Part shown: piece after piece, positions 1 through 64,000 of the stretch
How positions within the stretch are numbered: position 1 is the first letter of the stretch
Layout of the letters: every line of letters starts with the position of its first letter
Assembly: GCA_905221615.1 (NCBI GenBank)
Contig: CAJNDT010004668.1
Span: forward strand, 1 to 64,000
Reading direction: 5' to 3'
DNA from: Symbiodinium sp. CCMP2592
Lineage: Eukaryota; Sar; Dinophyceae; Suessiales; Symbiodiniaceae
Length of the DNA: 64,000 bases
Translations under genes and position numbers: made by a program
Notes under the pieces: model-generated
What the model was told of the DNA's origin: nothing
Databases searched by the model: none
Seen by the model: only the letters and a program-made list of their open reading frames with translations

Positions 1-1209
1 AAAGTGCCCAAGCGCAAGAAGAAGCGGGCATCTCGTGCGACAAAGGAAGCCACGAAGGCCTTGAAGGAGGTACGTGGTGCGGCAAAGAAGGCCGAGCGGG
101 CCTTGAAGGAGGCTGCAGCAGCCGAGGAAGCCGAGGCGGACCCTGTGGACCCTACTTTTCCGAATCCACATTTGTTTGTCGCGCCCACCTCGAAGAAGAA
201 GGCCCGGAAGCCCGAGCGGAAGCCAGCGGATGGTGGTCCGGTGACGATGGGCTACAATCGCCAGCTGATGCAGGTGGTTCGGACGGAGAAGAAGGTCGTG
301 AAGGCCAAGAGGCTTGCGAGAAAGGTGGCGAAGGGCAAAGCGCTTGCCGAAGGCGCCCTGGGATGGGTGCAAAGCCGCCTGGACGAAAGATCCGAAGGCC
401 GGCCGGCCCAGGAGCCGGAGCAGGGTGCAGTGGACCTACTTGTGGCAGGGGGGACTGCGGAAACCACGGTCGATGCCCAAGAAGCTGTTCCTGTACCTGC
501 GAAGAAAAAGCGAAAGAAGAAGAAGGCCGCTGTCGAAGCGGTTGTGGAAGCCGCTGCCGAAGCGGTTGTGGAAGCCGCGGCCGAGGCTGTTGTGGAAGAG
601 GTGGCACCAGCTGCTGCCGAGGAAGAGGTGCCGATGACTCCGGCGCCCTCAGCTCCACGTGGAAAGCCTCGTTTGGCTCCAACGCCGAAGACAGTGACCA
701 GGCCGGCTGTGACTTTGAAGCCGGCCGTTATTGTGATTCCGGATGGGCCACCGCCGCCCAAGGTGAAACCGTCCAGGTCGCCGGCCAAAGTTTCTACCTC
801 GCCGCCGAAGCCTTCGAAAAGAGCCGTGCCAGCGGCACCGGAGACCCCTGGAGTGGATCCTGCTTTGGTGCCAGTGAAGGCGATGCCAGTGAGGCCGGCG
901 GCGCCTCCGAAGATGGTGCCTGTGAAGGCCATGCCGGCCTTGCCAGCACCAGCAGCGCCAGCAGTGCCGCTGCCGCCGTTACCGCCCCCGCCGTTGGGGT
1001 ACCAAGGATCGTTTTTGCTGGGACCGCAGCCGCCTCTGGGATACGACAGATCGCTTTTGCTGCAAGCCCCGCCGACCGATCCAAAGAGCAAGGCACCGAT
1101 CCGCCCAACACAACGGGTACTCGGTGGTTCGTATGGCCCTCCAGACAAAGGGTCAACGCAACAAGGACGCGGCTCCAAGAGAGCCCGTTCCCGCTCTGTC
1201 TCTATCTGA
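1..1209 (+). CDS. Basic K/A/P-rich protein, possible Gag remnant of copia-A (5' partial)
   Basis: The frame is open from the window edge to a stop at 1209 (about 400 residues). It is dominated by lysine clusters, an alanine/glutamate/valine repeat (about residues 178-205, units like EAVVEAAA), then a long proline-rich tail with two similar segments (LGYQGSFLLGPQPP and LGYDRSLLLQAPP). It ends with an arginine/serine cluster. I recognise no catalytic domain. Its place upstream of copia Pol on the same strand, and its basic nature, fit a nucleic-acid-binding Gag region, but that is inference. It is in another frame from Pol and about 700 bp separate it from the first clear integrase sequence, so it could also be an unrelated low-complexity ORF. 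Confidence 0.4.
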   Translation, partial: KVPKRKKKRASRATKEATKALKEVRGAAKKAERALKEAAAAEEAEADPVDPTFPNPHLFVAPTSKKKARKPERKPADGGPVTMGYNRQLMQVVRTEKKVVKAKRLARKVAKGKALAEGALGWVQSRLDERSEGRPAQEPEQGAVDLLVAGGTAETTVDAQEAVPVPAKKKRKKKKAAVEAVVEAAAEAVVEAAAEAVVEEVAPAAAEEEVPMTPAPSAPRGKPRLAPTPKTVTRPAVTLKPAVIVIPDGPPPPKVKPSRSPAKVSTSPPKPSKRAVPAAPETPGVDPALVPVKAMPVRPAAPPKMVPVKAMPALPAPAAPAVPLPPLPPPPLGYQGSFLLGPQPPLGYDRSLLLQAPPTDPKSKAPIRPTQRVLGGSYGPPDKGSTQQGRGSKRARSRSVSI

Positions 1210-1415
1210 GACCTACCTCGCGACCAACCGCGGGACGCAAAAGAATGCATCTGAAGAGGAAGTGGAAGCGATCTTCTGTGAGAGTAGGTTGCTTTGAGTG
1301 TGGTGAGTGTCCGGGTGTGCTCGGTAGAAAGGGTGAAGTTCTGAGGTTGCAGCGCTATAGGGTTTTACGGGTTTTTGGGAAGGGTTTTGCAAGTGAGTGT
1401 TAGGCCCAGACCCCC

Positions 1416-4400
1416 ATGGAAGCCTGGAGGCCCAGTGACGTGCTGCAAGTGTTTTGCGAGGGTTTTGTGAGAAAGGCTCAGGCTCTACTTAAAGCCTTGG
1501 GGCCCTCTGTGCGAGTGTGTTTGCCAGGGTACGCGCAAGAAGCCCCGAGAGCCCAAAGCCCCAAAACGTCCAAAGTCACCGAGGCACCGAGAGTCAGCAA
1601 AGCACCGAAAGTCCCCGAAGCACCGAGAGCCAGCAAAGCACCGAGAGCCAGCAAAGCACCGAGAGCCCCCGAAGCACCGAGAGCCAGCAAAGCACTGAGA
1701 GCCTCTGAAGCCGTGGAGTGTTTTGTGCTGGTTGGTGTGCGGCGTCTGCGGTCCTTGTGCTGTTGTGGCTTGGAGCGTGTGCGTGGCTTGTGGTTGTGTT
1801 GTGCTTGTGGCTGGGATGACCTAAGGTCGGAGCCTTTGAAGGTGAAAGGTGGCTGTGATGAGAAAGTGTCTGAGCCGCCACACCGTTTGTGCATGATGCG
1901 TGGACTTCCGGGGGAAGTGACGATTTCCGATGAAGAGTTGATTCCGGATGGTGATCCACCAAGGCAGGCGGAACCCGCCCAAGCCTCAGCTCCAGCACCG
2001 GTTGTTGAAGCCGAGCCTGCTGCTGAAGATGCTGGGGATATTTCAGAAGAAGGGGAACTTCATGTTCCACTGGAGGATAAAGAGTATCAGGAGCACGTTG
2101 CTCGGGGCCATCAGCCCTATCTGCCTTCGTGTTCTTTGTGTGTGTCCAGTCGAGGAGTGATTCCAGCGCGAAGGCGCAAAGATCCTTCAATTCCGCAAGC
2201 AAGCTTCTTAAGCGACTTCTTGTTCTTTACGAAAGACCTGAGAGTGTGCATTGTGGTGCACGAGCTTAGCGGATATTGTTTCGCTGTGCCCTACCCCACA
2301 GGGGGTGATCCAGGGCATGTTGCACGGTGTATAAACGCCGAGCTGGCCGCCGCAGGTATTCAAGGTCAGCATGTTGTGCTGAGGATGGATAATGAAGCGT
2401 CTCTGATCTCGCTTTGCAACAAGGTGGGAAAAGACCGCTCATACCCAGGCCTCTCGTTGCACATAGACGCGGTGCCGAAAGGACGGCCGCAGTCGAAAGG
2501 GCTTGTGGAGGTAGGTGTGCGACACTTGAAGGAAGCCTTCTGGGTGAATTGGTTGACGCTAGAAACTACGCTGGAGAAGAAGCTCCGGCTGGGTGGTTTG
2601 TTGTACAAGGAAGCTTTGAGATATGTTGCTAGGACAAGGAACCTGCATGCGACATCGAAGTCGCAAACCACGCCAATTGAAAGGCTGCGACGCCAACATC
2701 TTCCAGTGACGAAGACGTTTCCTTTTGGGTGCAAGGGTTTTGCCAAACCTGCGAAGCAGAAGCCTGAGAATCGAGGCCGCCGCCTCATCCCGTGTATGTA
2801 CCTAGGGCCTGCTAAGCCCAATGGTGGAGGAGTGCGTGTGCTCCCTCTTGATCGGCCTGATGAGGTCGAGGTGATGTCGGCCTTTCGGCCGGACCAGCCT
2901 TATCTGTATCCTGAGGAGTTGGTGGTACAAGCCGCTGATTCGGGTGCCCCTTCTAGGCAAGACAACGTTTTAGAGCGTCCTGTTTCCTTAGACCGGAAGC
3001 CCCCCGAAGCCTTTCAGCCTGGAGAGCCTAAGGGTAATCTAGTTGAGAGGGGGAGTGCGGAGCCGGAGGCTCCAGCTGAGCTCTTGGAGGATGAGCTTAT
3101 GGACTATGATCCTTCTCCAGTTGAGGAGGAAGAGGTACTCCCTGAAGGGCCCCCTGCAGGAGAGAACGAAGCCCCACCTTTGTACGATGTGGACATGCAG
3201 CCGGCCGACGATGATGATCCCATGGAGGTGGCGATCAGCTGGCTGGAGGACCATGCTTTGTACTCCATGTGTTCTAGACCTGAGGTTGTGTTCGCGGCAA
3301 AGGACGCTAAAGGGTCTAGGGCGGCCAAGTTGGAGTTTACTTTGAAGTTTGGCGGGTCCAAGGTGAAGGTTGAGGTTCCTTCTGGGGCTGCTGATGAGTA
3401 TACTGGAGAGGTTCTTGAGGAGAAGAAACTTGGGGAAGGGATGCGTCTTGAAATGGAGGAACTGGACCACTTTGGTGTGTGCCAGGTTGTGTCTGAGAAG
3501 GAGGCGTTTCGCCTTGTGCGTGAGGCTAAGAGGAGAGTGCTTTCCACCAGGTGGGTGTTGCACTACAAGGACGGGCACAAGCGTGTGCGCTGCCGTTTGG
3601 TTGTGCGTGACTTTAAGGGGCCCACCTCTGCTTTCGCTGATGGCATCTATTCTCCTACTACTACCTTAGAGTCTGTGAGGTGTCTGTTGGGGATGTATGC
3701 GCATTTCGGAGGGAAGGTGATTTCGGGAGATATTTCTGTGGCCTTCATGCAGGCTAAGCTGTTTTCTACTGAGGGGGTGAAGCTGCCGGAGAACTGTAGG
3801 ACAGTGTCAGGTGAACGTGTGCATTGTCTGCTGAAGCGTGCCATGAATGGTTTGCGGATTGGGCCTTTGGCTTGGTTTCGTGAGCTAGGAGAAACACTGA
3901 GAAAACTTGGTTTCTTTGTTACTGCTGACAGCACTGTGTATCGCAAGGTGATCAAGGAGAAAGGCAAGGATGCCATTGTGTTGGGGTTGGCCTATGTAGA
4001 TGACATCTTGGTTTTCAGCACGGTTGCGAGTGTAGCTGAGAAAGTGTTTGAGGAACTGAGTAAAGTGTTCAAGATGAAGCGCACGGGAACGCTTCAACCG
4101 GGAGAGAAATCGGTGATCTCCTTCCTTGGGAGAAACATCTATCAGAGGAAGACCGGAGATTTGTACTTCGGACTCAAACCCGGGATGCTCCATAGCTGTG
4201 CGGAAGAGTATCAAATCACGAAGGGAGCGAAACTCCCCAAGCTTGAGCGTTTGTGGACCAGTCTGGAATCCACCCCGATCACGCATGAGGCCTATCAGCG
4301 CTACCGGCGCGTGTTGGGCAAACTGTCGTGGCTAGCTTTGACAAGAGCTGATTTGCAGTTTGTTGTAGGTTTTCTGGACCGGAGCCAGAGCAACCCAGAC

Positions 4401-4802
4401 TCCAGGAGTGAAGCGTGTATTCGAGCTGTGCTGCGTTGGATTCTCACGCTTGGGAATCGGGTTCAGCGGATCCCGGCACAGTGGGTGAACTATCGCCCTT
4501 CGGAAAGTACGCGAGTGATCGATTGTTTCTGTGATGCTAGCTGGAATTTGCCCTCTGTGAGTGGGGCGATTATCTGCTGGCAGTGCAACCTGCTGAAGAG
4601 TTTTAGCCGTAAACAGACGGTTGTGGCCCTGAGCAGTGCCGAGGCTGAATTGAGTGCTTTGGTAGAGACTGTGAAAGAGGCCTTGTTTCCAAACAGTCGT
4701 TTTTGGAGGGATTGCCTGAGGATGATACCGGAAGCTTTTGGATCCGGATTTGTACCGATTCTGAGTCGGCAAAGGCGATTGCTTCAATGGAGGGACTCTT
4801 GA
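1416..4802 (+). pseudogene. copia-A Pol: integrase, reverse transcriptase, first half of RNase H
   Basis: This frame is open for 1128 codons from the ATG at 1416, but convincing protein starts near 1900; the first 160 residues are minisatellite and low-complexity sequence. The integrase has an HHCC zinc site (H227, H232, C239, C242) and the D, D, E triad as SDF (267), MDNE (325) and KGLVE (365). Reverse transcriptase shows GDISVAFMQA near 3720, LKRAMNGLRIG, and the catalytic YVDD at about 3992-4003. RNase H begins with CDASW (about 4530) and SSAEAEL (about 4636). The frame is then lost between about 4690 and 4740, and the remaining RNase H motif (TDSESAKAIA) lies in the next frame. I saw no separate protease. 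The shift makes the polyprotein non-functional as read, unless it is a sequencing error. Confidence 0.85.
1585..1710 (+). repeat. 18-bp minisatellite, seven units
   Basis: Seven consecutive 18-bp units with consensus CACCGAGAGCCAGCAAAG. The units at 1621, 1639 and 1675 are identical; the others differ by a few bases. In the Pol frame it reads as repeated APRASK/APRAPE. It lies before the first recognisable integrase sequence. Confidence 0.85.
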
Positions 4803-5752
4803 GAAGGGTTCGTCACCTGGAGTTGCGGTGTGCTTTCCTGCAGCAGATGGTTCAGTCGGGGAGAGTGATCCTCGAGTTTGTGGCCGGAGCATATAATGCC
4901 TCCGACGGCCTGACCAAGAGTATGGTATTTCAGGAGCAGCTGGACAACCTCTACGAGGTAACCGGTTTGGTTTCTTTTGAAGACGAGTTGGGTGAGTTTG
5001 AGCTGGAACGCCTGACTGCAGAAGAGCCGGTAAACCGTTCTTTTGTTCCTGAGGAGTACGTTTCACTGTGTGAAGCTGTGGCGAAGAACCAGGTCACCTT
5101 TGTGGTCGTTGAACTGTTCTGCCAGGAAGAAAGTGCCTTACAGAAGGCATGTGAGAAGCTTGAGATTGCCTATGTGGGCATCACTGAAAAGCTTGACTTT
5201 TGTTCTGAGCAGACGCAGTGTTTTCTGAAGGAGTTGTTTTCTGTGTTGAGTTGTGGCTTGAAGACGAAGATCTACTGCCATATCTCCACTCCCTGTACCA
5301 CTGGGTGTCGTTTGCGTTACCGCGGGTGGCGCAAGTACAGTCAAGAGAAGTGGGAAGAGAAGAAGAAGTTGCATCAGCGTGCTTGGGAACTTCTTGAAGG
5401 TTTGTTGAAACCGGTTGCTCGGAGTGAACGCTTGTTGTTGACTCAAGAGTGGCCTCTGCAGAACGACCTCTGGAAGGACCCGCGGTATCTTCAGGTTGCT
5501 TCAGAATTGGGGCTTTCTGAGGGTATTGTGGTAGACCGCTGTGCGTACGACTGTGTGTTTAAACGGTGGTACTTTGCCACGAACAGTAAACGCTGGGTCA
5601 AAGTGTTTCCTAAAAGGGAATGTGACCAAGTGCATGAACATGTACAGGTGGAATTAAAAGATTCAGGGTTCTATCCTGAAAAGCTAGGTCTAGAGCTTGT
5701 AAAGTGTGCTCAAAAGACACTAGGTGCCGCATCAGTCCAAGAGGGGGTGTGA
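4703..5752 (+). CDS. copia-A Pol 3' part: end of RNase H plus methyltransferase-like domain
   Basis: The ATG at 4703 is only the first one in this frame; biologically it continues the upstream Pol after a frameshift. It opens with the RNase H end (TDSESAKAIA, then AGAYNASDGLTKSM). From about 5095 a second domain follows that copia elements normally lack. It resembles the cytosine-5 methyltransferase fold: a motif I-like strand and turn (VVVELFCQEESALQ, about 5097-5138), a motif IV-like STPCTTG with Cys (about 5286-5306), and a motif VI-like TQEWPLQNDLW (about 5440-5472). Capture of DNA methyltransferases by retrotransposons is known in dinoflagellates and charophytes. Here the assignment rests on motif order only, so activity is unproven. 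The stop overlaps the LINE-A boundary, so the C-terminus is probably truncated. Confidence 0.6.
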   Translation: MEGLPEDDTGSFWIRICTDSESAKAIASMEGLLRRVRHLELRCAFLQQMVQSGRVILEFVAGAYNASDGLTKSMVFQEQLDNLYEVTGLVSFEDELGEFELERLTAEEPVNRSFVPEEYVSLCEAVAKNQVTFVVVELFCQEESALQKACEKLEIAYVGITEKLDFCSEQTQCFLKELFSVLSCGLKTKIYCHISTPCTTGCRLRYRGWRKYSQEKWEEKKKLHQRAWELLEGLLKPVARSERLLLTQEWPLQNDLWKDPRYLQVASELGLSEGIVVDRCAYDCVFKRWYFATNSKRWVKVFPKRECDQVHEHVQVELKDSGFYPEKLGLELVKCAQKTLGAASVQEGV

Positions 5753-5772
5753 AAATCCCATTTTGGCTCAAG
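5751..5772 (+). other. LINE-A 5' boundary: GAAAATCCC mark plus spliced-leader relic
   Basis: GAAAATCCC is followed without a gap by CCATTTTGGCTCAAG (5758-5772), an exact match to the last 15 nt of the dinoflagellate spliced leader. A degenerate second copy may follow (TTGTGGTTCAAA). This marks a retrocopied trans-spliced transcript. Confidence 0.85.
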
Positions 5773-6168
5773 CTGTTGTGGTTCAAACTGGCGAGTGGAC
5801 GCTTGTTGCCGTCGTGGCTGGGTTTCTGAGGCCGTAACTAAGGGTGGGCCCTCAAGAGACCTCAAAACCAATCTCTGTGTTTCCTCGTAGGCGGGCTGAC
5901 CCGCACGGGCGCGCAGGGGTAGCGGCAGTTCCAGGGAGAGCCCTGAAGTGCATTAGAGTAGCGCCATAGAGCCGCAACACTTGAAACTGCTTGCAAACTC
6001 TTCTTGCAGCTTGTGAACCAATCCTTGTTTTCTTGTGCAGAATTTTCTTGGATTTGGGCCTTGCAAAATTGCCCGTTTACTTGTTGCAAAAGTACAGTTG
6101 AGGAGTTTTTCTTGCAGGCTTCCTGAAAGGAGGCCATCGCAGAGCGCGCAGGCCCACACAGGGAAGTG
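5773..6168 (+). other. LINE-A 5' untranslated leader
   Basis: No supportable ORF. Segments such as tgccgtcgtgg and ggggtag(c/t)ggcagttcc recur in the leader that starts at 54383, so the leaders share ancestry. Confidence 0.6.
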
Positions 6169-7278
6169 ATGCCAGTCAAGATGTCCAGGCATTACACCGT
6201 CTGTGGCTGCGGATCGTGGGTGTGGACGGATCGGATTGGCCCTCACAGGCCATGTTGCCAGCAGTGTGGCAAACGCTGGCCACAGAAAGGACCAAAGCAG
6301 GGAACGACGCAGGATCCGCAATGGGGTCCGTCTGTGAGAGTGTGGAGGTCTCCCGCTGCTGCACAGCAGCCCGAGTCCAAGACGCCGAGACCCCCGCGCC
6401 AGAACCAAGCGCAGAGGGCATTGACAACCATCTGGGAATCCTTGCCTGAGCACGCGCGCCAGCAGATTGAGGAGGCGGGGTGGAGACCTAAGATCCCTCA
6501 GCCCCCGCCAGGCCTATTCAGGCAAACCAAAGGAGGTGCAGGCAAAGGCAAGGGTGCAGTTGGAACAGCGGAAGTCCGGGATGAGGCTGCTCAGGCTGAG
6601 GCTGCTCGGTCCCTGTTTGCCTCGGTGAGCGAAGAGCAGCGTGAGCTTCTATGTAAGCTTGGCATCCAAGAGCCCGAGGTGCAACCTCCGGACCTTGCTT
6701 CATTGTGTAAGCAACACATCCGTGCCTTGCCAGCTGACATCCAGAAGCTGCTGGAAGACCCTCCTGAGCGGCCACCCACGCCTCAGGAGGTCATGAGCGA
6801 AACAAGCAAAAAATTTAAAATTGCCACTGCAGAATTGAGAGACCTTATTTTCCGCAAAGCTGCCTTGCAAGTGCGTCTTGATAAGCATAAAGAGCTGTAC
6901 TCCACCATGTTGTCAGACATGAAGTCCATCAATGAATCCTTGGAGGAGCGACAAAAGCTGGTGGCTACATTGCAAGGGGAATTGCAATCCTCGGTTGCTG
7001 GGGTCCCGGCCCCTGAGGCTTTGCCTGAGGCAGCAGAGGCTCTTGCCAAGCAGGTTGAGGCCATGGATGTTGATCAGCTTGACGACTACCGGCAGCGCCT
7101 TGTTGAAGCCATTGATGAAGCTGTAAAGCGCAGGCGCGTGGATGCACCGGCGCAGAAGGCAGCGCCGACAAGCCCTCCTCCAGCTGGGCCAAGCCAGCAG
7201 GAGGCCGCTAAGGAGGATGACAGGGAGAAGGGCAAAACCAGGTCCCGCAGCAGGGGCCGCAGTGCGCAGCAGGGTTAG
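6169..7278 (+). CDS. LINE-A ORF1: zinc-ribbon / coiled-coil / SR-tail protein
   Basis: I chose the ATG at 6169 because the zinc motif follows within 10 residues, as in LINE-B and LINE-C. The N-terminus holds VCGCG and, about 15 residues later, CCQQCG: a compact zinc-ribbon-like site. A helical stretch (LTTIWESLPEHARQQIEEAGW) aligns with the same region in the other two LINEs. A charged coiled-coil segment follows from about residue 205 to 265. The tail is arginine/serine-rich (RSRSRGRS), ending at TAG 7276-7278. By position it is the nucleic-acid-binding ORF1 protein of a LINE, expected to coat element RNA. It lacks the RRM and CTD of mammalian L1 ORF1p and the CCHC array of many other LINEs. 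The reading frame stays open past the TAG into ORF2. Confidence 0.8.
   Translation: MPVKMSRHYTVCGCGSWVWTDRIGPHRPCCQQCGKRWPQKGPKQGTTQDPQWGPSVRVWRSPAAAQQPESKTPRPPRQNQAQRALTTIWESLPEHARQQIEEAGWRPKIPQPPPGLFRQTKGGAGKGKGAVGTAEVRDEAAQAEAARSLFASVSEEQRELLCKLGIQEPEVQPPDLASLCKQHIRALPADIQKLLEDPPERPPTPQEVMSETSKKFKIATAELRDLIFRKAALQVRLDKHKELYSTMLSDMKSINESLEERQKLVATLQGELQSSVAGVPAPEALPEAAEALAKQVEAMDVDQLDDYRQRLVEAIDEAVKRRRVDAPAQKAAPTSPPPAGPSQQEAAKEDDREKGKTRSRSRGRSAQQG
7276..7278 (+). promoter_or_regulatory. In-frame TAG between ORF1 and ORF2 of LINE-A (candidate readthrough site)
   Basis: ORF1 and ORF2 are in one frame. After the TAG the frame has no stop until the frameshift near 10130, and its first in-frame ATG is at 7501, 74 codons on. 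The next base is G. The same arrangement occurs in LINE-B and LINE-C. Confidence 0.6.
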
Positions 7279-10200
7279 GGGTCGGGGATTAGGGTTCTTG
7301 ACTTCGGCGTTTCTCGGGTTGTTTCTTCGCTTTTCGGTCATAGCCGTACTTGCCTTGTTGGTGGATGCAGCGTGGAGCCAGCTCAGGAATCAGGTCGAGG
7401 CGAGGCTCTTGAATCCCAGCCTCTGGAAAAGCTTTTGGTTGCTTGCACCTTGCAGTCGGATCAGTCCGTTGTGCGGCCACCTCAGCTCTGCCCAGTGCTT
7501 ATGTTCAGCCAAGCAGAGTGTTGCCCCATCTGTGCTGTCACGCTGTGCCGAGAGCAGCCTTGTCCATTTGAGTTCCAGTTTGATGCTAGTTGTGGGTCGG
7601 TGTGTGCATTGTGCCTCCGGGCGTCAGGCCGCGTGCGCAGTGGCGTATGGACACCGGCCGAGCGCCGTCTTGGGTGCGCAGGCCAGCCAGAGCCCTCTGT
7701 GGTGCAGGGGTGGTTTGTTGGGGTTTCGGAGATGGGATTGGGAGCGTTAGAAGGGGCGTTGCAGTTTGCATGTCAGGATTTGTGTTGTGCATGCTGCCAC
7801 GTGCCCCTAACGAGACAATCTTCCTTGACTGAGCTTCCCTTGCCACCTTTGTGCCAGCATTGTTTCCCGCGAGGTGGCACCACCTGTAGGCTGAAAAAAC
7901 GTGCCATTCTTGATCCTTATGTGCTTTCAGGTCAACCTGTGCACAGGATGTTAGAATACCGAGTGCAGGCAAGTGGGTGCCGCGTCAGGCTGGTTTCGAG
8001 CAAGGCTTGTTTAACGGCCGACTCGGGACCCTTTTGGCAGTGCTTGAGCAAAGATTTTGACATGGTTTTAATTCCGAGCCCTAACCTGTGCGCTTTTCCC
8101 AGAGCTGAGGGCCCGAACCCCAATTTGCAGTTGCCAGGCCTGTGTGAGGTCGATTTGGGCAGCAGGTTGGATGCGAGTTTTGACCCGAACATGGGGATTG
8201 CCTTGGATGAGGGCTGGGACCTCAGCTCCTCGAAGGGGTGTGAGATTTCCTCAATCACCCGTGGCCTCGAGGAGGAGACAACCACGAGTGAGGTTTCATT
8301 TCCTTGCCCGAACCCGTGTGCTTCCCCTCCACCTGAGGGCCCTAACCCCAATTTCTGTTCGGCTGGGAGTGTGCCGGAGTCTTTATCAGCTGATGGCCAA
8401 CTTGAGCAATTTTCTCCAATACAGCCCCTGGGTCTACAGGGAGCCCCCAGGACCCCCATGGCGGTGGAGGTCTTTACCAGGAGGGGGAGTCTTCATCAGG
8501 AGGTGGGGGGGCCGCTGGCCCGGGGTCCTGGGGGACCGAATGTGATGCCAAGCAATGATGGCTGTCTTGAATTTATCCCCAGCCCTGACCCGTGTGCTCT
8601 CCCTCTTGCTGAGGGCCCTAACCCACCAGTGCGCCGGACCCTTGATTATCAACTCCCGGCTAGCTCTATCCGAGATCGGTGTGTGTCAATGAAGAGTTGG
8701 ATCACTGCATCTTCGGAGCCTGTGTGGCATGTTTGCAAGCCCAAGTGCGGGCTCAATTCCCTCCCGAACCCGTGCGCATCCCCTCCTGCTGAGGTCCCTA
8801 ACCCCAATTTGACCAGCGAGGCCCTGCAGGAGCAACTCAGAGGTCTTGAGGCGGATGGTTGGTGCATTGGATGTGGCCAATCACCGGTCTTAGGGCGTAG
8901 TTCGAACCAGGAGGTTAAAAATTTTGTGCAGGCATGCTGCCACGTTCACTTGAATGCGCCTTGTGACGACGTCCTCACTGCTCTGTCTGATGTCTTGAAC
9001 TACTGCCCGAGGTGCTTATGCAAGTGGGAGGCCAAGGTCCAAACAACGTGCAAGCAGCCCAAGGATCTGGTAGCATTGTCGGGTCCTTCATACTTTTTTG
9101 ATTGCGCTGAGGCCCCGGAGCCTGAGGAACTTACTGATGTCACCAGTGTGCCGCTACATGCACAGGTTCTGCAAACACATGTTGGGGCTGTTTCCTGTAA
9201 TATAATGCAGGGCAAAATTCCAGCTTCGCGCCGGACCCGGCGCCGGCACAACCGAAGGCTCCGTCTAAACCCCGATGTGCGCCCTGTTGGCAGCATTCGG
9301 GCGACCTGCCAATCTGCTTTGCATTCCTCCTCAAATGGCCATTTTGGCCTTACTGTAGACCCTCCCGAACCCATTCTTCCTGCCCTCTGTGTGGCAGGGT
9401 CTACAGTCATAAATCACTTTTTGGGGCATCCCCAGCACCCTTGTTTGATGTCCGAGGAGCGCCTCCCGGACACTGCTAGTCGCGACCCGCTGGGCCAGGG
9501 TCCGGATGATGATAGATCGCAAAACTTGTTGGATCCCAGCCCGGCACGCGACACTCAGCAGTCGCGGGAATTTTGCAAGGTGCAGCCCGAAGGGCCGGAG
9601 AAACATGAGATGCAACCCGATGTGCGCCCCGGTGGCTGCACTCGGGAACGTGCAAACTGTGGCGACTCGCGTGATGCCACTAGCACCACGACCTTCAAAA
9701 GCTCCAGCAAACATTCACTTTGGACTGACGTCAAAATTGGCCTTGCAAATGCTGATGAGCCGGCCGTTTTAGAGGCGATCTCCCGGTTGGAAGACACAGG
9801 CTTGCTGCAACAGCAAACTTTCGAATGGAACGCCGCCGAACTGGTCATGGATTCACTTCATGGAGAATGTGGCCCAGCGGCAAAATGGGCCGTGGAGGAC
9901 GTTTTGGCAAACCTGAAGTGCCGCCCCAGCAGGCAACCGGTTCGCATCACATGTCTTAATGTCACCAAATGGCGTAAAGAGCTGGCTAGTTGGATTGCGA
10001 ATTTAAGCCCGGACCTCGCCCTCCTTCAAGAGACCCACCTTGATGCTAAAGATGTCAGCCTTCTTGCTGCCCATGCTGGGATGTTCGGGTATGAGGTCTT
10101 TCAGTGCCCGGCTGTGGCCACGGGCAAAAGGGGGCAACACCGGGGGATTGGCAATCTTGCACCGGAGACACCTCGATGTGTCACAAGTCACGAGCCACCT

Positions 10201-13200
10201 CGTTGAAGGTAATGGTTACCAAGCCGCCATGTTCAGGGTAAAAGGCTTTGATCTTTACGTTGTCAACGTGTACTTGAAATCAGGCGAGGGATTCCAGAGC
10301 AGCACCAATGCCGGCATCATTGCATCGCTTCTTTCCTTTGTTCGATCCGTCAGAGGTGCCTTTGCGATTTTGGGTGACTTTAATGAGGACTTTGAAACCC
10401 TAAGTTCCACCCATATTGGGGAGGAGGCGCGTGCGGTGTGGGTCGGACCAGGCACGTCCACCTGTTCTGGCGGAGGCCAAATTGATTTTGGTTTAATTTC
10501 GAATAGCCTGGCAACTTGTGCAGCGGTGCAGCTGGACTGGAACACCCCGTCAAGGCCGCATGCAGCTTTGCATTGGCAGCTTGATGTTGCCCTGTTGCAT
10601 CAAAAAATGCCGCAACTCAAGGGTTTCAAGCCTGCGCAGCTCGATTCGCAGCCTTTTCAGCTAAGCACCGACAGGCCAGAGGTCACCATCTTAGATGAGC
10701 AGGTTACCGACGAATTGACACTTGATTTTGCGGCTTTAAGCTGTGCTGTTGAAATGTCCGTTTATGGCCAGGCTCAGGGAAGAGGAGCCAACATTCTTTT
10801 GCATCGCGCGCCATTGCCTGTGCAGGGCGCTCCCAACGCTGGTTGGGGAGGTAAGGCTTCGGCTTTCTGGTGCAGATTCTTAGGTTGGATCAAAACTGTG
10901 CGCAACTCGGGTTGGCATGTGAGTGGTTTCGGGCAGCAAGCAGGGGACCAGCTCAAAGATGTATGGTATGGTGATGCGACCTCATTACAGGATTTTGCCA
11001 GCGCGCTTGCAATTGCCAGTCAACAATGCGACCCTGAGGCTCTCCTTGCATTGGAACCTGTAGCCACCGCGCAACACAGGCATCACACCGAGGCTTTTAA
11101 GCAGGCTAACACTAAACAATACACCAAGTGGCTGAGTGCTGCCTTGGTAAAAGGTATGAAGCCTTTGTACAAATGCCTCAAAAGTACGGAATCCCCTTGT
11201 GATAGACCCTTTCGAAATCTTTCATTGCAAGATAGAGTGTACCAAAGATGGAAGCAGTGGCACGACATTTGGTGCCAGCCGGTCACTACGGACCCGCATT
11301 TGTTGGCAGAGGTCAAAGCCAGAGCCATCGATCAAGCCAAGCATTTGCCGCCCATAAATTTTGAGAAGGCTGTAAAACTTTTCAAAAAGTTTCCAGCGAA
11401 GGCTCCTGGGGCCGACGGCTGGACAGCACAGATGCTAAACAACTTGAGCGAAGAGGCAGTCCGGGCTGTTATTGATTTCATGCACGCTTGCGAGGCTAGT
11501 GCAGAGTGGCCAGCACAGTTTGCCATTTCCTTGATAGCATGCCTGCCCAAAAACACACTCCGCGAGAGGCCAATAGCCTTGCTCCATGTGCTTTACCGCT
11601 CATATGTGCGCCTCCGTTTCTCCTTGATAAACCAGTGGCAGCAGGAGTATGCTAATCAATGCCACTGGGACCGCTCCCTGCCGGGAGGAGCCGTACTTGA
11701 CGTCGCATTGGGGAGACTGGTCCGGGGGGAGTGTACTCGGCATAACCGGTTACACATGGTAACGCTCTTTTTAGATTTAGAGACCTTCTTCGATCGTTGC
11801 CGGTTCGATGAAATGTTCCGAACGGGACTCAAGTTGGGCTACCCGCCCATCATATTACACCAGGCCTATCTGGTTTACAGTGGAGCCAGATATCTACAGG
11901 CCGAAGGCACGGTCGCACCGGTCATCAAGGCCAATACCGGACTCCTGCCAGGATGCCCTGCGGCACCCTCGATAGCGAAACTCATCATGCATGATGTTGC
12001 GGCTGAGCTTAGTGTCAAACCAGGAACGTCCAACTTGGATGTTTGGATAGATGATCTTAGTCTTGATACGGTTACCGCAGCTCCCAAGCAAACTGCTAGC
12101 ATTGCTTTGCGCTTGTTTCGAGGTCTTCGCAGTTCCCTGGAGTCCAGGGGCGCACAAGTTGCCATCAGCAAAACTTCCTTCGTGGCCACGTCGTCTGAGG
12201 CTTGCAAGGCCTTGAAGGCAATATGCCAACCGGATGATCCGGCCATTAAAAATTTCGCCCGCGACCTAGGGGTCACTTCCGGGGGCACTAGAAGACGGCT
12301 GTTAGGCTTAGCGGCAACCAGACAAGCCAAGGCACAAACCCGTAATAAAAAACTTTGTAGTCTCAGGGTGCCCTTTGTGTCTCATAAGATTAGGGTGGTC
12401 AAAGCGTCAATCATGTCAGCGGGCCTCTGGGGACACCAGGCCCTTGGGGTGAGCCCCAAGAGGCGCAAGTACTACCGCGCCATTTGCAGCAAACATGCTG
12501 GTCGACAAAAACTAGGATCGGTTGATCTGACTTTTGCCTTGAATCCTGCCAAATGCGAAGACCCGACTTTCACCATCATGCGGCAGCATATTAGGGCTGT
12601 TTTCCGTGTCTTTAAAAAGTGGCATCGTGAGGATGGGCAAAAATTCGCCAGCACTTGGAAAAGCATATGGAATCACTTGTCCAAAGCAAAAGACCCTTGG
12701 AAGAGAGTCACCGGACCAATTGCTGCCACCCAAGCGTATTTGATTGAGTTGGGAGTGGAATGCTCACAGGTGCATCTGTGGCGGCATGCCAAAGGTAACC
12801 TTCAACTCGACTGGACCAATTCTGATGTCATCCGCAGCGGCTGGGAGTGGGTGCATAAATTACTGCTACACCAGCAAGGGCTTCGCATTGCCCAGCAAGA
12901 GGGTTGTGGTTCGCTCGATCAGGGCACTGACTTCACTGTCCACCGCAAGTTGTTGAAGCGCAAACACGTGCAGAGAGCTACCCTTAGCAATTTGCATGCG
13001 GTATGGCAAGGAGCGATGGTTTCCTCAGCCAAACCAGGTTGGTGCAAGCTGTGCCAGTGTCCGCTTTCTTTGCAACATAATCTTTGGGAATGTCCGTTCA
13101 TTTGCAAGCAGTTTGATGCCAAGGAGTTTTCCGAAATGAAATCCCAGTACCCTTGGCCTTCATTGTGGTTGAGAGGCCTGCCTCCCCTTAGTGAAGTGCG

Positions 13201-14593
13201 GCATCCCAAACCTGCGATTGAGCAATGCGGCTTGCAAGTCACGGGACTATGGTCGACCCAGAGTACTTTGGAAGGCAGTCGATATGTTTTTGCTTGTGAT
13301 GCTTCTGGAGGACCAGGCGGCTCGGATCAAAGGCTCCTCGTGACGACTTGGTCCATAGGAGCCTATGCCTTGGTTGATGGACAACCAAAGAGGGTTGCGA
13401 GTGCCACGTGCTTGGAGGCGGAGCCCCTGACAGTGCCTCAGGCCGAACAGCGAGCTCTTTTTGAGTTGATGCATCGTGTCACTGGCGACTTTGATGCCAC
13501 AACTGATTGCAAAAGTGTCAAGCAAATCTTGGGCAAGGCCCACCCACCGCAGGAAGGTGTTGTGCCATGGGGCACGATATGGCACGAGCGCAGTCGCATC
13601 CGCTTGCATTGGGTTTCTTCACATAAAAGTGCAGCTTACTTTGAAAAGCAGGGCTGGGAGCAGTGGAGGCGCCTCATCAACGAGGACGTCGACAAACTCT
13701 GCGGGGAAAGGGCTTCTCAGCATTTCTCGATCGCGCATGCGAAGTGGCTGAAGAAATGTGATTCCGTGGTGGAACAAGTCTGCTACTCCTTAGCGCGACG
13801 TGCTGGATTCATCATTCGGCAGAGAAAGAGCCCGGATTTCCCGTGGATTTTGAATAGGGGTGCTACTGATACTGCCCCTAAGCCCCTGGTTGTCCCTAAC
13901 GCCGCCTTTGTTAAGCCCAGTCCTGCCAAACCCAAAAATGCAAAAAATCCGAAGTCCAAGAAGGGGGTTTCTGGTGATAAACCTGGTCCTGGCCCAAAAA
14001 ATGGTAAGCCCTTGAACAAAAAACAACGCATGTTAGAAAAGTTGGCAATGCCTGAAGATCCTCTGGGTCACCAGTGGGTCAAAGGCGCTGAAGGACCTAC
14101 CAACTTGACAATGAAATGCACCAAATGTGGACTGTACGTTCAGCAAATAGCTGACCCGGCAAGCTTCGACCGTCTCATGACACACCACTGCATTGGTGGT
14201 GGTGAGATTTTGAGCGAGTGGGGCATTCATGCAACACACAGTATGGTCAACATGGGTGTGCAGTGGTCTTGTTCCAAATGTGGGAGGCTGCAGCGCCCAC
14301 AGTCGGCCGTTGGAGCGAAGCAGTTGCAGAAACCTTGTGATGGGAGAGCGGCTGTAAGCCAAATCGGTAAAGTGGCTCAAGGAGTGGGCAGCTCAACTTT
14401 GGATCAGTCGGGCCCTGCGGTGCCGAAAACGAAAGCTGCTACTCCTTTTGGGTCCAAGCGTGACGCTGCTGTAACTCCTGAGGGACCAAAGCAGGCCACT
14501 TTACGCTTTGGGCAACCGGCTGTGGTTGTGACGCCAAAAAATGCTTGCAAACCCAAAGCCAAACCAAAACAAGCACAACTGACTTTCTCTTGA
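7279..14593 (+). pseudogene. LINE-A ORF2: endonuclease - RT - RNase H polyprotein with one frameshift
   Basis: The protein makes a DNA nick and reverse-transcribes the element RNA there. A cysteine-rich N-terminal region of about 850 residues, unlike LINE-B, comes first. APE-type endonuclease motifs are NVTKW, QETH (about 10029), GDFN (about 10371) and RPHAAL. The frame slips near 10120-10135 in a run gggcaaaaggggg, inside the endonuclease; both sides align to LINE-B. RT motifs: KAPGADGW, LFLDLETFFD (about 11767), GLLPGCPAAPS and WIDD (about 12043). A CCHC-like zinc knuckle (CKLCQC...HNLWEC) lies at about 13042-13095. RNase H (CDASGG, TDCKS, HWVSSH, EDVDKL) spans about 13290-13710. The C-terminal zinc domain (CTKCGLYVQQ...ATHSM...WSCSKCG) spans about 14115-14290. 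A one-base shift is the only visible lesion. Confidence 0.88.
8070..8810 (+). repeat. Four dispersed internal repeats in LINE-A ORF2 N-terminal region
   Basis: About 50-bp segments at 8073, 8306, 8581 and 8761 encode variants of PNPCASPPAEGPNPN. Each sits in a longer degenerate module; for example, YRVQASGCRVRLVSSKA and YQLPASSIRDRCVSMKS are cognate. The frame is kept in all four, which suggests duplication of a peptide module rather than DNA decay. Confidence 0.75.
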
Positions 14594-15225
14594 AAGCCGT
14601 GCAGGGCTGGTGTGCTGCTTTTGCGCCCTACGAGGCTGCATTAGCGCTACAGTCCTCGCATGGTGGTCCGTTCAGTGCGGCCAAGAGTGCAAACTAAATT
14701 GGTGAGCCTTCGTCCTTCAGCCTTGAAGATGCTTGTGACGCTATGCCTACTCACCAGACGTCTTAAGACACGCAGACTTCATTTCATGGACAAGGCAGGT
14801 CGGTGGTGTGGGCACTTGGCGTGCTCATGCGACCACCCGCTGCGCTGTGTACAGTTGGCGGTAGGCGGTAGGCTATAGCTGTATAAAGTGTACAAAGGCT
14901 GCTGTGGTAGTCTCCCAGGCTTTGCTGCTTTCGCTTGACGACGAAACTCACCTTCAACTGAGGCCCAACTGTGAGGGCCCACTGTGTTTTGAGGGGCACG
15001 TGTGGTGGCTTGTGTGCATGAACCGTTGAATACGTCACTCCCACCACTGCCTCAGCTCCGTGGTCCAGCCTGGCTGGCTTGCGTGCAACAGCAAGACTTC
15101 ACGGCCTCAGGGCTATGAAGTTTTGCTTCCGTAGCTAGGCTGTCAGATCCGTAGCCCTACTGGTAGATGCTTAGCTTGTACAGTCTTGGCCTAGGAGCCG
15201 CGCTACTTCTTCGAGTGCTCGGAAA
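14594..15225 (+). other. LINE-A 3' UTR
   Basis: No supportable ORF. The terminal segment tgtacagtcttgg...gccgcgctac...GAAAATCCC resembles other LINE-unit ends in the window (before 22270 and 54383). No poly(A) tail is present. Confidence 0.6.
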
Positions 15226-15268
15226 GAAAATCCCATTTTGGCTCAAGATGGCTCAAGTTTTCGGCTCA
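15226..15268 (+). other. LINE-B 5' boundary: GAAAATCCC plus stacked spliced-leader relics
   Basis: An exact CCATTTTGGCTCAAG at 15233-15247 is followed by ATGGCTCAAG and then TTTTCGGCTCAG, progressively poorer matches to the same leader. This fits several rounds of transcription, trans-splicing and reinsertion. Confidence 0.8.
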
Positions 15269-15447
15269 GGCCCTGGTTTACAGGTGGGCTCGGCGCGGAA
15301 GTCATCCAGCAACCAGTCCTGGGCTCTAACTGCGTTTTCAACAGTCCTCAAACGCGTGAATCCCAGGCTTTGCCGTTTCTTTTGTGCCATTTTTCCCACC
15401 GGTAAGGGCGTCGGCCCTCGGGGGAGCGTGCGGCAGCCACAGCCAAG

Positions 15448-16596
15448 ATGCCAAAGTCCAAAGGCAAAGGCATGATGGGCAGCTACACTGTGTGTCGGTG
15501 TGGCCAGTGGATCTTCGATAAAAGGATCGCCAGCCAACCCAAGTGCAGCTGTGGAAGGCAGTGGCCGAAGCCGAGGCAGCCCGCCCATGAATGGGGGGAC
15601 GCTGTAACGCCACCGCGGCGATGGGGGGGACCACCCGCCCTGAGCCAAACACCGCCGAAGTTTCCCAAGGGGGGGAAGGTGGTGCGGGCCTTAGAAGGGG
15701 TGTGGACCCTCCTGCCAGAAGAGGCTCAGGAGCACATGAAAAGAGTGGGTTTCAAGCCGCCTGTGGTCGCTGAGCCTTCCCCCGAAGAGGCTTTGCTGGA
15801 AATGCTCAAGGCCCACGAAGCGGCGCTGCCAGATGAGATCCGCTTCCTCCTGCAGACCCAAGGGGGGCCGCCCCCGACAGCCACTGAGGTGGAGATCAAG
15901 GCCACCAACGACCTGAAAGGGGCCTCGGGCCGCCTAAGGGACTTGGGCCATAAGAAAATTCGCCTCCAGGGGCGGATAGATGAAGTGAAGGCGACCCTTA
16001 CGGGGCTGTATGGGGAGATGAAGGAGCTGCTCCAGGAGCTCAAGGAGGCTGAGGCCAACATGGATGCCTTAGCCCAGGATTTCAAGGCCAAGGTGCTTCA
16101 GACCCCCACGTCCCTGGAATTTGAGGAGTTTGACTGTGCCAAAGCCTTGGCTGAGATGGGAGTGATCCTGGACCATGATCAAGGCCAGCAGCTGAAAGAG
16201 GCCCAGGAAGCGCACAGGGTGAAATCTCGCCAACACTTGGCGGACCAGGCCCTGAGAAAGGTCGGCTGCCCGCCGGGCCTCGGCTCTCCAAAAGGGGCCC
16301 CTCCGGGGCCATCCTTGTGCCAGCACCTTTTGGATCTGGGCATTCCCCTCACGCCTGAGCAGAAAACCGCGGTGGCAGACACCCCGTGGAGCCCTAAGCT
16401 CACACCGGAGGCCCTGGAAGCCACCATACAAGAAGGCGCTCATGAGATGGAGGTGGAAGAGCTTGAAAAAGGCAAGGAAGCCATTGTCAAGCAGCTTGAG
16501 ATCAGGCGCAAGCGCATTCAAAACACGAGCCAGGAGGAGAAGAGCAAGCCGGCGGAGGCGCCCAACCGCAGCCGCTCGCCTAAATCCCGAGCCTAG
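15448..16596 (+). CDS. LINE-B ORF1: zinc-ribbon / coiled-coil / SR-tail protein
   Basis: The ATG at 15448 is the first in frame and places the zinc motif at residue 14, as in LINE-A. The site reads VCRCG then KCSCGRQW about 12 residues later. A conserved helical block follows (LEGVWTLLPEEAQEHMKRVGF), then a second block (LPDEIRFLLQTQGG), a coiled coil (about residues 160-210, with KIRLQGRIDEVKATL) and a second helical/coiled region to about residue 360. The tail is NRSRSPKSRA followed by TAG. The layout matches LINE-A ORF1 and the LINE-C fragments, so this is a family-specific ORF1 type. By position its role is binding element RNA to form the RNP. Confidence 0.85.
   Translation: MPKSKGKGMMGSYTVCRCGQWIFDKRIASQPKCSCGRQWPKPRQPAHEWGDAVTPPRRWGGPPALSQTPPKFPKGGKVVRALEGVWTLLPEEAQEHMKRVGFKPPVVAEPSPEEALLEMLKAHEAALPDEIRFLLQTQGGPPPTATEVEIKATNDLKGASGRLRDLGHKKIRLQGRIDEVKATLTGLYGEMKELLQELKEAEANMDALAQDFKAKVLQTPTSLEFEEFDCAKALAEMGVILDHDQGQQLKEAQEAHRVKSRQHLADQALRKVGCPPGLGSPKGAPPGPSLCQHLLDLGIPLTPEQKTAVADTPWSPKLTPEALEATIQEGAHEMEVEELEKGKEAIVKQLEIRRKRIQNTSQEEKSKPAEAPNRSRSPKSRA
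16594..16596 (+). promoter_or_regulatory. In-frame TAG between ORF1 and ORF2 of LINE-B (candidate readthrough site)
   Basis: ORF1 and ORF2 share a frame. Following codons GGA ACG GGC CGG are open, and the first in-frame ATG is at 16675, 26 codons downstream. The base after TAG is G, as in LINE-A and LINE-C. Confidence 0.6.
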
Positions 16597-16674
16597 GGAA
16601 CGGGCCGGGAGGGCTCCTGGTGGGGCCTAGTGTTGGGATACTGGCCCACAGCGGAGCCTGTCCCCAGGCCAGAG

Positions 16675-19600
16675 ATGGCGGCACTTAGTGCCAGTTTTGT
16701 GCCTTGTAAGGTCTGGGCACGACAGGGAGGTGCAAGCCCCTATGCGCAGCAGGGGGAACAAAGGGAGGTCACCTCGCCTATCTACCCCAGGCCATGTACA
16801 CGAGGAGTTTTTTCAGACCCGGCCTCTCCGGAATGGCGGGAGGTTGTTTCGGGCCCTAGGGCCCGCAGTTTTGCAAAAGCTTCTGCCGAGCCAGTGCCCC
16901 TGCACAACAGATTCGAGGCCCTACAGGCAGAACCTGTTCAAGAGTTTGTCTCGCTTCTGGAAAAAGCGTGTGTGGAAGGCATGGCCCAGCATGAATCCAG
17001 TTTTGTGGAGGTGGTGGAAAAACTTGAAGCCCCTCCAAAGTCGCTATTGGAATGGGCAGCGGAGCAGGCCATTGAACAGTTGTCGGTCCGCCGCAGTGAC
17101 CCCGAAGCTTGCCTTGCCGCGATTGAGGACGCGGCGCAGCAACCGGACAGGGTCCAACCGGAGGCGGCCCTCAACTTGCTGGTGGCAAATGTCACCAGTT
17201 GGAGAAAAGAGGTCTGCACGTGGATGCTCACAGACCAGCCTGATGTAATCATGCTGCAAGAAACCCATGTTGCGGAAAAGCAACAGGAAAGCATGCAGCT
17301 TGCACTCGAAAAGGCAGGATACGTTGCTTGGAACCTCCCAGCCCACCCAACCAAGGGGGGCAACAACATGGGGGGTCTCCTGGTCGCGGCCAGGAAAGAC
17401 AGGAATTTCTGGTTGCTGCGCTCCTTTGGGATAGATGGGAAAGGCTACGTGGCCATCGGAGGCCGGGCTGGTGGTCGGGATTTCATTCTCCTGACTGTGT
17501 ACTTGGAGACTGGAGTGGGCCTCCATGGGGGGGTTAACCCCGCCCTCATGGGGGACCTGATCGCCTTCATCAAGGGCCTTACGGTACCGTGGCTCATTTT
17601 TGGTGACTTCAACCTGCCAGTTGGCGAAATGGAGAATACCTCTGTCCCAAGGGAACTCAATGGGGAGGTGATCGCGGTAGGCAGCCCCACTACCCTGCAT
17701 GGGAGCGAAATTGACTTTGGAATTGTCAGCCGGTCTTTGTGTGATAGTGTTTCTATCCAGCAAGACTGGGCGGTCCCTTTTCGCCCACATTGCGCATTGC
17801 GAGTGGTTTTCCGTGTGGGGGATTTCCGGGCCCATGTGCTCCAAACCGCGCCTTTCCAGAGGGCGGTCGACCCAAACCCGGAACCCTTTGATACAACACA
17901 GGGGCACCGGGTCCCTGCCTTGCTGTTGGAACCCCGCAGAGACGACGAGGCCACCACGGCCTTCGCGGATTTCACAGCCAGGGTGGAGGCCAGTCTTCAT
18001 CCCAGGGCCAGAGGCGGTCGCGGCCACCAGGTAGAAGTGAAGACCGGGCCGCTGCTCCCGCCGAAACCCACAGGGTATGTATGGACAGGTGGACCCGCCA
18101 AGTTCTGGGGGCGCCTAGCGGTCCTGCACAAGAAAGGCGCAAAGCATGGGCTTAGCATGAAGGCCCAACAGGTTTTGCAGCAGCATCTGCAAGAGGTGCC
18201 CAATCATTGGGGGGTAGGTGATGGACCCACCCTGGACCAAGCAATGCAGGAACTGACTGCCAACTGTGCCAAACCGGGAACCCAAGGCCGACAGGCAGGC
18301 AGCATCATAGAGGCCCAGCGAAAACATCACTTGCAGCTGCACCATAGTTTTGGGGCAGCCCAGTACCAACAATGGTTGGAAGGTGCCTCCACTGGTGGGC
18401 TAAGGCCCCTTTTCCGCAGCCTCAAAAAGAACGAGGCGCAGGCTTCCAGACCGTACCTCGAACTAGCGGTGGAGGTGAGGCCACACGCAAGGAGAACCGC
18501 TTGGGCAGAATTGTGGAAGCCGGGGGGTGTGCAGCCCACCCAAGGAACGGAAGCCAGACAGAGGCTCCAGCTAAAGGCGCGTGAACAGGCTCAGAGCACA
18601 GTGGCCCTAACCAAAGAGGCCATGGCAAAGGCCTTTGCCAGACTCCCCACCAAGGCCCCAGGGCAGGATGGTTGGAGTTACGAAATGCTCAGGGCCTTGC
18701 CTGAGGATGCCGTCGCTGAGTTGGCGGCCCAGCTCAGAGGCTGGGAGCTGTCCGGCTCCTTTCCTCAGCATATTGATATCACTCAGTATGCCATGCTGGC
18801 TAAGAGCCGAGAGGCGGAAAGGCCAATCGGCCTCACGCATGTGTTGCACCGGGTCTATTGCAAGATGCGATGGGACCTGGTCCGAGAATGGGAGGCATCG
18901 TACGACCTGACCTCGCCTTGGAACCAGGCCAAGGCGGGCAACAGCTCCCTGGACACAGCGTTGAGACGCATCCTCCGCGCTGAACTCAACAAGCGGGCCG
19001 GGAAGATCACCATCACCTTGCTACTGGACTTAACGTCCTTTTACGAAACAGTACCACATCAGGTGTTGTTAGAGAAAGGGGTGGTCCACCACTTCCCGGA
19101 GATGCTTTTGGAAAGAGCCCTCAGCTGCTACGAGGGCCCACGGTACATTGAATCCCAGGGCGCCCTTTCAAGGCCCATCTGCGGAAGCAGGGGCCTCATA
19201 GCGGGCTGCCCGCTCGCTCCGGCTCTCTCGCGAGTGATCCTCCATGAGCCGGTCGCCAAGGCCTCCCAGCGCAGCACCACAGACCACGTCGATCTGTGGA
19301 TAGATGACTGTTCGGTCGATACCGTCGATCAAAATGTGCAAAGGACGGCTGCGGCAGCTTTTGCCTGCTACAAGGAGCTCAAGCAGGACCTGGAGGCGCA
19401 AAGCCTGCAAGTCTCCACCAAAAAGACGGTCTTTGTGTGCTCCAGTCAAGCTGCTGGCAAGGCAGTAGAGGCCCTGGCTGGGCCTGATGGTCCCAAGGTT
19501 GTTGGAGTTGGCAAGGACCTTGGCCTGGATTCTGCAGCCGGTGCCAGGCGCAGGATCACTACCACTAAAGCCAGACACCAAAAAGGGGCCCGCAGGGCAG

Positions 19601-21897
19601 CCCAGCTCCAATCTTTGAAAATCGGCAAAGTTGGCATCAAGGTGCGGCTCTACAAAGGATCCATCCTTTCCTCGGCCCTATATGGGCATGAAGGTGTTGG
19701 TGTTGCCCCCAAGAGACGGAAGTGGTTCAGGGGGCTTCTGGCACAGGTGCTGGGCCGACCCAACAATGCCAGCATAGGAGCCACCCTGGACTTTCATGGC
19801 AACAAGGTCGAGGACCCTTGGTACACAATCCTGGCCCAGCATTTCAAGGCCGTTCGCCGGCTTTTGCTGCAGTGGCCGGAACAGGACTTCGACAGAATCC
19901 AGCAAGGCTGGAACCGCCTGGAGGTGTGGCTAAAAGAGGCTGAGCACCCCTGGAAAAGGGCGGCTGGACCGCTTGGTGCCTGTTGGTGCTACTTGGATGA
20001 AATGGGATGGAAGCCGCTCAGCGTTCATCAGTGGACAATCGGGTCCAAAACCTATGACATCCTGCAGGCAGCTGAGTTCCATGAGGTCCTTTTCCTTGCC
20101 AAAAGATGGGTTAATGCCACCCGGCACCAAACCTGGGCAGCGATCGATGGGGGTCGCGGCCTTGAAACTGGCCCGGATTGGACCATGCCAAGGAAAATCC
20201 TGAAGAAGGCCGACAGCCTCACAGGAAAAGCCTTGAAGTCCATTTGGCAAGGAGCGGTCAGGGCGTCACCGCATGCCACCTGCCAAAGATGTGGAGTGCC
20301 GGCCACCAGAAGGCATGTTTTGTGGGACTGCCAATGGTGGAAAGAGCATGGTGAGCCCGAACCGGCATGGTGGCCCTCCAGAGAGGACCCAAACTATCCA
20401 GATTGCCTTTGGGACTTTGGGCTCCTCCCACGGGACCCTTCCTGGCCGGAATGCCAACATGCTCAAGATGAGGCCATTGAGCTAAAAGGCGTTTTGGCAG
20501 AAGGGGGGTCCGTCCCACCCGAAGCCTTCGCGGCCACGGATGCGACAGGGGGGTCTGAAAACGACCAGAGAACGCGAGAAGTGGTATGGGGTGTTACCTT
20601 CTACATCTGGAAGGAGGGCCAACCCCACTGGATTGGCTCAGCCACGGGACTGCTCAAGAATGAGCAAAGCGTTTATCGTGGGGAGGCCAGGGCCATTCAT
20701 TTTGCGGCGCAGCAGCTCCAGCCCGGGGCAGATGTCACAAGTGATTGCAAAGGCGCGGTGGTGAGAAGCCGCCGCGGCACCACAACTAAAGGCCGCCACC
20801 TTGACATCTTTGGTACGGCCCCCACGGAGCAGCTGGATCTGCATTGGGTCCCCTCTCACCTTACAGCTTCCGAATTTTTGGAGCAAGTCGGGCCGGGCCA
20901 AGAATGGCGCAGAGTCATCAATGATGAAGTCGATCGTCTCGTTGGGGCGCGAGCAGCCACAAAGGAGGCGAAAGACCGACTTGCTGCCATCAAGAAATCT
21001 GATGCTCTGGCGGAGTCGGTGGCCCATTTCCTGGGAAGGCGCATGAAAGCCCTGATGGGATACGACAAAGATCAAGGCCCACAGGTCGTTTACCCAAGCA
21101 AGAAAGGGGAGGAAAAGTCGGCAGAGTCGTCCAGTCCGTCGACCAGCCGTTCCTCTTTCCACAAGAAACGACGATCCAAGCAGGGCAAAACCCCACCGGC
21201 CCACGGGGGGAGCAAAGGCCAGCAACCTCGGCCCGGTGTTGAGGTGCCCACGCCCACGGGGGCGGCGGCGGCTGTCGGCACTGCCGCGGGTAAGGCAGGC
21301 CAGCTTTCCTCACCAGGGTTGGCAACAGCAAGCCCATTGTCAGAGGGGGGGCCCATCGAACCCCAACCCGAGGTACCTAGTGAGGTGCCAAGGAGGGCAG
21401 AGGAGAGAAAAAGTGACGCAAAGGGGGTCGAGGAACCTCCTCTGCCGCAGCTGGCCCCTGAGGCCAACAAACGCCAAATTCTGTTGGCCTTGGTGGCGGG
21501 CCAAATCGACGCTAAAGGTCACAGGTTTGTCACCGGAAGCACTGCTGCAAACAACCTGAACATCAAGTGCGAGGAGTGTGGCTTGTGGATTCAACAGGCC
21601 GATACCAAGCCCAACTTCAACAGGAAAGTTGCCAACTTCTGCAAGAACCACCCCCTCAGTGTTCCTTCTTCGGAGTGGAAGTGGCATGCTTCGCATGCCA
21701 TGTGCAACGAAGGTAGCAGGTGGAAGTGCTCTCAGTGTCATAGTGTGCAACCAGTTGGAGGCCTCACACCTGCAGTTCTTGAACGCTTCTGTGCACATGG
21801 TAAGTCTGGTAAGCAGCGTAAGCGTGCGGCACGTGACACACAAGCTGCTGCTGGTACCCCTTCTGTGACGCAGTTTTTCGCTAAGCCTTTTTCCTAG
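16675..21897 (+). CDS. LINE-B ORF2: endonuclease - RT - zinc - RNase H - C-terminal zinc polyprotein
   Basis: The start is given at the first ATG; the frame is open back to the ORF1 TAG, so a fused ORF1-ORF2 product is possible. The APE endonuclease spans about 17180-17810: NVTSW, QETH, GDFN (about 17602), IDFGIVS and a terminal PHCAL in place of the usual SDH. RT: KAPGQDGW (18652), RPIGLTHVL, LLDLTSFYE (about 19021), GLIAGCPLAP and the catalytic WIDD (about 19297). A zinc knuckle CQRCG...RRHVLWDC lies near 20281-20330. RNase H (ATDATGG, GEARAI, SDCKG, HWVPSH, INDEVDRL) spans about 20534-20950. A low-complexity stretch precedes a C-terminal zinc domain (CEECGLWIQQ...ASHAM...WKCSQCH, about 21568-21740) conserved in all three LINEs here. 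It drives nicking and target-primed reverse transcription. No lesion is seen. Confidence 0.92.
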   Translation: MAALSASFVPCKVWARQGGASPYAQQGEQREVTSPIYPRPCTRGVFSDPASPEWREVVSGPRARSFAKASAEPVPLHNRFEALQAEPVQEFVSLLEKACVEGMAQHESSFVEVVEKLEAPPKSLLEWAAEQAIEQLSVRRSDPEACLAAIEDAAQQPDRVQPEAALNLLVANVTSWRKEVCTWMLTDQPDVIMLQETHVAEKQQESMQLALEKAGYVAWNLPAHPTKGGNNMGGLLVAARKDRNFWLLRSFGIDGKGYVAIGGRAGGRDFILLTVYLETGVGLHGGVNPALMGDLIAFIKGLTVPWLIFGDFNLPVGEMENTSVPRELNGEVIAVGSPTTLHGSEIDFGIVSRSLCDSVSIQQDWAVPFRPHCALRVVFRVGDFRAHVLQTAPFQRAVDPNPEPFDTTQGHRVPALLLEPRRDDEATTAFADFTARVEASLHPRARGGRGHQVEVKTGPLLPPKPTGYVWTGGPAKFWGRLAVLHKKGAKHGLSMKAQQVLQQHLQEVPNHWGVGDGPTLDQAMQELTANCAKPGTQGRQAGSIIEAQRKHHLQLHHSFGAAQYQQWLEGASTGGLRPLFRSLKKNEAQASRPYLELAVEVRPHARRTAWAELWKPGGVQPTQGTEARQRLQLKAREQAQSTVALTKEAMAKAFARLPTKAPGQDGWSYEMLRALPEDAVAELAAQLRGWELSGSFPQHIDITQYAMLAKSREAERPIGLTHVLHRVYCKMRWDLVREWEASYDLTSPWNQAKAGNSSLDTALRRILRAELNKRAGKITITLLLDLTSFYETVPHQVLLEKGVVHHFPEMLLERALSCYEGPRYIESQGALSRPICGSRGLIAGCPLAPALSRVILHEPVAKASQRSTTDHVDLWIDDCSVDTVDQNVQRTAAAAFACYKELKQDLEAQSLQVSTKKTVFVCSSQAAGKAVEALAGPDGPKVVGVGKDLGLDSAAGARRRITTTKARHQKGARRAAQLQSLKIGKVGIKVRLYKGSILSSALYGHEGVGVAPKRRKWFRGLLAQVLGRPNNASIGATLDFHGNKVEDPWYTILAQHFKAVRRLLLQWPEQDFDRIQQGWNRLEVWLKEAEHPWKRAAGPLGACWCYLDEMGWKPLSVHQWTIGSKTYDILQAAEFHEVLFLAKRWVNATRHQTWAAIDGGRGLETGPDWTMPRKILKKADSLTGKALKSIWQGAVRASPHATCQRCGVPATRRHVLWDCQWWKEHGEPEPAWWPSREDPNYPDCLWDFGLLPRDPSWPECQHAQDEAIELKGVLAEGGSVPPEAFAATDATGGSENDQRTREVVWGVTFYIWKEGQPHWIGSATGLLKNEQSVYRGEARAIHFAAQQLQPGADVTSDCKGAVVRSRRGTTTKGRHLDIFGTAPTEQLDLHWVPSHLTASEFLEQVGPGQEWRRVINDEVDRLVGARAATKEAKDRLAAIKKSDALAESVAHFLGRRMKALMGYDKDQGPQVVYPSKKGEEKSAESSSPSTSRSSFHKKRRSKQGKTPPAHGGSKGQQPRPGVEVPTPTGAAAAVGTAAGKAGQLSSPGLATASPLSEGGPIEPQPEVPSEVPRRAEERKSDAKGVEEPPLPQLAPEANKRQILLALVAGQIDAKGHRFVTGSTAANNLNIKCEECGLWIQQADTKPNFNRKVANFCKNHPLSVPSSEWKWHASHAMCNEGSRWKCSQCHSVQPVGGLTPAVLERFCAHGKSGKQRKRAARDTQAAAGTPSVTQFFAKPFS

Positions 21898-22269
21898 CGC
21901 GGCCATGACCCACCTCAAGAAGGGGGCTGAGGGAGGTGGTCAAAAGCCAGCAGAGCCCGCCTAGGGAGGGGGCAGAAGGAGGTGAACAGCTGAGGCCATG
22001 GCCGGCTTCCTTTCCTCACCGGTACCGGGAGGCACAGGGCCAATCCTGAGGCTGCTTCAACCTCGCCAGCAAAAGCCTGGGAGGAGGGCTAGACTAGGTC
22101 CGCAGTAGCTCCTCCGGCAACCTCCCAACGGGGATTGGGAGGAACGGGGGATAGGAGTAGGCCTAGTGGAGGACGCCTTAAACAAGGCTGCCCTCCTCCT
22201 TTTGCTGTCAGAGCACAGCCCAGACCGAACTTGCCGCTACGGCGGCCGCGACTCAGAGCGCAAGACCGA
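21898..22269 (+). other. LINE-B 3' UTR
   Basis: Non-coding. The last 90 bp (gctgtcagag...ggccgcgactc...gcaagac(c/t)gaGAAAATCCC) recur at the end of every tandem unit downstream, showing that the units use the LINE-B 3' end. Confidence 0.75.
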
Positions 22270-24527
22270 GAAAATCCCATTTTGGCTCAAGCCATTTTGG
22301 CTCAAGGTCTGGCTCGAGTGACCGCAGTGGTCGGAGAAGTAGTTGTCTGCAAACAGTCCTGGGCTCTAACTGTGTGCTGAAGAGACCCCAAACAGGTGAA
22401 TCCCAGGCTTTGTAGCTGTGCTTCTTCGGGCCATCACTCCCACTTGCCTGTTCCCACCGGTAAGGGTTCAGCCCTCGGGGGACCAATCCACCTCACGAAG
22501 GGGATACGTCCACCCAAGGGACTTGCCAGCTCCCACCGGAAAGGGCTCGGCCCTCGGGGGAACTGTCCACCGCGCCAAGGGGGTACGTCCCCCTGTGGTG
22601 GGTGGTGAGCAACGCCAGACGCGGACCCACCCTACGAGGGGGGACATTGTGGCTCAAGTTTGGGGTGCTCGCCCTTCTGTCTTCACGGTCAAAAGCCACG
22701 GCTTTTGGAGGGTTTTCCTTGGTGCAGGGACACTAAGCACCCAGGGCCGGGCCAAGCTGGTGAGCAGTCTGGAGCGGGTGGCAGTCTCTACGCTGCGAGC
22801 TCACCCCAGGCAAACTTGAGCAAGCACCCAGTCGGTGCCCCTGGACTTACTGCAAGAGACCAGAGTCAGCTGTGTTAGTCGTTTGCTTTCACTACGTGCG
22901 GCCATGCATGCAGTGCACTCCTGGGACCATGCCTACCTGGGCAGGAGAACAGATGGAGGCAGGTCTTTACCGACAAGCAACGAGAAGGTTAGGATTGCAT
23001 ACATGTGTGGTGTGGGTAAGTGACGGCAAGCGTGAGGACCACCAAGGTGGTGGAGGCTCCTCCAGGTGGTTTCCCTTGGCGGCTTTGGTAGGGTTTAGGG
23101 TTGTTTTTAGGGCGGCGGTGGGCCTTGTAGTGAGCCGCCAATACAGGAGCTTGCATTCTGGACATGCAGGAAGATCATCTCACCAGCCTCGAGGTGATCT
23201 TCCCTTTTAGCTCCCTTAGCCTCGGTCATCCGCTTGAGGGCCTTGCAGTACGCCTTCAAGCTTGGTTGGGCCGAACCTGTCTGCGGGCAGGTGTCACATT
23301 TGCAGGAGTTACTGCGGGCTCTTGCGTCCCTGTGCTTGGCGTCGAGCTGAGCCAAGTACTTGGGATTTTCCTTAGTCCACTCCTTTTCAGGGTGGCATGG
23401 CAAGTGCGGCTAAGCGCTTGCTTCTTTATTGGCAGCAGGTTCCCAGGCCTGTCCAGACCGTGGGTCCTGCCTGAGCTGCAGCCCGAGCAAGGGTGATGGG
23501 TCAGCTGGTGCGGCGTCGTCCCCGCGCTTGTTGAGGGGAGCGTCGACTCCTGCGCGTTTGTGCATAGTAATGGGTGCGTTTGCCCTCGCGCTCATTGAGA
23601 GGGTTTAGTGCCGGCTGACTTTTTCGCTTTGGTTTTGGTTTCAGCTGCCGAGGGTGGACGGTTGGCTAAGGCCGCCTTGTGAGCGTGAACAGGCCCGCGC
23701 CGGGGGCCAGTACCCAACCGCAGTGCAGAAGGCAGTGCGCGCTCACTGTCTCTGCATAGACCCTCTCAGTTTTGGCCTGGCCGTGTTTGGGCCTCGCCTT
23801 TCAGTGCAAACACCGCCTGCACAGCTCTGTTGTTTGGCGCGGATCGTGCAGAGCCTCGCGGCGGATCCCTCCGAGTTGAGGTTTCTCTCGGCAGACAGGG
23901 GGCCTGTGGTCACTCTGCTGCTCGAGCCTTTTAGCCAAGGCAGTTTGCTTCCACTGCCCGTTACTGGGGTGGAGTTGGTTGGCAGAGGTAGCCGAGTGCC
24001 CAGAGCTGCTGCGGCATGGGTGCTCTGGCCCTTGTTAGTAAGAGCGAGAACGCAAGGGCCACCTCAGTTGCCGCCCAGCGTCCAACCCAAGCTCGTGAGT
24101 CTTAGGTTCTCTGCTCCAAGCCTTGGGGGGTTCTCCTCCCTACCGAGCAGCGGGGCACGGCCAGCTCACCTAAAGCTCTCCACAACTAGGGGGTCTGGCC
24201 CACCCTGGAGAAAGCGGCCCTTGCTGGTCTTGGTTCTCCTGGGAGGGACTGGCTTCCTAGAACCTCCCTAATGGTGGGAGGGAAAGGGCCTCAGGCTGAG
24301 TGAGCTGCTTCTTCAACCTCACCGGCAGGGACCGGGAGGTAGGACCTGTGTTAGGACCTGAAGTAGTTCCCTCCGCGTACCTCACCAGCAAGAACTGGGA
24401 GGTCGGGGGTCTTAGAGAGTAGGACCTAGCCTGAGCGCTCCTTAACACAAGGAAGCTGCTTCTTTGGCTGTCAGAGTACAGCTTTCAGACCTGCCCTCAC
24501 GGGCCGCGACTCTGTGCGCAAGACTGA
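22270..24527 (+). repeat. Tandem LINE-derived unit 1 (2258 bp)
   Basis: It starts with GAAAATCCC and two perfect adjacent copies of CCATTTTGGCTCAAG (22277-22291, 22292-22306), then a third degenerate one (TCTGGCTCGAG). The first 300 bp match the LINE-B leader, including cagtcctgggctctaactg and a roughly 65-bp internal duplication around caccgg(t/a)aaggg...ccctcggggg. The end matches the LINE-B 3' UTR. ORF1 and ORF2 are absent. The middle 1.5 kb matches nothing else here outside the sister units. It reads as a non-autonomous LINE derivative. Confidence 0.85.
23107..23403 (-). CDS. Conserved antisense ORF of unknown function inside the tandem units
   Basis: A 98-codon antisense frame with a distinct, protein-like composition: EWTKENPKYLAQLDAKHRD, then CKCDTC and KAYCKALKRMTEA. 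The same core is kept in the other units (25421-25648, 27484-27897, 29849-30145; all minus strand). Upstream in the same frame, past one TAG, is another open stretch (23410-23595). The cysteine pair and lysine-rich helix could be a captured exon fragment lying in reverse. I do not recognise it. Because the units are nearly identical as DNA, conservation alone is weak evidence for coding. Confidence 0.25.
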   Translation of the reverse strand: MPCHPEKEWTKENPKYLAQLDAKHRDARARSNSCKCDTCPQTGSAQPSLKAYCKALKRMTEAKGAKREDHLEAGEMIFLHVQNASSCIGGSLQGPPPP

Positions 24528-26777
24528 GAAAATCCCATTTGGCCGTAGCCATTTGGCTCAAGGTCTGGCTCGAGTGACCGCAGTGGTCGGAGAAGTAGTT
24601 GTCTGCAAACAGTCCTGGGCTCTAACTGTGTGCTGAAGAGACCCCAAACAGGTGAATCCCAGGCTTTGTAGCTGTGCTTCTTCGGGCCATCACTCCCACT
24701 TGCCTGTTCCCACCGGTAAGGGCTCAGCCCTCCGGGGGACCAATCCACCTCACGAAGGGGATACGTCCACCCAAGGGACTTGCCAGCTCCCACCGGAAAG
24801 GGCTCGGCCCTCGGGGGAACTGTCCACCGCGCCAAGGGGGTACGTCCCCCTGTGGTGGGTGGTAGAGCAACGCCAGACGCGGACCCACCCTACGAGGGGG
24901 GACATTGTGGCTCAAGTTTGGGGTGCTCGCCCTTCTGTCTTCACGGTCAAAAGCCACGGCTTTTGGAGGGTTTTCCTTGGTGCAGGGACACTAAGCACCC
25001 AGGGCCGGGCCAAGCTGGTGAGCAGTCTGGAGCGGGTGGCAGTCTCTACGCTGCGAGCTCACCCCAGGCAAACTTGAGCAAGCACCCAGTCGGTGCCCTG
25101 GACTTACTGCATGAGACCAGAGTCAGCTGTGTTAGTCGTTTGCTTTCACTACGTGCGGCCATGCATGCAGTGCACTCCTGGGACCATGCCTACCTGGGCA
25201 GGAGAACAGATGGAGGCAGGTCTTTACGAGAAGGTTAGGATTGCCTACATGTGTGGTGTGGGTAAGTGACGGCAAGCGTGAGGACCACCAAGGTGGTGGA
25301 GGCTCCTCCAGGTGGTTTCCCTTGGCGGCTTTGGTTGGGTTTAGGGTTGGTTTTAGGGCGGCGGTGGGCCTTGTAGTGAGCCGCCAATTCAGGAGCTTGC
25401 ATTCTGGACATGCAGGAAGCTCATCTCACCGGCCTCGAGGTGATCTTCCTTTTAGCTCCCTTAGCCTCGGTCATCCGCTTGAGGGCCTTGCAGTACGCCT
25501 TCAAGCTTGGTTGGGCCGAACCTGTCTGCGGGCAGGTGTCACATTTGCAGGAGTTACTGCGGGCTCTTGCGTCCCTGTGCTTGGCGTCGAGCTGAGCCAA
25601 GTATTTGGGATTTTCCTTAGTCCACTCCTTTTCAGGGTGGCGTGGCAAGTGCGGCTAAGCGCTTGCTTCTTTATTGGCAGCAGGTTCCCAGGCCTGTCCA
25701 GACCGTGGGTCCTGCTTGAGCTGCAGCCCGAGCAAGGGTGATGGGTCAGCTGGTGCGGCGTGGTCCCCGCGCTTGATGAGGGGAGCGTCGACTCCTGCGC
25801 GTTTGTGCATAGTAAGGGGTGCGTTTGCCCTCGCGCTCATTGAGAGGGTTTAGTGCCGGCTGACTTTTTCGCTTTGGTTTTGGTTTCAGCTGCCGAGGGT
25901 AGACGGTTGGCTAAGGTCGCCTTGTGAGCGTGAACAGGCCCGCGCCGGGGGCCAGTACCCAACCGCAGTGCAGAGGCAGTGCGCGCTCACTGTCTCTGCA
26001 TAGACCCTCTCAGTTTTGGCCTGGCCTTGGTTTGGGCCTCGCCTTTTCAGTGCAAACACCGCTTGCACAGCTCTGTGAGTTAGGCGCGGATCGTGCAGAG
26101 CCTCGCGGCGGATCCCTCCGAGTTGAGGTTTCTCTCGGCAGACAGGGGGCCAGTGGTCACTCTGCTGCTCGAGCCTTCTAGCCAAGGCAGTTTGCTTCCA
26201 CTGCCCGTTACTGGGGTGGAGTTGGCTGGCAGAGGTAGCCGAGTGCCCAGAGCTGCTGCGGCATGGGTGCTCTGGCCCTTGTTAGTAAGAGCGAGAACGC
26301 AAGGGCCACCTCAGTTGCCGCCCAGCGTTCAACCCAAGCTCGTGAGTCTTAGGTTCTCTGCTCCAAGCCTTGGGGGGTTCTCCTCCCTACCGAGCAGCGG
26401 GGCACGGCCAGCTCACCTAAAGCTCTCCACAACTAGGGGGTCTGGCCCACCCTGGAGAAAGCGGCCCTTGCTGGTCTTGGTTCTTCCTGGGAGGGACTGG
26501 CTTCCTAGAACCTCCCTAATGTTGGGAGGGAAAGGGCCTACAGGCTGAGTGAGCTGCTTCTTCAACCTCACCGGCAGGGACCGGGAGGTAGGACCTGTGT
26601 TAGGACCTGAAGTAGTTCCCTCCGCGTACCTCACCAGCGGGGAACTGGGAGGTCGGGGGTCCTAGAGAGTAGGACCTAGCCTGAGCGCTCCTTAACACAA
26701 GGAAGCTGCTTCTTTGGCTGTCAGAGTACAGCTTTCAGACTTGCCCTCACGGGCCGCGACTCTGTGCGCAAGACCGA
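24528..26777 (+). repeat. Tandem LINE-derived unit 2 (2250 bp)
   Basis: Near-identical to unit 1. Its start is the most informative: GAAAATCCCATTTGG, then CCGTAG joined to CCATTTGGCTCAAG (24543-24562). That is almost a full-length spliced leader lacking one T, including the CCGTAG part missing elsewhere. A small deletion removes about 12 bp near 25227 compared with unit 1. Confidence 0.85.
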
Positions 26778-29023
26778 GAAAATCCCATTTTGGCTCAAGG
26801 TCTGGCTCGAGTGACCGCAGTGGTCGGAGAAGTAGTTGTCTGCAATCAGTCCTGGGCTCTAACTGTGTGCTGAAGAGACCCCAAACAGGTGAATCCCAGG
26901 CTTTGTAGCTGTGCTTCTTCGGGCCATCACTCCCACTTGCCTGTTCCCACCGGTAAGGGCTCAGCCCTCCGGGGGACCAATCCACCTCACGAAGGGGATA
27001 CGTCCACCCAAGGGACTTGCCAGCTCCCACCGGAAAGGGCTCGGCCCTCGGGGGAACTGTCCACCGCGCCAAGGGGGTACGTCCCCCTGTGGTGGGTGGT
27101 AGAGCAACGCCAGACGCGGACCCACCCTCCGAGGGGGGACATTGTGGCTCAAGTTTGGGGTGCTCGCCCTTCTGTCTTCACGGTCAAAAGCCACGGCTTT
27201 TGGAGGGTTTTCCTTGGTGCAGGGACACTAAGCACCCAGGGCCGGGCCAAGCTGGTGAGCAGTCTGGAGCGGGTGGCAGTCTCTACGCTGCGAGCTCACC
27301 CCAGGCAAACTTGAGCAAGCACCCAGTTGGTGCCCCTGGACCTACTGTGTGAGACCAGAGTCAGCTGTGTTAGTCGTTTGCTTTCACTACGTGCGGCCAT
27401 GCATGCAGTGCACTCCTGGGACCATGCCTACCTGGGCAGGAGAATAGATGGAGGCAGGTCTTTACCGACAAGCAACGAGAAGGTTAGGATTGCCTACATG
27501 TGTGGTGTGGGTAAGTGACGGCAAGCGTGAGGACCACCAAGGTGGTGGAGGCTCCTCCAGGTGGTTTCCCTTGGCGGCTTTGGTAGGGTTTAGGGTTGTT
27601 TTTAGGGCGGCGGTGGGCCTTGTAGTGAGCCGCCAATACAGGAGCTTGCATTCTGGACATGCAGGAGATCATCTCACCAGCCTCGAGGTGATCTTCCTTT
27701 TTAGCTCCCTCAGCCTCGGTCATCCGCTTGAGGGCCTTGCAGTATGCCTTCAAGCTTGGTTGGGCCGAACCTGTCTGCGGGCAGGTGTCACATTTGCAGG
27801 AGTTACTGCGGGCTCTTGCGTCCCTGTGCTTGGCGTCGAGCTGAGCCAAGTACTTGGGATTTTCCTTAGTCCACTCCTTTTCAGGGTGGCATGGCAAGTG
27901 CGGCTAAGCGCTTGCTTCTTTATTGGCAGCAGGTTCCCAGGCCTGTCCAGACCGTGGGTCCTGCCTGAGCTGCAGCCCGAGCAAGGGTGATGGGTCAGCT
28001 GGTGCGGCGTCGTCCCCGCGCTTGTTGAGGGGAGCGTCGACTCCTGCGCGTTTGTGCATAGTAATGGGTGCGTTTGCCCTCGCGCTCATTGAGAGGGTTT
28101 AGTGCCGGCTGACTTTTTCGCTTTGGTTTTGGTTTCAGCTGCCGAGGGTGGACGGTTGGCTAAGGCCGCCTTGTGAGCGTGAACAGGCCCGCGCCGGGGG
28201 CAAGTACCCAACCGCAGTGCAGAAGGCAGTGCGCGCTCACTGTCTCTGCATAGACCCTCTCAGTTTTGGCCTGGCCGTGTTTGGGCCTCGCCTTTCAGTG
28301 CAAACACCGCATGCACAGCTCTGTTGTTTGGCGCGGATCGTGCAGAGCCTCGCGGCGGATCCCTCCGAGTTGAGGTGTCTCTCGGCAGACAGGGGGCCTG
28401 TGGTCACTCTGCTGCTCGAGCCTTTTAGCGAGGCAGTTTGCTTCCACTGCCCGTTACTGGGGTGGAGTTTGGCTGGCAGAGGTAGCCGAGTGCCCAGAGC
28501 TGCTGCGGCATGGGTGCTCTGGCCCTTGTTAGTAAGAGCGAGAACGCAAGGGCCACCTCAGTTGCCGCCCAGCGTCCAACCCAAGCTCGTGAGTCTTAGG
28601 TTCTCTGCTCCAAGCCTTGGGGGGTTCTCCTCCCTACCGAGCAGCGGGGCACGGCCAGCTCACCTAAAGCTCTCCACAACTAGGGGGTCTGGCCCACCCT
28701 GGAGAAAGCGGCCCTTGCTGGTCTTGGTTCTCCTTGGGAGGGACTGGCTTCCTAGAACCTCCCTAATGGTGGGAGGGAAAGGGCCTACAGGCTGAGTGAG
28801 CTGCTTCTTCAACCTCACCGGCAGGGACCGGGAGGTAGGACCTGTGTTAGGACCTGAAGTAGTTCCTTCCGCGTACCTCACCAGCAAGAACTGGGAGGTC
28901 GGGGGTCCTAGAGAGTAGGACCTAGCCTGAGCGCTCCTTAACACAAGGAAGCTGCTTCTTTGGCTGTCAGAGTACAGCTTTCAGACCTGCCCTCACGGGC
29001 CGCGACTCTGTGCGCAAGACTGA
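26778..29023 (+). repeat. Tandem LINE-derived unit 3 (2246 bp)
   Basis: Near-identical to units 1, 2 and 4, with a single exact CCATTTTGGCTCAAG at 26785-26799 followed by the degenerate copy. Differences are mostly single-base changes and short indels. Confidence 0.85.
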
Positions 29024-31267
29024 GAAAATCCCATTTGTAGCTGGCTCAAGGTCTGGCTCGAGTGACCGCAGTGGTCGGAGAAGTAGTTGTCTGCAAACAG
29101 TCCTGGGCTCTAACTGTGTGCTGAAGAGACCCCAAACAGGTGAATCCCAGGCTTTGTAGCTGTGCTTCTTCGGGCCATCACTCCCACTTGCCTGTTCCCA
29201 CCGGTAAGGGTTCAGCCCTCGGGGTACCAATCCACCTCACGAAGGGGATACGTCCACCCAAGGGACTTGCCAGCTCCCACCGGAAAGGGCTCGGCCCTCG
29301 GGGGAACTGTCCACCGCGCCAAGGGGTACGTCCCCCTGTGGTGGGTGGTAGAGCAACGCCAGACGCGGACCCACCCTACGAGGGGGGACAGTGTGGCTCA
29401 AGTTTGGGGTGCTCGCCCTTCTGTCTTCACGGTCAAAGCCACGGCTTTTGGAGGGTTTTCCTTGGTGCAGGGACACTAAGCACCCAGGGCCGGGCCAAGC
29501 TGGTGAGCAGTCTGGAGCGGGTGGCAGTCTCTACGCTGCGAGCTCACCCCAGGCAAACTTGAGCAAGCACCCAGTTGGTGCCCCTGGACTTACTGCAAGA
29601 GACCAGAGTCAGCTGTGTTAGTCGTTTGCTTTCACTACGTGCGGCCATGCATGCAGTGCACTCCTGGGACCATGCCTACCTGGGCAGGAGAACAGATGGA
29701 GGCAGGTCTGTACCGACAAGCAACGAGAAGGTTAGGATTGCCTACATGTGTGGTGTGGGTAAGTGACGGCAAGCGTGAGGACCACCAAGGTGGTGGAGGC
29801 TCCTCCAGGTGGTTTCCCTTGGCGGCTTTGGTAGGGTTTAGGGTGTTTTTAGGGCGGCGGTGGGCCTTGCAGTGAGCCGCCAATACAGGAGCTTGCATTC
29901 TGGACATGCAGGAAGATCATCTCACCAGCCTCGAGGTGATCTTCCCTTTTAGCTCCCTTAGCCTCGGTCATCCGCTTGAGGGCCTTGCAGTACGCCTTCA
30001 AGCATGGTTGGGCCGAACCTGTCTGCGGGCAGGTGTCACATTTGCAGGAGTTACTGCGGGCTCTTGCGTCCCTGTGCTTGGCGTCGAGCTGAGCCAAGTA
30101 CTTGGGATTTTCCTTAGTCCACTCCTTTTCAGGGTGGCATGGCAAGTGCGGCTAAGCGCTTGCTTCTTTATTGGCAGCAGGTTCCCAGGCCTGTCCAGAC
30201 CGTGGGTCCTGCCTGAGCTGCAGCCCGAGCAAGGGTGATGGGTCAGCTGGTGCGGCGTCGTCCCCGCGCTTGTTGAGGGGAGCGTCGACTCCTGCGCGTT
30301 TGTGCATAGTAAGGGGTGCGTTTGCCCTCGCGCTCATTGAGAGGGTTTAGTGCCGGCTGATTTTTTCGCTTTGGTTTTGGTTTCAGCTGCCGAGGGTGGA
30401 CGGTTGGCTAAGGCCGCCTTGTGAGCGTGAACAGGCCCGCGCCGGGGGCCAGTACCCAACCGCAGTGCAGAAGGCAGTGCGCGCTCACTGTCTCTGCATA
30501 GACCCTCTCAGTTTTGGCCTGGCCGTGTTTGGGCCTCGCCTTTCAGTGCAAACACCGCCTGCACAGCTCTGTTGTTTGGCGCGGATCGTGCAGAGCCTCG
30601 CGGCGGATCCCTCCGAGTTGAGGTTTCTCTCGGCAGACAGGGGGCCTGTGGTCACTCTGCTGCTCGAGCCTTTTAGCCAAGGCAGTTTGCTTCCACTGCC
30701 CGTTACTGGGGTGGAGTTGGCTGGCAGAGGTAGCCGAGTGCCCAGAGCTGCTGCGGCATGGGTGCTCTGGCCCTTGTTAGTAAGAGCGAGAACGCAAGGG
30801 CCACCTCAGTTGCCGCCCAGCGTCCAACCCAAGCTCGTGAGTCTGTTCTCTGCTCCAAGCCTTGGGGGGTTCTCCTCCCTACCGAGCAGCGGGGCACGGC
30901 CAGCTCACCAAAAGCTCTCCACAACTAGGGGGTCTGGCCCACCCTGGAGAAAGCGGCCCTTGCTGGTCTTGGTTCTCCTGGGAGGGACTGGCTTCCTAGA
31001 ACCTCCCTAATGGTGGGAGGGAAAGGGCCTACAGGCTGAGTGAGCTGCTTCTTCAACCTCACTGGCAGGGACCGGGAGGTAGGACCTGTGTTAGGACCTG
31101 AAGTAGTTCCCTCCGCGTACCTCACCAGCATGAACTGGGAGGTCGGGGGTCTTAGAGAGTAGGACCTAGCCTGAGCGCTCCTTAACACAAGGAAGCTGCT
31201 TCTTTGGCTGTCAGAGTACAGCTTTCAGACCTGCCCTCACGGGCCGCGACTCTGTGCGCAAGACTGA
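29024..31267 (+). repeat. Tandem LINE-derived unit 4 (2244 bp)
   Basis: Near-identical to its neighbours. Its leader relic is scrambled (GAAAATCCCATTTG, TAGC, TGGCTCAAG), as if by partial deletion between two stacked leaders. It ends at the LINE-C boundary. Confidence 0.85.
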
Positions 31268-32160
31268 GAAAATCCCATTTGGCTCAAGTTTTCGGCTCAG
31301 ACGTTGCAGTGCCGTCGTGGCCAGCCTTGGGGCCTACTTTTCTAGAGGTTCCAAAGAGGCCCCAAACCCAACCACTACAGGTCGTAGGCCAGAAAGCTGG
31401 CAAGGGTTGGTGGGCGGCCCGGTAGGCTGTACTGCACGTGCTGTGCCAGGCGCTCCGCTTGAGCCCGGCAGACCTTTCCCTCGCTGCGCGCACTCCCTCG
31501 CCGTCTGGAGCTTGCACAGTTGCTTCCAGACTGGCTAGAGGCTTGTGCTTTTCGTGCAGCTGAAGGTTGCCTGGCCCCTCGCCCGAGGCTGAGGTTCCCT
31601 CACCTATGGGTCGAGGTATGTCGCAACGCGCCTACCATGTTTGCAAGCGCTGTCAGAAGGCGTGGGTTTGGGTCGACGAGCTGTGGAAGCACCCCACCTG
31701 CCCGGCCTGCCAGGCTCGGTTCCCCAAGGCTCCCAAGCCTGGGGCTGAGGTTGGCGACTTCCTCTCTGACGACACGCCCACTCCTCGCCCAACGAAGGCC
31801 CAGGATGACCGCTCCAAGCGCAACACCCGCATCCTTAAGTCCCTTCGGAAGGTGTGGGCCGATCTCCCGGATGAGGCCAGGACCCAGCTCAGCGATGCCG
31901 GGTTTGAGGCCCCTCAGACCTCTGATGCTGATATGGAGCCCGACCTCCTGGCCTTACTCCAGGATAACGTGGAGCGGGTCCCGGAGTGCATCCGCCAGGC
32001 CTTGCCTCCACCCCCTCCTGAGCCAACCCCCGACCCTCTTAAGGAAGGTCGCGAGTCGGGTAATGCTCTCCGTCGTTCCATCTTGAAGCTCAAGCAGTTG
32101 GGACAGGAGAAGCTCAGGCTCCAGGAGGAGATCAACAAGACCAAGACCAAGCTCAAGGGA
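31268..32160 (+). mobile_element. LINE-C segment A: 5' end and ORF1 N-terminal part, original orientation
   Basis: It begins with GAAAATCCC and CCATTTGGCTCAAG (one T short), then ttttcggctcag as in LINE-B, and a 300-bp leader. Two short hairpin motifs (CCTCGCCCGAGGCTGAGGT at 31577 and a variant at 31599) sit just before the ORF1 ATG. The segment ends abruptly at a rearrangement junction (CTCAAGGGA, 32152-32160), after which LINE-C sequence continues on the opposite strand. Confidence 0.85.
31606..32160 (+). pseudogene. LINE-C ORF1, N-terminal part
   Basis: The ATG at 31606 sets the zinc motif (VCKRCQ...CPACQ) about 10 residues in, as in LINE-A and LINE-B. The conserved helical block (LRKVWADLPDEARTQLSDAGF) and the coiled-coil start (EKLRLQEEINKTKTKLKG) follow. 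At 32160 homology stops, and the downstream residues to 32214 are read through the antisense strand of ORF2. The missing C-terminal half lies inverted at 33190-33647. Joining AAG GGA at 32160 to CTC CAC at 33645 (minus) gives KLKGLHDLL, which aligns without a gap to LINE-B KATLTGLYGEM. Confidence 0.8.
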
Positions 32161-32166
32161 GGCGAG
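32154..32166. other. Inversion breakpoint 1 (LINE-C segment A / inverted segment B)
   Basis: LINE-C ORF1 on the plus strand abuts LINE-C endonuclease sequence on the minus strand. The junction lies in CAAGGGA, a string both parental ends share. Confidence 0.75.
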
Positions 32167-33189
32167 GTAAAGAGGCGAAACCCTCTTTTAGAGGCGGCAA
32201 TCGCAGCCTCATGAGCAGCCTCAAAGGTGAGGTGAAGCTCCTGGAGCAGAACCCCATGGCCTTCAAGAGAGAAGGCCCAATCCCGAACCTCTGGCCTCCA
32301 GTGAGTAACATTGGCAGACAGGAGCCTAAAGGAAGCGGGGCTGTGGGGAGTATTATGTTGCAGCGAGAGCCATTTGCTTGAGGAGGTGCCACTTTGCGGG
32401 GGAGGGTGTGTCATCATGGATGGCATCAAGGGCATGTTCCAAAAACCACTCCTCGGAAGAACCCGGCGAAATAGCATCCTCAACCTTAGAAGCGAACTCA
32501 ACAAGGTCGCGCTCAACCGAGGAGGCAGGATTCAGGGCCTGGTCGCACATCTCGACCTGGAGCTGGGTGAAAAGGCCCGGCATGTGGAGCCGGTGGCGGC
32601 GGTGCTTGGACCGTCTTTCACGCCTGGCACCTCGACGGCTCGATGGGCCGGAGGGCTGGACCAAATTAGGGTTCCAGGTCGAGGCAGGGCTGGGGTCCGA
32701 GGCGAAAGCCTGGGGGAAGTAAACCGGCCCTGTGAGAGGAGAGGGAGGCGCCACCAAGGACTCAAGAGACAGAATCCGGGGCTGCCGTCGAGAAGAGCGT
32801 GGAACCTCTACCCACTCAGGGGAGGAGGAGGTAGGGCTGGCCGATGGGGGAACGAACACCTGAGGGTGAAGGAAAACTCCCGAACCTTGGCCATCAAGAT
32901 TGAAGTTAAAACCCGAGGAGGAGGCCGATGGCTCCTCAAAGAAAGAGGTGGGCCAGTACCCCTCGCTCGGAAGGAGCTGGGCCACGGGCAGTTGGCCCGA
33001 CGGCGGAGTGAAAAAGGCCCTGCCCGAAACCTCAGGCTCCGAAACAGCTAAGCCGAGGGGAGGAGGTATGCGGGAGGGGACCTGAAGGACGGAAGGTGCG
33101 GGGTCAGAGGCGGGAGAGCTGGGGCCAAAGGGAAACGAAACTGGACCAGAAGACCCCCAAAAATCCGCCCCCGAACCCCTACCATCCTC
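32161..33189 (-). pseudogene. LINE-C ORF2, N-terminal part to start of endonuclease (inverted segment B)
   Basis: Directly after the ORF1 TAG this frame is open without an ATG until 32583, about 200 codons on. It contains GYWPT, shared with the start of LINE-B ORF2. The frame shifts once near 32390, then the endonuclease begins (SANVTHWRPEV, LLQELHL). It ends with RGFRLFTSPP at 32161, in the middle of the endonuclease. The next residues (LGGFGVLIRS) are found at 41240 on the minus strand; joining at a shared CCCTTG restores the frame. Confidence 0.8.
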
Positions 33190-33647
33190 CTACGAACCAG
33201 TCGCCTTGGCAGCGTCAGTGGCCGAGGGCACTCGGGAAGGAGAGCGGCTCCGGGTCTTCGTCGGAGTGGTGAGGCCGACCTGGCGAGCCCCAGGGTTCTC
33301 GGTAGAGCCGTCCTGGGCCTCGTCGGTAAGATCACCGTTGGCCTGCCCGTCACCTGCCGGAGGAGGAGGGGAGCCGAACTTAAAAGGCGTAGGTCCGAGG
33401 CCAGGGGGAGCTTGCATGTCCGGAGGGGGCTTGATCGAGGCTCGAAGGGCATTGAGGTTGGCCTTTTGGTCCTCCGTGAGGGCCTCTGGAGAGAGCCCCA
33501 AGGCTTCGAGCACTAAGTCAACCTCACTCTTAGGGACGTGCAGTAGTACTCCGCGCTCATAAGTGTCAGAGCACTTCCTGGCCGCATTGGTTGCCTCAGA
33601 GATTGCCTCCTGGAGTTCCTGCATGCCGCGGAGAAGGTCGTGGAGTC
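33190..33647 (-). pseudogene. LINE-C ORF1, C-terminal part (inverted segment B)
   Basis: The sequence reads LRGMQELQEAISEATNAARK (end of the coiled coil), a helical block, a proline/glycine-rich part and an SR-like tail (TRSRSPSRVPS), ending in TAG at 33190-33192. It matches the layout of LINE-A and LINE-B ORF1 C-terminal halves. The stop is again followed by an open in-frame ORF2, now across GAG GAT. It is separated from its N-terminal half (31606-32160) by inversion. Confidence 0.8.
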
Positions 33648-33652
33648 AAGGG
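33644..33652. other. Inversion breakpoint 2 (segment B / accessory-gene segment D)
   Basis: LINE-C ORF1 (minus) meets the accessory-gene C-terminal half (plus) at GAGTC/AAGGG. The CAAGGG string occurs at all three breakpoints. Confidence 0.75.
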
Positions 33653-36600
33653 TGACCCAACAACAGACATCTCTCTCGTCCACCACTTTTACCGTCACCG
33701 AACAATGAAGCCTAAGGCTGGTGGTCCCAAGAAGCGACTGTGGGCATGCCACGGTGCGGTATGCCGCCTCACCTTTGGGTACCACAGTACCATCCCGGAG
33801 GCAAAAGAATGGGTCCACCCATATTCAGGCCAGAGGATGACGAGAGATGAGTTCATGAAGATTATCGGATATGACCCTCTCAAGGGTAAAAATCCTGACA
33901 AGGATGGACCCACTGATGGCTCTTACCTCTCACCAGAGGCGTGTCTGACAATGTCGAACCTCGACCCTGCGCCGGTTCTCTGTGAATGGAACGGCCATGT
34001 CGAGGGTGATGAGCCACCAGAGGAAGACTTTGAGTCATACGCAGAGATCTTCTCACAAGAAGCATCAAACGATCTTGACGAGATGTGGTGTACAAAAGGG
34101 CCTTACAAGGTCATCACCATCGCGATCGTCCATTTCAACTCATACATGACTCATAAGGAAGAACAGAGGCGCGAACTGGTGAACGCGTTCCTCAACGAGG
34201 TTCTCCCTTTCAAACCGGATGTAATTGCGGGGGATCTCAATAATATTGCGTCGAGGCTCACCTTAAAAGGTGGAGACGTTCACCCGCGAAACGGTTTGTT
34301 TTCTCTATACCTGGAGAAGAAACTTGCAGCATTCAACAGAATAGCAGGAAGGCACTCACAAGTGCGACACCTCTGCTTGAACAACTCTGACCAGCACAGA
34401 CTGGCACGTGCAGATCGTCTACCGCCGGACCCGGCGAAGAAAGTTGCTGACCTCGACTGTATCAACAGTTATATCCTTGACTGGAGCAAAACGCCGCACA
34501 CGGCGTCACCTAGTCCAAGAGATGCTACACCTGCCGCCGAAAGAACATACTGGGAACGAGTCTCAGATATGTGGCAGGACATGAACAACAACAGGGATAT
34601 CGATATCCGTCTGTTTGTCTCAGTCAAGCAGTACTATTCAACTTTTTCTAACCTTGACCTGTGGTTGAGTCCCTCTGACAAAGATTGGCACAGCCCTTTG
34701 GGCTTCACGATACAACCAATCCTTACAAAAGGGAAACACAACCGGTCAGATGCCCAGGTTCAGAAGATCGCTGACAAGCGACAGGCTTACAAGCAGCGTA
34801 ATGCTGAATACTGGGATTACAAAGACTCATTTGTGTATTCATCCGGCAACAGCTGGTACGACAAACAGCAACCACAAGGTAGCTATCACAGATATGGAAG
34901 ATTCTGGGAAAGGCCGAGGCCTGAACGTCCCAGTGAGCCTGAAGGCCCTCCTCCAAGAAGGAGCCAGGCATCATCGTCCTCTTCACAACAAGATCTACCA
35001 AGATCAAGGTCCAGACCTCACTCAAAGAACCAATATTGTTGACAAGCTCAACATGTCTTTAGAGGAACTGGACACACTTGAGGAACAACAAGAAGAAGAA
35101 CACTCTCCAACAAAGAGTGATATTGAAGAGCACGAACGAGAAACATCAAACCTGATGTCTGCTCAAAGAGATGAAGACGAACAAGAGGACGAATCCTCCA
35201 GCCGGAGGAGAAGAAGGAAGGCATCACGCCCACCGTCTGCTCCGAGCGGCAAGGCACTCAGAACAGCTGCCACAGCAGCGGGGTTGTCGGGCTGGTTCGG
35301 ACACCGTAATCAAGGCGGTGCAAACGCAGAGTCTATCAAGACTGATGAACCTTCACTTCCAAACTCACTAACCAGTGAGCAAGACTTCTCCGTCTTCAGC
35401 ATCGTGTGGAATGTGTTTCTGCTGCTAATGGGCCTACACTGGATGTGGAAGCAGCTCACCAGGGCTCCCATCAGATGTATGGACCGCCAGCAATCAAATG
35501 CAAAAGCAGCAGCGAAACGACCACCACCATTCCTCGAACCCGAGGATGAACCACAGACGCGTGAACCTTTAGGACCCAACAGGGTCAATTCTGGAGAAAC
35601 AACGGATTTGCGACCTGTGTGGCACACTTCCCGAAGCGAAGTCTACCATCTTTCAGACAGCTGTTACCAGCTCAAGCAAGCAAAAGATGTTTCAAGGAAG
35701 GTGCTGTGTAAAACCTGCCTCCAGGCAGTACAAGTTGCGGAGATTCGCAGGAACGATCCTTTTCAAAGAGGTGATACACGACCACGTGGCACCGAAAGGG
35801 ACATTGAACGGTTTCAAACCTATGACGATGCAAGTACTACTCCTCATATGAGGCAATTATTCAGTGATGCATTGCATTCACAAATGGCCGAAGAAGCCAT
35901 GCAGATTACCTATACATCAATCCCTAAGGGATCCTCGGCAAGAGCCAGAGGTACATCTGCACTCGCAAGTGCCTCATCGTCGTCAGTGCCCAAGGCAATG
36001 CCACCAGTGCCTAACAAGGCAAACATGTCACCTCCACCTAAGTCTCCTCCGCCAAAGGCGAAAGGAACAGTACCTTCAGATCCTCCGAGACCAAAAGGTC
36101 CTACCAGAAGAGGAGGTCAAAATCGGCGCATTCAACGAAAAGCAGCTAGAGAAGCCCATAACAGTGGACTCTGCAACCATGCAGACGCTGCACTTGGCGA
36201 AGCCAATCAAGGCCAGGCCATTAACACTATGTGCCGAAACATGGCAGTAAGACACGTCAGCTCTATCGATGCAACGGTAGAAGCAGCCGAGCAGTTTACA
36301 CAACGCGTGCAACAGCACGTAGAAACATATGATGAAGAGGAACCGTGGAGCACGGAGTTTCTACCAGTCGTGGAAGTCCTATTCAGGAACTTGAGCAGCG
36401 ACGAAACAACTGTCATACATGACAATCATACGGCAACTATGCCTATTCAGAAATATCTCGACCTCCTCAGAATCGCACAATCATTGCGAAACTCTATCCA
36501 GAGAGACAAGGAGGAAAGAAAGGATCATCTTGACACCATCCAAGATACTCTATCCAGAGTGGAAATCCTTCTAACAGCACTGAAGGACTCAAAAACAGTC

Positions 36601-36885
36601 TTCAATCAATTGGTCCATTCCTCACTAGAGATAGAGCGAAGACATAAAAACCTCAAAAATGTCCTTGAGACACTTTTCGACGACCAAAGCTCTGAGGAAG
36701 ACCAGTCAGAATCTGACCATGAAGAAGTCCTAACTCCTTCTGCAGCACAGTACTGGAACAGCCTTCATGCCCAAGCCTTATCTCCTTCAGGAGATGAAAG
36801 TGAAAGATCATGGGCGTCCTCAGACGGACAGCTTGAAAGAAGCTTTAGCGCGAGCGGCCTTATCGGGACGCAGCTTGCGTCTTGA
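33648..36885 (+). pseudogene. Accessory protein, C-terminal part: EEP nuclease second half, TM helix, Ada-like zinc, coiled coils (inverted segment D)
   Basis: Two frames joined by one shift near 35000-35040. The first (to about 35040) holds the second half of an EEP (exonuclease-endonuclease-phosphatase) domain: IAIVHFNSYM, VIAGDLNNIA (about 34222) and a terminal DKDWHSPLGF (about 34676), matching the usual GDxN and SDHxPL. The second frame carries an acidic, RRRRR-containing linker and one likely membrane helix (IVWNVFLLLMGLHWMW, about 35400-35450). A Cys/His site like the Ada zinc domain follows (VYHLSDSCYQL...VLCKTCL, about 35640-35722), then proline-rich sequence and coiled-coil helices to the stop at 36885. 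The EEP first half, with the catalytic Glu, is on the minus strand at 41.4 kb; the join IGGA/KGDPTT restores the frame. Nucleic acid or phosphoester substrate unknown. Confidence 0.6.
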
Positions 36886-39800
36886 CAGGGAGCTCGTGCT
36901 GTGCCATATGCCCGTTTGGTCAAAACGCTCCTGCTGTTCGCGGGCGTGGCGACCCTTTCCTTTGGGCGCCATGGTCGCCCTCCTTGAGCCGAAGCTAGCG
37001 GAAGAACTGCCTGGGCCCGGGGAACCTCCGAAGGAGACCTGGGGCCTTCGAGAGGGAAAGTGGCTTTGGGGTCTGAAACCTCAGCCGAAGTGAGGGCAGA
37101 AGCAGACGCAGAACCCTGAAGCGAACCCCAGGAACAAGGCACGGAAGGGACCTTAGGGGCAGCGGCAGAGGCAGAAGGAGAAGCCTGGAGCCCAGGGGAG
37201 GGGGAACCCGTAGAGAAAAACCCCCGCACCGAAGGAAGCGCACAAGGCGCTACGAGCTTTTTTGGCGCGACGCCCATGCGAAGAGTCACTTGGCCATGAC
37301 ACTGGCCACACTTCCAGGACGGCCCCTGGCGCACAAGGCTGTGCGAGGAGTGGACCGCAAAGGGGCACGAAACCGCAGCCGTTCGGCACGGGAATGAAAT
37401 GAGACGCTCGAAGGTTTCCGGCGTGTCAACCTGGTAGATGCAAAGAGAGCACTCGGAGCATTTAACACACATGTTGAAACTCTTCTCCTTAGAGGTGCGA
37501 GCCCAAACGTGCCCGCCTGGAAGAGGGGGTTCGTCAAGGAGGGCCTGCAACCTCTGCCTCTTGTTGGGCGAGGGGGAAGAGGAAGGCTCAAGAGCGGAGA
37601 GGAGGCGGTTCTTCCGCGGCACGAAATCCTCCTTTTCGGCCTTGGCCAAAATTGCGACCGCGCGGTGACCGAGATACTCGCAAACGAGGGAGGTGACACG
37701 GTCTACCTCCTTCTGGGCGGCCAGACGGTGTGGGGTCTGAACCTCCTCCGCGCGGTCCCTGGCGAGCTTGTCCGCAAGAGAGTTGAGCTCATGGCGCCAC
37801 AGGGCTTCAGCGCCAAACTCAAAACAAAAGTCCGAAGGACTAAGGTGAGAGCGAACCCAGTGGGGGTCGGCTCGGTGCCTGTGATCCCACGCCTTGGCCC
37901 ACACAAGCGAGGTACGCTTCGTGAAGGGCCCCTGCAGGCTGCGCAGGGCGGGCTGGCAGTCGCAAGTGAGGTCAAAAGTGCCACGGGAAGAGAGGAGGAC
38001 CTGAGCAATGGCCTCGCTCTCGCCCTCCGGCACAGAAGCAGGGGCAGGCAAGAGCCCGGACAGGGTGCCCAGCACGACAAGGACGCCATCGTTCCTGCTG
38101 GCAACAACCGCAGCCCAGCCAACCGAGCGGAGGCGGCTATCCTTGGAGGCAGGGCCTCCGGAAGCGTCGGTGGCGACGTAGAGCCCGGTTAGGTCAGGGG
38201 TGCCTTCGAGGAAGAGACCTGTACGGCGTACCTCAGCCTCGCGGGCGAGGGGCTCGCGGAGGTAAGGGGGCGCATACCGCGCAACCAAAGGCAGTCGGCA
38301 GGATGTCGCCGCTTGTAGGACAGCAGCCACCCCGCGGGCATGAGGGCGCCGGGGATTTTTTCGCACTCGTAAAGGAGGTGGTGCAGGGTGTTAGGGCCGC
38401 CACAGAACTTGCACCGTTCCTTCCCTCCGTTGCCCGAATGGAGGAGGGCGCCTTGAAAGACGGCCCTAAGGCCATGCCGCCAGGGCTTCGTCCGAGGACT
38501 GGCTAAGAGGCGGCGAGGCACGGTCCAATCGATGCCAAGGGCGGCACCAGCGGCAGTGGAGACGGCGCCGATACGGGACCAGCGCTCGAGCTGAATGACC
38601 CGGCGTAGGAAAGCAGGCCTCAAAAACCGCTCCCGGATCGCGGAAGCGGAAGTGAAAGGTAGCCTCGCGGTGTGTCCAGACCTCAGGGGTAGGGGCAGAC
38701 ACCCGCAAGTCCAGCAAGTACTGGATGAGCGCGGAAACGGGACCGTTCACGATTTTCCACCCATGGGTGGCAGAGGCCTGTCTGGACCAGGAGGAGGCCC
38801 AAGTGCGGGTGAGTAACCGCACGCCTTCGGGTGAGGCGCTGGAGGCAAGACGCCCAAGGGCCTGGAGCTGTTCCACTACCACAAGCTGGTGTGGGTCAAC
38901 GGCCTTGTGGGACATGAGGTCGAGAATAACGTCGGCGGAGCCGTGCTCAAAACGACCAGCCTCGCGCGCAACCGCCGAGCGTAAGACCTTAAGGCGCTTA
39001 GGGGCAACCCCTACGGCCTGATGGCCATAAAGACCAGCCTTAAGGGCGGAGGCTTGGAGCAGCCGGCCACGCACCCACCTGCGGCGAATGCGGAGGCGGC
39101 GCATGTGGCGGACACGGCCGATGCCGGTGCGAAAGCGCTTTTGGGCGGTGGTGATGCGCCGTCGGGTTCGCCCGGGCGCCGCAGCTGCTGAAGCGCGGCG
39201 CGAGCGCGGGCCGTACCGGCGACGAACTTGGTCTTTGTGGTCTCAACCTCTAGGCCCTCAAGGCCGAGGGAGGTATGAAGAACCCGGTAGGCCTGAAGCG
39301 CAGAGGAAGCGACCTCGACAGGGTCGGAACCAACCACGTCTAAACTCACGTCGTCCAACCATAAGTCTGTGTTGGTGACGAAGGGAAGGGAAGAAACCTT
39401 CTGGAGTGGCTCGGACATGGTAAGTTTGGAAAGCGAGGGTGCGAGAGGGCAGCCCTGGGGTACGCCCCGGCCAGGAAAGAGCGGCGTGGCAGCGATCGAG
39501 TCGGCCACGAGACAGCGAGGACCCTGGTAGACCTGGAGGGCGAACCAGAGGTGAAGAGGAGGGAAACTGTGAGCGAGCCCTTGGAGGAGAAGGCGCTCAT
39601 AGCTCACAGAGTCGAAGAAGCCTCGCAAGTCGAGGAAGAGCGACACTATGTGAGTCTTCTCGAGCTTTGAATGCTCTGATCTGACAAGGCGGGCCAGTGC
39701 CGTGTCCAGGCTTGCCTGGCCTGGAACCGCCCGGTCCCACGGGTGGGCGGGGGCGTAAGCCGACGTCCAAGCCGAGATGTCCTGCCACCTAGCTCGTGCC

Positions 39801-41240
39801 CACAATCTCCACAGACACGGTAGAAGACTTATGGGGCGCTCCTTGTCGGCCGACTTCGGGAGAAGAGCGACCTGAACGCAGGTGAGCTGGAAAGGCAGAA
39901 GCACCTCAGCCTCAGCACGGGCGAGGAAGTCGGCAACGAGCTGAAGAGCCGCCGGGTCCAGTGCACGAAGGGCTGGGTAGCTCCAGCCGTCTGGGCCCCC
40001 TTTCTTTTTCCCTGCTTTCTTGAGAAGTTTCTGAAGGTGGGGAACAGTCAAGGGAGCCAGGGTGCCAGAATGGGAGACGGCCCTCGAGCGGAGCTCCGCG
40101 AGGAGAGGGTGAGCAAAGTGCTGGGGGAAAACCGAGGCATGCCAAACGCGGGCCCAATGTTCATGCCTTTCAAAAACACGGCGGAGTCCATCGCAATCTT
40201 GAAAGGGCCGATCAAGCACCTGCTCATGGGACTTGATGGCTCGAAAGAGCGGCCCCAGGTGTGAACCGGAAGCTTCCTCCAGCCACTCACCGTACTGGTC
40301 AGCTTGCTGGGCAGTTTGCTCGCGCCGGAGTTGGCCAAGGAGGGCAGTGCCTTCGGCGCGGAGGGTGGCGGAAGAAGCAGAGCCGTCGCGCACCCGGTCA
40401 CAAAAGGCGCGGACCTCCGAGGGGAGGGAAGTGTCCGAAGAGGACCACAAGAAGGACTGCACAGCTTCGGGCCGGTCGAGAAGGTGAAGCACGGCTGACA
40501 CCAAGGAGGGAAGCTGGCCTTTCCAGGCAAAGGTAACAGAGTGGCCCTGGACGAGGGGCTTGTGAAGAAAGGGGACGAAAGCTCCACGCCCTCGGTCGGG
40601 GAACCCGTGAGAGACCTCGAGGAAAGAGCTCAACTCGGCGAAGTCGAGAGTGAGCTTGTCGGTGGATGTGAGGCCAAGAAGATTAACCTCAGCGATAGGC
40701 GAGGGGCTCGGGACCGAGGGTTGAAAAGGCAAGGGGTCAGGAAAGACCTCACAAAAGGTAGCGAGTTGCGGGTAGGGAAGCTGCAGAGAGCTGAGCTGAA
40801 GAGTGGCCCGCAGAGCGCAGTGAGGCTTGAAGGGAACGACCCAGTCCTGAGCGACTTGCAGGGAAGCAACAGCCGGAGACGAGACCAGAAAGTAGTCAAG
40901 TTCCCGGTCGGTTGCTGCGGTGGGTGAACCGGAACCCAGGAAACGCCCATGGGAAACTTCCTCAAGCCGAGTGGCGAGGAGATCTTGTATGGGGTTGTTC
41001 CAGTCACCAGCAACGATCCACACACCCCGGAGGGAAGGAAGGAAGGCTAAGAGGCGAGCAAGGACATCGGCGTTGACCGGAGAGTTAAAGCCAGTACCGG
41101 ACTGGAGGTAAATGGAAACCAGGGTCAGTTCGAAACCGGAACACCGAAGCGAAACCGCCAGGAAACCACAACCCTCCACGGTGTGGGTAAGGACATGACG
41201 GGGATTAAGGAAGGAGCGGATGAGGACACCGAAACCTCCC
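36886..41240 (-). pseudogene. LINE-C ORF2, endonuclease to C-terminal zinc domain (inverted segment C)
   Basis: Read on the minus strand from 41240: endonuclease remainder (GDWN, DRELDYFLVS, KPHCAL), RT (KKGGPDGWSY, RPISLLPCL, FLDLRGFFDS, GVPQGCPLAPS and catalytic WLDD near 39355), thumb, zinc knuckle (CKFCGG...LHHLLYEC, about 38345-38420), RNase H (ATDASGG, ESEAIA, CDCQ, HWVRSH, ELNSLADKL) and the C-terminal zinc domain (CSECSLCIYQ...SSHSL...WKCGQCH, about 37280-37460). Frameshifts lie near 39100, 38600 and 38330. The last frame runs on to 36765, overlapping the tail-to-tail accessory gene, so the exact LINE end is uncertain. No GAAAATCCC-type 3' end is present; the element looks 3'-truncated. 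Confidence 0.85.
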
Positions 41241-41248
41241 AAGGGGCG
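41236..41248. other. Inversion breakpoint 3 (LINE-C segment C / accessory-gene segment E)
   Basis: The junction CCTCCCAAGG/GGCGCC. LINE-C endonuclease sequence on one side and the accessory EEP domain on the other meet on the minus strand; both are cut mid-domain. Confidence 0.75.
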
Positions 41249-44200
41249 CCTCCAATATACATTGAGGGTGCCTCAGGCTCCTTGGGAGGAGAATGGATTA
41301 GCATCCCTCTGTAGTCATGTTGTCGCATGGTTGCGATCGAATACTTTGACGCAAGTGCTCCTGCCTCGAGTACGAGGGTAATATGTGCTGAATTGTTGAA
41401 GCACATGTCAATAAGAGGGTGGTAATCGAATCCCTTCTCAGGTTTGAGTTTCTTTTTGGGATTCCCTGCTGGCACCGGCGCTCGATCCATATTTCCCCAG
41501 TTGCATACCACTAGGCTTAGTGATACGCTGTCTGGGTTTGAGCCCTCTATGTGTTCTCTCTTTTCGTTAACACCGGCCATCCTATTACGAACTATCTCGT
41601 AATGTGCGTCGAGCACCAGTTTGTCTTCGTAGCCAGTAAGAGAGAGAAAAGAAGCCGGGTGGCTTGTTCTGGAGTCCTTGATATTGATGTGACTCTTGTT
41701 AATGCTCTTGTATTCCTCCAGGGTTGGAGCCTCTGTGGAGCTGGCGTAAGTATTAGGAGGATTATTCCTAATATCATCAAAGCTACACGGATCTACGCCT
41801 GGATGATCTCTCATGAACAAATTCCTTGCGTGGTCACAATACATGTTGATTTTCTGGACTGCCAAATCTACGTCCTCAGGTGTGAGGATGGCCTCGTATA
41901 AAAACTGACGCTCTTCTGATGTCATTCCTGCTGACACCTTAGAGGTCTCGAGGCAATCGATTGGCAAGACGCACTCGCACATCTGTTGTTTACCCTGTGG
42001 GGTAAGTCGACAGTCTGCACATACAATCGTACCACAGGAATAGCAAAAATAGCCTGTAGGCTGGTTGCAAAGATCGCAGAGAGGATTATCTGGTCGTGTC
42101 ATCAGCCGTATCCTTTGGTTAAGACTCATGGCTGTCCTGCGTACTCCTACAAATCTCTCCTTGGTAGGAGGTGCAGAGGAGGAAGATGCCGAATCTCTGG
42201 GTCTGTCCCACTCCTCTTCGTCAGGAGCCTCAGAATCCTTGATCATGAGTGGACTTCGGATTTTTCGATTCCATCGACTAACCCAGATTCTCTCTTTCAT
42301 TTCCTGTTGCATAGCCGGGTTAGACGATGACTTCGAGATTCGGTGCTTGCGATTTTCTCGAAGTCGAGCGCTGATGCGCTCATGTTCTCTTACGAGATCT
42401 TCCTCATCAGCAGGTTCCTCGTATTCGAGGTTGAGCTTGCTTCTGTTGACTCGATAATAACTTTCTGTTTCAGGATCGAAGAGAACTAGGAATTTCTCCT
42501 TCTCCTTTTTAGGAGATTTTGGTTTCTGTGGCTCTTCGTCTGAACTCTGAACATATTCTGTTTCAGGCTTTGGTTGGTCAAGTTTGACCTCCTTAAGTTT
42601 CTCTGTGATCTCTTCCGTGGGAGATTCTTTCTTTTCCTCCGACGCTGCAGGTGCAGAGTTCGTCTTGTGAGACGGATTAACATCAACTCGGAGTTCTGAG
42701 GATGACGAAGATTTTGAGCTCTTTTCACTTGATGCCGATTCATCGTCTGATTCTTCGTCACGATCCTGGTTAGGATCGGTTCCTCAGGTTCCGTCTCTGT
42801 TCCAGAAGATTCTTCCTTGGGAGGAACTACGTTGGCGGAAGTATCCTGAACAGGTTCTGGAGGTTTGTGACCTGTCGTTATCTTAAGAACTTCGGTGGCG
42901 CTTCTGGTGCCGTCGGAGTTCCAGAGCTGTCCCATAAGACTGTCCGGATCCTTGTCAGCCTCGGCCTGCCGGGCGAGCTTGGATCTCGGATGGATCTCCT
43001 TTGCAGTAGTCTCCGTTTTCGGAGGTACCTCACCTGCAGAAGCGGTTTGCTCCAGGTTTGGAGCTGTGTCAGCCTCTGTCTGTGGCAGAGAAAAAGACTT
43101 CTTGTGAGAAGATCTAGCCTTGGGAGGCTCTGGTGGCAGATTTCGCCTTGCCACTTTTCGAAGTGCCGATTCGATTTCTCGGCCGTAATTTGCGCACCAT
43201 TTCTTCGACTCGTAAGTCGCTGACGGCATCTGTTCGGAGCAATGGTCTGCCCACCATGGTCCGATGCTCTTGAGCTCATCGTATTGCGATGATATCCAGA
43301 GTGTTTCGGAGGGTGCGAATACGGCGCTAAGAGTACGGGCATGCACTACATCTGGTGTAGCAAACATCCCTACTTGCGACTGCCACAGGTTTGTGACTTC
43401 GTTTACTACGTTATTTGCATCGAAGACCAGAAGCAGTGCCTTGTTGGCACGCAACATGGTCGGATTGGGATTCGCCAGGTTTAGCGTTGAGAACTGAACA
43501 GTGTCCCTGTTGGAACGACTGTTTTCATTCACAAGCGCTTGGAAATCTGGTGCTGTGACCACCTGCGCTAGGAGGTTTGATGGTACCAGACCGTGCCTCA
43601 GGATTGAGGATAATGCCTGTAGGTCCGTGGCATGCATGATGTAACAAGGGTTGTTCTGTCGAACAAAATCCTCCATGCCGACGGGCCTTGGCGCGTTAGT
43701 GGAGAGACGCTGTGCATGGGACTGCACAGGATTGCTCCCCGTTGCCATGAAGTCTGAGATGGTCATGTGTGACCTTGGTCTCTCTTCTTCAGGATCTGGT
43801 TCTTCAGCTCTTGGTAGAGTTCGTCGTGAACCGTGTCCTCCCACTGCCGAAAGGAAAATTTTGCTCATGGTCAACACATTTGCATCCGGTGGGATGTTAA
43901 CGGCGGCATCTGTGGTTTCGGCCTTGCCATCTTTGTTATAAACCATGGTGACCACAAACCTAGACTTAGTGTTGAGGAGGACACCAAGCGCGATCTCTTG
44001 TGGTGTATACTGTGCGAGCTCTGCATCGGCCAACTTGAACATGTCCAGAAGATAATTGTGTTGGCCAGCAAAGAGATCTGGGCGCTGGTTCTGAAGGTGT
44101 CTTGTTGAGTGTGCCAACCACCTTCCGACTCTGTTGGTCTTGGAAAGAATGTGGAAGCACATCTCTGGTGAGAGACCTGTTACATCTGCCAGTTTTGGCA

Positions 44201-44705
44201 CTGAGGAGGAATAGTCATATTCTCCGGATCCATCAAGGCTCACACATTGTTCTACCTCCAGTGGGAGGCCTGTCTGAAGGTGTTGTGCAAGCATCGTACA
44301 GAACTGGTGTGGATCACGAGCGTGATTACCGACATTGTTATCCCAGTATACAAGGGGACTGTTGTCCCATGGTCCTTGAAGGACTCCTTCATAGAGCCTG
44401 ACTCCATGTCTGGAGTTTAGAGTGAGCCTTGCTCTACTCGCATGGCCATATTGTGAGATCAATTGAGCAAGATCTCTTGGATGCGGATTGAACACCTGTT
44501 GGTGATTCATGATGATGAATTGAGGCTCATGATTTTTCTCACGTTTGTGAATTCGGTGTCCACCGTGTTCGGTGTTTCGACGTGATGCTTCCCGACGAGA
44601 CTCGGGGTACGAGCTATCCATGTGTGGATGTCGCTCATGGTACGCCTGCACTGCCCTGGGTAGGGCGTGTCCATCACGGCTACGGAAGTTTGATCGTGTG
44701 CTCAT
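41242..44705 (-). pseudogene. Accessory protein, N-terminal part: KptA/Tpt1-like domain, zinc cluster, EEP nuclease first half
   Basis: I chose the ATG at 44705 (MSTRSNFRSRD); the frame is open further up to 44939, overlapping the copia-B stop by 10 nt. Residues about 187-256 (GRWLAHSTRH..., TPQEIALGVLLNTKSRF) and 352-472 (CYIMHATDLQALSSILRHGL, VQFSTLN, ALLLVFDANNV, MFATPDVVHA) match in order the two lobes of KptA/Tpt1 RNA 2'-phosphotransferase, an ADP-ribosyltransferase-fold enzyme that removes 2'-phosphates from RNA. An acidic linker follows, with one frameshift near 42780. A Cys-rich B-box/RING-like site (CDLCNQ...CYSCG...CADC, about 42078-41950) comes next, then the EEP first half (VVCNWGNM, LVLEAGAL with the catalytic-type Glu). 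It stops at IGGA, 41245, at the inversion junction. Alternative for the first domain: another ART-fold protein. Confidence 0.6.
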
Positions 44706-44929
44706 TACGGCACAATGACCAAACAGGATCAGGAACGCTTGGTTAGCCCGAAAGGCTGATTGCTGTGAGGCTCGAGGCTGAAAGCGGCTGCGGATGATAC
44801 AGAACATATAATTCTCATGAACATGTCCGATCTTAATGAAAACGCAGCTCGCAGACACAAATTTTCTTTTAGACGGAAAACAGTCTAAATAGAAAATCCA
44901 GCACATGGTTGTGCTACCAGCAAACGAGA
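44706..44929 (-). other. Spacer between copia-B stop and accessory-protein ATG
   Basis: It is open in the accessory frame but unlike coding sequence in composition. No polypurine tract or LTR start is visible, so the copia-B element does not obviously end here. Confidence 0.4.
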
Positions 44930-47900
44930 CTACCACCATATTCCTTGGCAGTAAAATAATCGGTAAATCTCTGTTGAGATATCAATTCCAAGGAAGGCTA
45001 CCGCTGTGGCGGCATTCTTGAGATTGTCTATGATCCACCGAACAGTGAAAGCTTTATGTTGAAGAAGTTCACGGAAGGGTGGATGAATGTCTGTTTCTGG
45101 TAAATTCCCTGTTTCCAGAGCCTTGATAAGCTCATCAGGTTGCGCCGAGTGCTTTGTTAATGCATCAGCTAGGCAGTACTTCGAGCTTACATGAGCTAGG
45201 TCATCTAAAGATCCAGAGTTGGATTCCTTACGAAGCATCTGAATGAGGTGGTGAGTTTCCTTCTGCTCTGGAAGGTGTGTCGTGCCTGCTGTTGTCACAA
45301 GATTGTTCGCATCTGTTCTGATATGTATGGGTACGGTCTCTGATGAGAGATCTGCCCAGAGTCCCTTGAGGAACAGGCAAGTACCAAAGCAACGCATCAG
45401 TGCGTTAAGCTCTGCCACTGTTGTGGACATTGTGGTTGTCGTAATCTTGTGAGACTCATAATCCACCAGGCTACCTCTCGAGGATGTTTCCTTAATAGAG
45501 GATTCAGAGAAATCGTTCTTCTTGGAAGAAGCAGCTGCTGCTGATTGTTTCATTCCCTTTAGCTTTGGATTTCGATCTTCAGCAAGGAAAATAACATGTG
45601 CTCTCTGAGATGATTTGTCATCATTGTTCCTGTAGGAAGCATCAGGGTAACCGAGGATTCTGAGATTTCCTTTCAGCGGCCAAAAACGCAGTTCTACTTC
45701 AGTAGACTTCAAAATCCTAACAAGCTTGTTCAATTCTCGAATATCACCGATAGTAGGCTTGGCAGCCTTACTCGCACACCGACTGAAGCGATAACAGATG
45801 TGAGCTTGAGTCCGGCTTTGTAGCCAGTTGATCTGTCCTAAAACACTTCTGTAAGCAGTGTGCTGCTGTGGTGTGCATTGTTGCTCATTGTTGAGCTTCT
45901 TATCAAAAACAATTTCCTCTAGAGCTTCAACAGCTAGGTTCTGATTTACTGAGATATGTGCTGGCACTGATGCTGTAGCATCCTTCCAGACTAATCTCTG
46001 TCCTACAAACATAATATCGTTCGTGTCTTCAGAACCGACTGCAAACTCCTTTTTGATCGATTCAATCACGGCCTTACGAAAGGTGTCATCACCGGCCATG
46101 CACAGGTCATCTACATGTAAACAGACTACTCCATGTACCTGTCTACCCTTGGCATTGTTGCCTGCTATGGGATCTAGGAGATAGTCAATCGCTGATTCCA
46201 TGGTCTTTGGCTGAGACTTCTTGAGCTCAGCATCTGCTGTTGCAGACTTCTTACCATACAGAACATATGTACAGCGATCCGCACGGGTTGGCACCAGGCC
46301 GTAAGACAGGAGTGCCTTATCAACGATGTTCCACCATCTTCGAGGTGCATCGTTAAGTCCATAAGCGGGTTTCTTCATCCTCGCTGCAATGTAGGGAGGA
46401 TAACCTGCTTCAGGAGGAATCTGACAGATTATGTCTCTCGACTCATCATAGGCTTCACCCTGCAGAAAAGCAGTCTTTAGGTCGATGTGTGTCAGTCTCC
46501 ACAGCTTGTTAGCTGCTAGTTGAATCGCCAAGCGGAAACCTGGGCGACTCGCAGCAGGACTATCAGTTTGCTGTATGTCCTTTTGTCGATCCTGGAAACC
46601 TCTTAGGACCCATCGGGCCTTGCACTTAAGGAAGTTTCCGTCCTTATCTCTTTTTAGAGTCAGGACCCATCGACCAGTGACATAATTTCGGATGTTTCCG
46701 AGTTTCCGTGTATCGACGAGCTCAAAGACATCATTGTCTAGCCAGCTCTGATATTCTGCTGCTTTCGCTTCATCAAACTGTTTCTTCATCTCACGCTTTT
46801 CCTTGGCGGTTGCCTCCTTCCGTTGTGCCTTCTGGGTCAAATTTGCTGAGTTCCTGGGGGAACTTAGGGATAAGGCCTTGTCCTCTTCCGTGAGAAGATC
46901 ATACTCTTCACGGATGTCAGATCGGAACCTTTTGGTGGGTTTATACCGTGTTCGGTCTGACCTCACTCTTGATGTTACCTCTCTGATGTCTACGGGTCCG
47001 CCATGCATGTACCGAGGCATGGAGAAAGAACCTGTGTTACTGCACAGTTTCTGTTCTTCTGTGAGAAGGATCCAGTCCTTCTCATCTACGACCAGGTCAC
47101 CTTCCTCATCAGAGTAATACCTTGTGTCTTCTGACTCGGCATCGCTCTCCGGTTCTGGTGAACCAGAGGTGTGAGGAGGAGCGGACGGTTGTCCGGGGTC
47201 GTCCGGGACCAGTTCTTCTTCAGAATCTTCTTCATCTTGTTGTAACGGAAGAATGGGTCCCTGTGGATGTGCCTTCGGTTTAGGTTTTGGTGTCGGCACC
47301 TGTGAAGGTGATTTCTGTTTGTGCGGCGAAACTTTCCTTTCCGATGAAGACCTTGGCGACACATCACCCCCCAGACGCCGAGGAGACGGAACGCGAGGAG
47401 GCGGATGCACGCGAGGCTTAGCCCGAGCAGGAGCCACGGGCTCATCGGAGGAAACGGCCGGTAGTCGCGGTGGAGGTATGGGAGGAGGAGGACGCGACGG
47501 CGGCGTGCCGGGAGGCATCGGCTGATCTGGTTCCGGCATAGAGACATCGTCAGATGTGATCCGTGAGCGATTAGTGCTCATGGGTTCTGACGGGTCTGAC
47601 GGCGAAACCTCTTCGTCCGACATGATAACATCCGGCGGTGTTCGCACGGACGGTGAAGTCTTGCCGCCTGTCATCTGGAAGAGCACCCCCGAGAAGGTTG
47701 ATGGGTGTACTTTATTCCAGGAAACCTGGTGCGGCAAGCAACACGTCATAGTCGAATTGGGCTTCTTCTTGTTCCAGAAGACAAGAACGCCATCAGTTAC
47801 ACTGGTGAGTGCTTTGACTGTTCCAAATGTACCTCTGTATAGAGTACACTGTTCGAAACCAGACCCTGGTAAGAGTCTTGATCTAAGGCGAGTAATGTCT

Positions 47901-50900
47901 GACACCAAGGCATCAAGGGACGGTGATGGTTTGGAATGATGCAATGGTAATTCAGTTTTACTCGATAAGGAATTTACTCTAGCAACAAGTGATCTGATTT
48001 TCGGATCTTGCAAGAGTTTGGAATCCTTGAGAGGATTTGCTGTCAAAAGTGAATACTCCTGGTCAAGAAGTTCCGAAAGTCCCTGGAGGCATTCATCTCC
48101 AGAGTATTCTAGCATGTCTGTGACCAAAGAAAGATGAGATGCATATGCATCTCTCTTCAGGAATCTTGCCAAACACGAGGCAAAGGTCTCACAGAATTCA
48201 TAAGGATACACTTGTGCGAGTTTCGTTTTAAGACCGTAGCCTTGAATACCCTTTTCGTCTCCTGGTGGAGATGTTGGAGATTTCGTTTTGGCAGAATGCC
48301 TCTGGAGAGGAGTTAGAACCTGCGGTGGCAGGTTGTGCATGAAAATCGAGGATTTCGATTCATAGTATCCTTTTGGATCTTTCATGCCATAGGCTTGTAG
48401 GTTACAGACCTCATAGCTGATCTTGCGGTTGGAAAACAGGCGTTTTGCTTCTGGTGAAGACCAGAGCCTGCTGTAGTATGGGTTCTCAAGAACAAAGTAA
48501 CGTCCGAGCTTCATTTGGTGGTCTGCGACCGATTCACAGAATTTTAAAACAGAAAGTCTCTTGGCAGAGCCTTTCTTCCACTGTGAGTACCAGCTAGACC
48601 ACTGAGAGTGATCGGGTGACATAACAATAATAGTAGGTTCTTGTTCCTTGATGATCCTAAGAAGATTGGAGCGACCTTGAGGTTGCTCAAGATCTAGACC
48701 ACTACGCAAGTCGACTGGCTGACCTACTCGCAGACCTGACAGGGCAGCCTTGTGACTCATACGGGGAGATCCACCGTAGAGTTCTAGGAAGTCAATCTTC
48801 CCAGTGCTGGTGACCTGCCAGTGACACTCTTGATGCGGAACCGTTAGGTCTGTCGACTGCAGGGAAGCATCAAAGGTGACCATGCAACTTGCGTGATCAG
48901 AACCTTCTGACGTCAGAGTTTCCTCATCAGGCGCGAGAGGAATCTCCACATCAGATGTTATGTCATAATTTTTCCTCAGTTTTGAGATATTAACGCGGAC
49001 GATGCGTGTTCCAAGATCCACACCTACCATGGATCCTCCGAGTTCGGAGATCACCTTTCCTTTTAGCCAAGATCCATGTTTGGACCCAGTTGATCCAATC
49101 TTAGACTTATCCTCTGACCAGTAGAAAACCTTATCTCCCAAAGAGAAAGGTCCTTCGGTCATTGACAGTCTGGCCGCAAGATCTCTGCGCAGATCATCAG
49201 ATTGGCGTGCCTCTTGGTAAGCCCTGTTGGCAAGCTCCTTAATGGCTCTCGCAGTGACTTCCGTATCAGTTGGATTACCTGTCAACTGATTGGGATCAGC
49301 GTTCTCTGGTGTTATAACATCTCGAGGACGCCTACCAAAGGCCATTTCTAAAGGAGTAACTCCTCCGTAGGTAATCGAAGAGTTTCTTGCCAAACATGCT
49401 TGTCGAACGAGGTTGCCATACTTCATGGTGATTCCGTTATACTGCGGGTCACCATCCTTCAGGATCTGAAGTATGATCTTAATCTGATGCTTCAGCAATC
49501 TTACAGCAGCTTCGGCCCTGTTGGGCCATGGTGTTCCAGGTCCTGTTGCTACAGGCTTGATATTCTGCCGATTGTAATAAGCCTCCATTTTTGGAGTCAT
49601 GAATGCTTGATCTCCAACTACAACCTTTGGGTTGATCTGAAATTTCTCAAAGTAGTCATTCATAATCGACATTGTAGTATGCTCTTCTTTATCCTGGACT
49701 ACTTCGGAAGTCAACAGGTTTGTTGCTCCGTCATAGAGAATAAGAAATATTAAGCGACTATTCTTGCCGGGAATTGGAAGCTCACCGTGATCTACGAAGG
49801 TGAGATCACCGAAAGTCTCTGATCTTAAACCGGAAATCTTCGCTCTTGAAGGAGCTCTCACGTTTTCCTGACAGGCTGAACACTTTTTGACCAGTTGGTC
49901 ATATAGCTGATATATCTCCTTTGGGATCTGTAAGGCTTTCGTGCGTCGCTTGAACTGATCCGTACTCATATGACGGTGCTTAAGGTGAAGCTTATAGAGT
50001 TCTACAGGGTCCTTAAGCTTCTCATGAATCCTGCGAAGAGCAATGGGAAGAGATGGCGATGGTTCTGCGACAGTCTCTTCACCTGTAGGTGAGTCTGTAC
50101 CAGGAGCCGGGTATTCTCTTGACTCAAGTGGTCTTACCTCCGTCCCGTCATCAGCTCCTGGGACTGTAGACTTCTCTTCAACAGGAGGTTTGACCGCATA
50201 TTTGCGGGTTTTCTTCAGAAGGTTTTTAAGACCCCTTGGAGTCTTTGTCTTCGCAGGTGGAACCTCAAGTCTTTCTTCTTCTGGAGGTTCGTGCGGTGCA
50301 GATGATTCTGCCGGTTTATCTCTAGAGCCTGATGATGGTTCCGGCGGTTCGGAAGGCTCAGGAGCATCACCAGATAGTTCTGGTGGATCGGGTTTCTTGG
50401 CAGATGATTCTGCCGGATCAGATGGAAGAGGCTTCTTCTTACCTAGAATGCCCTTCGGTGGTGGATCAGCTGCTCCCTCAGGTGCCTTGTCGCAACCCTT
50501 GAGGTACGTATGAGCCCTTTTCTGTCCTGCGCAGGCTGGACAGCGACCTTCCGGGATCCTAGTATAAGGTCTTCCTTCTTCCTTTGGCTTCCTAGCTCCT
50601 AGAGCAGTCTCTGTCGCATTGAACGACGTACCTGATTTAGGGAGATACTTCCTGGTGGAAGTGAAGCCTAGAAGGTCCAATACCAAATGGTTATTGGTAC
50701 TAATCGGAAGAGGGGTTTTATACAAACCGAAAGCTTCACACGTTGCTAGGTCAGCTGTGGGACTACACTCGAGGGTCATTCTTAGATTCCTCATCTGTTC
50801 GATGGAGAACAAAATGGGAACTCTCCCCTGATCCAGAACTTCTATGGTTGTATCTCTTCTTGGAGTTGTGTTGAACCATAGAGTTACACGCTCCTTGATA

Positions 50901-52816
50901 AGAGCTGTTTCACTATCTGCGAAAGAGAACTTCGTGTTCGAAGGTGAGAAAGTGAAATCAATCATGCCTGGGGCACGTTGCTTCACGGCCTTGATAAGCC
51001 TGTTCACCGCATAGCGGGAACCCATAGCCCTAGTACAACCTGAGTCAAGTATGACAAAGGTAGGGTTCTTATCAAGATTGATCCGCTCTGTGAGAGCAGA
51101 TAGGACGGTGTGCTGCAACGGAAACACCGCTGTTGCAGTTTCAACACCTTGCCCCTCGGATGGTTCAAAGACCTGGGGCACGTAACTCACTGATGAGTTG
51201 TACACGGGTTCTTGGTGCGCGCTCGGATCTGTGCCTCTACCTGATGATCCTGCTTGATTTCTTCTCTTCTTTCTCCGTGTCTTTCTTCGTGAGGCTTGTG
51301 ATGCATAGTATGTATAAGACGTTTGATCGTCATAAGCGGCATAATTCCAACTGGAGTCAGTATAATAACTGTCCTCATACCATGAATCCCAGCTCGGTGC
51401 GGTGGAACTTTCATAGGCCTGTGGAGATCCAGTTTGGTCTCCTTGTAAGGAGGCAGACTTAGCTGTATCCTTACCTTTGCCTTTTGCCTTTGTACCTTTG
51501 AAGGAGCTTCCTTTATCTCCTTTGTCCTTTCCTTTTCCTTTGCCTTTTCCACCTTTTCCTTTTTCCTTTCCTTTACCTTTACCGAAATAGCTGGAATCAG
51601 TTGGATCATGTTCTGCCTGGTTGGCTCTCCCTTTTCCGCGGTATGACCTAAAACGGCCACGTCCTTTTCGCTTGCCACCCTTTGCTCTTCCCGGTGATCC
51701 GGGACGCATTCTTGGTCTTCTTCCCTTTTTGAATCTCCTTGCAACGAAGGCCTCATGGTCATCAACTGTCCAAAAGACAGCTTCTTCATCCTCGGCGGCA
51801 AGAAAGCCTTCCTCAAGGGTGTCTTCGTCTTGGAGCCAGAATCCATCGACTCCATCGTATTCACCCTGATCGAGGATGAGGAAGTTTCGACCTCCGCGTT
51901 TGCGGCGTTGGTCTCTCCTTCCATGGCGGTCCTTCTTGTGAGAAGAGTGCCGAATGTTGGGATCCTGCAGACCAGTTCTGGTCGTTGAGAACTGATCGAA
52001 CATGGTCTGCCGTACCACAGGGTACGTGTAGGTCTCAATTCGGTGACCTTGGTTGGTCAATGCTGTTACCAACCTCTCACGTTGCATCTCATTTAGGTCG
52101 GACTGCACTAGGAAGAGGAGAGCTAGGAGATTATCATTTAGAGGAAACGCTCTTCGATGATTATCAAGGCGTTCCTTGTTCCATGTTTCGAAGAAACGTG
52201 CGGCGTATGTGTCTCTCTCGGTTGCATCCTGTAGGCGCAAGAAGGTTTGATCTGCCTGCACAGCTTGCATGAAATCTGGATGGGCATCCTCCAGAGCTAT
52301 CTCTGGTAAGAGATCCATCCATGAGTTTTTCACGCGCTGTAGCACGATCTCAAACTTGGCAATCCAAGTCACAAAGTCTTGGTTGCCCTTCCATGCCTTG
52401 AATAGGCCGAGGAAACGCCACAGGAAAACGTACTGTTCTCCTTTCACGAAAAATGGACGCATCTTCTTCTTGAAGTAATCTACTCCATCTGGGGCTGCAA
52501 GCCTTTCTCGGTTCAGTGATTCCTTTTGTACTGCGGCCAATCCGGAGAGCCTCGTCTTGAGAGACGGACCTCTTTTGGTGTCATCCAGCGTTGTTATGTC
52601 GCACCAGTCGTCAATCAACTGTTCATACTCAAACCACGAGGTGGTGCCATCATAGGCAGGCGCGATCTTGGGCGTTATGCCTAATGATGCAAGCATGCGG
52701 TCAGATGTTGCATATGACTGTGCGACATAAGTGGCTGGACCTTGGGAGGTCTCTTCGTTCTCATATCCCCCGGAGGATTGGGAACTGCCGTCGGCTTCGC
52801 TATGCGAGCTCGACAT
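44930..52816 (-). CDS. copia-B Gag-Pol, intact 2628-residue polyprotein with methyltransferase-like insert
   Basis: One uninterrupted frame from the ATG at 52816. Gag region to about 51600, with a basic KGKGKGKEKGKG nucleic-acid-binding tract. Aspartic protease ILDSGCTRA (about 51045). Integrase with pre-integrase HHCC (HLKHRHMS...CSAC) and catalytic VDHGE, VVGDQ, RAEAA (about 50000-49330). From about 48800 to 48230 comes a methyltransferase-like domain (FLELYGGSP motif I, VMSPDHSQW at the motif IV position with Asp where Cys is expected, LENPYYSRLW motif VI). A proline/acidic linker precedes RT (HIDLKTAFLQG, AYGLNDAPRRWW, CLHVDDLC with HVDD) and RNase H (DASYRN, TVAELNAL, RTDANNL, ADALTKHS). 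This is a coding-competent Ty1/copia element, unusually long. Its GC is visibly lower than the LINEs around it. Confidence 0.92.
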   Translation of the reverse strand: MSSSHSEADGSSQSSGGYENEETSQGPATYVAQSYATSDRMLASLGITPKIAPAYDGTTSWFEYEQLIDDWCDITTLDDTKRGPSLKTRLSGLAAVQKESLNRERLAAPDGVDYFKKKMRPFFVKGEQYVFLWRFLGLFKAWKGNQDFVTWIAKFEIVLQRVKNSWMDLLPEIALEDAHPDFMQAVQADQTFLRLQDATERDTYAARFFETWNKERLDNHRRAFPLNDNLLALLFLVQSDLNEMQRERLVTALTNQGHRIETYTYPVVRQTMFDQFSTTRTGLQDPNIRHSSHKKDRHGRRDQRRKRGGRNFLILDQGEYDGVDGFWLQDEDTLEEGFLAAEDEEAVFWTVDDHEAFVARRFKKGRRPRMRPGSPGRAKGGKRKGRGRFRSYRGKGRANQAEHDPTDSSYFGKGKGKEKGKGGKGKGKGKDKGDKGSSFKGTKAKGKGKDTAKSASLQGDQTGSPQAYESSTAPSWDSWYEDSYYTDSSWNYAAYDDQTSYTYYASQASRRKTRRKKRRNQAGSSGRGTDPSAHQEPVYNSSVSYVPQVFEPSEGQGVETATAVFPLQHTVLSALTERINLDKNPTFVILDSGCTRAMGSRYAVNRLIKAVKQRAPGMIDFTFSPSNTKFSFADSETALIKERVTLWFNTTPRRDTTIEVLDQGRVPILFSIEQMRNLRMTLECSPTADLATCEAFGLYKTPLPISTNNHLVLDLLGFTSTRKYLPKSGTSFNATETALGARKPKEEGRPYTRIPEGRCPACAGQKRAHTYLKGCDKAPEGAADPPPKGILGKKKPLPSDPAESSAKKPDPPELSGDAPEPSEPPEPSSGSRDKPAESSAPHEPPEEERLEVPPAKTKTPRGLKNLLKKTRKYAVKPPVEEKSTVPGADDGTEVRPLESREYPAPGTDSPTGEETVAEPSPSLPIALRRIHEKLKDPVELYKLHLKHRHMSTDQFKRRTKALQIPKEIYQLYDQLVKKCSACQENVRAPSRAKISGLRSETFGDLTFVDHGELPIPGKNSRLIFLILYDGATNLLTSEVVQDKEEHTTMSIMNDYFEKFQINPKVVVGDQAFMTPKMEAYYNRQNIKPVATGPGTPWPNRAEAAVRLLKHQIKIILQILKDGDPQYNGITMKYGNLVRQACLARNSSITYGGVTPLEMAFGRRPRDVITPENADPNQLTGNPTDTEVTARAIKELANRAYQEARQSDDLRRDLAARLSMTEGPFSLGDKVFYWSEDKSKIGSTGSKHGSWLKGKVISELGGSMVGVDLGTRIVRVNISKLRKNYDITSDVEIPLAPDEETLTSEGSDHASCMVTFDASLQSTDLTVPHQECHWQVTSTGKIDFLELYGGSPRMSHKAALSGLRVGQPVDLRSGLDLEQPQGRSNLLRIIKEQEPTIIVMSPDHSQWSSWYSQWKKGSAKRLSVLKFCESVADHQMKLGRYFVLENPYYSRLWSSPEAKRLFSNRKISYEVCNLQAYGMKDPKGYYESKSSIFMHNLPPQVLTPLQRHSAKTKSPTSPPGDEKGIQGYGLKTKLAQVYPYEFCETFASCLARFLKRDAYASHLSLVTDMLEYSGDECLQGLSELLDQEYSLLTANPLKDSKLLQDPKIRSLVARVNSLSSKTELPLHHSKPSPSLDALVSDITRLRSRLLPGSGFEQCTLYRGTFGTVKALTSVTDGVLVFWNKKKPNSTMTCCLPHQVSWNKVHPSTFSGVLFQMTGGKTSPSVRTPPDVIMSDEEVSPSDPSEPMSTNRSRITSDDVSMPEPDQPMPPGTPPSRPPPPIPPPRLPAVSSDEPVAPARAKPRVHPPPRVPSPRRLGGDVSPRSSSERKVSPHKQKSPSQVPTPKPKPKAHPQGPILPLQQDEEDSEEELVPDDPGQPSAPPHTSGSPEPESDAESEDTRYYSDEEGDLVVDEKDWILLTEEQKLCSNTGSFSMPRYMHGGPVDIREVTSRVRSDRTRYKPTKRFRSDIREEYDLLTEEDKALSLSSPRNSANLTQKAQRKEATAKEKREMKKQFDEAKAAEYQSWLDNDVFELVDTRKLGNIRNYVTGRWVLTLKRDKDGNFLKCKARWVLRGFQDRQKDIQQTDSPAASRPGFRLAIQLAANKLWRLTHIDLKTAFLQGEAYDESRDIICQIPPEAGYPPYIAARMKKPAYGLNDAPRRWWNIVDKALLSYGLVPTRADRCTYVLYGKKSATADAELKKSQPKTMESAIDYLLDPIAGNNAKGRQVHGVVCLHVDDLCMAGDDTFRKAVIESIKKEFAVGSEDTNDIMFVGQRLVWKDATASVPAHISVNQNLAVEALEEIVFDKKLNNEQQCTPQQHTAYRSVLGQINWLQSRTQAHICYRFSRCASKAAKPTIGDIRELNKLVRILKSTEVELRFWPLKGNLRILGYPDASYRNNDDKSSQRAHVIFLAEDRNPKLKGMKQSAAAASSKKNDFSESSIKETSSRGSLVDYESHKITTTTMSTTVAELNALMRCFGTCLFLKGLWADLSSETVPIHIRTDANNLVTTAGTTHLPEQKETHHLIQMLRKESNSGSLDDLAHVSSKYCLADALTKHSAQPDELIKALETGNLPETDIHPPFRELLQHKAFTVRWIIDNLKNAATAVAFLGIDISTEIYRLFYCQGIWW

Positions 52817-52898
52817 TGTGCTGCCTCTTATCCGCTTGGTTAAGCGTTCGGCGAGGCCGACCGCTGTAGCGGACTTTGGGAGGCGGGCGGCCCTTTCC

Positions 52899-52912
52899 GG
52901 GCTCCGCTACCA
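52899..52912 (-). promoter_or_regulatory. Possible primer-binding site of copia-B
   Basis: On the minus strand it reads TGGTAGCGGAGCCC, 80 nt upstream of the Gag ATG. TGG plus a complement to a tRNA acceptor stem is the usual copia PBS form, and TGGTAGCGGAG resembles sites for initiator Met tRNA. The tRNA itself is not in the window, and the flanking bases do not show a clear CA LTR end. Confidence 0.45.
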
Positions 52913-53168
52913 GAAAACTGAGCCGATACACCCACAAGGAAATGCTCCTTGTTAGGAGGTGTATGACCAGTTTATTCCCTAAGGATCAAAGGGCAGCGCC
53001 CTGCACACGGACAGTAGTTGTTTTGTCTTGCTACGCAAGGAGAGCTTGTCTTGTCTCAATATGGTAAAACCACTGTGAGCCAATGGGCAGCGGAATGTAT
53101 ATGTATGAGCATGCAGCCATTGCTGTAGGTACCTGTTAGAGCTACCCCTTTAGAGGTTTACGGAATCA
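52913..53168 (-). promoter_or_regulatory. Candidate 5' LTR/leader region of copia-B
   Basis: Non-coding on both strands. Minus-strand reading shows CATACATATACATT (TATA-like) and GGGAATAAACTGG (poly(A)-signal-like) before the PBS candidate, as expected in an LTR. No second copy exists in the window, so the LTR borders cannot be set. Confidence 0.35.
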
Positions 53169-53190
53169 CCCCCCGCCCCCCCCCCCGCCG
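53169..53190 (+). repeat. Poly-C tract
   Basis: A run of about 22 bases, nearly all C with two G interruptions, at the boundary between copia-B flank and LINE-type sequence. It is prone to sequencing and assembly errors. Confidence 0.85.
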
Positions 53191-54382
53191 AAACGCAAAG
53201 ATCCGGATGTGCTCTATCTCGAGATCGAAACAAGGCGGGGGGCGCAGGGCGATTGGCATCGCCTCACGCTCAACCCGCTCTCCTCGTTGCAGTTTCTCCT
53301 CGGAGAAACGTCGCGACTGGCGGGTTTTACCTGCCGCAGCGCGAGAATATGGCCGGACGGTGGGTTCCTCGGAACCAACTGGTCCTCCGATGAGCTTTCA
53401 CCCCCGTAACCGTGGGCCTCCCGCACCGGTGGAGCACTCAGTCACTGCAGGAGTTGCCTCCTCAGCCCCGGCCGGCTCCCGGCCCCCTCCGGTGGCTGAG
53501 GCCTGTCCCCCGACAGGTCCTAAGAGCCTTTCCTCGCCTTCGGCTGAGGTCGCTTCCCCTTCCCCGGCCCTTGCTAAGGCTCCGAGCCCAGGCCTCCCTG
53601 AACAGGGCACCCCTGCCTCCAAGGCCACCGGCTCTTCGGAGACCCCTGGGGTCAAGCCCTCTGAGGTCGCAACCTCTGGTTCAGTGGGCCACGAGCCACA
53701 GGCTACCGCCGCCTGACACCTCGTCAAAGAAGGGTGAGCCTGCCCCTTCCACACCCCGTGGCCCGGGTAAAGGGGCCACAATCGCCACCGCTGCTTCGGC
53801 AGCTGCAACTCCTGGCGTTGCCTCCACAGCTGGAAGTGGTCCCCTTGAGACCCTCGCCTCCTTGGCTGAGGTTTCGGGTCTCTCCACGGCCCCGCCGGAC
53901 CCAGCTCTCGATGGCCTCGCAGCGGTTGCCGAGCAGAGGGGGGCCAGCCTTAGCTTCCCGAACCCCTCAAGGGGTCTCGGGCGACGAAGCTACGGACTCT
54001 CCAAGCTCGTCTCCTCGCCGGCCGGCTAGAGGTCCGGCTCCAGCTGAGGCACGTCAAGAGCCGGCTCACGTGCAGGTCTTCAGCGAGAACTTCCTCCGCT
54101 GTTTTGCATGCGGCGTCACTACTTCCAATCAACAACTGATGGAAGCAAATGCTGCCCAGCCTTCCGTGCCGTAGGCTCCGAGCCTCGGCACTCGTCTCCC
54201 CAGGCACACCTCAGGCTCCTTCCTCGCCTTTCGGCTGAGGTTCGACCCTCAGCGGTGTTTGGGAGTGCCCCGGGCATCCCTTGGTCCTTTCCTCGCCTGT
54301 TCGGCTGAGGTCTGCTTCTGAGGCAGCTTGCCCGGGCCCCGGTAGAACCCCGCCTGTACAGTCTTTGGTAGGGCCTACCCCT
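53191..54382 (+). repeat. Degenerate LINE-unit 3' portion
   Basis: A GC-rich, proline/serine/alanine-rich frame runs to 53716, then shifts (for example 53734-54029), with no recognised domain. The stretch contains four copies of the CCTCGCC...GGCTGAGGT motif. It ends with tgtacagtctttgg...GAAAATCCC, resembling the LINE-A 3' end. It is probably an eroded LINE or unit truncated at its left end. Confidence 0.45.
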
Positions 54383-56468
54383 GAAAATCCCATTTGGCTC
54401 AAGGCTGTGAGTGCTCAAACCTGCAGTGCCGTCGTGGCCGCCCTGCCTCGAGTCCGTAGCTAGTGCTTTGGCTCCGTAACAGGCTCAAACCCAACCATTG
54501 CTTTTCCTGCCCCTGTGGGCTCGGCGCGTGGGAGGGGTAGTGGCAGTTCCGACCGACGGTCGAGGGCAGTAGTTTAGCGCAATAGCACATCCTTGCCGTC
54601 CTTGCACTACTCCTGTTGTACACTTCACCAGGTTCTTGGTCGCTGGAAGTTTTGCTTGGACGAAGACAGTTGTCGAGGTGCCCTGACCTTGCCTTCGTGC
54701 TGCACCTTCGGCTCCTCGCCTTTGTGGCTGAGGCACTAGTCCGTTTTTCCTCCCTTCACTGTGGTGGACGGTGTCTTCAAAGGTGAGGTTCCTCTTGAGC
54801 TGGTTGAACTGGTCTTCTCCCGCCCCAGACGCAGGGCCCCTTTGTGGATCTGACCGTGGAGAGCGGCAGATTTGCCTTCGCAAGCTGTGCCGGGAGCACC
54901 AGTGTTCTTAGGGCAACCACTTTTTAGTCGTAAGCGTCCCTCGAGGTGCTACAGGCTCTCCTTCGGGTTCCCTCGGGACGAGACAGTGGTTCCTCCCAGT
55001 CTCCTGCAGTACCATACTGCAAGCCCCTTCCCTCCCTCGCCTACTGGGTTGAGGTGGCGTTGCGCTGCCTCCCGCCGTTGGGGTTTAGGATAGGTTAGGG
55101 AGGATTCTTTCTCGCTTGGCGCCTCCGTGCCGCCGGGCTCCCACTCAGCTTTTCTGGCCTGTGATGCAGTGTCGTCTCTCCCCTGGCGTAACTCTCGCAG
55201 CTTTTGCGACACTTCGCCTATACTGCTGGCCTGGAGCTGTTTTGGCTTTTGTTGCTTTAGGCAAAATTTGCTCGCTTTTGCCTGTTTTGCGGAGAAGGTC
55301 CCGCTGCAACTCAAGGGGTTCCTTTGTTATTCACTTCGTTTGGTGCCAGTCGTGCGTCGCGTGTTATGGCCTTCACTTGAGCATGGGCGCCAAGGCCAGG
55401 ACCCTCACTCAGCCTGCTTTTGCCCGGCGGGATTCGGGTGCGAGCTCTGTATACCCCGCCGCACAAGGTTTTATCCTTGCACGCCTGAGTTTGGTGTTGG
55501 CAGTCATACTGTTCTCCGTGGGCTGAGCAGTCCCTGGCTTTCCTCCCTGCAGCACCTTTGGCTTCCTGGCCCCGTTCTTTTTGTTTACCTGCCTTGGGTT
55601 TTGGGTTGCAGGCCCTGTTCCTCCCTCCTGGGTTTCTCAGGGGCAGGTCTCTTTTCTGCCCGTCCTCTTCCATTGCGGCTGAGTGGCACAGCGTTGTTCC
55701 CTGCGCTTGAGAATTGAAGGGAAAGCGTCGTTCCCTGCGCCTCGTTGAGGGGAATGCGTGGGCCCCGCGCTTAAGTCCAAATTGAGGGGCTGCAGCTCTG
55801 TTGCTGTGGCTGCAGATGGGCAGTTGGCAGCTCGTCTCGGCTTGCTTGCGCTTGCAGATGAGCCTTCAGGTTTGGTTGTTTTCTTTAGGCCCTTTTGACC
55901 CTTCCGTTTCCTCCCTCGGGCCAAGGGAGTCGCGCACCTTCGGTCTCTTTTCGGCCAGCAATGCCCACTCAACCTGCCTGTGTGCTTGGTGGACCGTGGT
56001 GTTGTGCAGGCCAGTGGCAGTGTAGCTGAGGTTGCCCCTGTCCTTCGCCCCTGGGCCCAGCCCTCCTCGCTTCTGGCTAAGGTTCACCTCGTACTTTCTC
56101 TTCTCCCCGCCGTTCTCTTTCCTAAGGGCGTTTGGGTGCGATTGGTGGGGTTTAGGATACTCTTTACGAGCCCCTGGAGGTTCCTCTCCAGCCGCTCCCT
56201 CAGGGTCCCCTCTCTTGAGGTTGGCTTCGCCCAGGCTAAGGGCAGCTGCTCTGGCTCCTCACCTCTGGGTTGAGGCTCCTCACCTTCCTGGTTGAGGTTC
56301 GTCACTTTCTGAGGCTTTCGAGCCGGGGCACAAAGTTTTCACCCCCTCTGAGGCTACAGAAGCCAGGACCCCGTTTTTACCCTGGGACTTGCCGAAGGCA
56401 TCCCAAAGGTGGTACTGAAACCCTGTACAGAGGTAGGGCCTCCGCCCCTCGCCTTACTGGCCGAGGTT
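53532..56468 (+). repeat. Short dispersed hairpin motif, about ten copies
   Basis: An imperfect inverted repeat CCTC(G/A)CC - 4 to 7 nt - GG(C/T)TGAGGT at about 53532, 53852, 54222, 54291, 54713, 55035, 56064, 56258, 56278 and 56447. The stems CCTC and GAGG are nearly constant while the loop varies. Two further copies precede ORF1 of LINE-C (31577, 31599). Confidence 0.65.
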
Positions 56469-56568
56469 GCCGTAGCCCTTCACCCAATAGGGGTCTGAGG
56501 TACTCACCCTTCTGCATGGAATTCACGTGTTGAGACCTCGTCTACGACGGCCTCCGCGCTCGGCGAAT
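54383..56568 (+). repeat. Diverged LINE-derived unit (2186 bp)
   Basis: It starts with GAAAATCCC and CCATTTGGCTCAAG and ends at the next GAAAATCCC (56569). Its leader matches LINE-A and LINE-C (gcagtgccgtcgtggcc; ggggtagtggcagttcc). Around 55690-55780 it shares the ccccgcgctt...ttgagggg pattern with the tandem units. No ORF is supportable. Its length is close to that of units 1-4, so it appears to be an older member of the same non-autonomous class. Confidence 0.6.
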
Positions 56569-57302
56569 GAAAATCCCATTTGACCTTGGATGTCCTGATG
56601 TTTTCGGCATGCCTGAAGCTGTGAGGAGTGCTTTTGAGTTAGGAAGTGACTGCACGTTCGTTTCGTCTCGTTTCGTTAGTGCTTGAAGTGTTTTGCTTGG
56701 AGACAGACAGCTGCAAGGTGTTTCACTGTCAGTTAGAGCCCGACGCGACTCCGCTTTGGCTCAAGAAAAAGACCGAGTGCTGCGCGCTCTGTTTTTCACA
56801 TTTACTCCAACTCGTAACAGTTAGCACATTGAGGTACGAGTCACATGCAAGATTCCAACTGCTTGGTGGGCCGTCTCCAGATTGCCATTGCTTGACCGAT
56901 TGAAAGTTGACTTCGAGAATGGACTCATTCCGGCCAGACCAGACGCATCCGCGCATGTTTCGCGTATTCGACTCATATCGAGGCACTTTTTTTCGCCTGC
57001 TCTGCCACTTGCAGACATCTCACTGGGGTTGCAGACTCAACCTTCTCTTTCGATTCAGGCCGCGGGCTTGCTGCATAGCGCGCTGTGGCGCATTTCGAGC
57101 TATTGATGGTTCTCTAGTGGTTGGTCGCCCAGTCGCCCGAGAGGAGAACCAGGCGCAGACGCTCCGGGTGGCGAACGCCCCTGGTTCAGACTGGGGCACT
57201 CTAGGGCGTAGGATCGTTGGAAGGCGACGGAGAAGTTTCTCAGGGAAGGAGGCCTCAGGTCTGGCCTCCAACTTCCTTGCACCGAGTTGATGCCATATCT
57301 CC
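56569..57302 (+). other. Boundary mark and unassigned sequence
   Basis: GAAAATCCCATTTG is followed by ACCTTGG, not by the spliced-leader end, so this may be the right edge of the LINE stack. I see no supportable gene in the rest. Confidence 0.4.
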
Positions 57303-57465
57303 ATGGCGAAAAACGATCATCAGTATTCATATTCAAGACTGAAGGAAATCTACAATGAACGAAATTATCAGATGCTCTATCTCTTGAAGGAGAGTCACTT
57401 TCCTTCGAGTGGTCGTGACATGCAACGACTGTTGACAGCTGGCCGCGCGGCTGGCTCCTCCAGGT
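57303..57465 (+). CDS. Small ORF, 53 codons, possible first exon
   Basis: ATG at 57303, product beginning MAKNDHQYSYSRLKEIYNE and ending AAGSSR. Composition is protein-like (tyrosine, lysine, asparagine) and AT-richer than its surroundings. The stop directly follows CTCCTCCAG/GTGACC, a plausible splice donor, so it could be an exon. No family is recognised. Confidence 0.2.
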
Positions 57466-57479
57466 GACCTTCGTCCTTT

Positions 57480-58390
57480 GCCGACCGTAGGAGTAACGAC
57501 ATACGTCATTGTGTCGATACCCTTAGACGTGTGCACGAGCTACATGGCCCTGGTCTTTAGACCGGGCTCAACTGGGCGGTCTGGTGGGCTCCTGCCGCCT
57601 TTTCGAATCGACACCGATAGTGCACCTGGCAATTGGACTGGGATAGGTTGTGACGGACCTCATGAGGCACGTCGCGGCAACCGACGACATACATCGTCAA
57701 GGTTCAATCATTATCCATGCTGCCTCTGCTCTGGCTTCGACTGCCGGAGTCTAGTTTGGGTCGGTGTGCACACTCGCATGGCTGTTCATGACCACTGCTT
57801 TGCCTTTGTTGCGGGGGGGAGGGGGTCTTGGCTGCGCTGTTCTGAGGTTGCGGCGCACACAAGATGTCCCTGAACACAGCAGGTGCAGATTGATTGCCAG
57901 TGCACGTGGCCTTGCAATTACATGGTCTGGTGGGGACGGGTCTCTTGTGGCAGGTCGGGTCATCTCTGACTGCGACAGCCTTTCCTGTGGAAGCCGCTGG
58001 CACCGACAACATACGTCGTTGAGGTCCTTCTTCCTCCATGCTACTCCTGATTGGGCGCTATGCACCACTGCTAGAGTCCTCCAGGTCCGGTGTGCACGCT
58101 CGATATGGGTGGCCTAGTCGGCGTTCTTTCGGGGCGATGCTCTGGCTTGCGCTGCGTTGGGTTTGGCGCACAACAACTTGTTCCCACGGTCTGCTACCTT
58201 GCCCGGCCACCTGCACTTTGGGTGGCGACTGGTGCCCGCTGGACGCCTGCATCCGAGTCGCCACTGTTTCGCTCGCCGAGGATCGATTGGTTTTGTCCTT
58301 CGGTGTGTGTATGATTCCCCGGCCGGTTTTGAGTTGCTACGACTCTGGCCACCGCATCATGTCTGGAAGCCGCTCACCACAGTGAGCCTT
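57480..58390 (+). repeat. Degenerate tandem repeat, about 310-355 bp period
   Basis: Related segments recur: acgacatacgtcattg (57497), ccgacgacatacatcgtcaa (57681), ccgacaacatacgtcgttga (58003), and the block ggaagccgct(g/c)(g/a)c...ctctggc near 57990 and 58360. In between, gtgtgcac(a/g)ctcg and the gcgcacaa strings repeat in step. The similarity is eye-level only. No ORF spans it convincingly. Confidence 0.4.
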
Positions 58391-59564
58391 GGACTTTTGG
58401 ATTTTGGTGTGCACGATCGTGACGGAACAAAACACAGGGGCTGTCCGTTGTCTGGCGAGACTAGAACGGCTGCCAGAGCTTGGTCTTGGCTCCACCTGTT
58501 GTTTTGGGCAGCTCAGGGCGACGGCTCTTTGTTGCTCCGGATCGGTCGCTGAGGCTCCGTAGTTGTGCTGAACGGCTAACACCGGCAAAGCCTGTGCGCC
58601 GCAGCCCCTGTGGAGCTTCGCCTTCTGTTTCACCGCTTTGTTTAGTTTGACGTTAGGATTGTAGTTTCGCTTGTAAGTAGGAACCGAGAGCTACAGCCGT
58701 AGTCGACGAGGCCCAGTCAAGCCAAAAAAAACACAGTGTTCAAGGCGCCTCTATTCGCTGGAATTCCTATCTATCTGTCGCCCCAAGACTTGAAAAGAAG
58801 ACGGTGATTGGAGTTGACGGACAAGTGTTCACATCGGAATTGAGGTTTGGCTCTCGGCTCCTTCTTCGCACCAAGGCGACCCACTGCAAGACTTGGAAGC
58901 CAGTGCGCGCAGCAGTACTGGCAAGCTAATTGGCTGAATGACTTCGCCGGCGACGTCTGCGTGTCGCAGCTGATTCGTTTCACCTTGGACAGTTTATTCT
59001 GGCTGTATCTTCTTAGCAGAGGAACGAGCGCAGCACCTGCTGTCACCGAGGCCTTATCACGGCTTTCTCCAAGTCCCATTTTTGCAAGAAGTCACACTTC
59101 AAGCACTCTGAGATGGAGGGGCTCTCTTCTTTGTAAGAGCATCCATCATATCAATGGAGTGGTACACCAAGCGTTCAAGAACGGAAAGGTCACGCTCAAT
59201 GCACAAAGGGCAATCCTGATGCTCTTCGGAGTGAAACCACCGTTTTTTCAACTTGAAAGACTGAAAGAAGGTCTCAGTGTTCTTGCAGGAACGTAACTTT
59301 CGAAAAGGGATTTGTGGATGTGCTCACATGAAAGTGTTTCTGTGTCGTCTTCATTGAGCTGTGCTTGCTGCAAAAGGCACTGGAGGTTGTGATAGTCGAT
59401 TTTGACATCTGCCTCTGGAAAACTTCAAATCTTGCCAAGGAGCCTGTCCATTCTAGCAACAAGTTCTTGCCTTGTATGATTCAAAAGGAGGTCCAACGAA
59501 GGCTGCACGGTGCTCGTGGTACTGTGCAAGCACCGTGCTAAGATTGTTCATGGTAACCGGAAAT
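58391..59564 (+). other. No supportable gene
   Basis: Short open frames only, none with recognisable motifs. No leader relic or element boundary is seen. Confidence 0.5.
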
Positions 59565-60015
59565 TTAGACTAGGCGCGAGAAGGTCAATGTGGTCGGAGG
59601 GAACGTTCGTGGCAACAAGCCATCTTCCTTGGCTTGCGAACGGTGTTGTATGCCCTTCTGGAGTTCTGGGGATTTCTGCAGAGCCTCCCTCCAGTTCGGG
59701 TCCATGTCACCCCATTCAATGGGCTCCGGGTCTGTGTCAGGAGCGCTTCCCTTAAAGGTGCTTGCTAAACTCGTGATGCCTGACATTCCGGAGGCCCCTG
59801 CCGGCTGCATCTGGGCCTGGAGGTTGGAGACCAACGCATCATAAAGAGAGCTGGAAATGGTGCGGGGCTTTTACGGGAATTCCAGGAGCGGGCATTACCG
59901 ATTGGGCGGGAGCAGTCTGCGGCGGAATAGGAGTAGGCGTCTCTGCTGTTTCCGGCGCCGCTGGCTGCGCCTCCGTCTGCTCAGCTGCCATGGCGGCTGC
60001 GGGATCTGTGGCCAT
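59565..60015 (-). pseudogene. Alanine/proline/glutamate-rich protein fragment, one frameshift
   Basis: ATG at 60015 (MATDPAAAMAAEQTEAQ), an A/P/T/E-rich leader, then a shift near 59845. In the next frame, SSLYDALVSNLQAQM, a serine/glycine stretch and EPIEWGDMDPNWREALQ continue to a stop at 59565. Both halves read smoothly into one another, so this looks like a real coding remnant, perhaps the start of a Gag or a host exon. The family is not recognised. Confidence 0.35.
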
Positions 60016-60125
60016 GTTCCGAGGTTTCACCGAGGTCTGAAGGAAAATGAACCAATCGACACGAAAATTAGGCACAGGCAGGGAAAGCAACCTAGTGTCT
60101 GGCGACAGGGCTGCTGCGTTTCACT

Positions 60126-60694
60126 TTGAGCCTCCGACTTCTTTATGATGATCCAAATGCATTCCGGCTACCTGCTTCAGAATGGCCACGCTTGCCTCGA
60201 GCCCAGGTGCACTGCTCACGATTCGAGCTTCTTCGCTTGGCTGCCAAATGGGATCAGCACAAGGCCCTTCGACTTGTGCTGTGCAAAGACGTCGCCTTTC
60301 ATGAAACGGTGGGCTGCTTTGGGGTGACTACAGATTCCGAGTTTGATAGATTCATCCTCAACCCGACTGTGGCTAACTCTCGGACCCAGGGTCTTCGTCG
60401 GTTTGCCAACTTGCTTGCACGGGATCCTTGTTTGCGCTGGGCCATCTGCCGTCTCAAAACCATCTGATGCGCTTCAGCTGTGACGATCTTTCATTCAGGA
60501 TGTCTTATGAACGATCGAAACGCAACTGTTTGGGTGTTGCTTTTAGCCCTTGGAAGCTCAAACATTTCAGTGTCTTTAACTTTTCGGAACACAATTGTCC
60601 TTGTTACTTGGCCTTGGGGACTTTAGCCATGGGCGATCTTCATGCTGTAGAGTTTGCGCAACAAAGTTACCACATGTACTTAGTTCGCTCGTAA
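60126..60694 (+). pseudogene. DIRS-like reverse transcriptase fragment
   Basis: First frame (to about 60440): AFRLPASEWPRLPRAQVHCS, a basic helix and FDRFILNPTVANSRTQG, the fingers region. The frame shifts near 60450. The second frame shows RFSCDDLS (palm motif A) and LALGTLAMGDLHAVEFAQQ (motif B). The expected YVDD-type motif C is absent: between about 60694 and 60750 the sequence jumps to the next conserved block, implying a deletion of the active-site segment. This piece cannot encode a working RT. Confidence 0.65.
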
Positions 60695-60749
60695 GCGGTA
60701 CGCGGCTGGAACACCGTACCAAAGCTTCGCTACGGGACACTGAGATTTT

Positions 60750-62546
60750 TTGAACGCCGAGGTTGCATATCCCAAAGTTGGCTTGGTGCAGCATCCTCGA
60801 AAAAGGCAGCGAAACGTTACTACTGGCATTTTCCTTGGAGCTGAAGCGAGTGCGCCTCGGCATCGTGTCGGTGTGTTGATGCGAATCACTTGCGCCGCAG
60901 CCCGGAAAGGCTGCTGCTCGGCCGACCTGCTGTCATCACTGCTGGGACTTTGGATCCACATCTTAATGTTGCGGCGGCCGGTGCTAGCTGTGCTCGAGAG
61001 TGTTTTCGCTGATGCTCGGAAGCTCCCTCGAACCGCTATCTTTCAGCTGCAGCGGGCCTCGATCAATGAACTGTTCAGCCTTTGCGCCCTGGCTCCTTTC
61101 ATCCAGTTCGACCTGCGAGTTGATTACCCTGGCCTGCTTTTCTGCATGGATGCTTCGCCTTCTGTGCGCGGCTCGCCTCCCGTGCGCCACGATCAAAGAA
61201 CTTTGGCGTTTTTCGGAACAGAAAGGCGTTTACACAAAGCTTTTGAAGCCTCCCCGGAGCACTTCTTGCTGCCAACGGTCTGGTTGAAGACGCTGGCAAC
61301 GACTTCGCGGCCAATGTCGGTGAAGCTACTGTCTCAGGTCTGTCGTTCGGCTCGGCGCCCCTCCCGCTCCAGCGTCCTTTGTCTTCAGGCGGTGGCTTTC
61401 TCCACTTGTTCGGGAATGACCCTAGCTGCTGCGGGTTTGCCCTCGCTTTGCTTGGCGGATCTTGGTTTTCCGACCGTCCCGCAGTTTTCTGACTTGGCCT
61501 CGGATTCGACTTTCCACCAACTGCGGAACCTGCTCACTGGCGGAGCGGTTCGTGATCTTCATGTTGCGGCGCCGGCTCTGTCTTTTCTGCAACGGGGCCG
61601 CTTTCCACTTCGTTCTCCAGACGCCCCGGCGTCATCTTCGAGCTCGCCTGCGGAGCTTCACCTTCATGACCGTCTCGCTCGGAGGCTGTGCTTTCTTCTG
61701 TGCATCGCCGCCTCCTCCGGAGTGTTCGTGAGTGTGTCTCAACCTGCTTCGAGCGTCATGTTCCGCCTTCACTGTTTTCGAGGGTTCATGCACTGGGCGG
61801 TGGGCGGCTTACTGGCTCGAGTGTGCTGTTGCAACTTCGGAGCGCCTTTCAAACGACCACTTGTGTTTCTGCACAACAAACCCTGGCTCCTTAACTTGGG
61901 CGAAGGGCTTGATGTCTGTTGGTGTCCGTCGGACACCCAGCACTTCCCTCTTGCAGGTACTTTCTCCGCAGTTTCAGCCGCAGCGTTCGAGGACTCCTGT
62001 TCCCCTTCAGCCGAAGCCGTCTTTGGACGTAGCCTCGGGTTGGCGAATCTGTCGCCTCGCCTCTTACTGTGCGAGAGTGCCTTCTGTGCTTGCCTCACGG
62101 GTCGCTTCGGGAAGCGCTCTTGTAATCGTGGGTCTCGTTCCCCCTGTTCCGGCTTCTGCTTCAGCCCGAGCCCTTAACGCCCTAGGGTCACGAATATCCG
62201 GAGTGGATCGGTGAGCTTGCTGACTGTTTGGAGTTCGTTGAGTTGTTGCGGTACCACTTTGCCGAGTCTGGGCACATAATGTTCTTGCGTGTCGCGCTAT
62301 GTCGCGCTTACAAGACCTGGGTCAAGTGGTGTGCGCGCCGGTACCCCCGCAGTCGCCTACTGGGGTTAATTGACAGTCGGGTTCTCCTTGGTGCTGCTGC
62401 GAAAGGGCGTTCTGCGAGCGGCGCGATCTGTCGCGTGCTGCGTTCCACAGTTCCCTACTTGTTGGGTTCTGCGCTTTACCCTGGCGGCCTTCACGTGTAC
62501 TCGGCTCAGAATGAATAGGGCTGACGGTCCTTCGCGTGGTGCGAGT
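60750..62546 (+). pseudogene. DIRS-like RNase H interrupted by a methyltransferase-like domain
   Basis: From 60750: NAEVAYPKVGLVQHPRKRQ and LLGLWIHILMLRRP (RT connection), then FCMDASP (about 61140), the first RNase H Asp block, and ELWRFSEQKGVYTKLLKPP in a shifted frame. From about 61350 to 61800 there is a decayed domain with a FSTCSGMTLAAAGL motif I-like start, DLHVAAPALSF where PPC is expected, SPDAPAS, and VSQPASSVMF, like the E(N/Q)P motif VI of the copia methyltransferase domains. Then at 62361-62546 come GLIDSRVLLGAAAKGRSASG and ADGPSRG, which look like the second Asp block and the end of RNase H. Frame changes occur near 61200, 61300, 62200 and 62510. Confidence 0.5.
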
Positions 62547-62687
62547 TCGCTTGCTCCAACCAAAGCTTGGCCTGCGTGGTTGACTGCCTTGGCTTCGGGT
62601 GACACTCGACCGTTTGACCTCGTTTGCGCTTCGGCGGCTGTGCCTCGCCGTCTGGGTCGCTGGGTGCGTTTGTTGCTCCTGCTTGCG

Positions 62688-62714
62688 GGTGACGTTGAAC
62701 GAAACCCTGGGCCT
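62688..62714 (+). other. 2A ribosome-skipping motif (GDVERNPGP)
   Basis: The codons read GDVERNPGP, preceded by a leucine-rich stretch (RLLLLLAGDV). This fits the 2A consensus D(V/I)ExNPGP, where the ribosome skips the Gly-Pro bond. It lies between the RNase H end and the recombinase, in frame with both, so it would release the recombinase as a separate protein beginning with Pro. Confidence 0.8.
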
Positions 62715-63650
62715 CGTCATCATGGCGGTCCTCGTGGGAGTCTCGACTTACAGTCCGGTTTTGCAGCCTCCACCCGCAACAAGATGACCAAGGCCCTGAG
62801 TGCTGTCACTATGTGGCTCCTGAGCGAGTTTGGCCTCAACCTTGAAGCCGTTACCACTTCAGCTTTCACCGCGGCGCTCGCCTTGCGTGCCTTCGGCCTG
62901 CACCTCTACTCAGGTGGCTACCCTCGCTACTTGCTTGTGTATGCCATCACGTCTATTCAAGACCTCTACCCGTCGCATCTGTCTCCAGCCTGGCAGATTG
63001 ACCGAAAGTGGCAGATAGCTGAACCCGGGGAATGCAGACCCGTCATCTCTCAGCCTATCCTTCAGGCGGCTGTCGCTCTAGCGATATGCTGTGGGTGGTA
63101 CGACTGGGCTGCGATCACCGCCGTCGGCTTTGTTTGCATGCTCCATCCTTCGGAGATGATACCTCTGCTCCGACAGGACCTCGTTTTTCCAAGCGATGCT
63201 TTGTCTCCTGACCCCGTTGCTTATGTGCACATTTGCAACCCTTAGACGCAAAGGCTTGCGCGGAGGCAGCACGCTCGCCTGGAAGACCCTACCGTTCTTG
63301 CACTGCTCCAGGCCCTTTACTTCGAACTCCCTTTGCGGCACGCCTTCTTCGAGGTTCCATGAATGTCTACCGACGACAATGGAACGCTGTGATGGCCCGT
63401 TTGGGCGTACCTCACCAGTTGTGCCAGTGCGGCGCAACGCCTGGAGTCTTGAGGGGATCCGGGGCCACCTTTTTTACTTTGAAACAGAGGACCTTCCTCT
63501 CGTGGCCTGGCGTGGCAGATGGAGCAAAACCAAGACGGTTGAATTTTACCTCCAGGAGGTGGCGGCCCAGCTTCTCTTGCATCGGCTGGCCCCTTGGTCG
63601 CGAGAGCGCATTCGAACCCTCGCGTCCTTCTCGCGATACCTGATCAATCA
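62715..63650 (+). pseudogene. Tyrosine recombinase of the DIRS-like element
   Basis: A helical N-terminal SAM-like region (MTKALSAVTMWLLSEFGLN) leads to the catalytic core: GFVCMLHPSEMIPLLRQDL (about 63125), ARRQHARLEDP after a TAG at 63243-63245, LRGSGATFF (about 63452) in one frame, and AWRGRWSK (about 63505) and FYLQEV with the likely nucleophile Tyr (about 63544) in another. These correspond to the R, K/H, xxR, W and Y positions of the family. The first position reads His (LHPSE) where Arg is common. At least one stop and two shifts break the frame. The intact form would catalyse integration of a circular DNA copy. Confidence 0.65.
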
Positions 63651-63893
63651 AGTGATCGCGTCTTGTGGCTCTAGCCAAGTTAGAGATGGAATCTGCTGCA
63701 GCACTGCATCCGGCGGTTCGCTTCGACGGCCTTCAGGCGACCCCTTCCCTTCCTTAAGCCCCTAGGGTTTAGCCCTCGGTTCTTCTTTACGTTAGGGGTT
63801 CCTTCCGGTAGGCTGTGTCGCGGCGCCCTGGCCTGCAGGTTCACCTCACGAAACAAAGCTTCGTCCGGGACTCTTCGTGGCAGCAAGCGAAAA

Positions 63894-63921
63894 GGGGATG
63901 TCAAGTAGGGGATGTCAAGTA
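63894..63921 (+). repeat. Perfect 14-bp tandem pair GGGGATGTCAAGTA
   Basis: Two identical 14-bp units followed by atcccatgtc, partly complementary to the unit. It lies beyond the recombinase and could be near the element's terminus, though no matching copy is seen upstream. Confidence 0.7.
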
Positions 63922-64000
63922 TCCCATGTCAGCCGTGCAATCGCGACTCTCCCGCAAGATTCCTTTCTCGCCCACCCGCCTCTCCCAGGATCTTGCTGCG

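Follow-up and report, generated by a model that had tools for sequence, protein, structure and literature searches.

We found that the genome of Symbiodinium sp. CCMP2592 harbors a large, young and recently amplified family of LTR retrotransposons, copia-B, of about 15.9 kb, in which a giant accessory ORF lies between pol and the 3′ LTR. The order LTR, primer binding site (PBS), gag-pol, internal polypurine-like tract, accessory ORF (about 2305 aa), polypurine-like tract and LTR is practically certain, and the N-terminal domain of the accessory protein is very probably homologous to Tpt1/KptA, judging from profile scores and aligned residues. Our best guess, extrapolated from the sequence, is that the accessory protein may be a retroelement enzyme acting on RNA ends or 2′-phosphates. 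We put the probability that the anatomy, the Tpt1-like homology and an RNA-directed role hold jointly at roughly 0.6.

The window, the whole 64,000-nt stretch analysed, contains a copia-B copy that is broken by frameshifts and by an inversion involving a LINE (Table 1). Its reverse transcriptase matched RVT_2 with 61.5 bits (E 1.2e-16, residues 2058-2217), and the integrase region upstream of it gave only a weak DDE-transposase match (19.1 bits, residues 1017-1129); protease, integrase and RNase H were assigned by eye. The PBS would probably pair with a tRNA 3′ end ...GCTCCGCTACCA, the partner presumably being initiator Met tRNA. A sequence-only reading of this DNA had placed the accessory gene directly downstream of the intact Pol on the same strand, with neither an LTR nor a polypurine tract in between. 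The two consecutive frames confirmed the placement, and no LTR separates them in the window; the claim about the tract was wrong, as a 20-nt polypurine-like copy lies 58 nt past the Pol stop. An LTR search of the window found no second LTR, this copy showing a 5′ LTR only, and the last ~89 residues of the accessory protein and the 3′ LTR were not found in the window.

Table 1. Features of the window copy of copia-B and of the LINE that interrupts it.
Feature	Position	Strand	Basis or remark
5′ LTR	52919..53168	-	~250 bp, TG...CA; recurs at both ends in 10/10 fetched copies
Probable PBS TGGTAGCGGAGC	52901..52912	-	Read directly, 6 nt after LTR
gag-pol	44930..52816	-	One intact frame, 2628 codons from ATG
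Internal polypurine-like copy TAAAAGAAAATTTGTGTCTG	44852..44871	-	19/20 identical to pre-3′ LTR sequence elsewhere
Accessory ORF, N-terminal part	42777..44705	-	Probable start M93 to about the site of a 1-nt deletion
Tpt1/KptA-like two-lobed domain	43257..44204	-	Residues 260-575 of stop-to-stop frame
Accessory ORF, second frame	41250..42776	-	To rearrangement junction, GGAG shared
B-box type zinc finger	41998..42084	-	Pfam zf-B_box
EEP-like N-terminal piece, unconfirmed	41253..41532	-	Motifs only: motif I N, motif II E
LINE fragment interrupting accessory ORF	36850..41250	-	EEP middle to near ORF2 end
Accessory ORF, C-terminal part	33642..36840	+	Inverted here; further frameshift near 35030
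H/C-C..C zinc-like site	35641..35724	+	Motif
Hydrophobic stretch, possible membrane helix	35389..35448	+	Hydropathy
EEP-like C-terminal piece, unconfirmed	33646..34720	+	Motifs only: HFN, GDLN, DLD, SD..WHSP
Probably other part of same LINE	32160..33641	-	ORF1 middle to EEP N-terminus

The accessory ORF had been rejoined on paper by undoing an inversion, and this was borne out by intact copies elsewhere. In all six that were fetched, it occupies a single frame of 2393-2399 codons from stop to stop, and the junction text ...SMYIG/VKGDP... is read across in copy L030; the window copy therefore carries an inversion and at least two frameshifts. A programmed frameshift was rejected because the shift positions differ between copies, with 1 nt deleted in the window copy and 14 or 17 nt inserted in subgroup B. 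The reported 10-nt overlap exists, in that an ATG at 44939 overlaps the Pol stop and opens the next frame, but it is unlikely to be the real start, because all three aligned subgroup B copies carry a TGA between this ATG and M93. The likely start is M93 (window position 44705), which would give the protein of about 2305 aa.

Copia-B copies across the genome showed the same arrangement. All ten copies whose ends were fetched are bounded by the ~250-bp LTR, which precedes gag-pol and recurs past the accessory ORF, at 7932-7938 nt (upstream) and 7481-7514 nt (downstream) from the frame start, and an LTR immediately after Pol was absent both from the window and from the 11 copies read (L030-L040). 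The two LTRs are 96-100% identical in nine of the ten copies and 85% in one. Exact 5-bp target duplications flank eight copies, six of them homopolymers, with AACCT and GAGGG as the sole exceptions, and G- or C-rich tracts adjoin eight of the ten. Two flanking LTRs, RVT_2, a target duplication of 4-6 bp and an LTR-adjacent PBS characterize Ty1/copia elements and are all found here, as is a sense ORF that follows pol and precedes the 3′ LTR, the position of env-like additional ORFs. The accessory sequence follows downstream in 101 of 150 Pol matches (95 at 4.5-4.7 kb), and a 108-aa accessory piece was at least 99% identical in all 150 scored matches.

The accessory ORF is a conserved, selected part of copia-B. 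Its dN/dS between two subfamilies is 0.25-0.27 over the whole and 0.25-0.31 in the KptA-like part, and it changes faster than the end of Pol, with amino-acid identity between subgroups of 92-94% vs 99.3% for the Pol end (the latter obtained with copy L035). Codon usage of four accessory pieces correlated with that of copia-B Pol at 0.43-0.73; the corresponding values for copia-A and for two LINE frames were -0.03 to 0.02. A captured host gene carried as a functionless passenger is thus a reading we regard as extremely improbable: disrupted frames are indeed common (83 of 150 scored fall outside 2391-2405 codons), but 67 of 150 are open within that range, dN/dS is ~0.26, and none of the 54 accessory matches scored out of 2924 candidates lacks the Pol 3′ end, each starting within it, at residue 1-2. 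Given that every scored match begins there, the accessory gene is not a single-copy host gene either. The ORF protein P0002 had no relative in viral or bacterial/archaeal contig scans, nor had copia-B Pol in the viral scan; phmmer against PDB sequences gave no match for ORF proteins P0002 and P0005, and only weak ones for P0003 and the whole accessory protein.

The proposed two-lobed RNA 2′-phosphotransferase-like domain was supported by profile and by catalytic residues. Cut out of the protein, it matched PTS_2-RNA with 18.2 bits (E 0.0027), and the whole accessory protein gave no PTS_2-RNA match in Pfam; we name the domain Tpt1/KptA-like only, because the PF01885 cut-off is 26 bits. A KptA HMM gave E 1.1e-7 on the domain and 6.3e-6 on the whole protein, with 7.5e-4 as the best of 200 shuffles; the N-lobe stretch alone scored an insignificant 0.5 bits. 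In the alignment, 9 of 13 key Tpt1 positions are kept, including the entire tetrad (R294, H295, R341 and R492), which is essential in Tpt1 (PMC6333775, PMC6582358), while shuffled controls kept at most 7 of 13 and the full tetrad in 2 of 200. Ser10, Tyr80, His125 and Arg139 of CthTpt1 are not retained. Tetrad and NAD-site residues were retained in all 12 readable copies, a count that leaves out L003 and L039, which have no readable frame; L037, L038 and L040 repeat L004, L006 and L007. A viral contig scan with E. coli KptA detected no relative, and single-sequence AlphaFold models of the KptA-like and EEP-like regions were unusable (pLDDT 36.5 and 31.0).

These residues also bear on the target of the domain. 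Since Tpt1 lies within the ADP-ribosyltransferase fold, where H.T and the arginines contact NAD+ (PMC6333775), the domain could instead modify host proteins or host RNA as a counter-defence factor. We consider this improbable, as R294, H295 and R341 of the RNA lobe, whose Tpt1 counterparts contact RNA phosphates, are kept, and a protein-modifying activity would presumably have no need of them.

Support for the remaining regions was mixed. The predicted zinc cluster passed the zf-B_box cut-off of 24.1 bits in the window frame (24.4) but not in a full-length copy (20.9), and the Ada-like site has its H...C...CxxC residues without any family match. A full set of EEP motifs had been claimed, and N, E, H, GDxN, D and SD-H do occur in order and identically in the two subfamilies compared; they were chosen post hoc. 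The accessory protein gave no match to Exo_endo_phos (PF03372) in Pfam up to E 10, and neither an HMM of three LINE EEPs nor hhalign with XthA added exceeded the best shuffles. We give the EEP reading, which no profile supports, about an even chance. EEP endonucleases aid integration in LINEs, and the G- or C-rich tracts beside eight of ten copies would fit an EEP-like DNA endonuclease that assists insertion, for example into such tracts; we think this very unlikely, since the domain lacks profile support and the 5-bp duplications are consistent with a copia integrase acting on its own.

A membrane helix had also been proposed, and a hydrophobic peak (residues 1824-1842) is largely kept in both subfamilies. 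It would suit an env-like or structural protein whose important parts are the hydrophobic stretch and the fingers, the Tpt1-like fold persisting as an ancestral, non-catalytic scaffold. The peak is weak, however, with a best 19-residue hydropathy of 1.56, and the retention of tetrad and NAD-site residues in every readable copy argues against a dead scaffold; such a protein appears unlikely to us.

In the RNA-directed reading that we prefer, the accessory protein would be translated from M93 as a separate cistron, perhaps from a spliced-leader trans-spliced or a read-through RNA, since the two reading frames are set apart by the Pol stop codon and a further 224 nt. The Tpt1-like domain might use NAD+ on phosphates of copia-B's own RNA, a mechanism we advance tentatively, with the odds somewhat against it. 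It could clear 2′-phosphates at nicked-and-religated sites, where they would hinder reverse transcription, or it could protect 5′-phosphate RNA ends from decay by ADP-ribosyl-capping. Such caps are formed in vitro by Streptomyces KptA and by human TRPT1, which requires the tetrad for this activity (PMC6582358). The EEP-like region might be a phosphoesterase for the same RNA-end processing.

Unexpectedly, three LINE families read in this genome (L062/L067, L049/L068 and L064/L066; RVT_1, non-LTR) have canonical KptA ORFs next to their reverse transcriptases. KptA occupies its own ORF in them, and the two of these ORFs that were scanned scored 136 bits. At least 150 PF01885 candidates were scored in the genome, all over the cut-off among the matches listed. 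The KptA of the three families suggests that retroelement RNA is under a common pressure in this host. That two unrelated retroelement classes, a copia element and several LINE families, separately acquired Tpt1/KptA-type enzymes in response to regular damage, religation or end-marking of their RNA in this host, with copia-B carrying in the env position an entire RNA-end processing polyprotein made up of a Tpt1-like enzyme and a phosphoesterase, is a doubtful extension of this. To our knowledge no RNA-repair module of retrotransposons was known earlier, and copia-B would be the first, if the reading is true. A Tpt1-like enzyme in a young copia family, together with KptA in LINEs, offers a handle on the role of Tpt1 outside fungal tRNA splicing, and on whether dinoflagellate retroelement RNA meets a 2′-phosphate or RNA-cleavage barrier.

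Compared with Ty1/copia (Pseudoviridae-type) elements, copia-B has the LTRs, PBS, RVT_2 with an upstream integrase and 5-bp duplications in common, but differs in its ~15.9 kb and in an accessory ORF of ~2300 aa before the 3′ LTR. Plant LTR elements carry additional sense ORFs downstream of pol and ahead of the 3′ LTR, in the position and orientation of the copia-B accessory ORF (PMC7264820). Those ORFs are env-like and, in the parts of that source available to us, without an RNA-repair-type enzyme, whereas copia-B combines Tpt1-like, B-box and EEP-like regions; the literature on such elements, as far as available to us, describes no RNA-repair-type enzyme in these extra ORFs. With Tpt1/KptA/TRPT1 (PF01885; CthTpt1 6e3a) the accessory domain shares lobe order, the Arg-His-Arg-Arg tetrad, H.T, the lysine and one NAD arginine, but it falls under the Pfam cut-off, has inserts between strands and sits within a giant retroelement protein. 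The KptA-bearing LINEs are like copia-B in pairing a retroelement with KptA and a phosphoesterase-type domain, and differ in being non-LTR, with canonical KptA in its own ORF and a LINE-type endonuclease as EEP. Finally, dinoflagellate LINE and DIRS elements carry DNA methyltransferases, and the same source states that Symbiodinium copia is devoid of DNMT domains (PMC5890265); those elements have captured an enzyme as copia-B has, though enzyme and element class differ.

As the sequence-only reading had described, the accessory, a giant ORF 3′ of the gag-pol frame of the Ty1/copia-type LTR retrotransposon copia-B, is opened in the window copy by an ATG that overlaps the gag-pol (Pol) stop by 10 nt. 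This frame shifts near 42777 and ends at about 41250 inside a LINE fragment. A complex rearrangement with a LINE, which is itself split, breaks the window copy, and GGAG is common to both sides at the accessory junction; the rearrangement could alternatively be a misassembly. Only one LTR lies within the 64-kb window, and therefore the window alone cannot show whether the accessory belongs to copia-B.

Table. Features of the window, and ORFs of the KptA-carrying LINE families of the same genome as found by Pfam scan (L-numbers, fetched loci)
Feature	Position	Strand	Content
copia-B gag-pol	44930-52816	minus	single open frame with RVT_2
Accessory, C-terminal part	33642-36840		inverted in window copy
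Rearrangement with LINE	33642-41250
Internal 20-nt copy	44852-44871
Poly-G/poly-C surroundings	53169-53208
copia-B, methyltransferase-like stretch	44930-52906		about residues 1335-1520, between integrase and RT
copia-A end, methyltransferase-like stretch	4649-5752
Tandem units	22051-31300		four units, ~2.25 kb each, with about 96% identity
Presumed spliced-leader relict	22277-22306		within tandem units
LINE family L062/L067			KptA ORF (757 aa, 136 bits), then EEP ORF and RVT_1 ORF
LINE family L049/L068			KptA ORF, then ORFs with EEP (below cut-off), RVT_1, C2H2 finger, ubiquitin-hydrolase
LINE family L064/L066			1576-aa ORF with RVT_1, ubiquitin-hydrolase and an EEP match below cut-off; further ORFs of 304 aa and 665 aa (weak PARP match, canonical KptA of 136 bits)
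L066, 665-aa ORF	889-2886 of L066	minus	PARP-like, N-terminal to canonical KptA

When the source genome (1.1 Gb) was searched with the accessory, all 54 matches scored out of 2924 candidates started at query residue 1 or 2, in the overlap with the Pol end. Both ends were fetched for 10 copies, picked from those listed with long open frames. In 10/10 of these, the ~250-bp sequence preceding the PBS was found again 3′ of the accessory, which places the accessory between Pol and the 3′ LTR and bears out the earlier claim that it is part of the element. The spacing was near-constant (LTR to accessory frame start, 7932-7938 nt; frame start to 3′ LTR, 7481-7514 nt), with a full length of 15.9 kb. 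LTR pairs were 96-100% identical in nine copies, and 85% in a gapped alignment in the tenth (contig C3602), which adjoins a second element. Exact 5-bp duplications flanked 8/10 copies; six of them are simple homopolymers (GGGGG or CCCCC), which leaves AACCT and GAGGG as the strong cases. An LTR directly after Pol would argue against this association; neither the window nor any of 11 aligned copies (L030-L040) has one where Pol meets the accessory. In a second, independent count, when the best 150 of 1102 Pol C-terminus candidates were paired with the best 150 of 748 accessory candidates, at least 101 of the 150 Pol matches had an accessory match downstream on the same strand, at least 95 of the 150 at 4.5-4.7 kb. 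The assignment of the accessory to copia-B stands.

The accessory was 2393-2399 codons long in each of six copies fetched from among those given as open by the search, and 67 of 150 scored matches had frames of 2391-2405 codons. Simple pairwise counts on few copies, comparing L030 (subgroup A) with L038 and L037 (subgroup B), gave dN/dS values of 0.27 and 0.25 for the whole accessory; the Tpt1-like domain alone gave 0.31 and 0.25, the EEP-like region 0.25 and 0.24, with less constraint on residues 93-260 (0.54 and 0.57). The codon usage of four accessory pieces correlated with that of copia-B Pol at 0.43-0.73; the values for copia-A, another copia element, and two LINE frames were -0.03 to 0.02, a further LINE row with an incorrect reading frame being left out. 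Between the subgroups the Pol end changes less, with 99.3% amino-acid identity versus 92-94% for the accessory. In the subgroup B copies L037, L038 and L040 the accessory is split by a common insertion of 17 nt (14 in L040); the two resulting frames of L038, of about 759 and 1651 codons, are both open.

Pfam PTS_2-RNA matched the cut-out N-terminal domain at E 0.0027, below cut-off, and was lacking in Pfam scans of the whole accessory protein. A profile built from E. coli KptA together with five such domains from the same genome gave E 1.1e-7 on the domain and 6.3e-6 on the whole protein; the best of 200 shuffles reached 7.5e-4. This match rests on the NAD lobe (conditional E 5.1e-7), while the other lobe was placed in order at 0.5 bits, not significant alone. 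When the domain was aligned jointly with the Clostridium Tpt1 chain, the Arg18-His19-Arg68-Arg121 tetrad, essential in Tpt1 (residue roles as given in excerpts of PMC6333775 and PMC6582358), corresponds to R294, H295, R341 and R492. Lys66, His101, Thr103 and Arg140 are also kept, Lys11 is replaced by Arg, and Ser10, Tyr80, His125 and Arg139 are not kept. By the scoring applied, 9/13 key positions are matched (best of 200 shuffles, 7), and all four tetrad residues were reached by 2/200 shuffles. Eight key residues are unchanged in 12/12 distinct readable copies. The profile match and these residues uphold the Tpt1/KptA-like assignment, and the Tpt1-like identity of this part of the accessory is well supported; we can only infer a mechanism for this domain in the element.

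For the zinc cluster proposed earlier, a B-box was slightly above the Pfam cut-off in the window frame, but below it in the full-length copy. For the proposed EEP domain, the motifs are in place (N1161, E1206, H1407, GDxN 1440-1443, D1515 and SD..H 1588-1593) and the same in subgroups A and B, but Pfam scans and an HMM test gave the region no support, hhalign scored 1.35 versus 8.6 for the best of 30 shuffles, and its AlphaFold model was unusable. An EEP domain is a fair guess, with about even odds.

A 20-nt copy of the sequence preceding the 3′ LTR lies 58 nt past the Pol stop, near the element middle. This polypurine-like copy may be a central PPT, or it may be what is left of an original boundary between Pol and LTR at which the accessory was inserted. 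The fetched copies tend to lie in runs of G or C: a 40-nt flank with ≥60% G or ≥60% C was found in 8/10 of them, against 0.02% of 9138 stretches sampled across the window. Such runs were noted in the flanks L010-L029 and at 53169-53208 of the window. Contig C1516 (L036, L041) carries tandem copia-B elements, LTR beside LTR, with a short C tract between. Stretches of copia-B and copia-A resemble by eye a degenerate C5 methyltransferase, with no Pfam match. Elsewhere, tandem units of the window contain what is presumably a double spliced-leader relict. Together with the tandem genes and the copia and LINE content, this would suit a dinoflagellate genome.

A PF01885 search of the same genome gave 1550 candidates, of which 150 were scored; every row shown was above cut-off (92-178 bits), many being near-identical copies of one family. 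The KptA loci read further are LINEs with reverse transcriptase, in three families. The L064/L066 family is arranged as a 10.1-kb tandem; its main ORF has the ubiquitin-hydrolase domain at its end, and the PARP-like match of L066 scored 21.0 bits versus a cut-off of 26.7. Since KptA lies beside reverse transcriptases in the LINE loci read, it is a recurrent retroelement gene in this genome. The KptA-like domain of copia-B is divergent and probably represents a separate case. Its enzyme type and the recurrence in LINEs give the accessory its high interest. Titles and abstract starts in the open PubMed Central subset (KptA/Tpt1 with transposons or dinoflagellates, additional ORFs of copia, dinoflagellate retrotransposons), together with parts of PMC5890265 and PMC7264820, named no such KptA/Tpt1-carrying element. 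Overall, copia-B is of a known kind, an LTR element with an extra ORF, and its enzyme type appears to be new.
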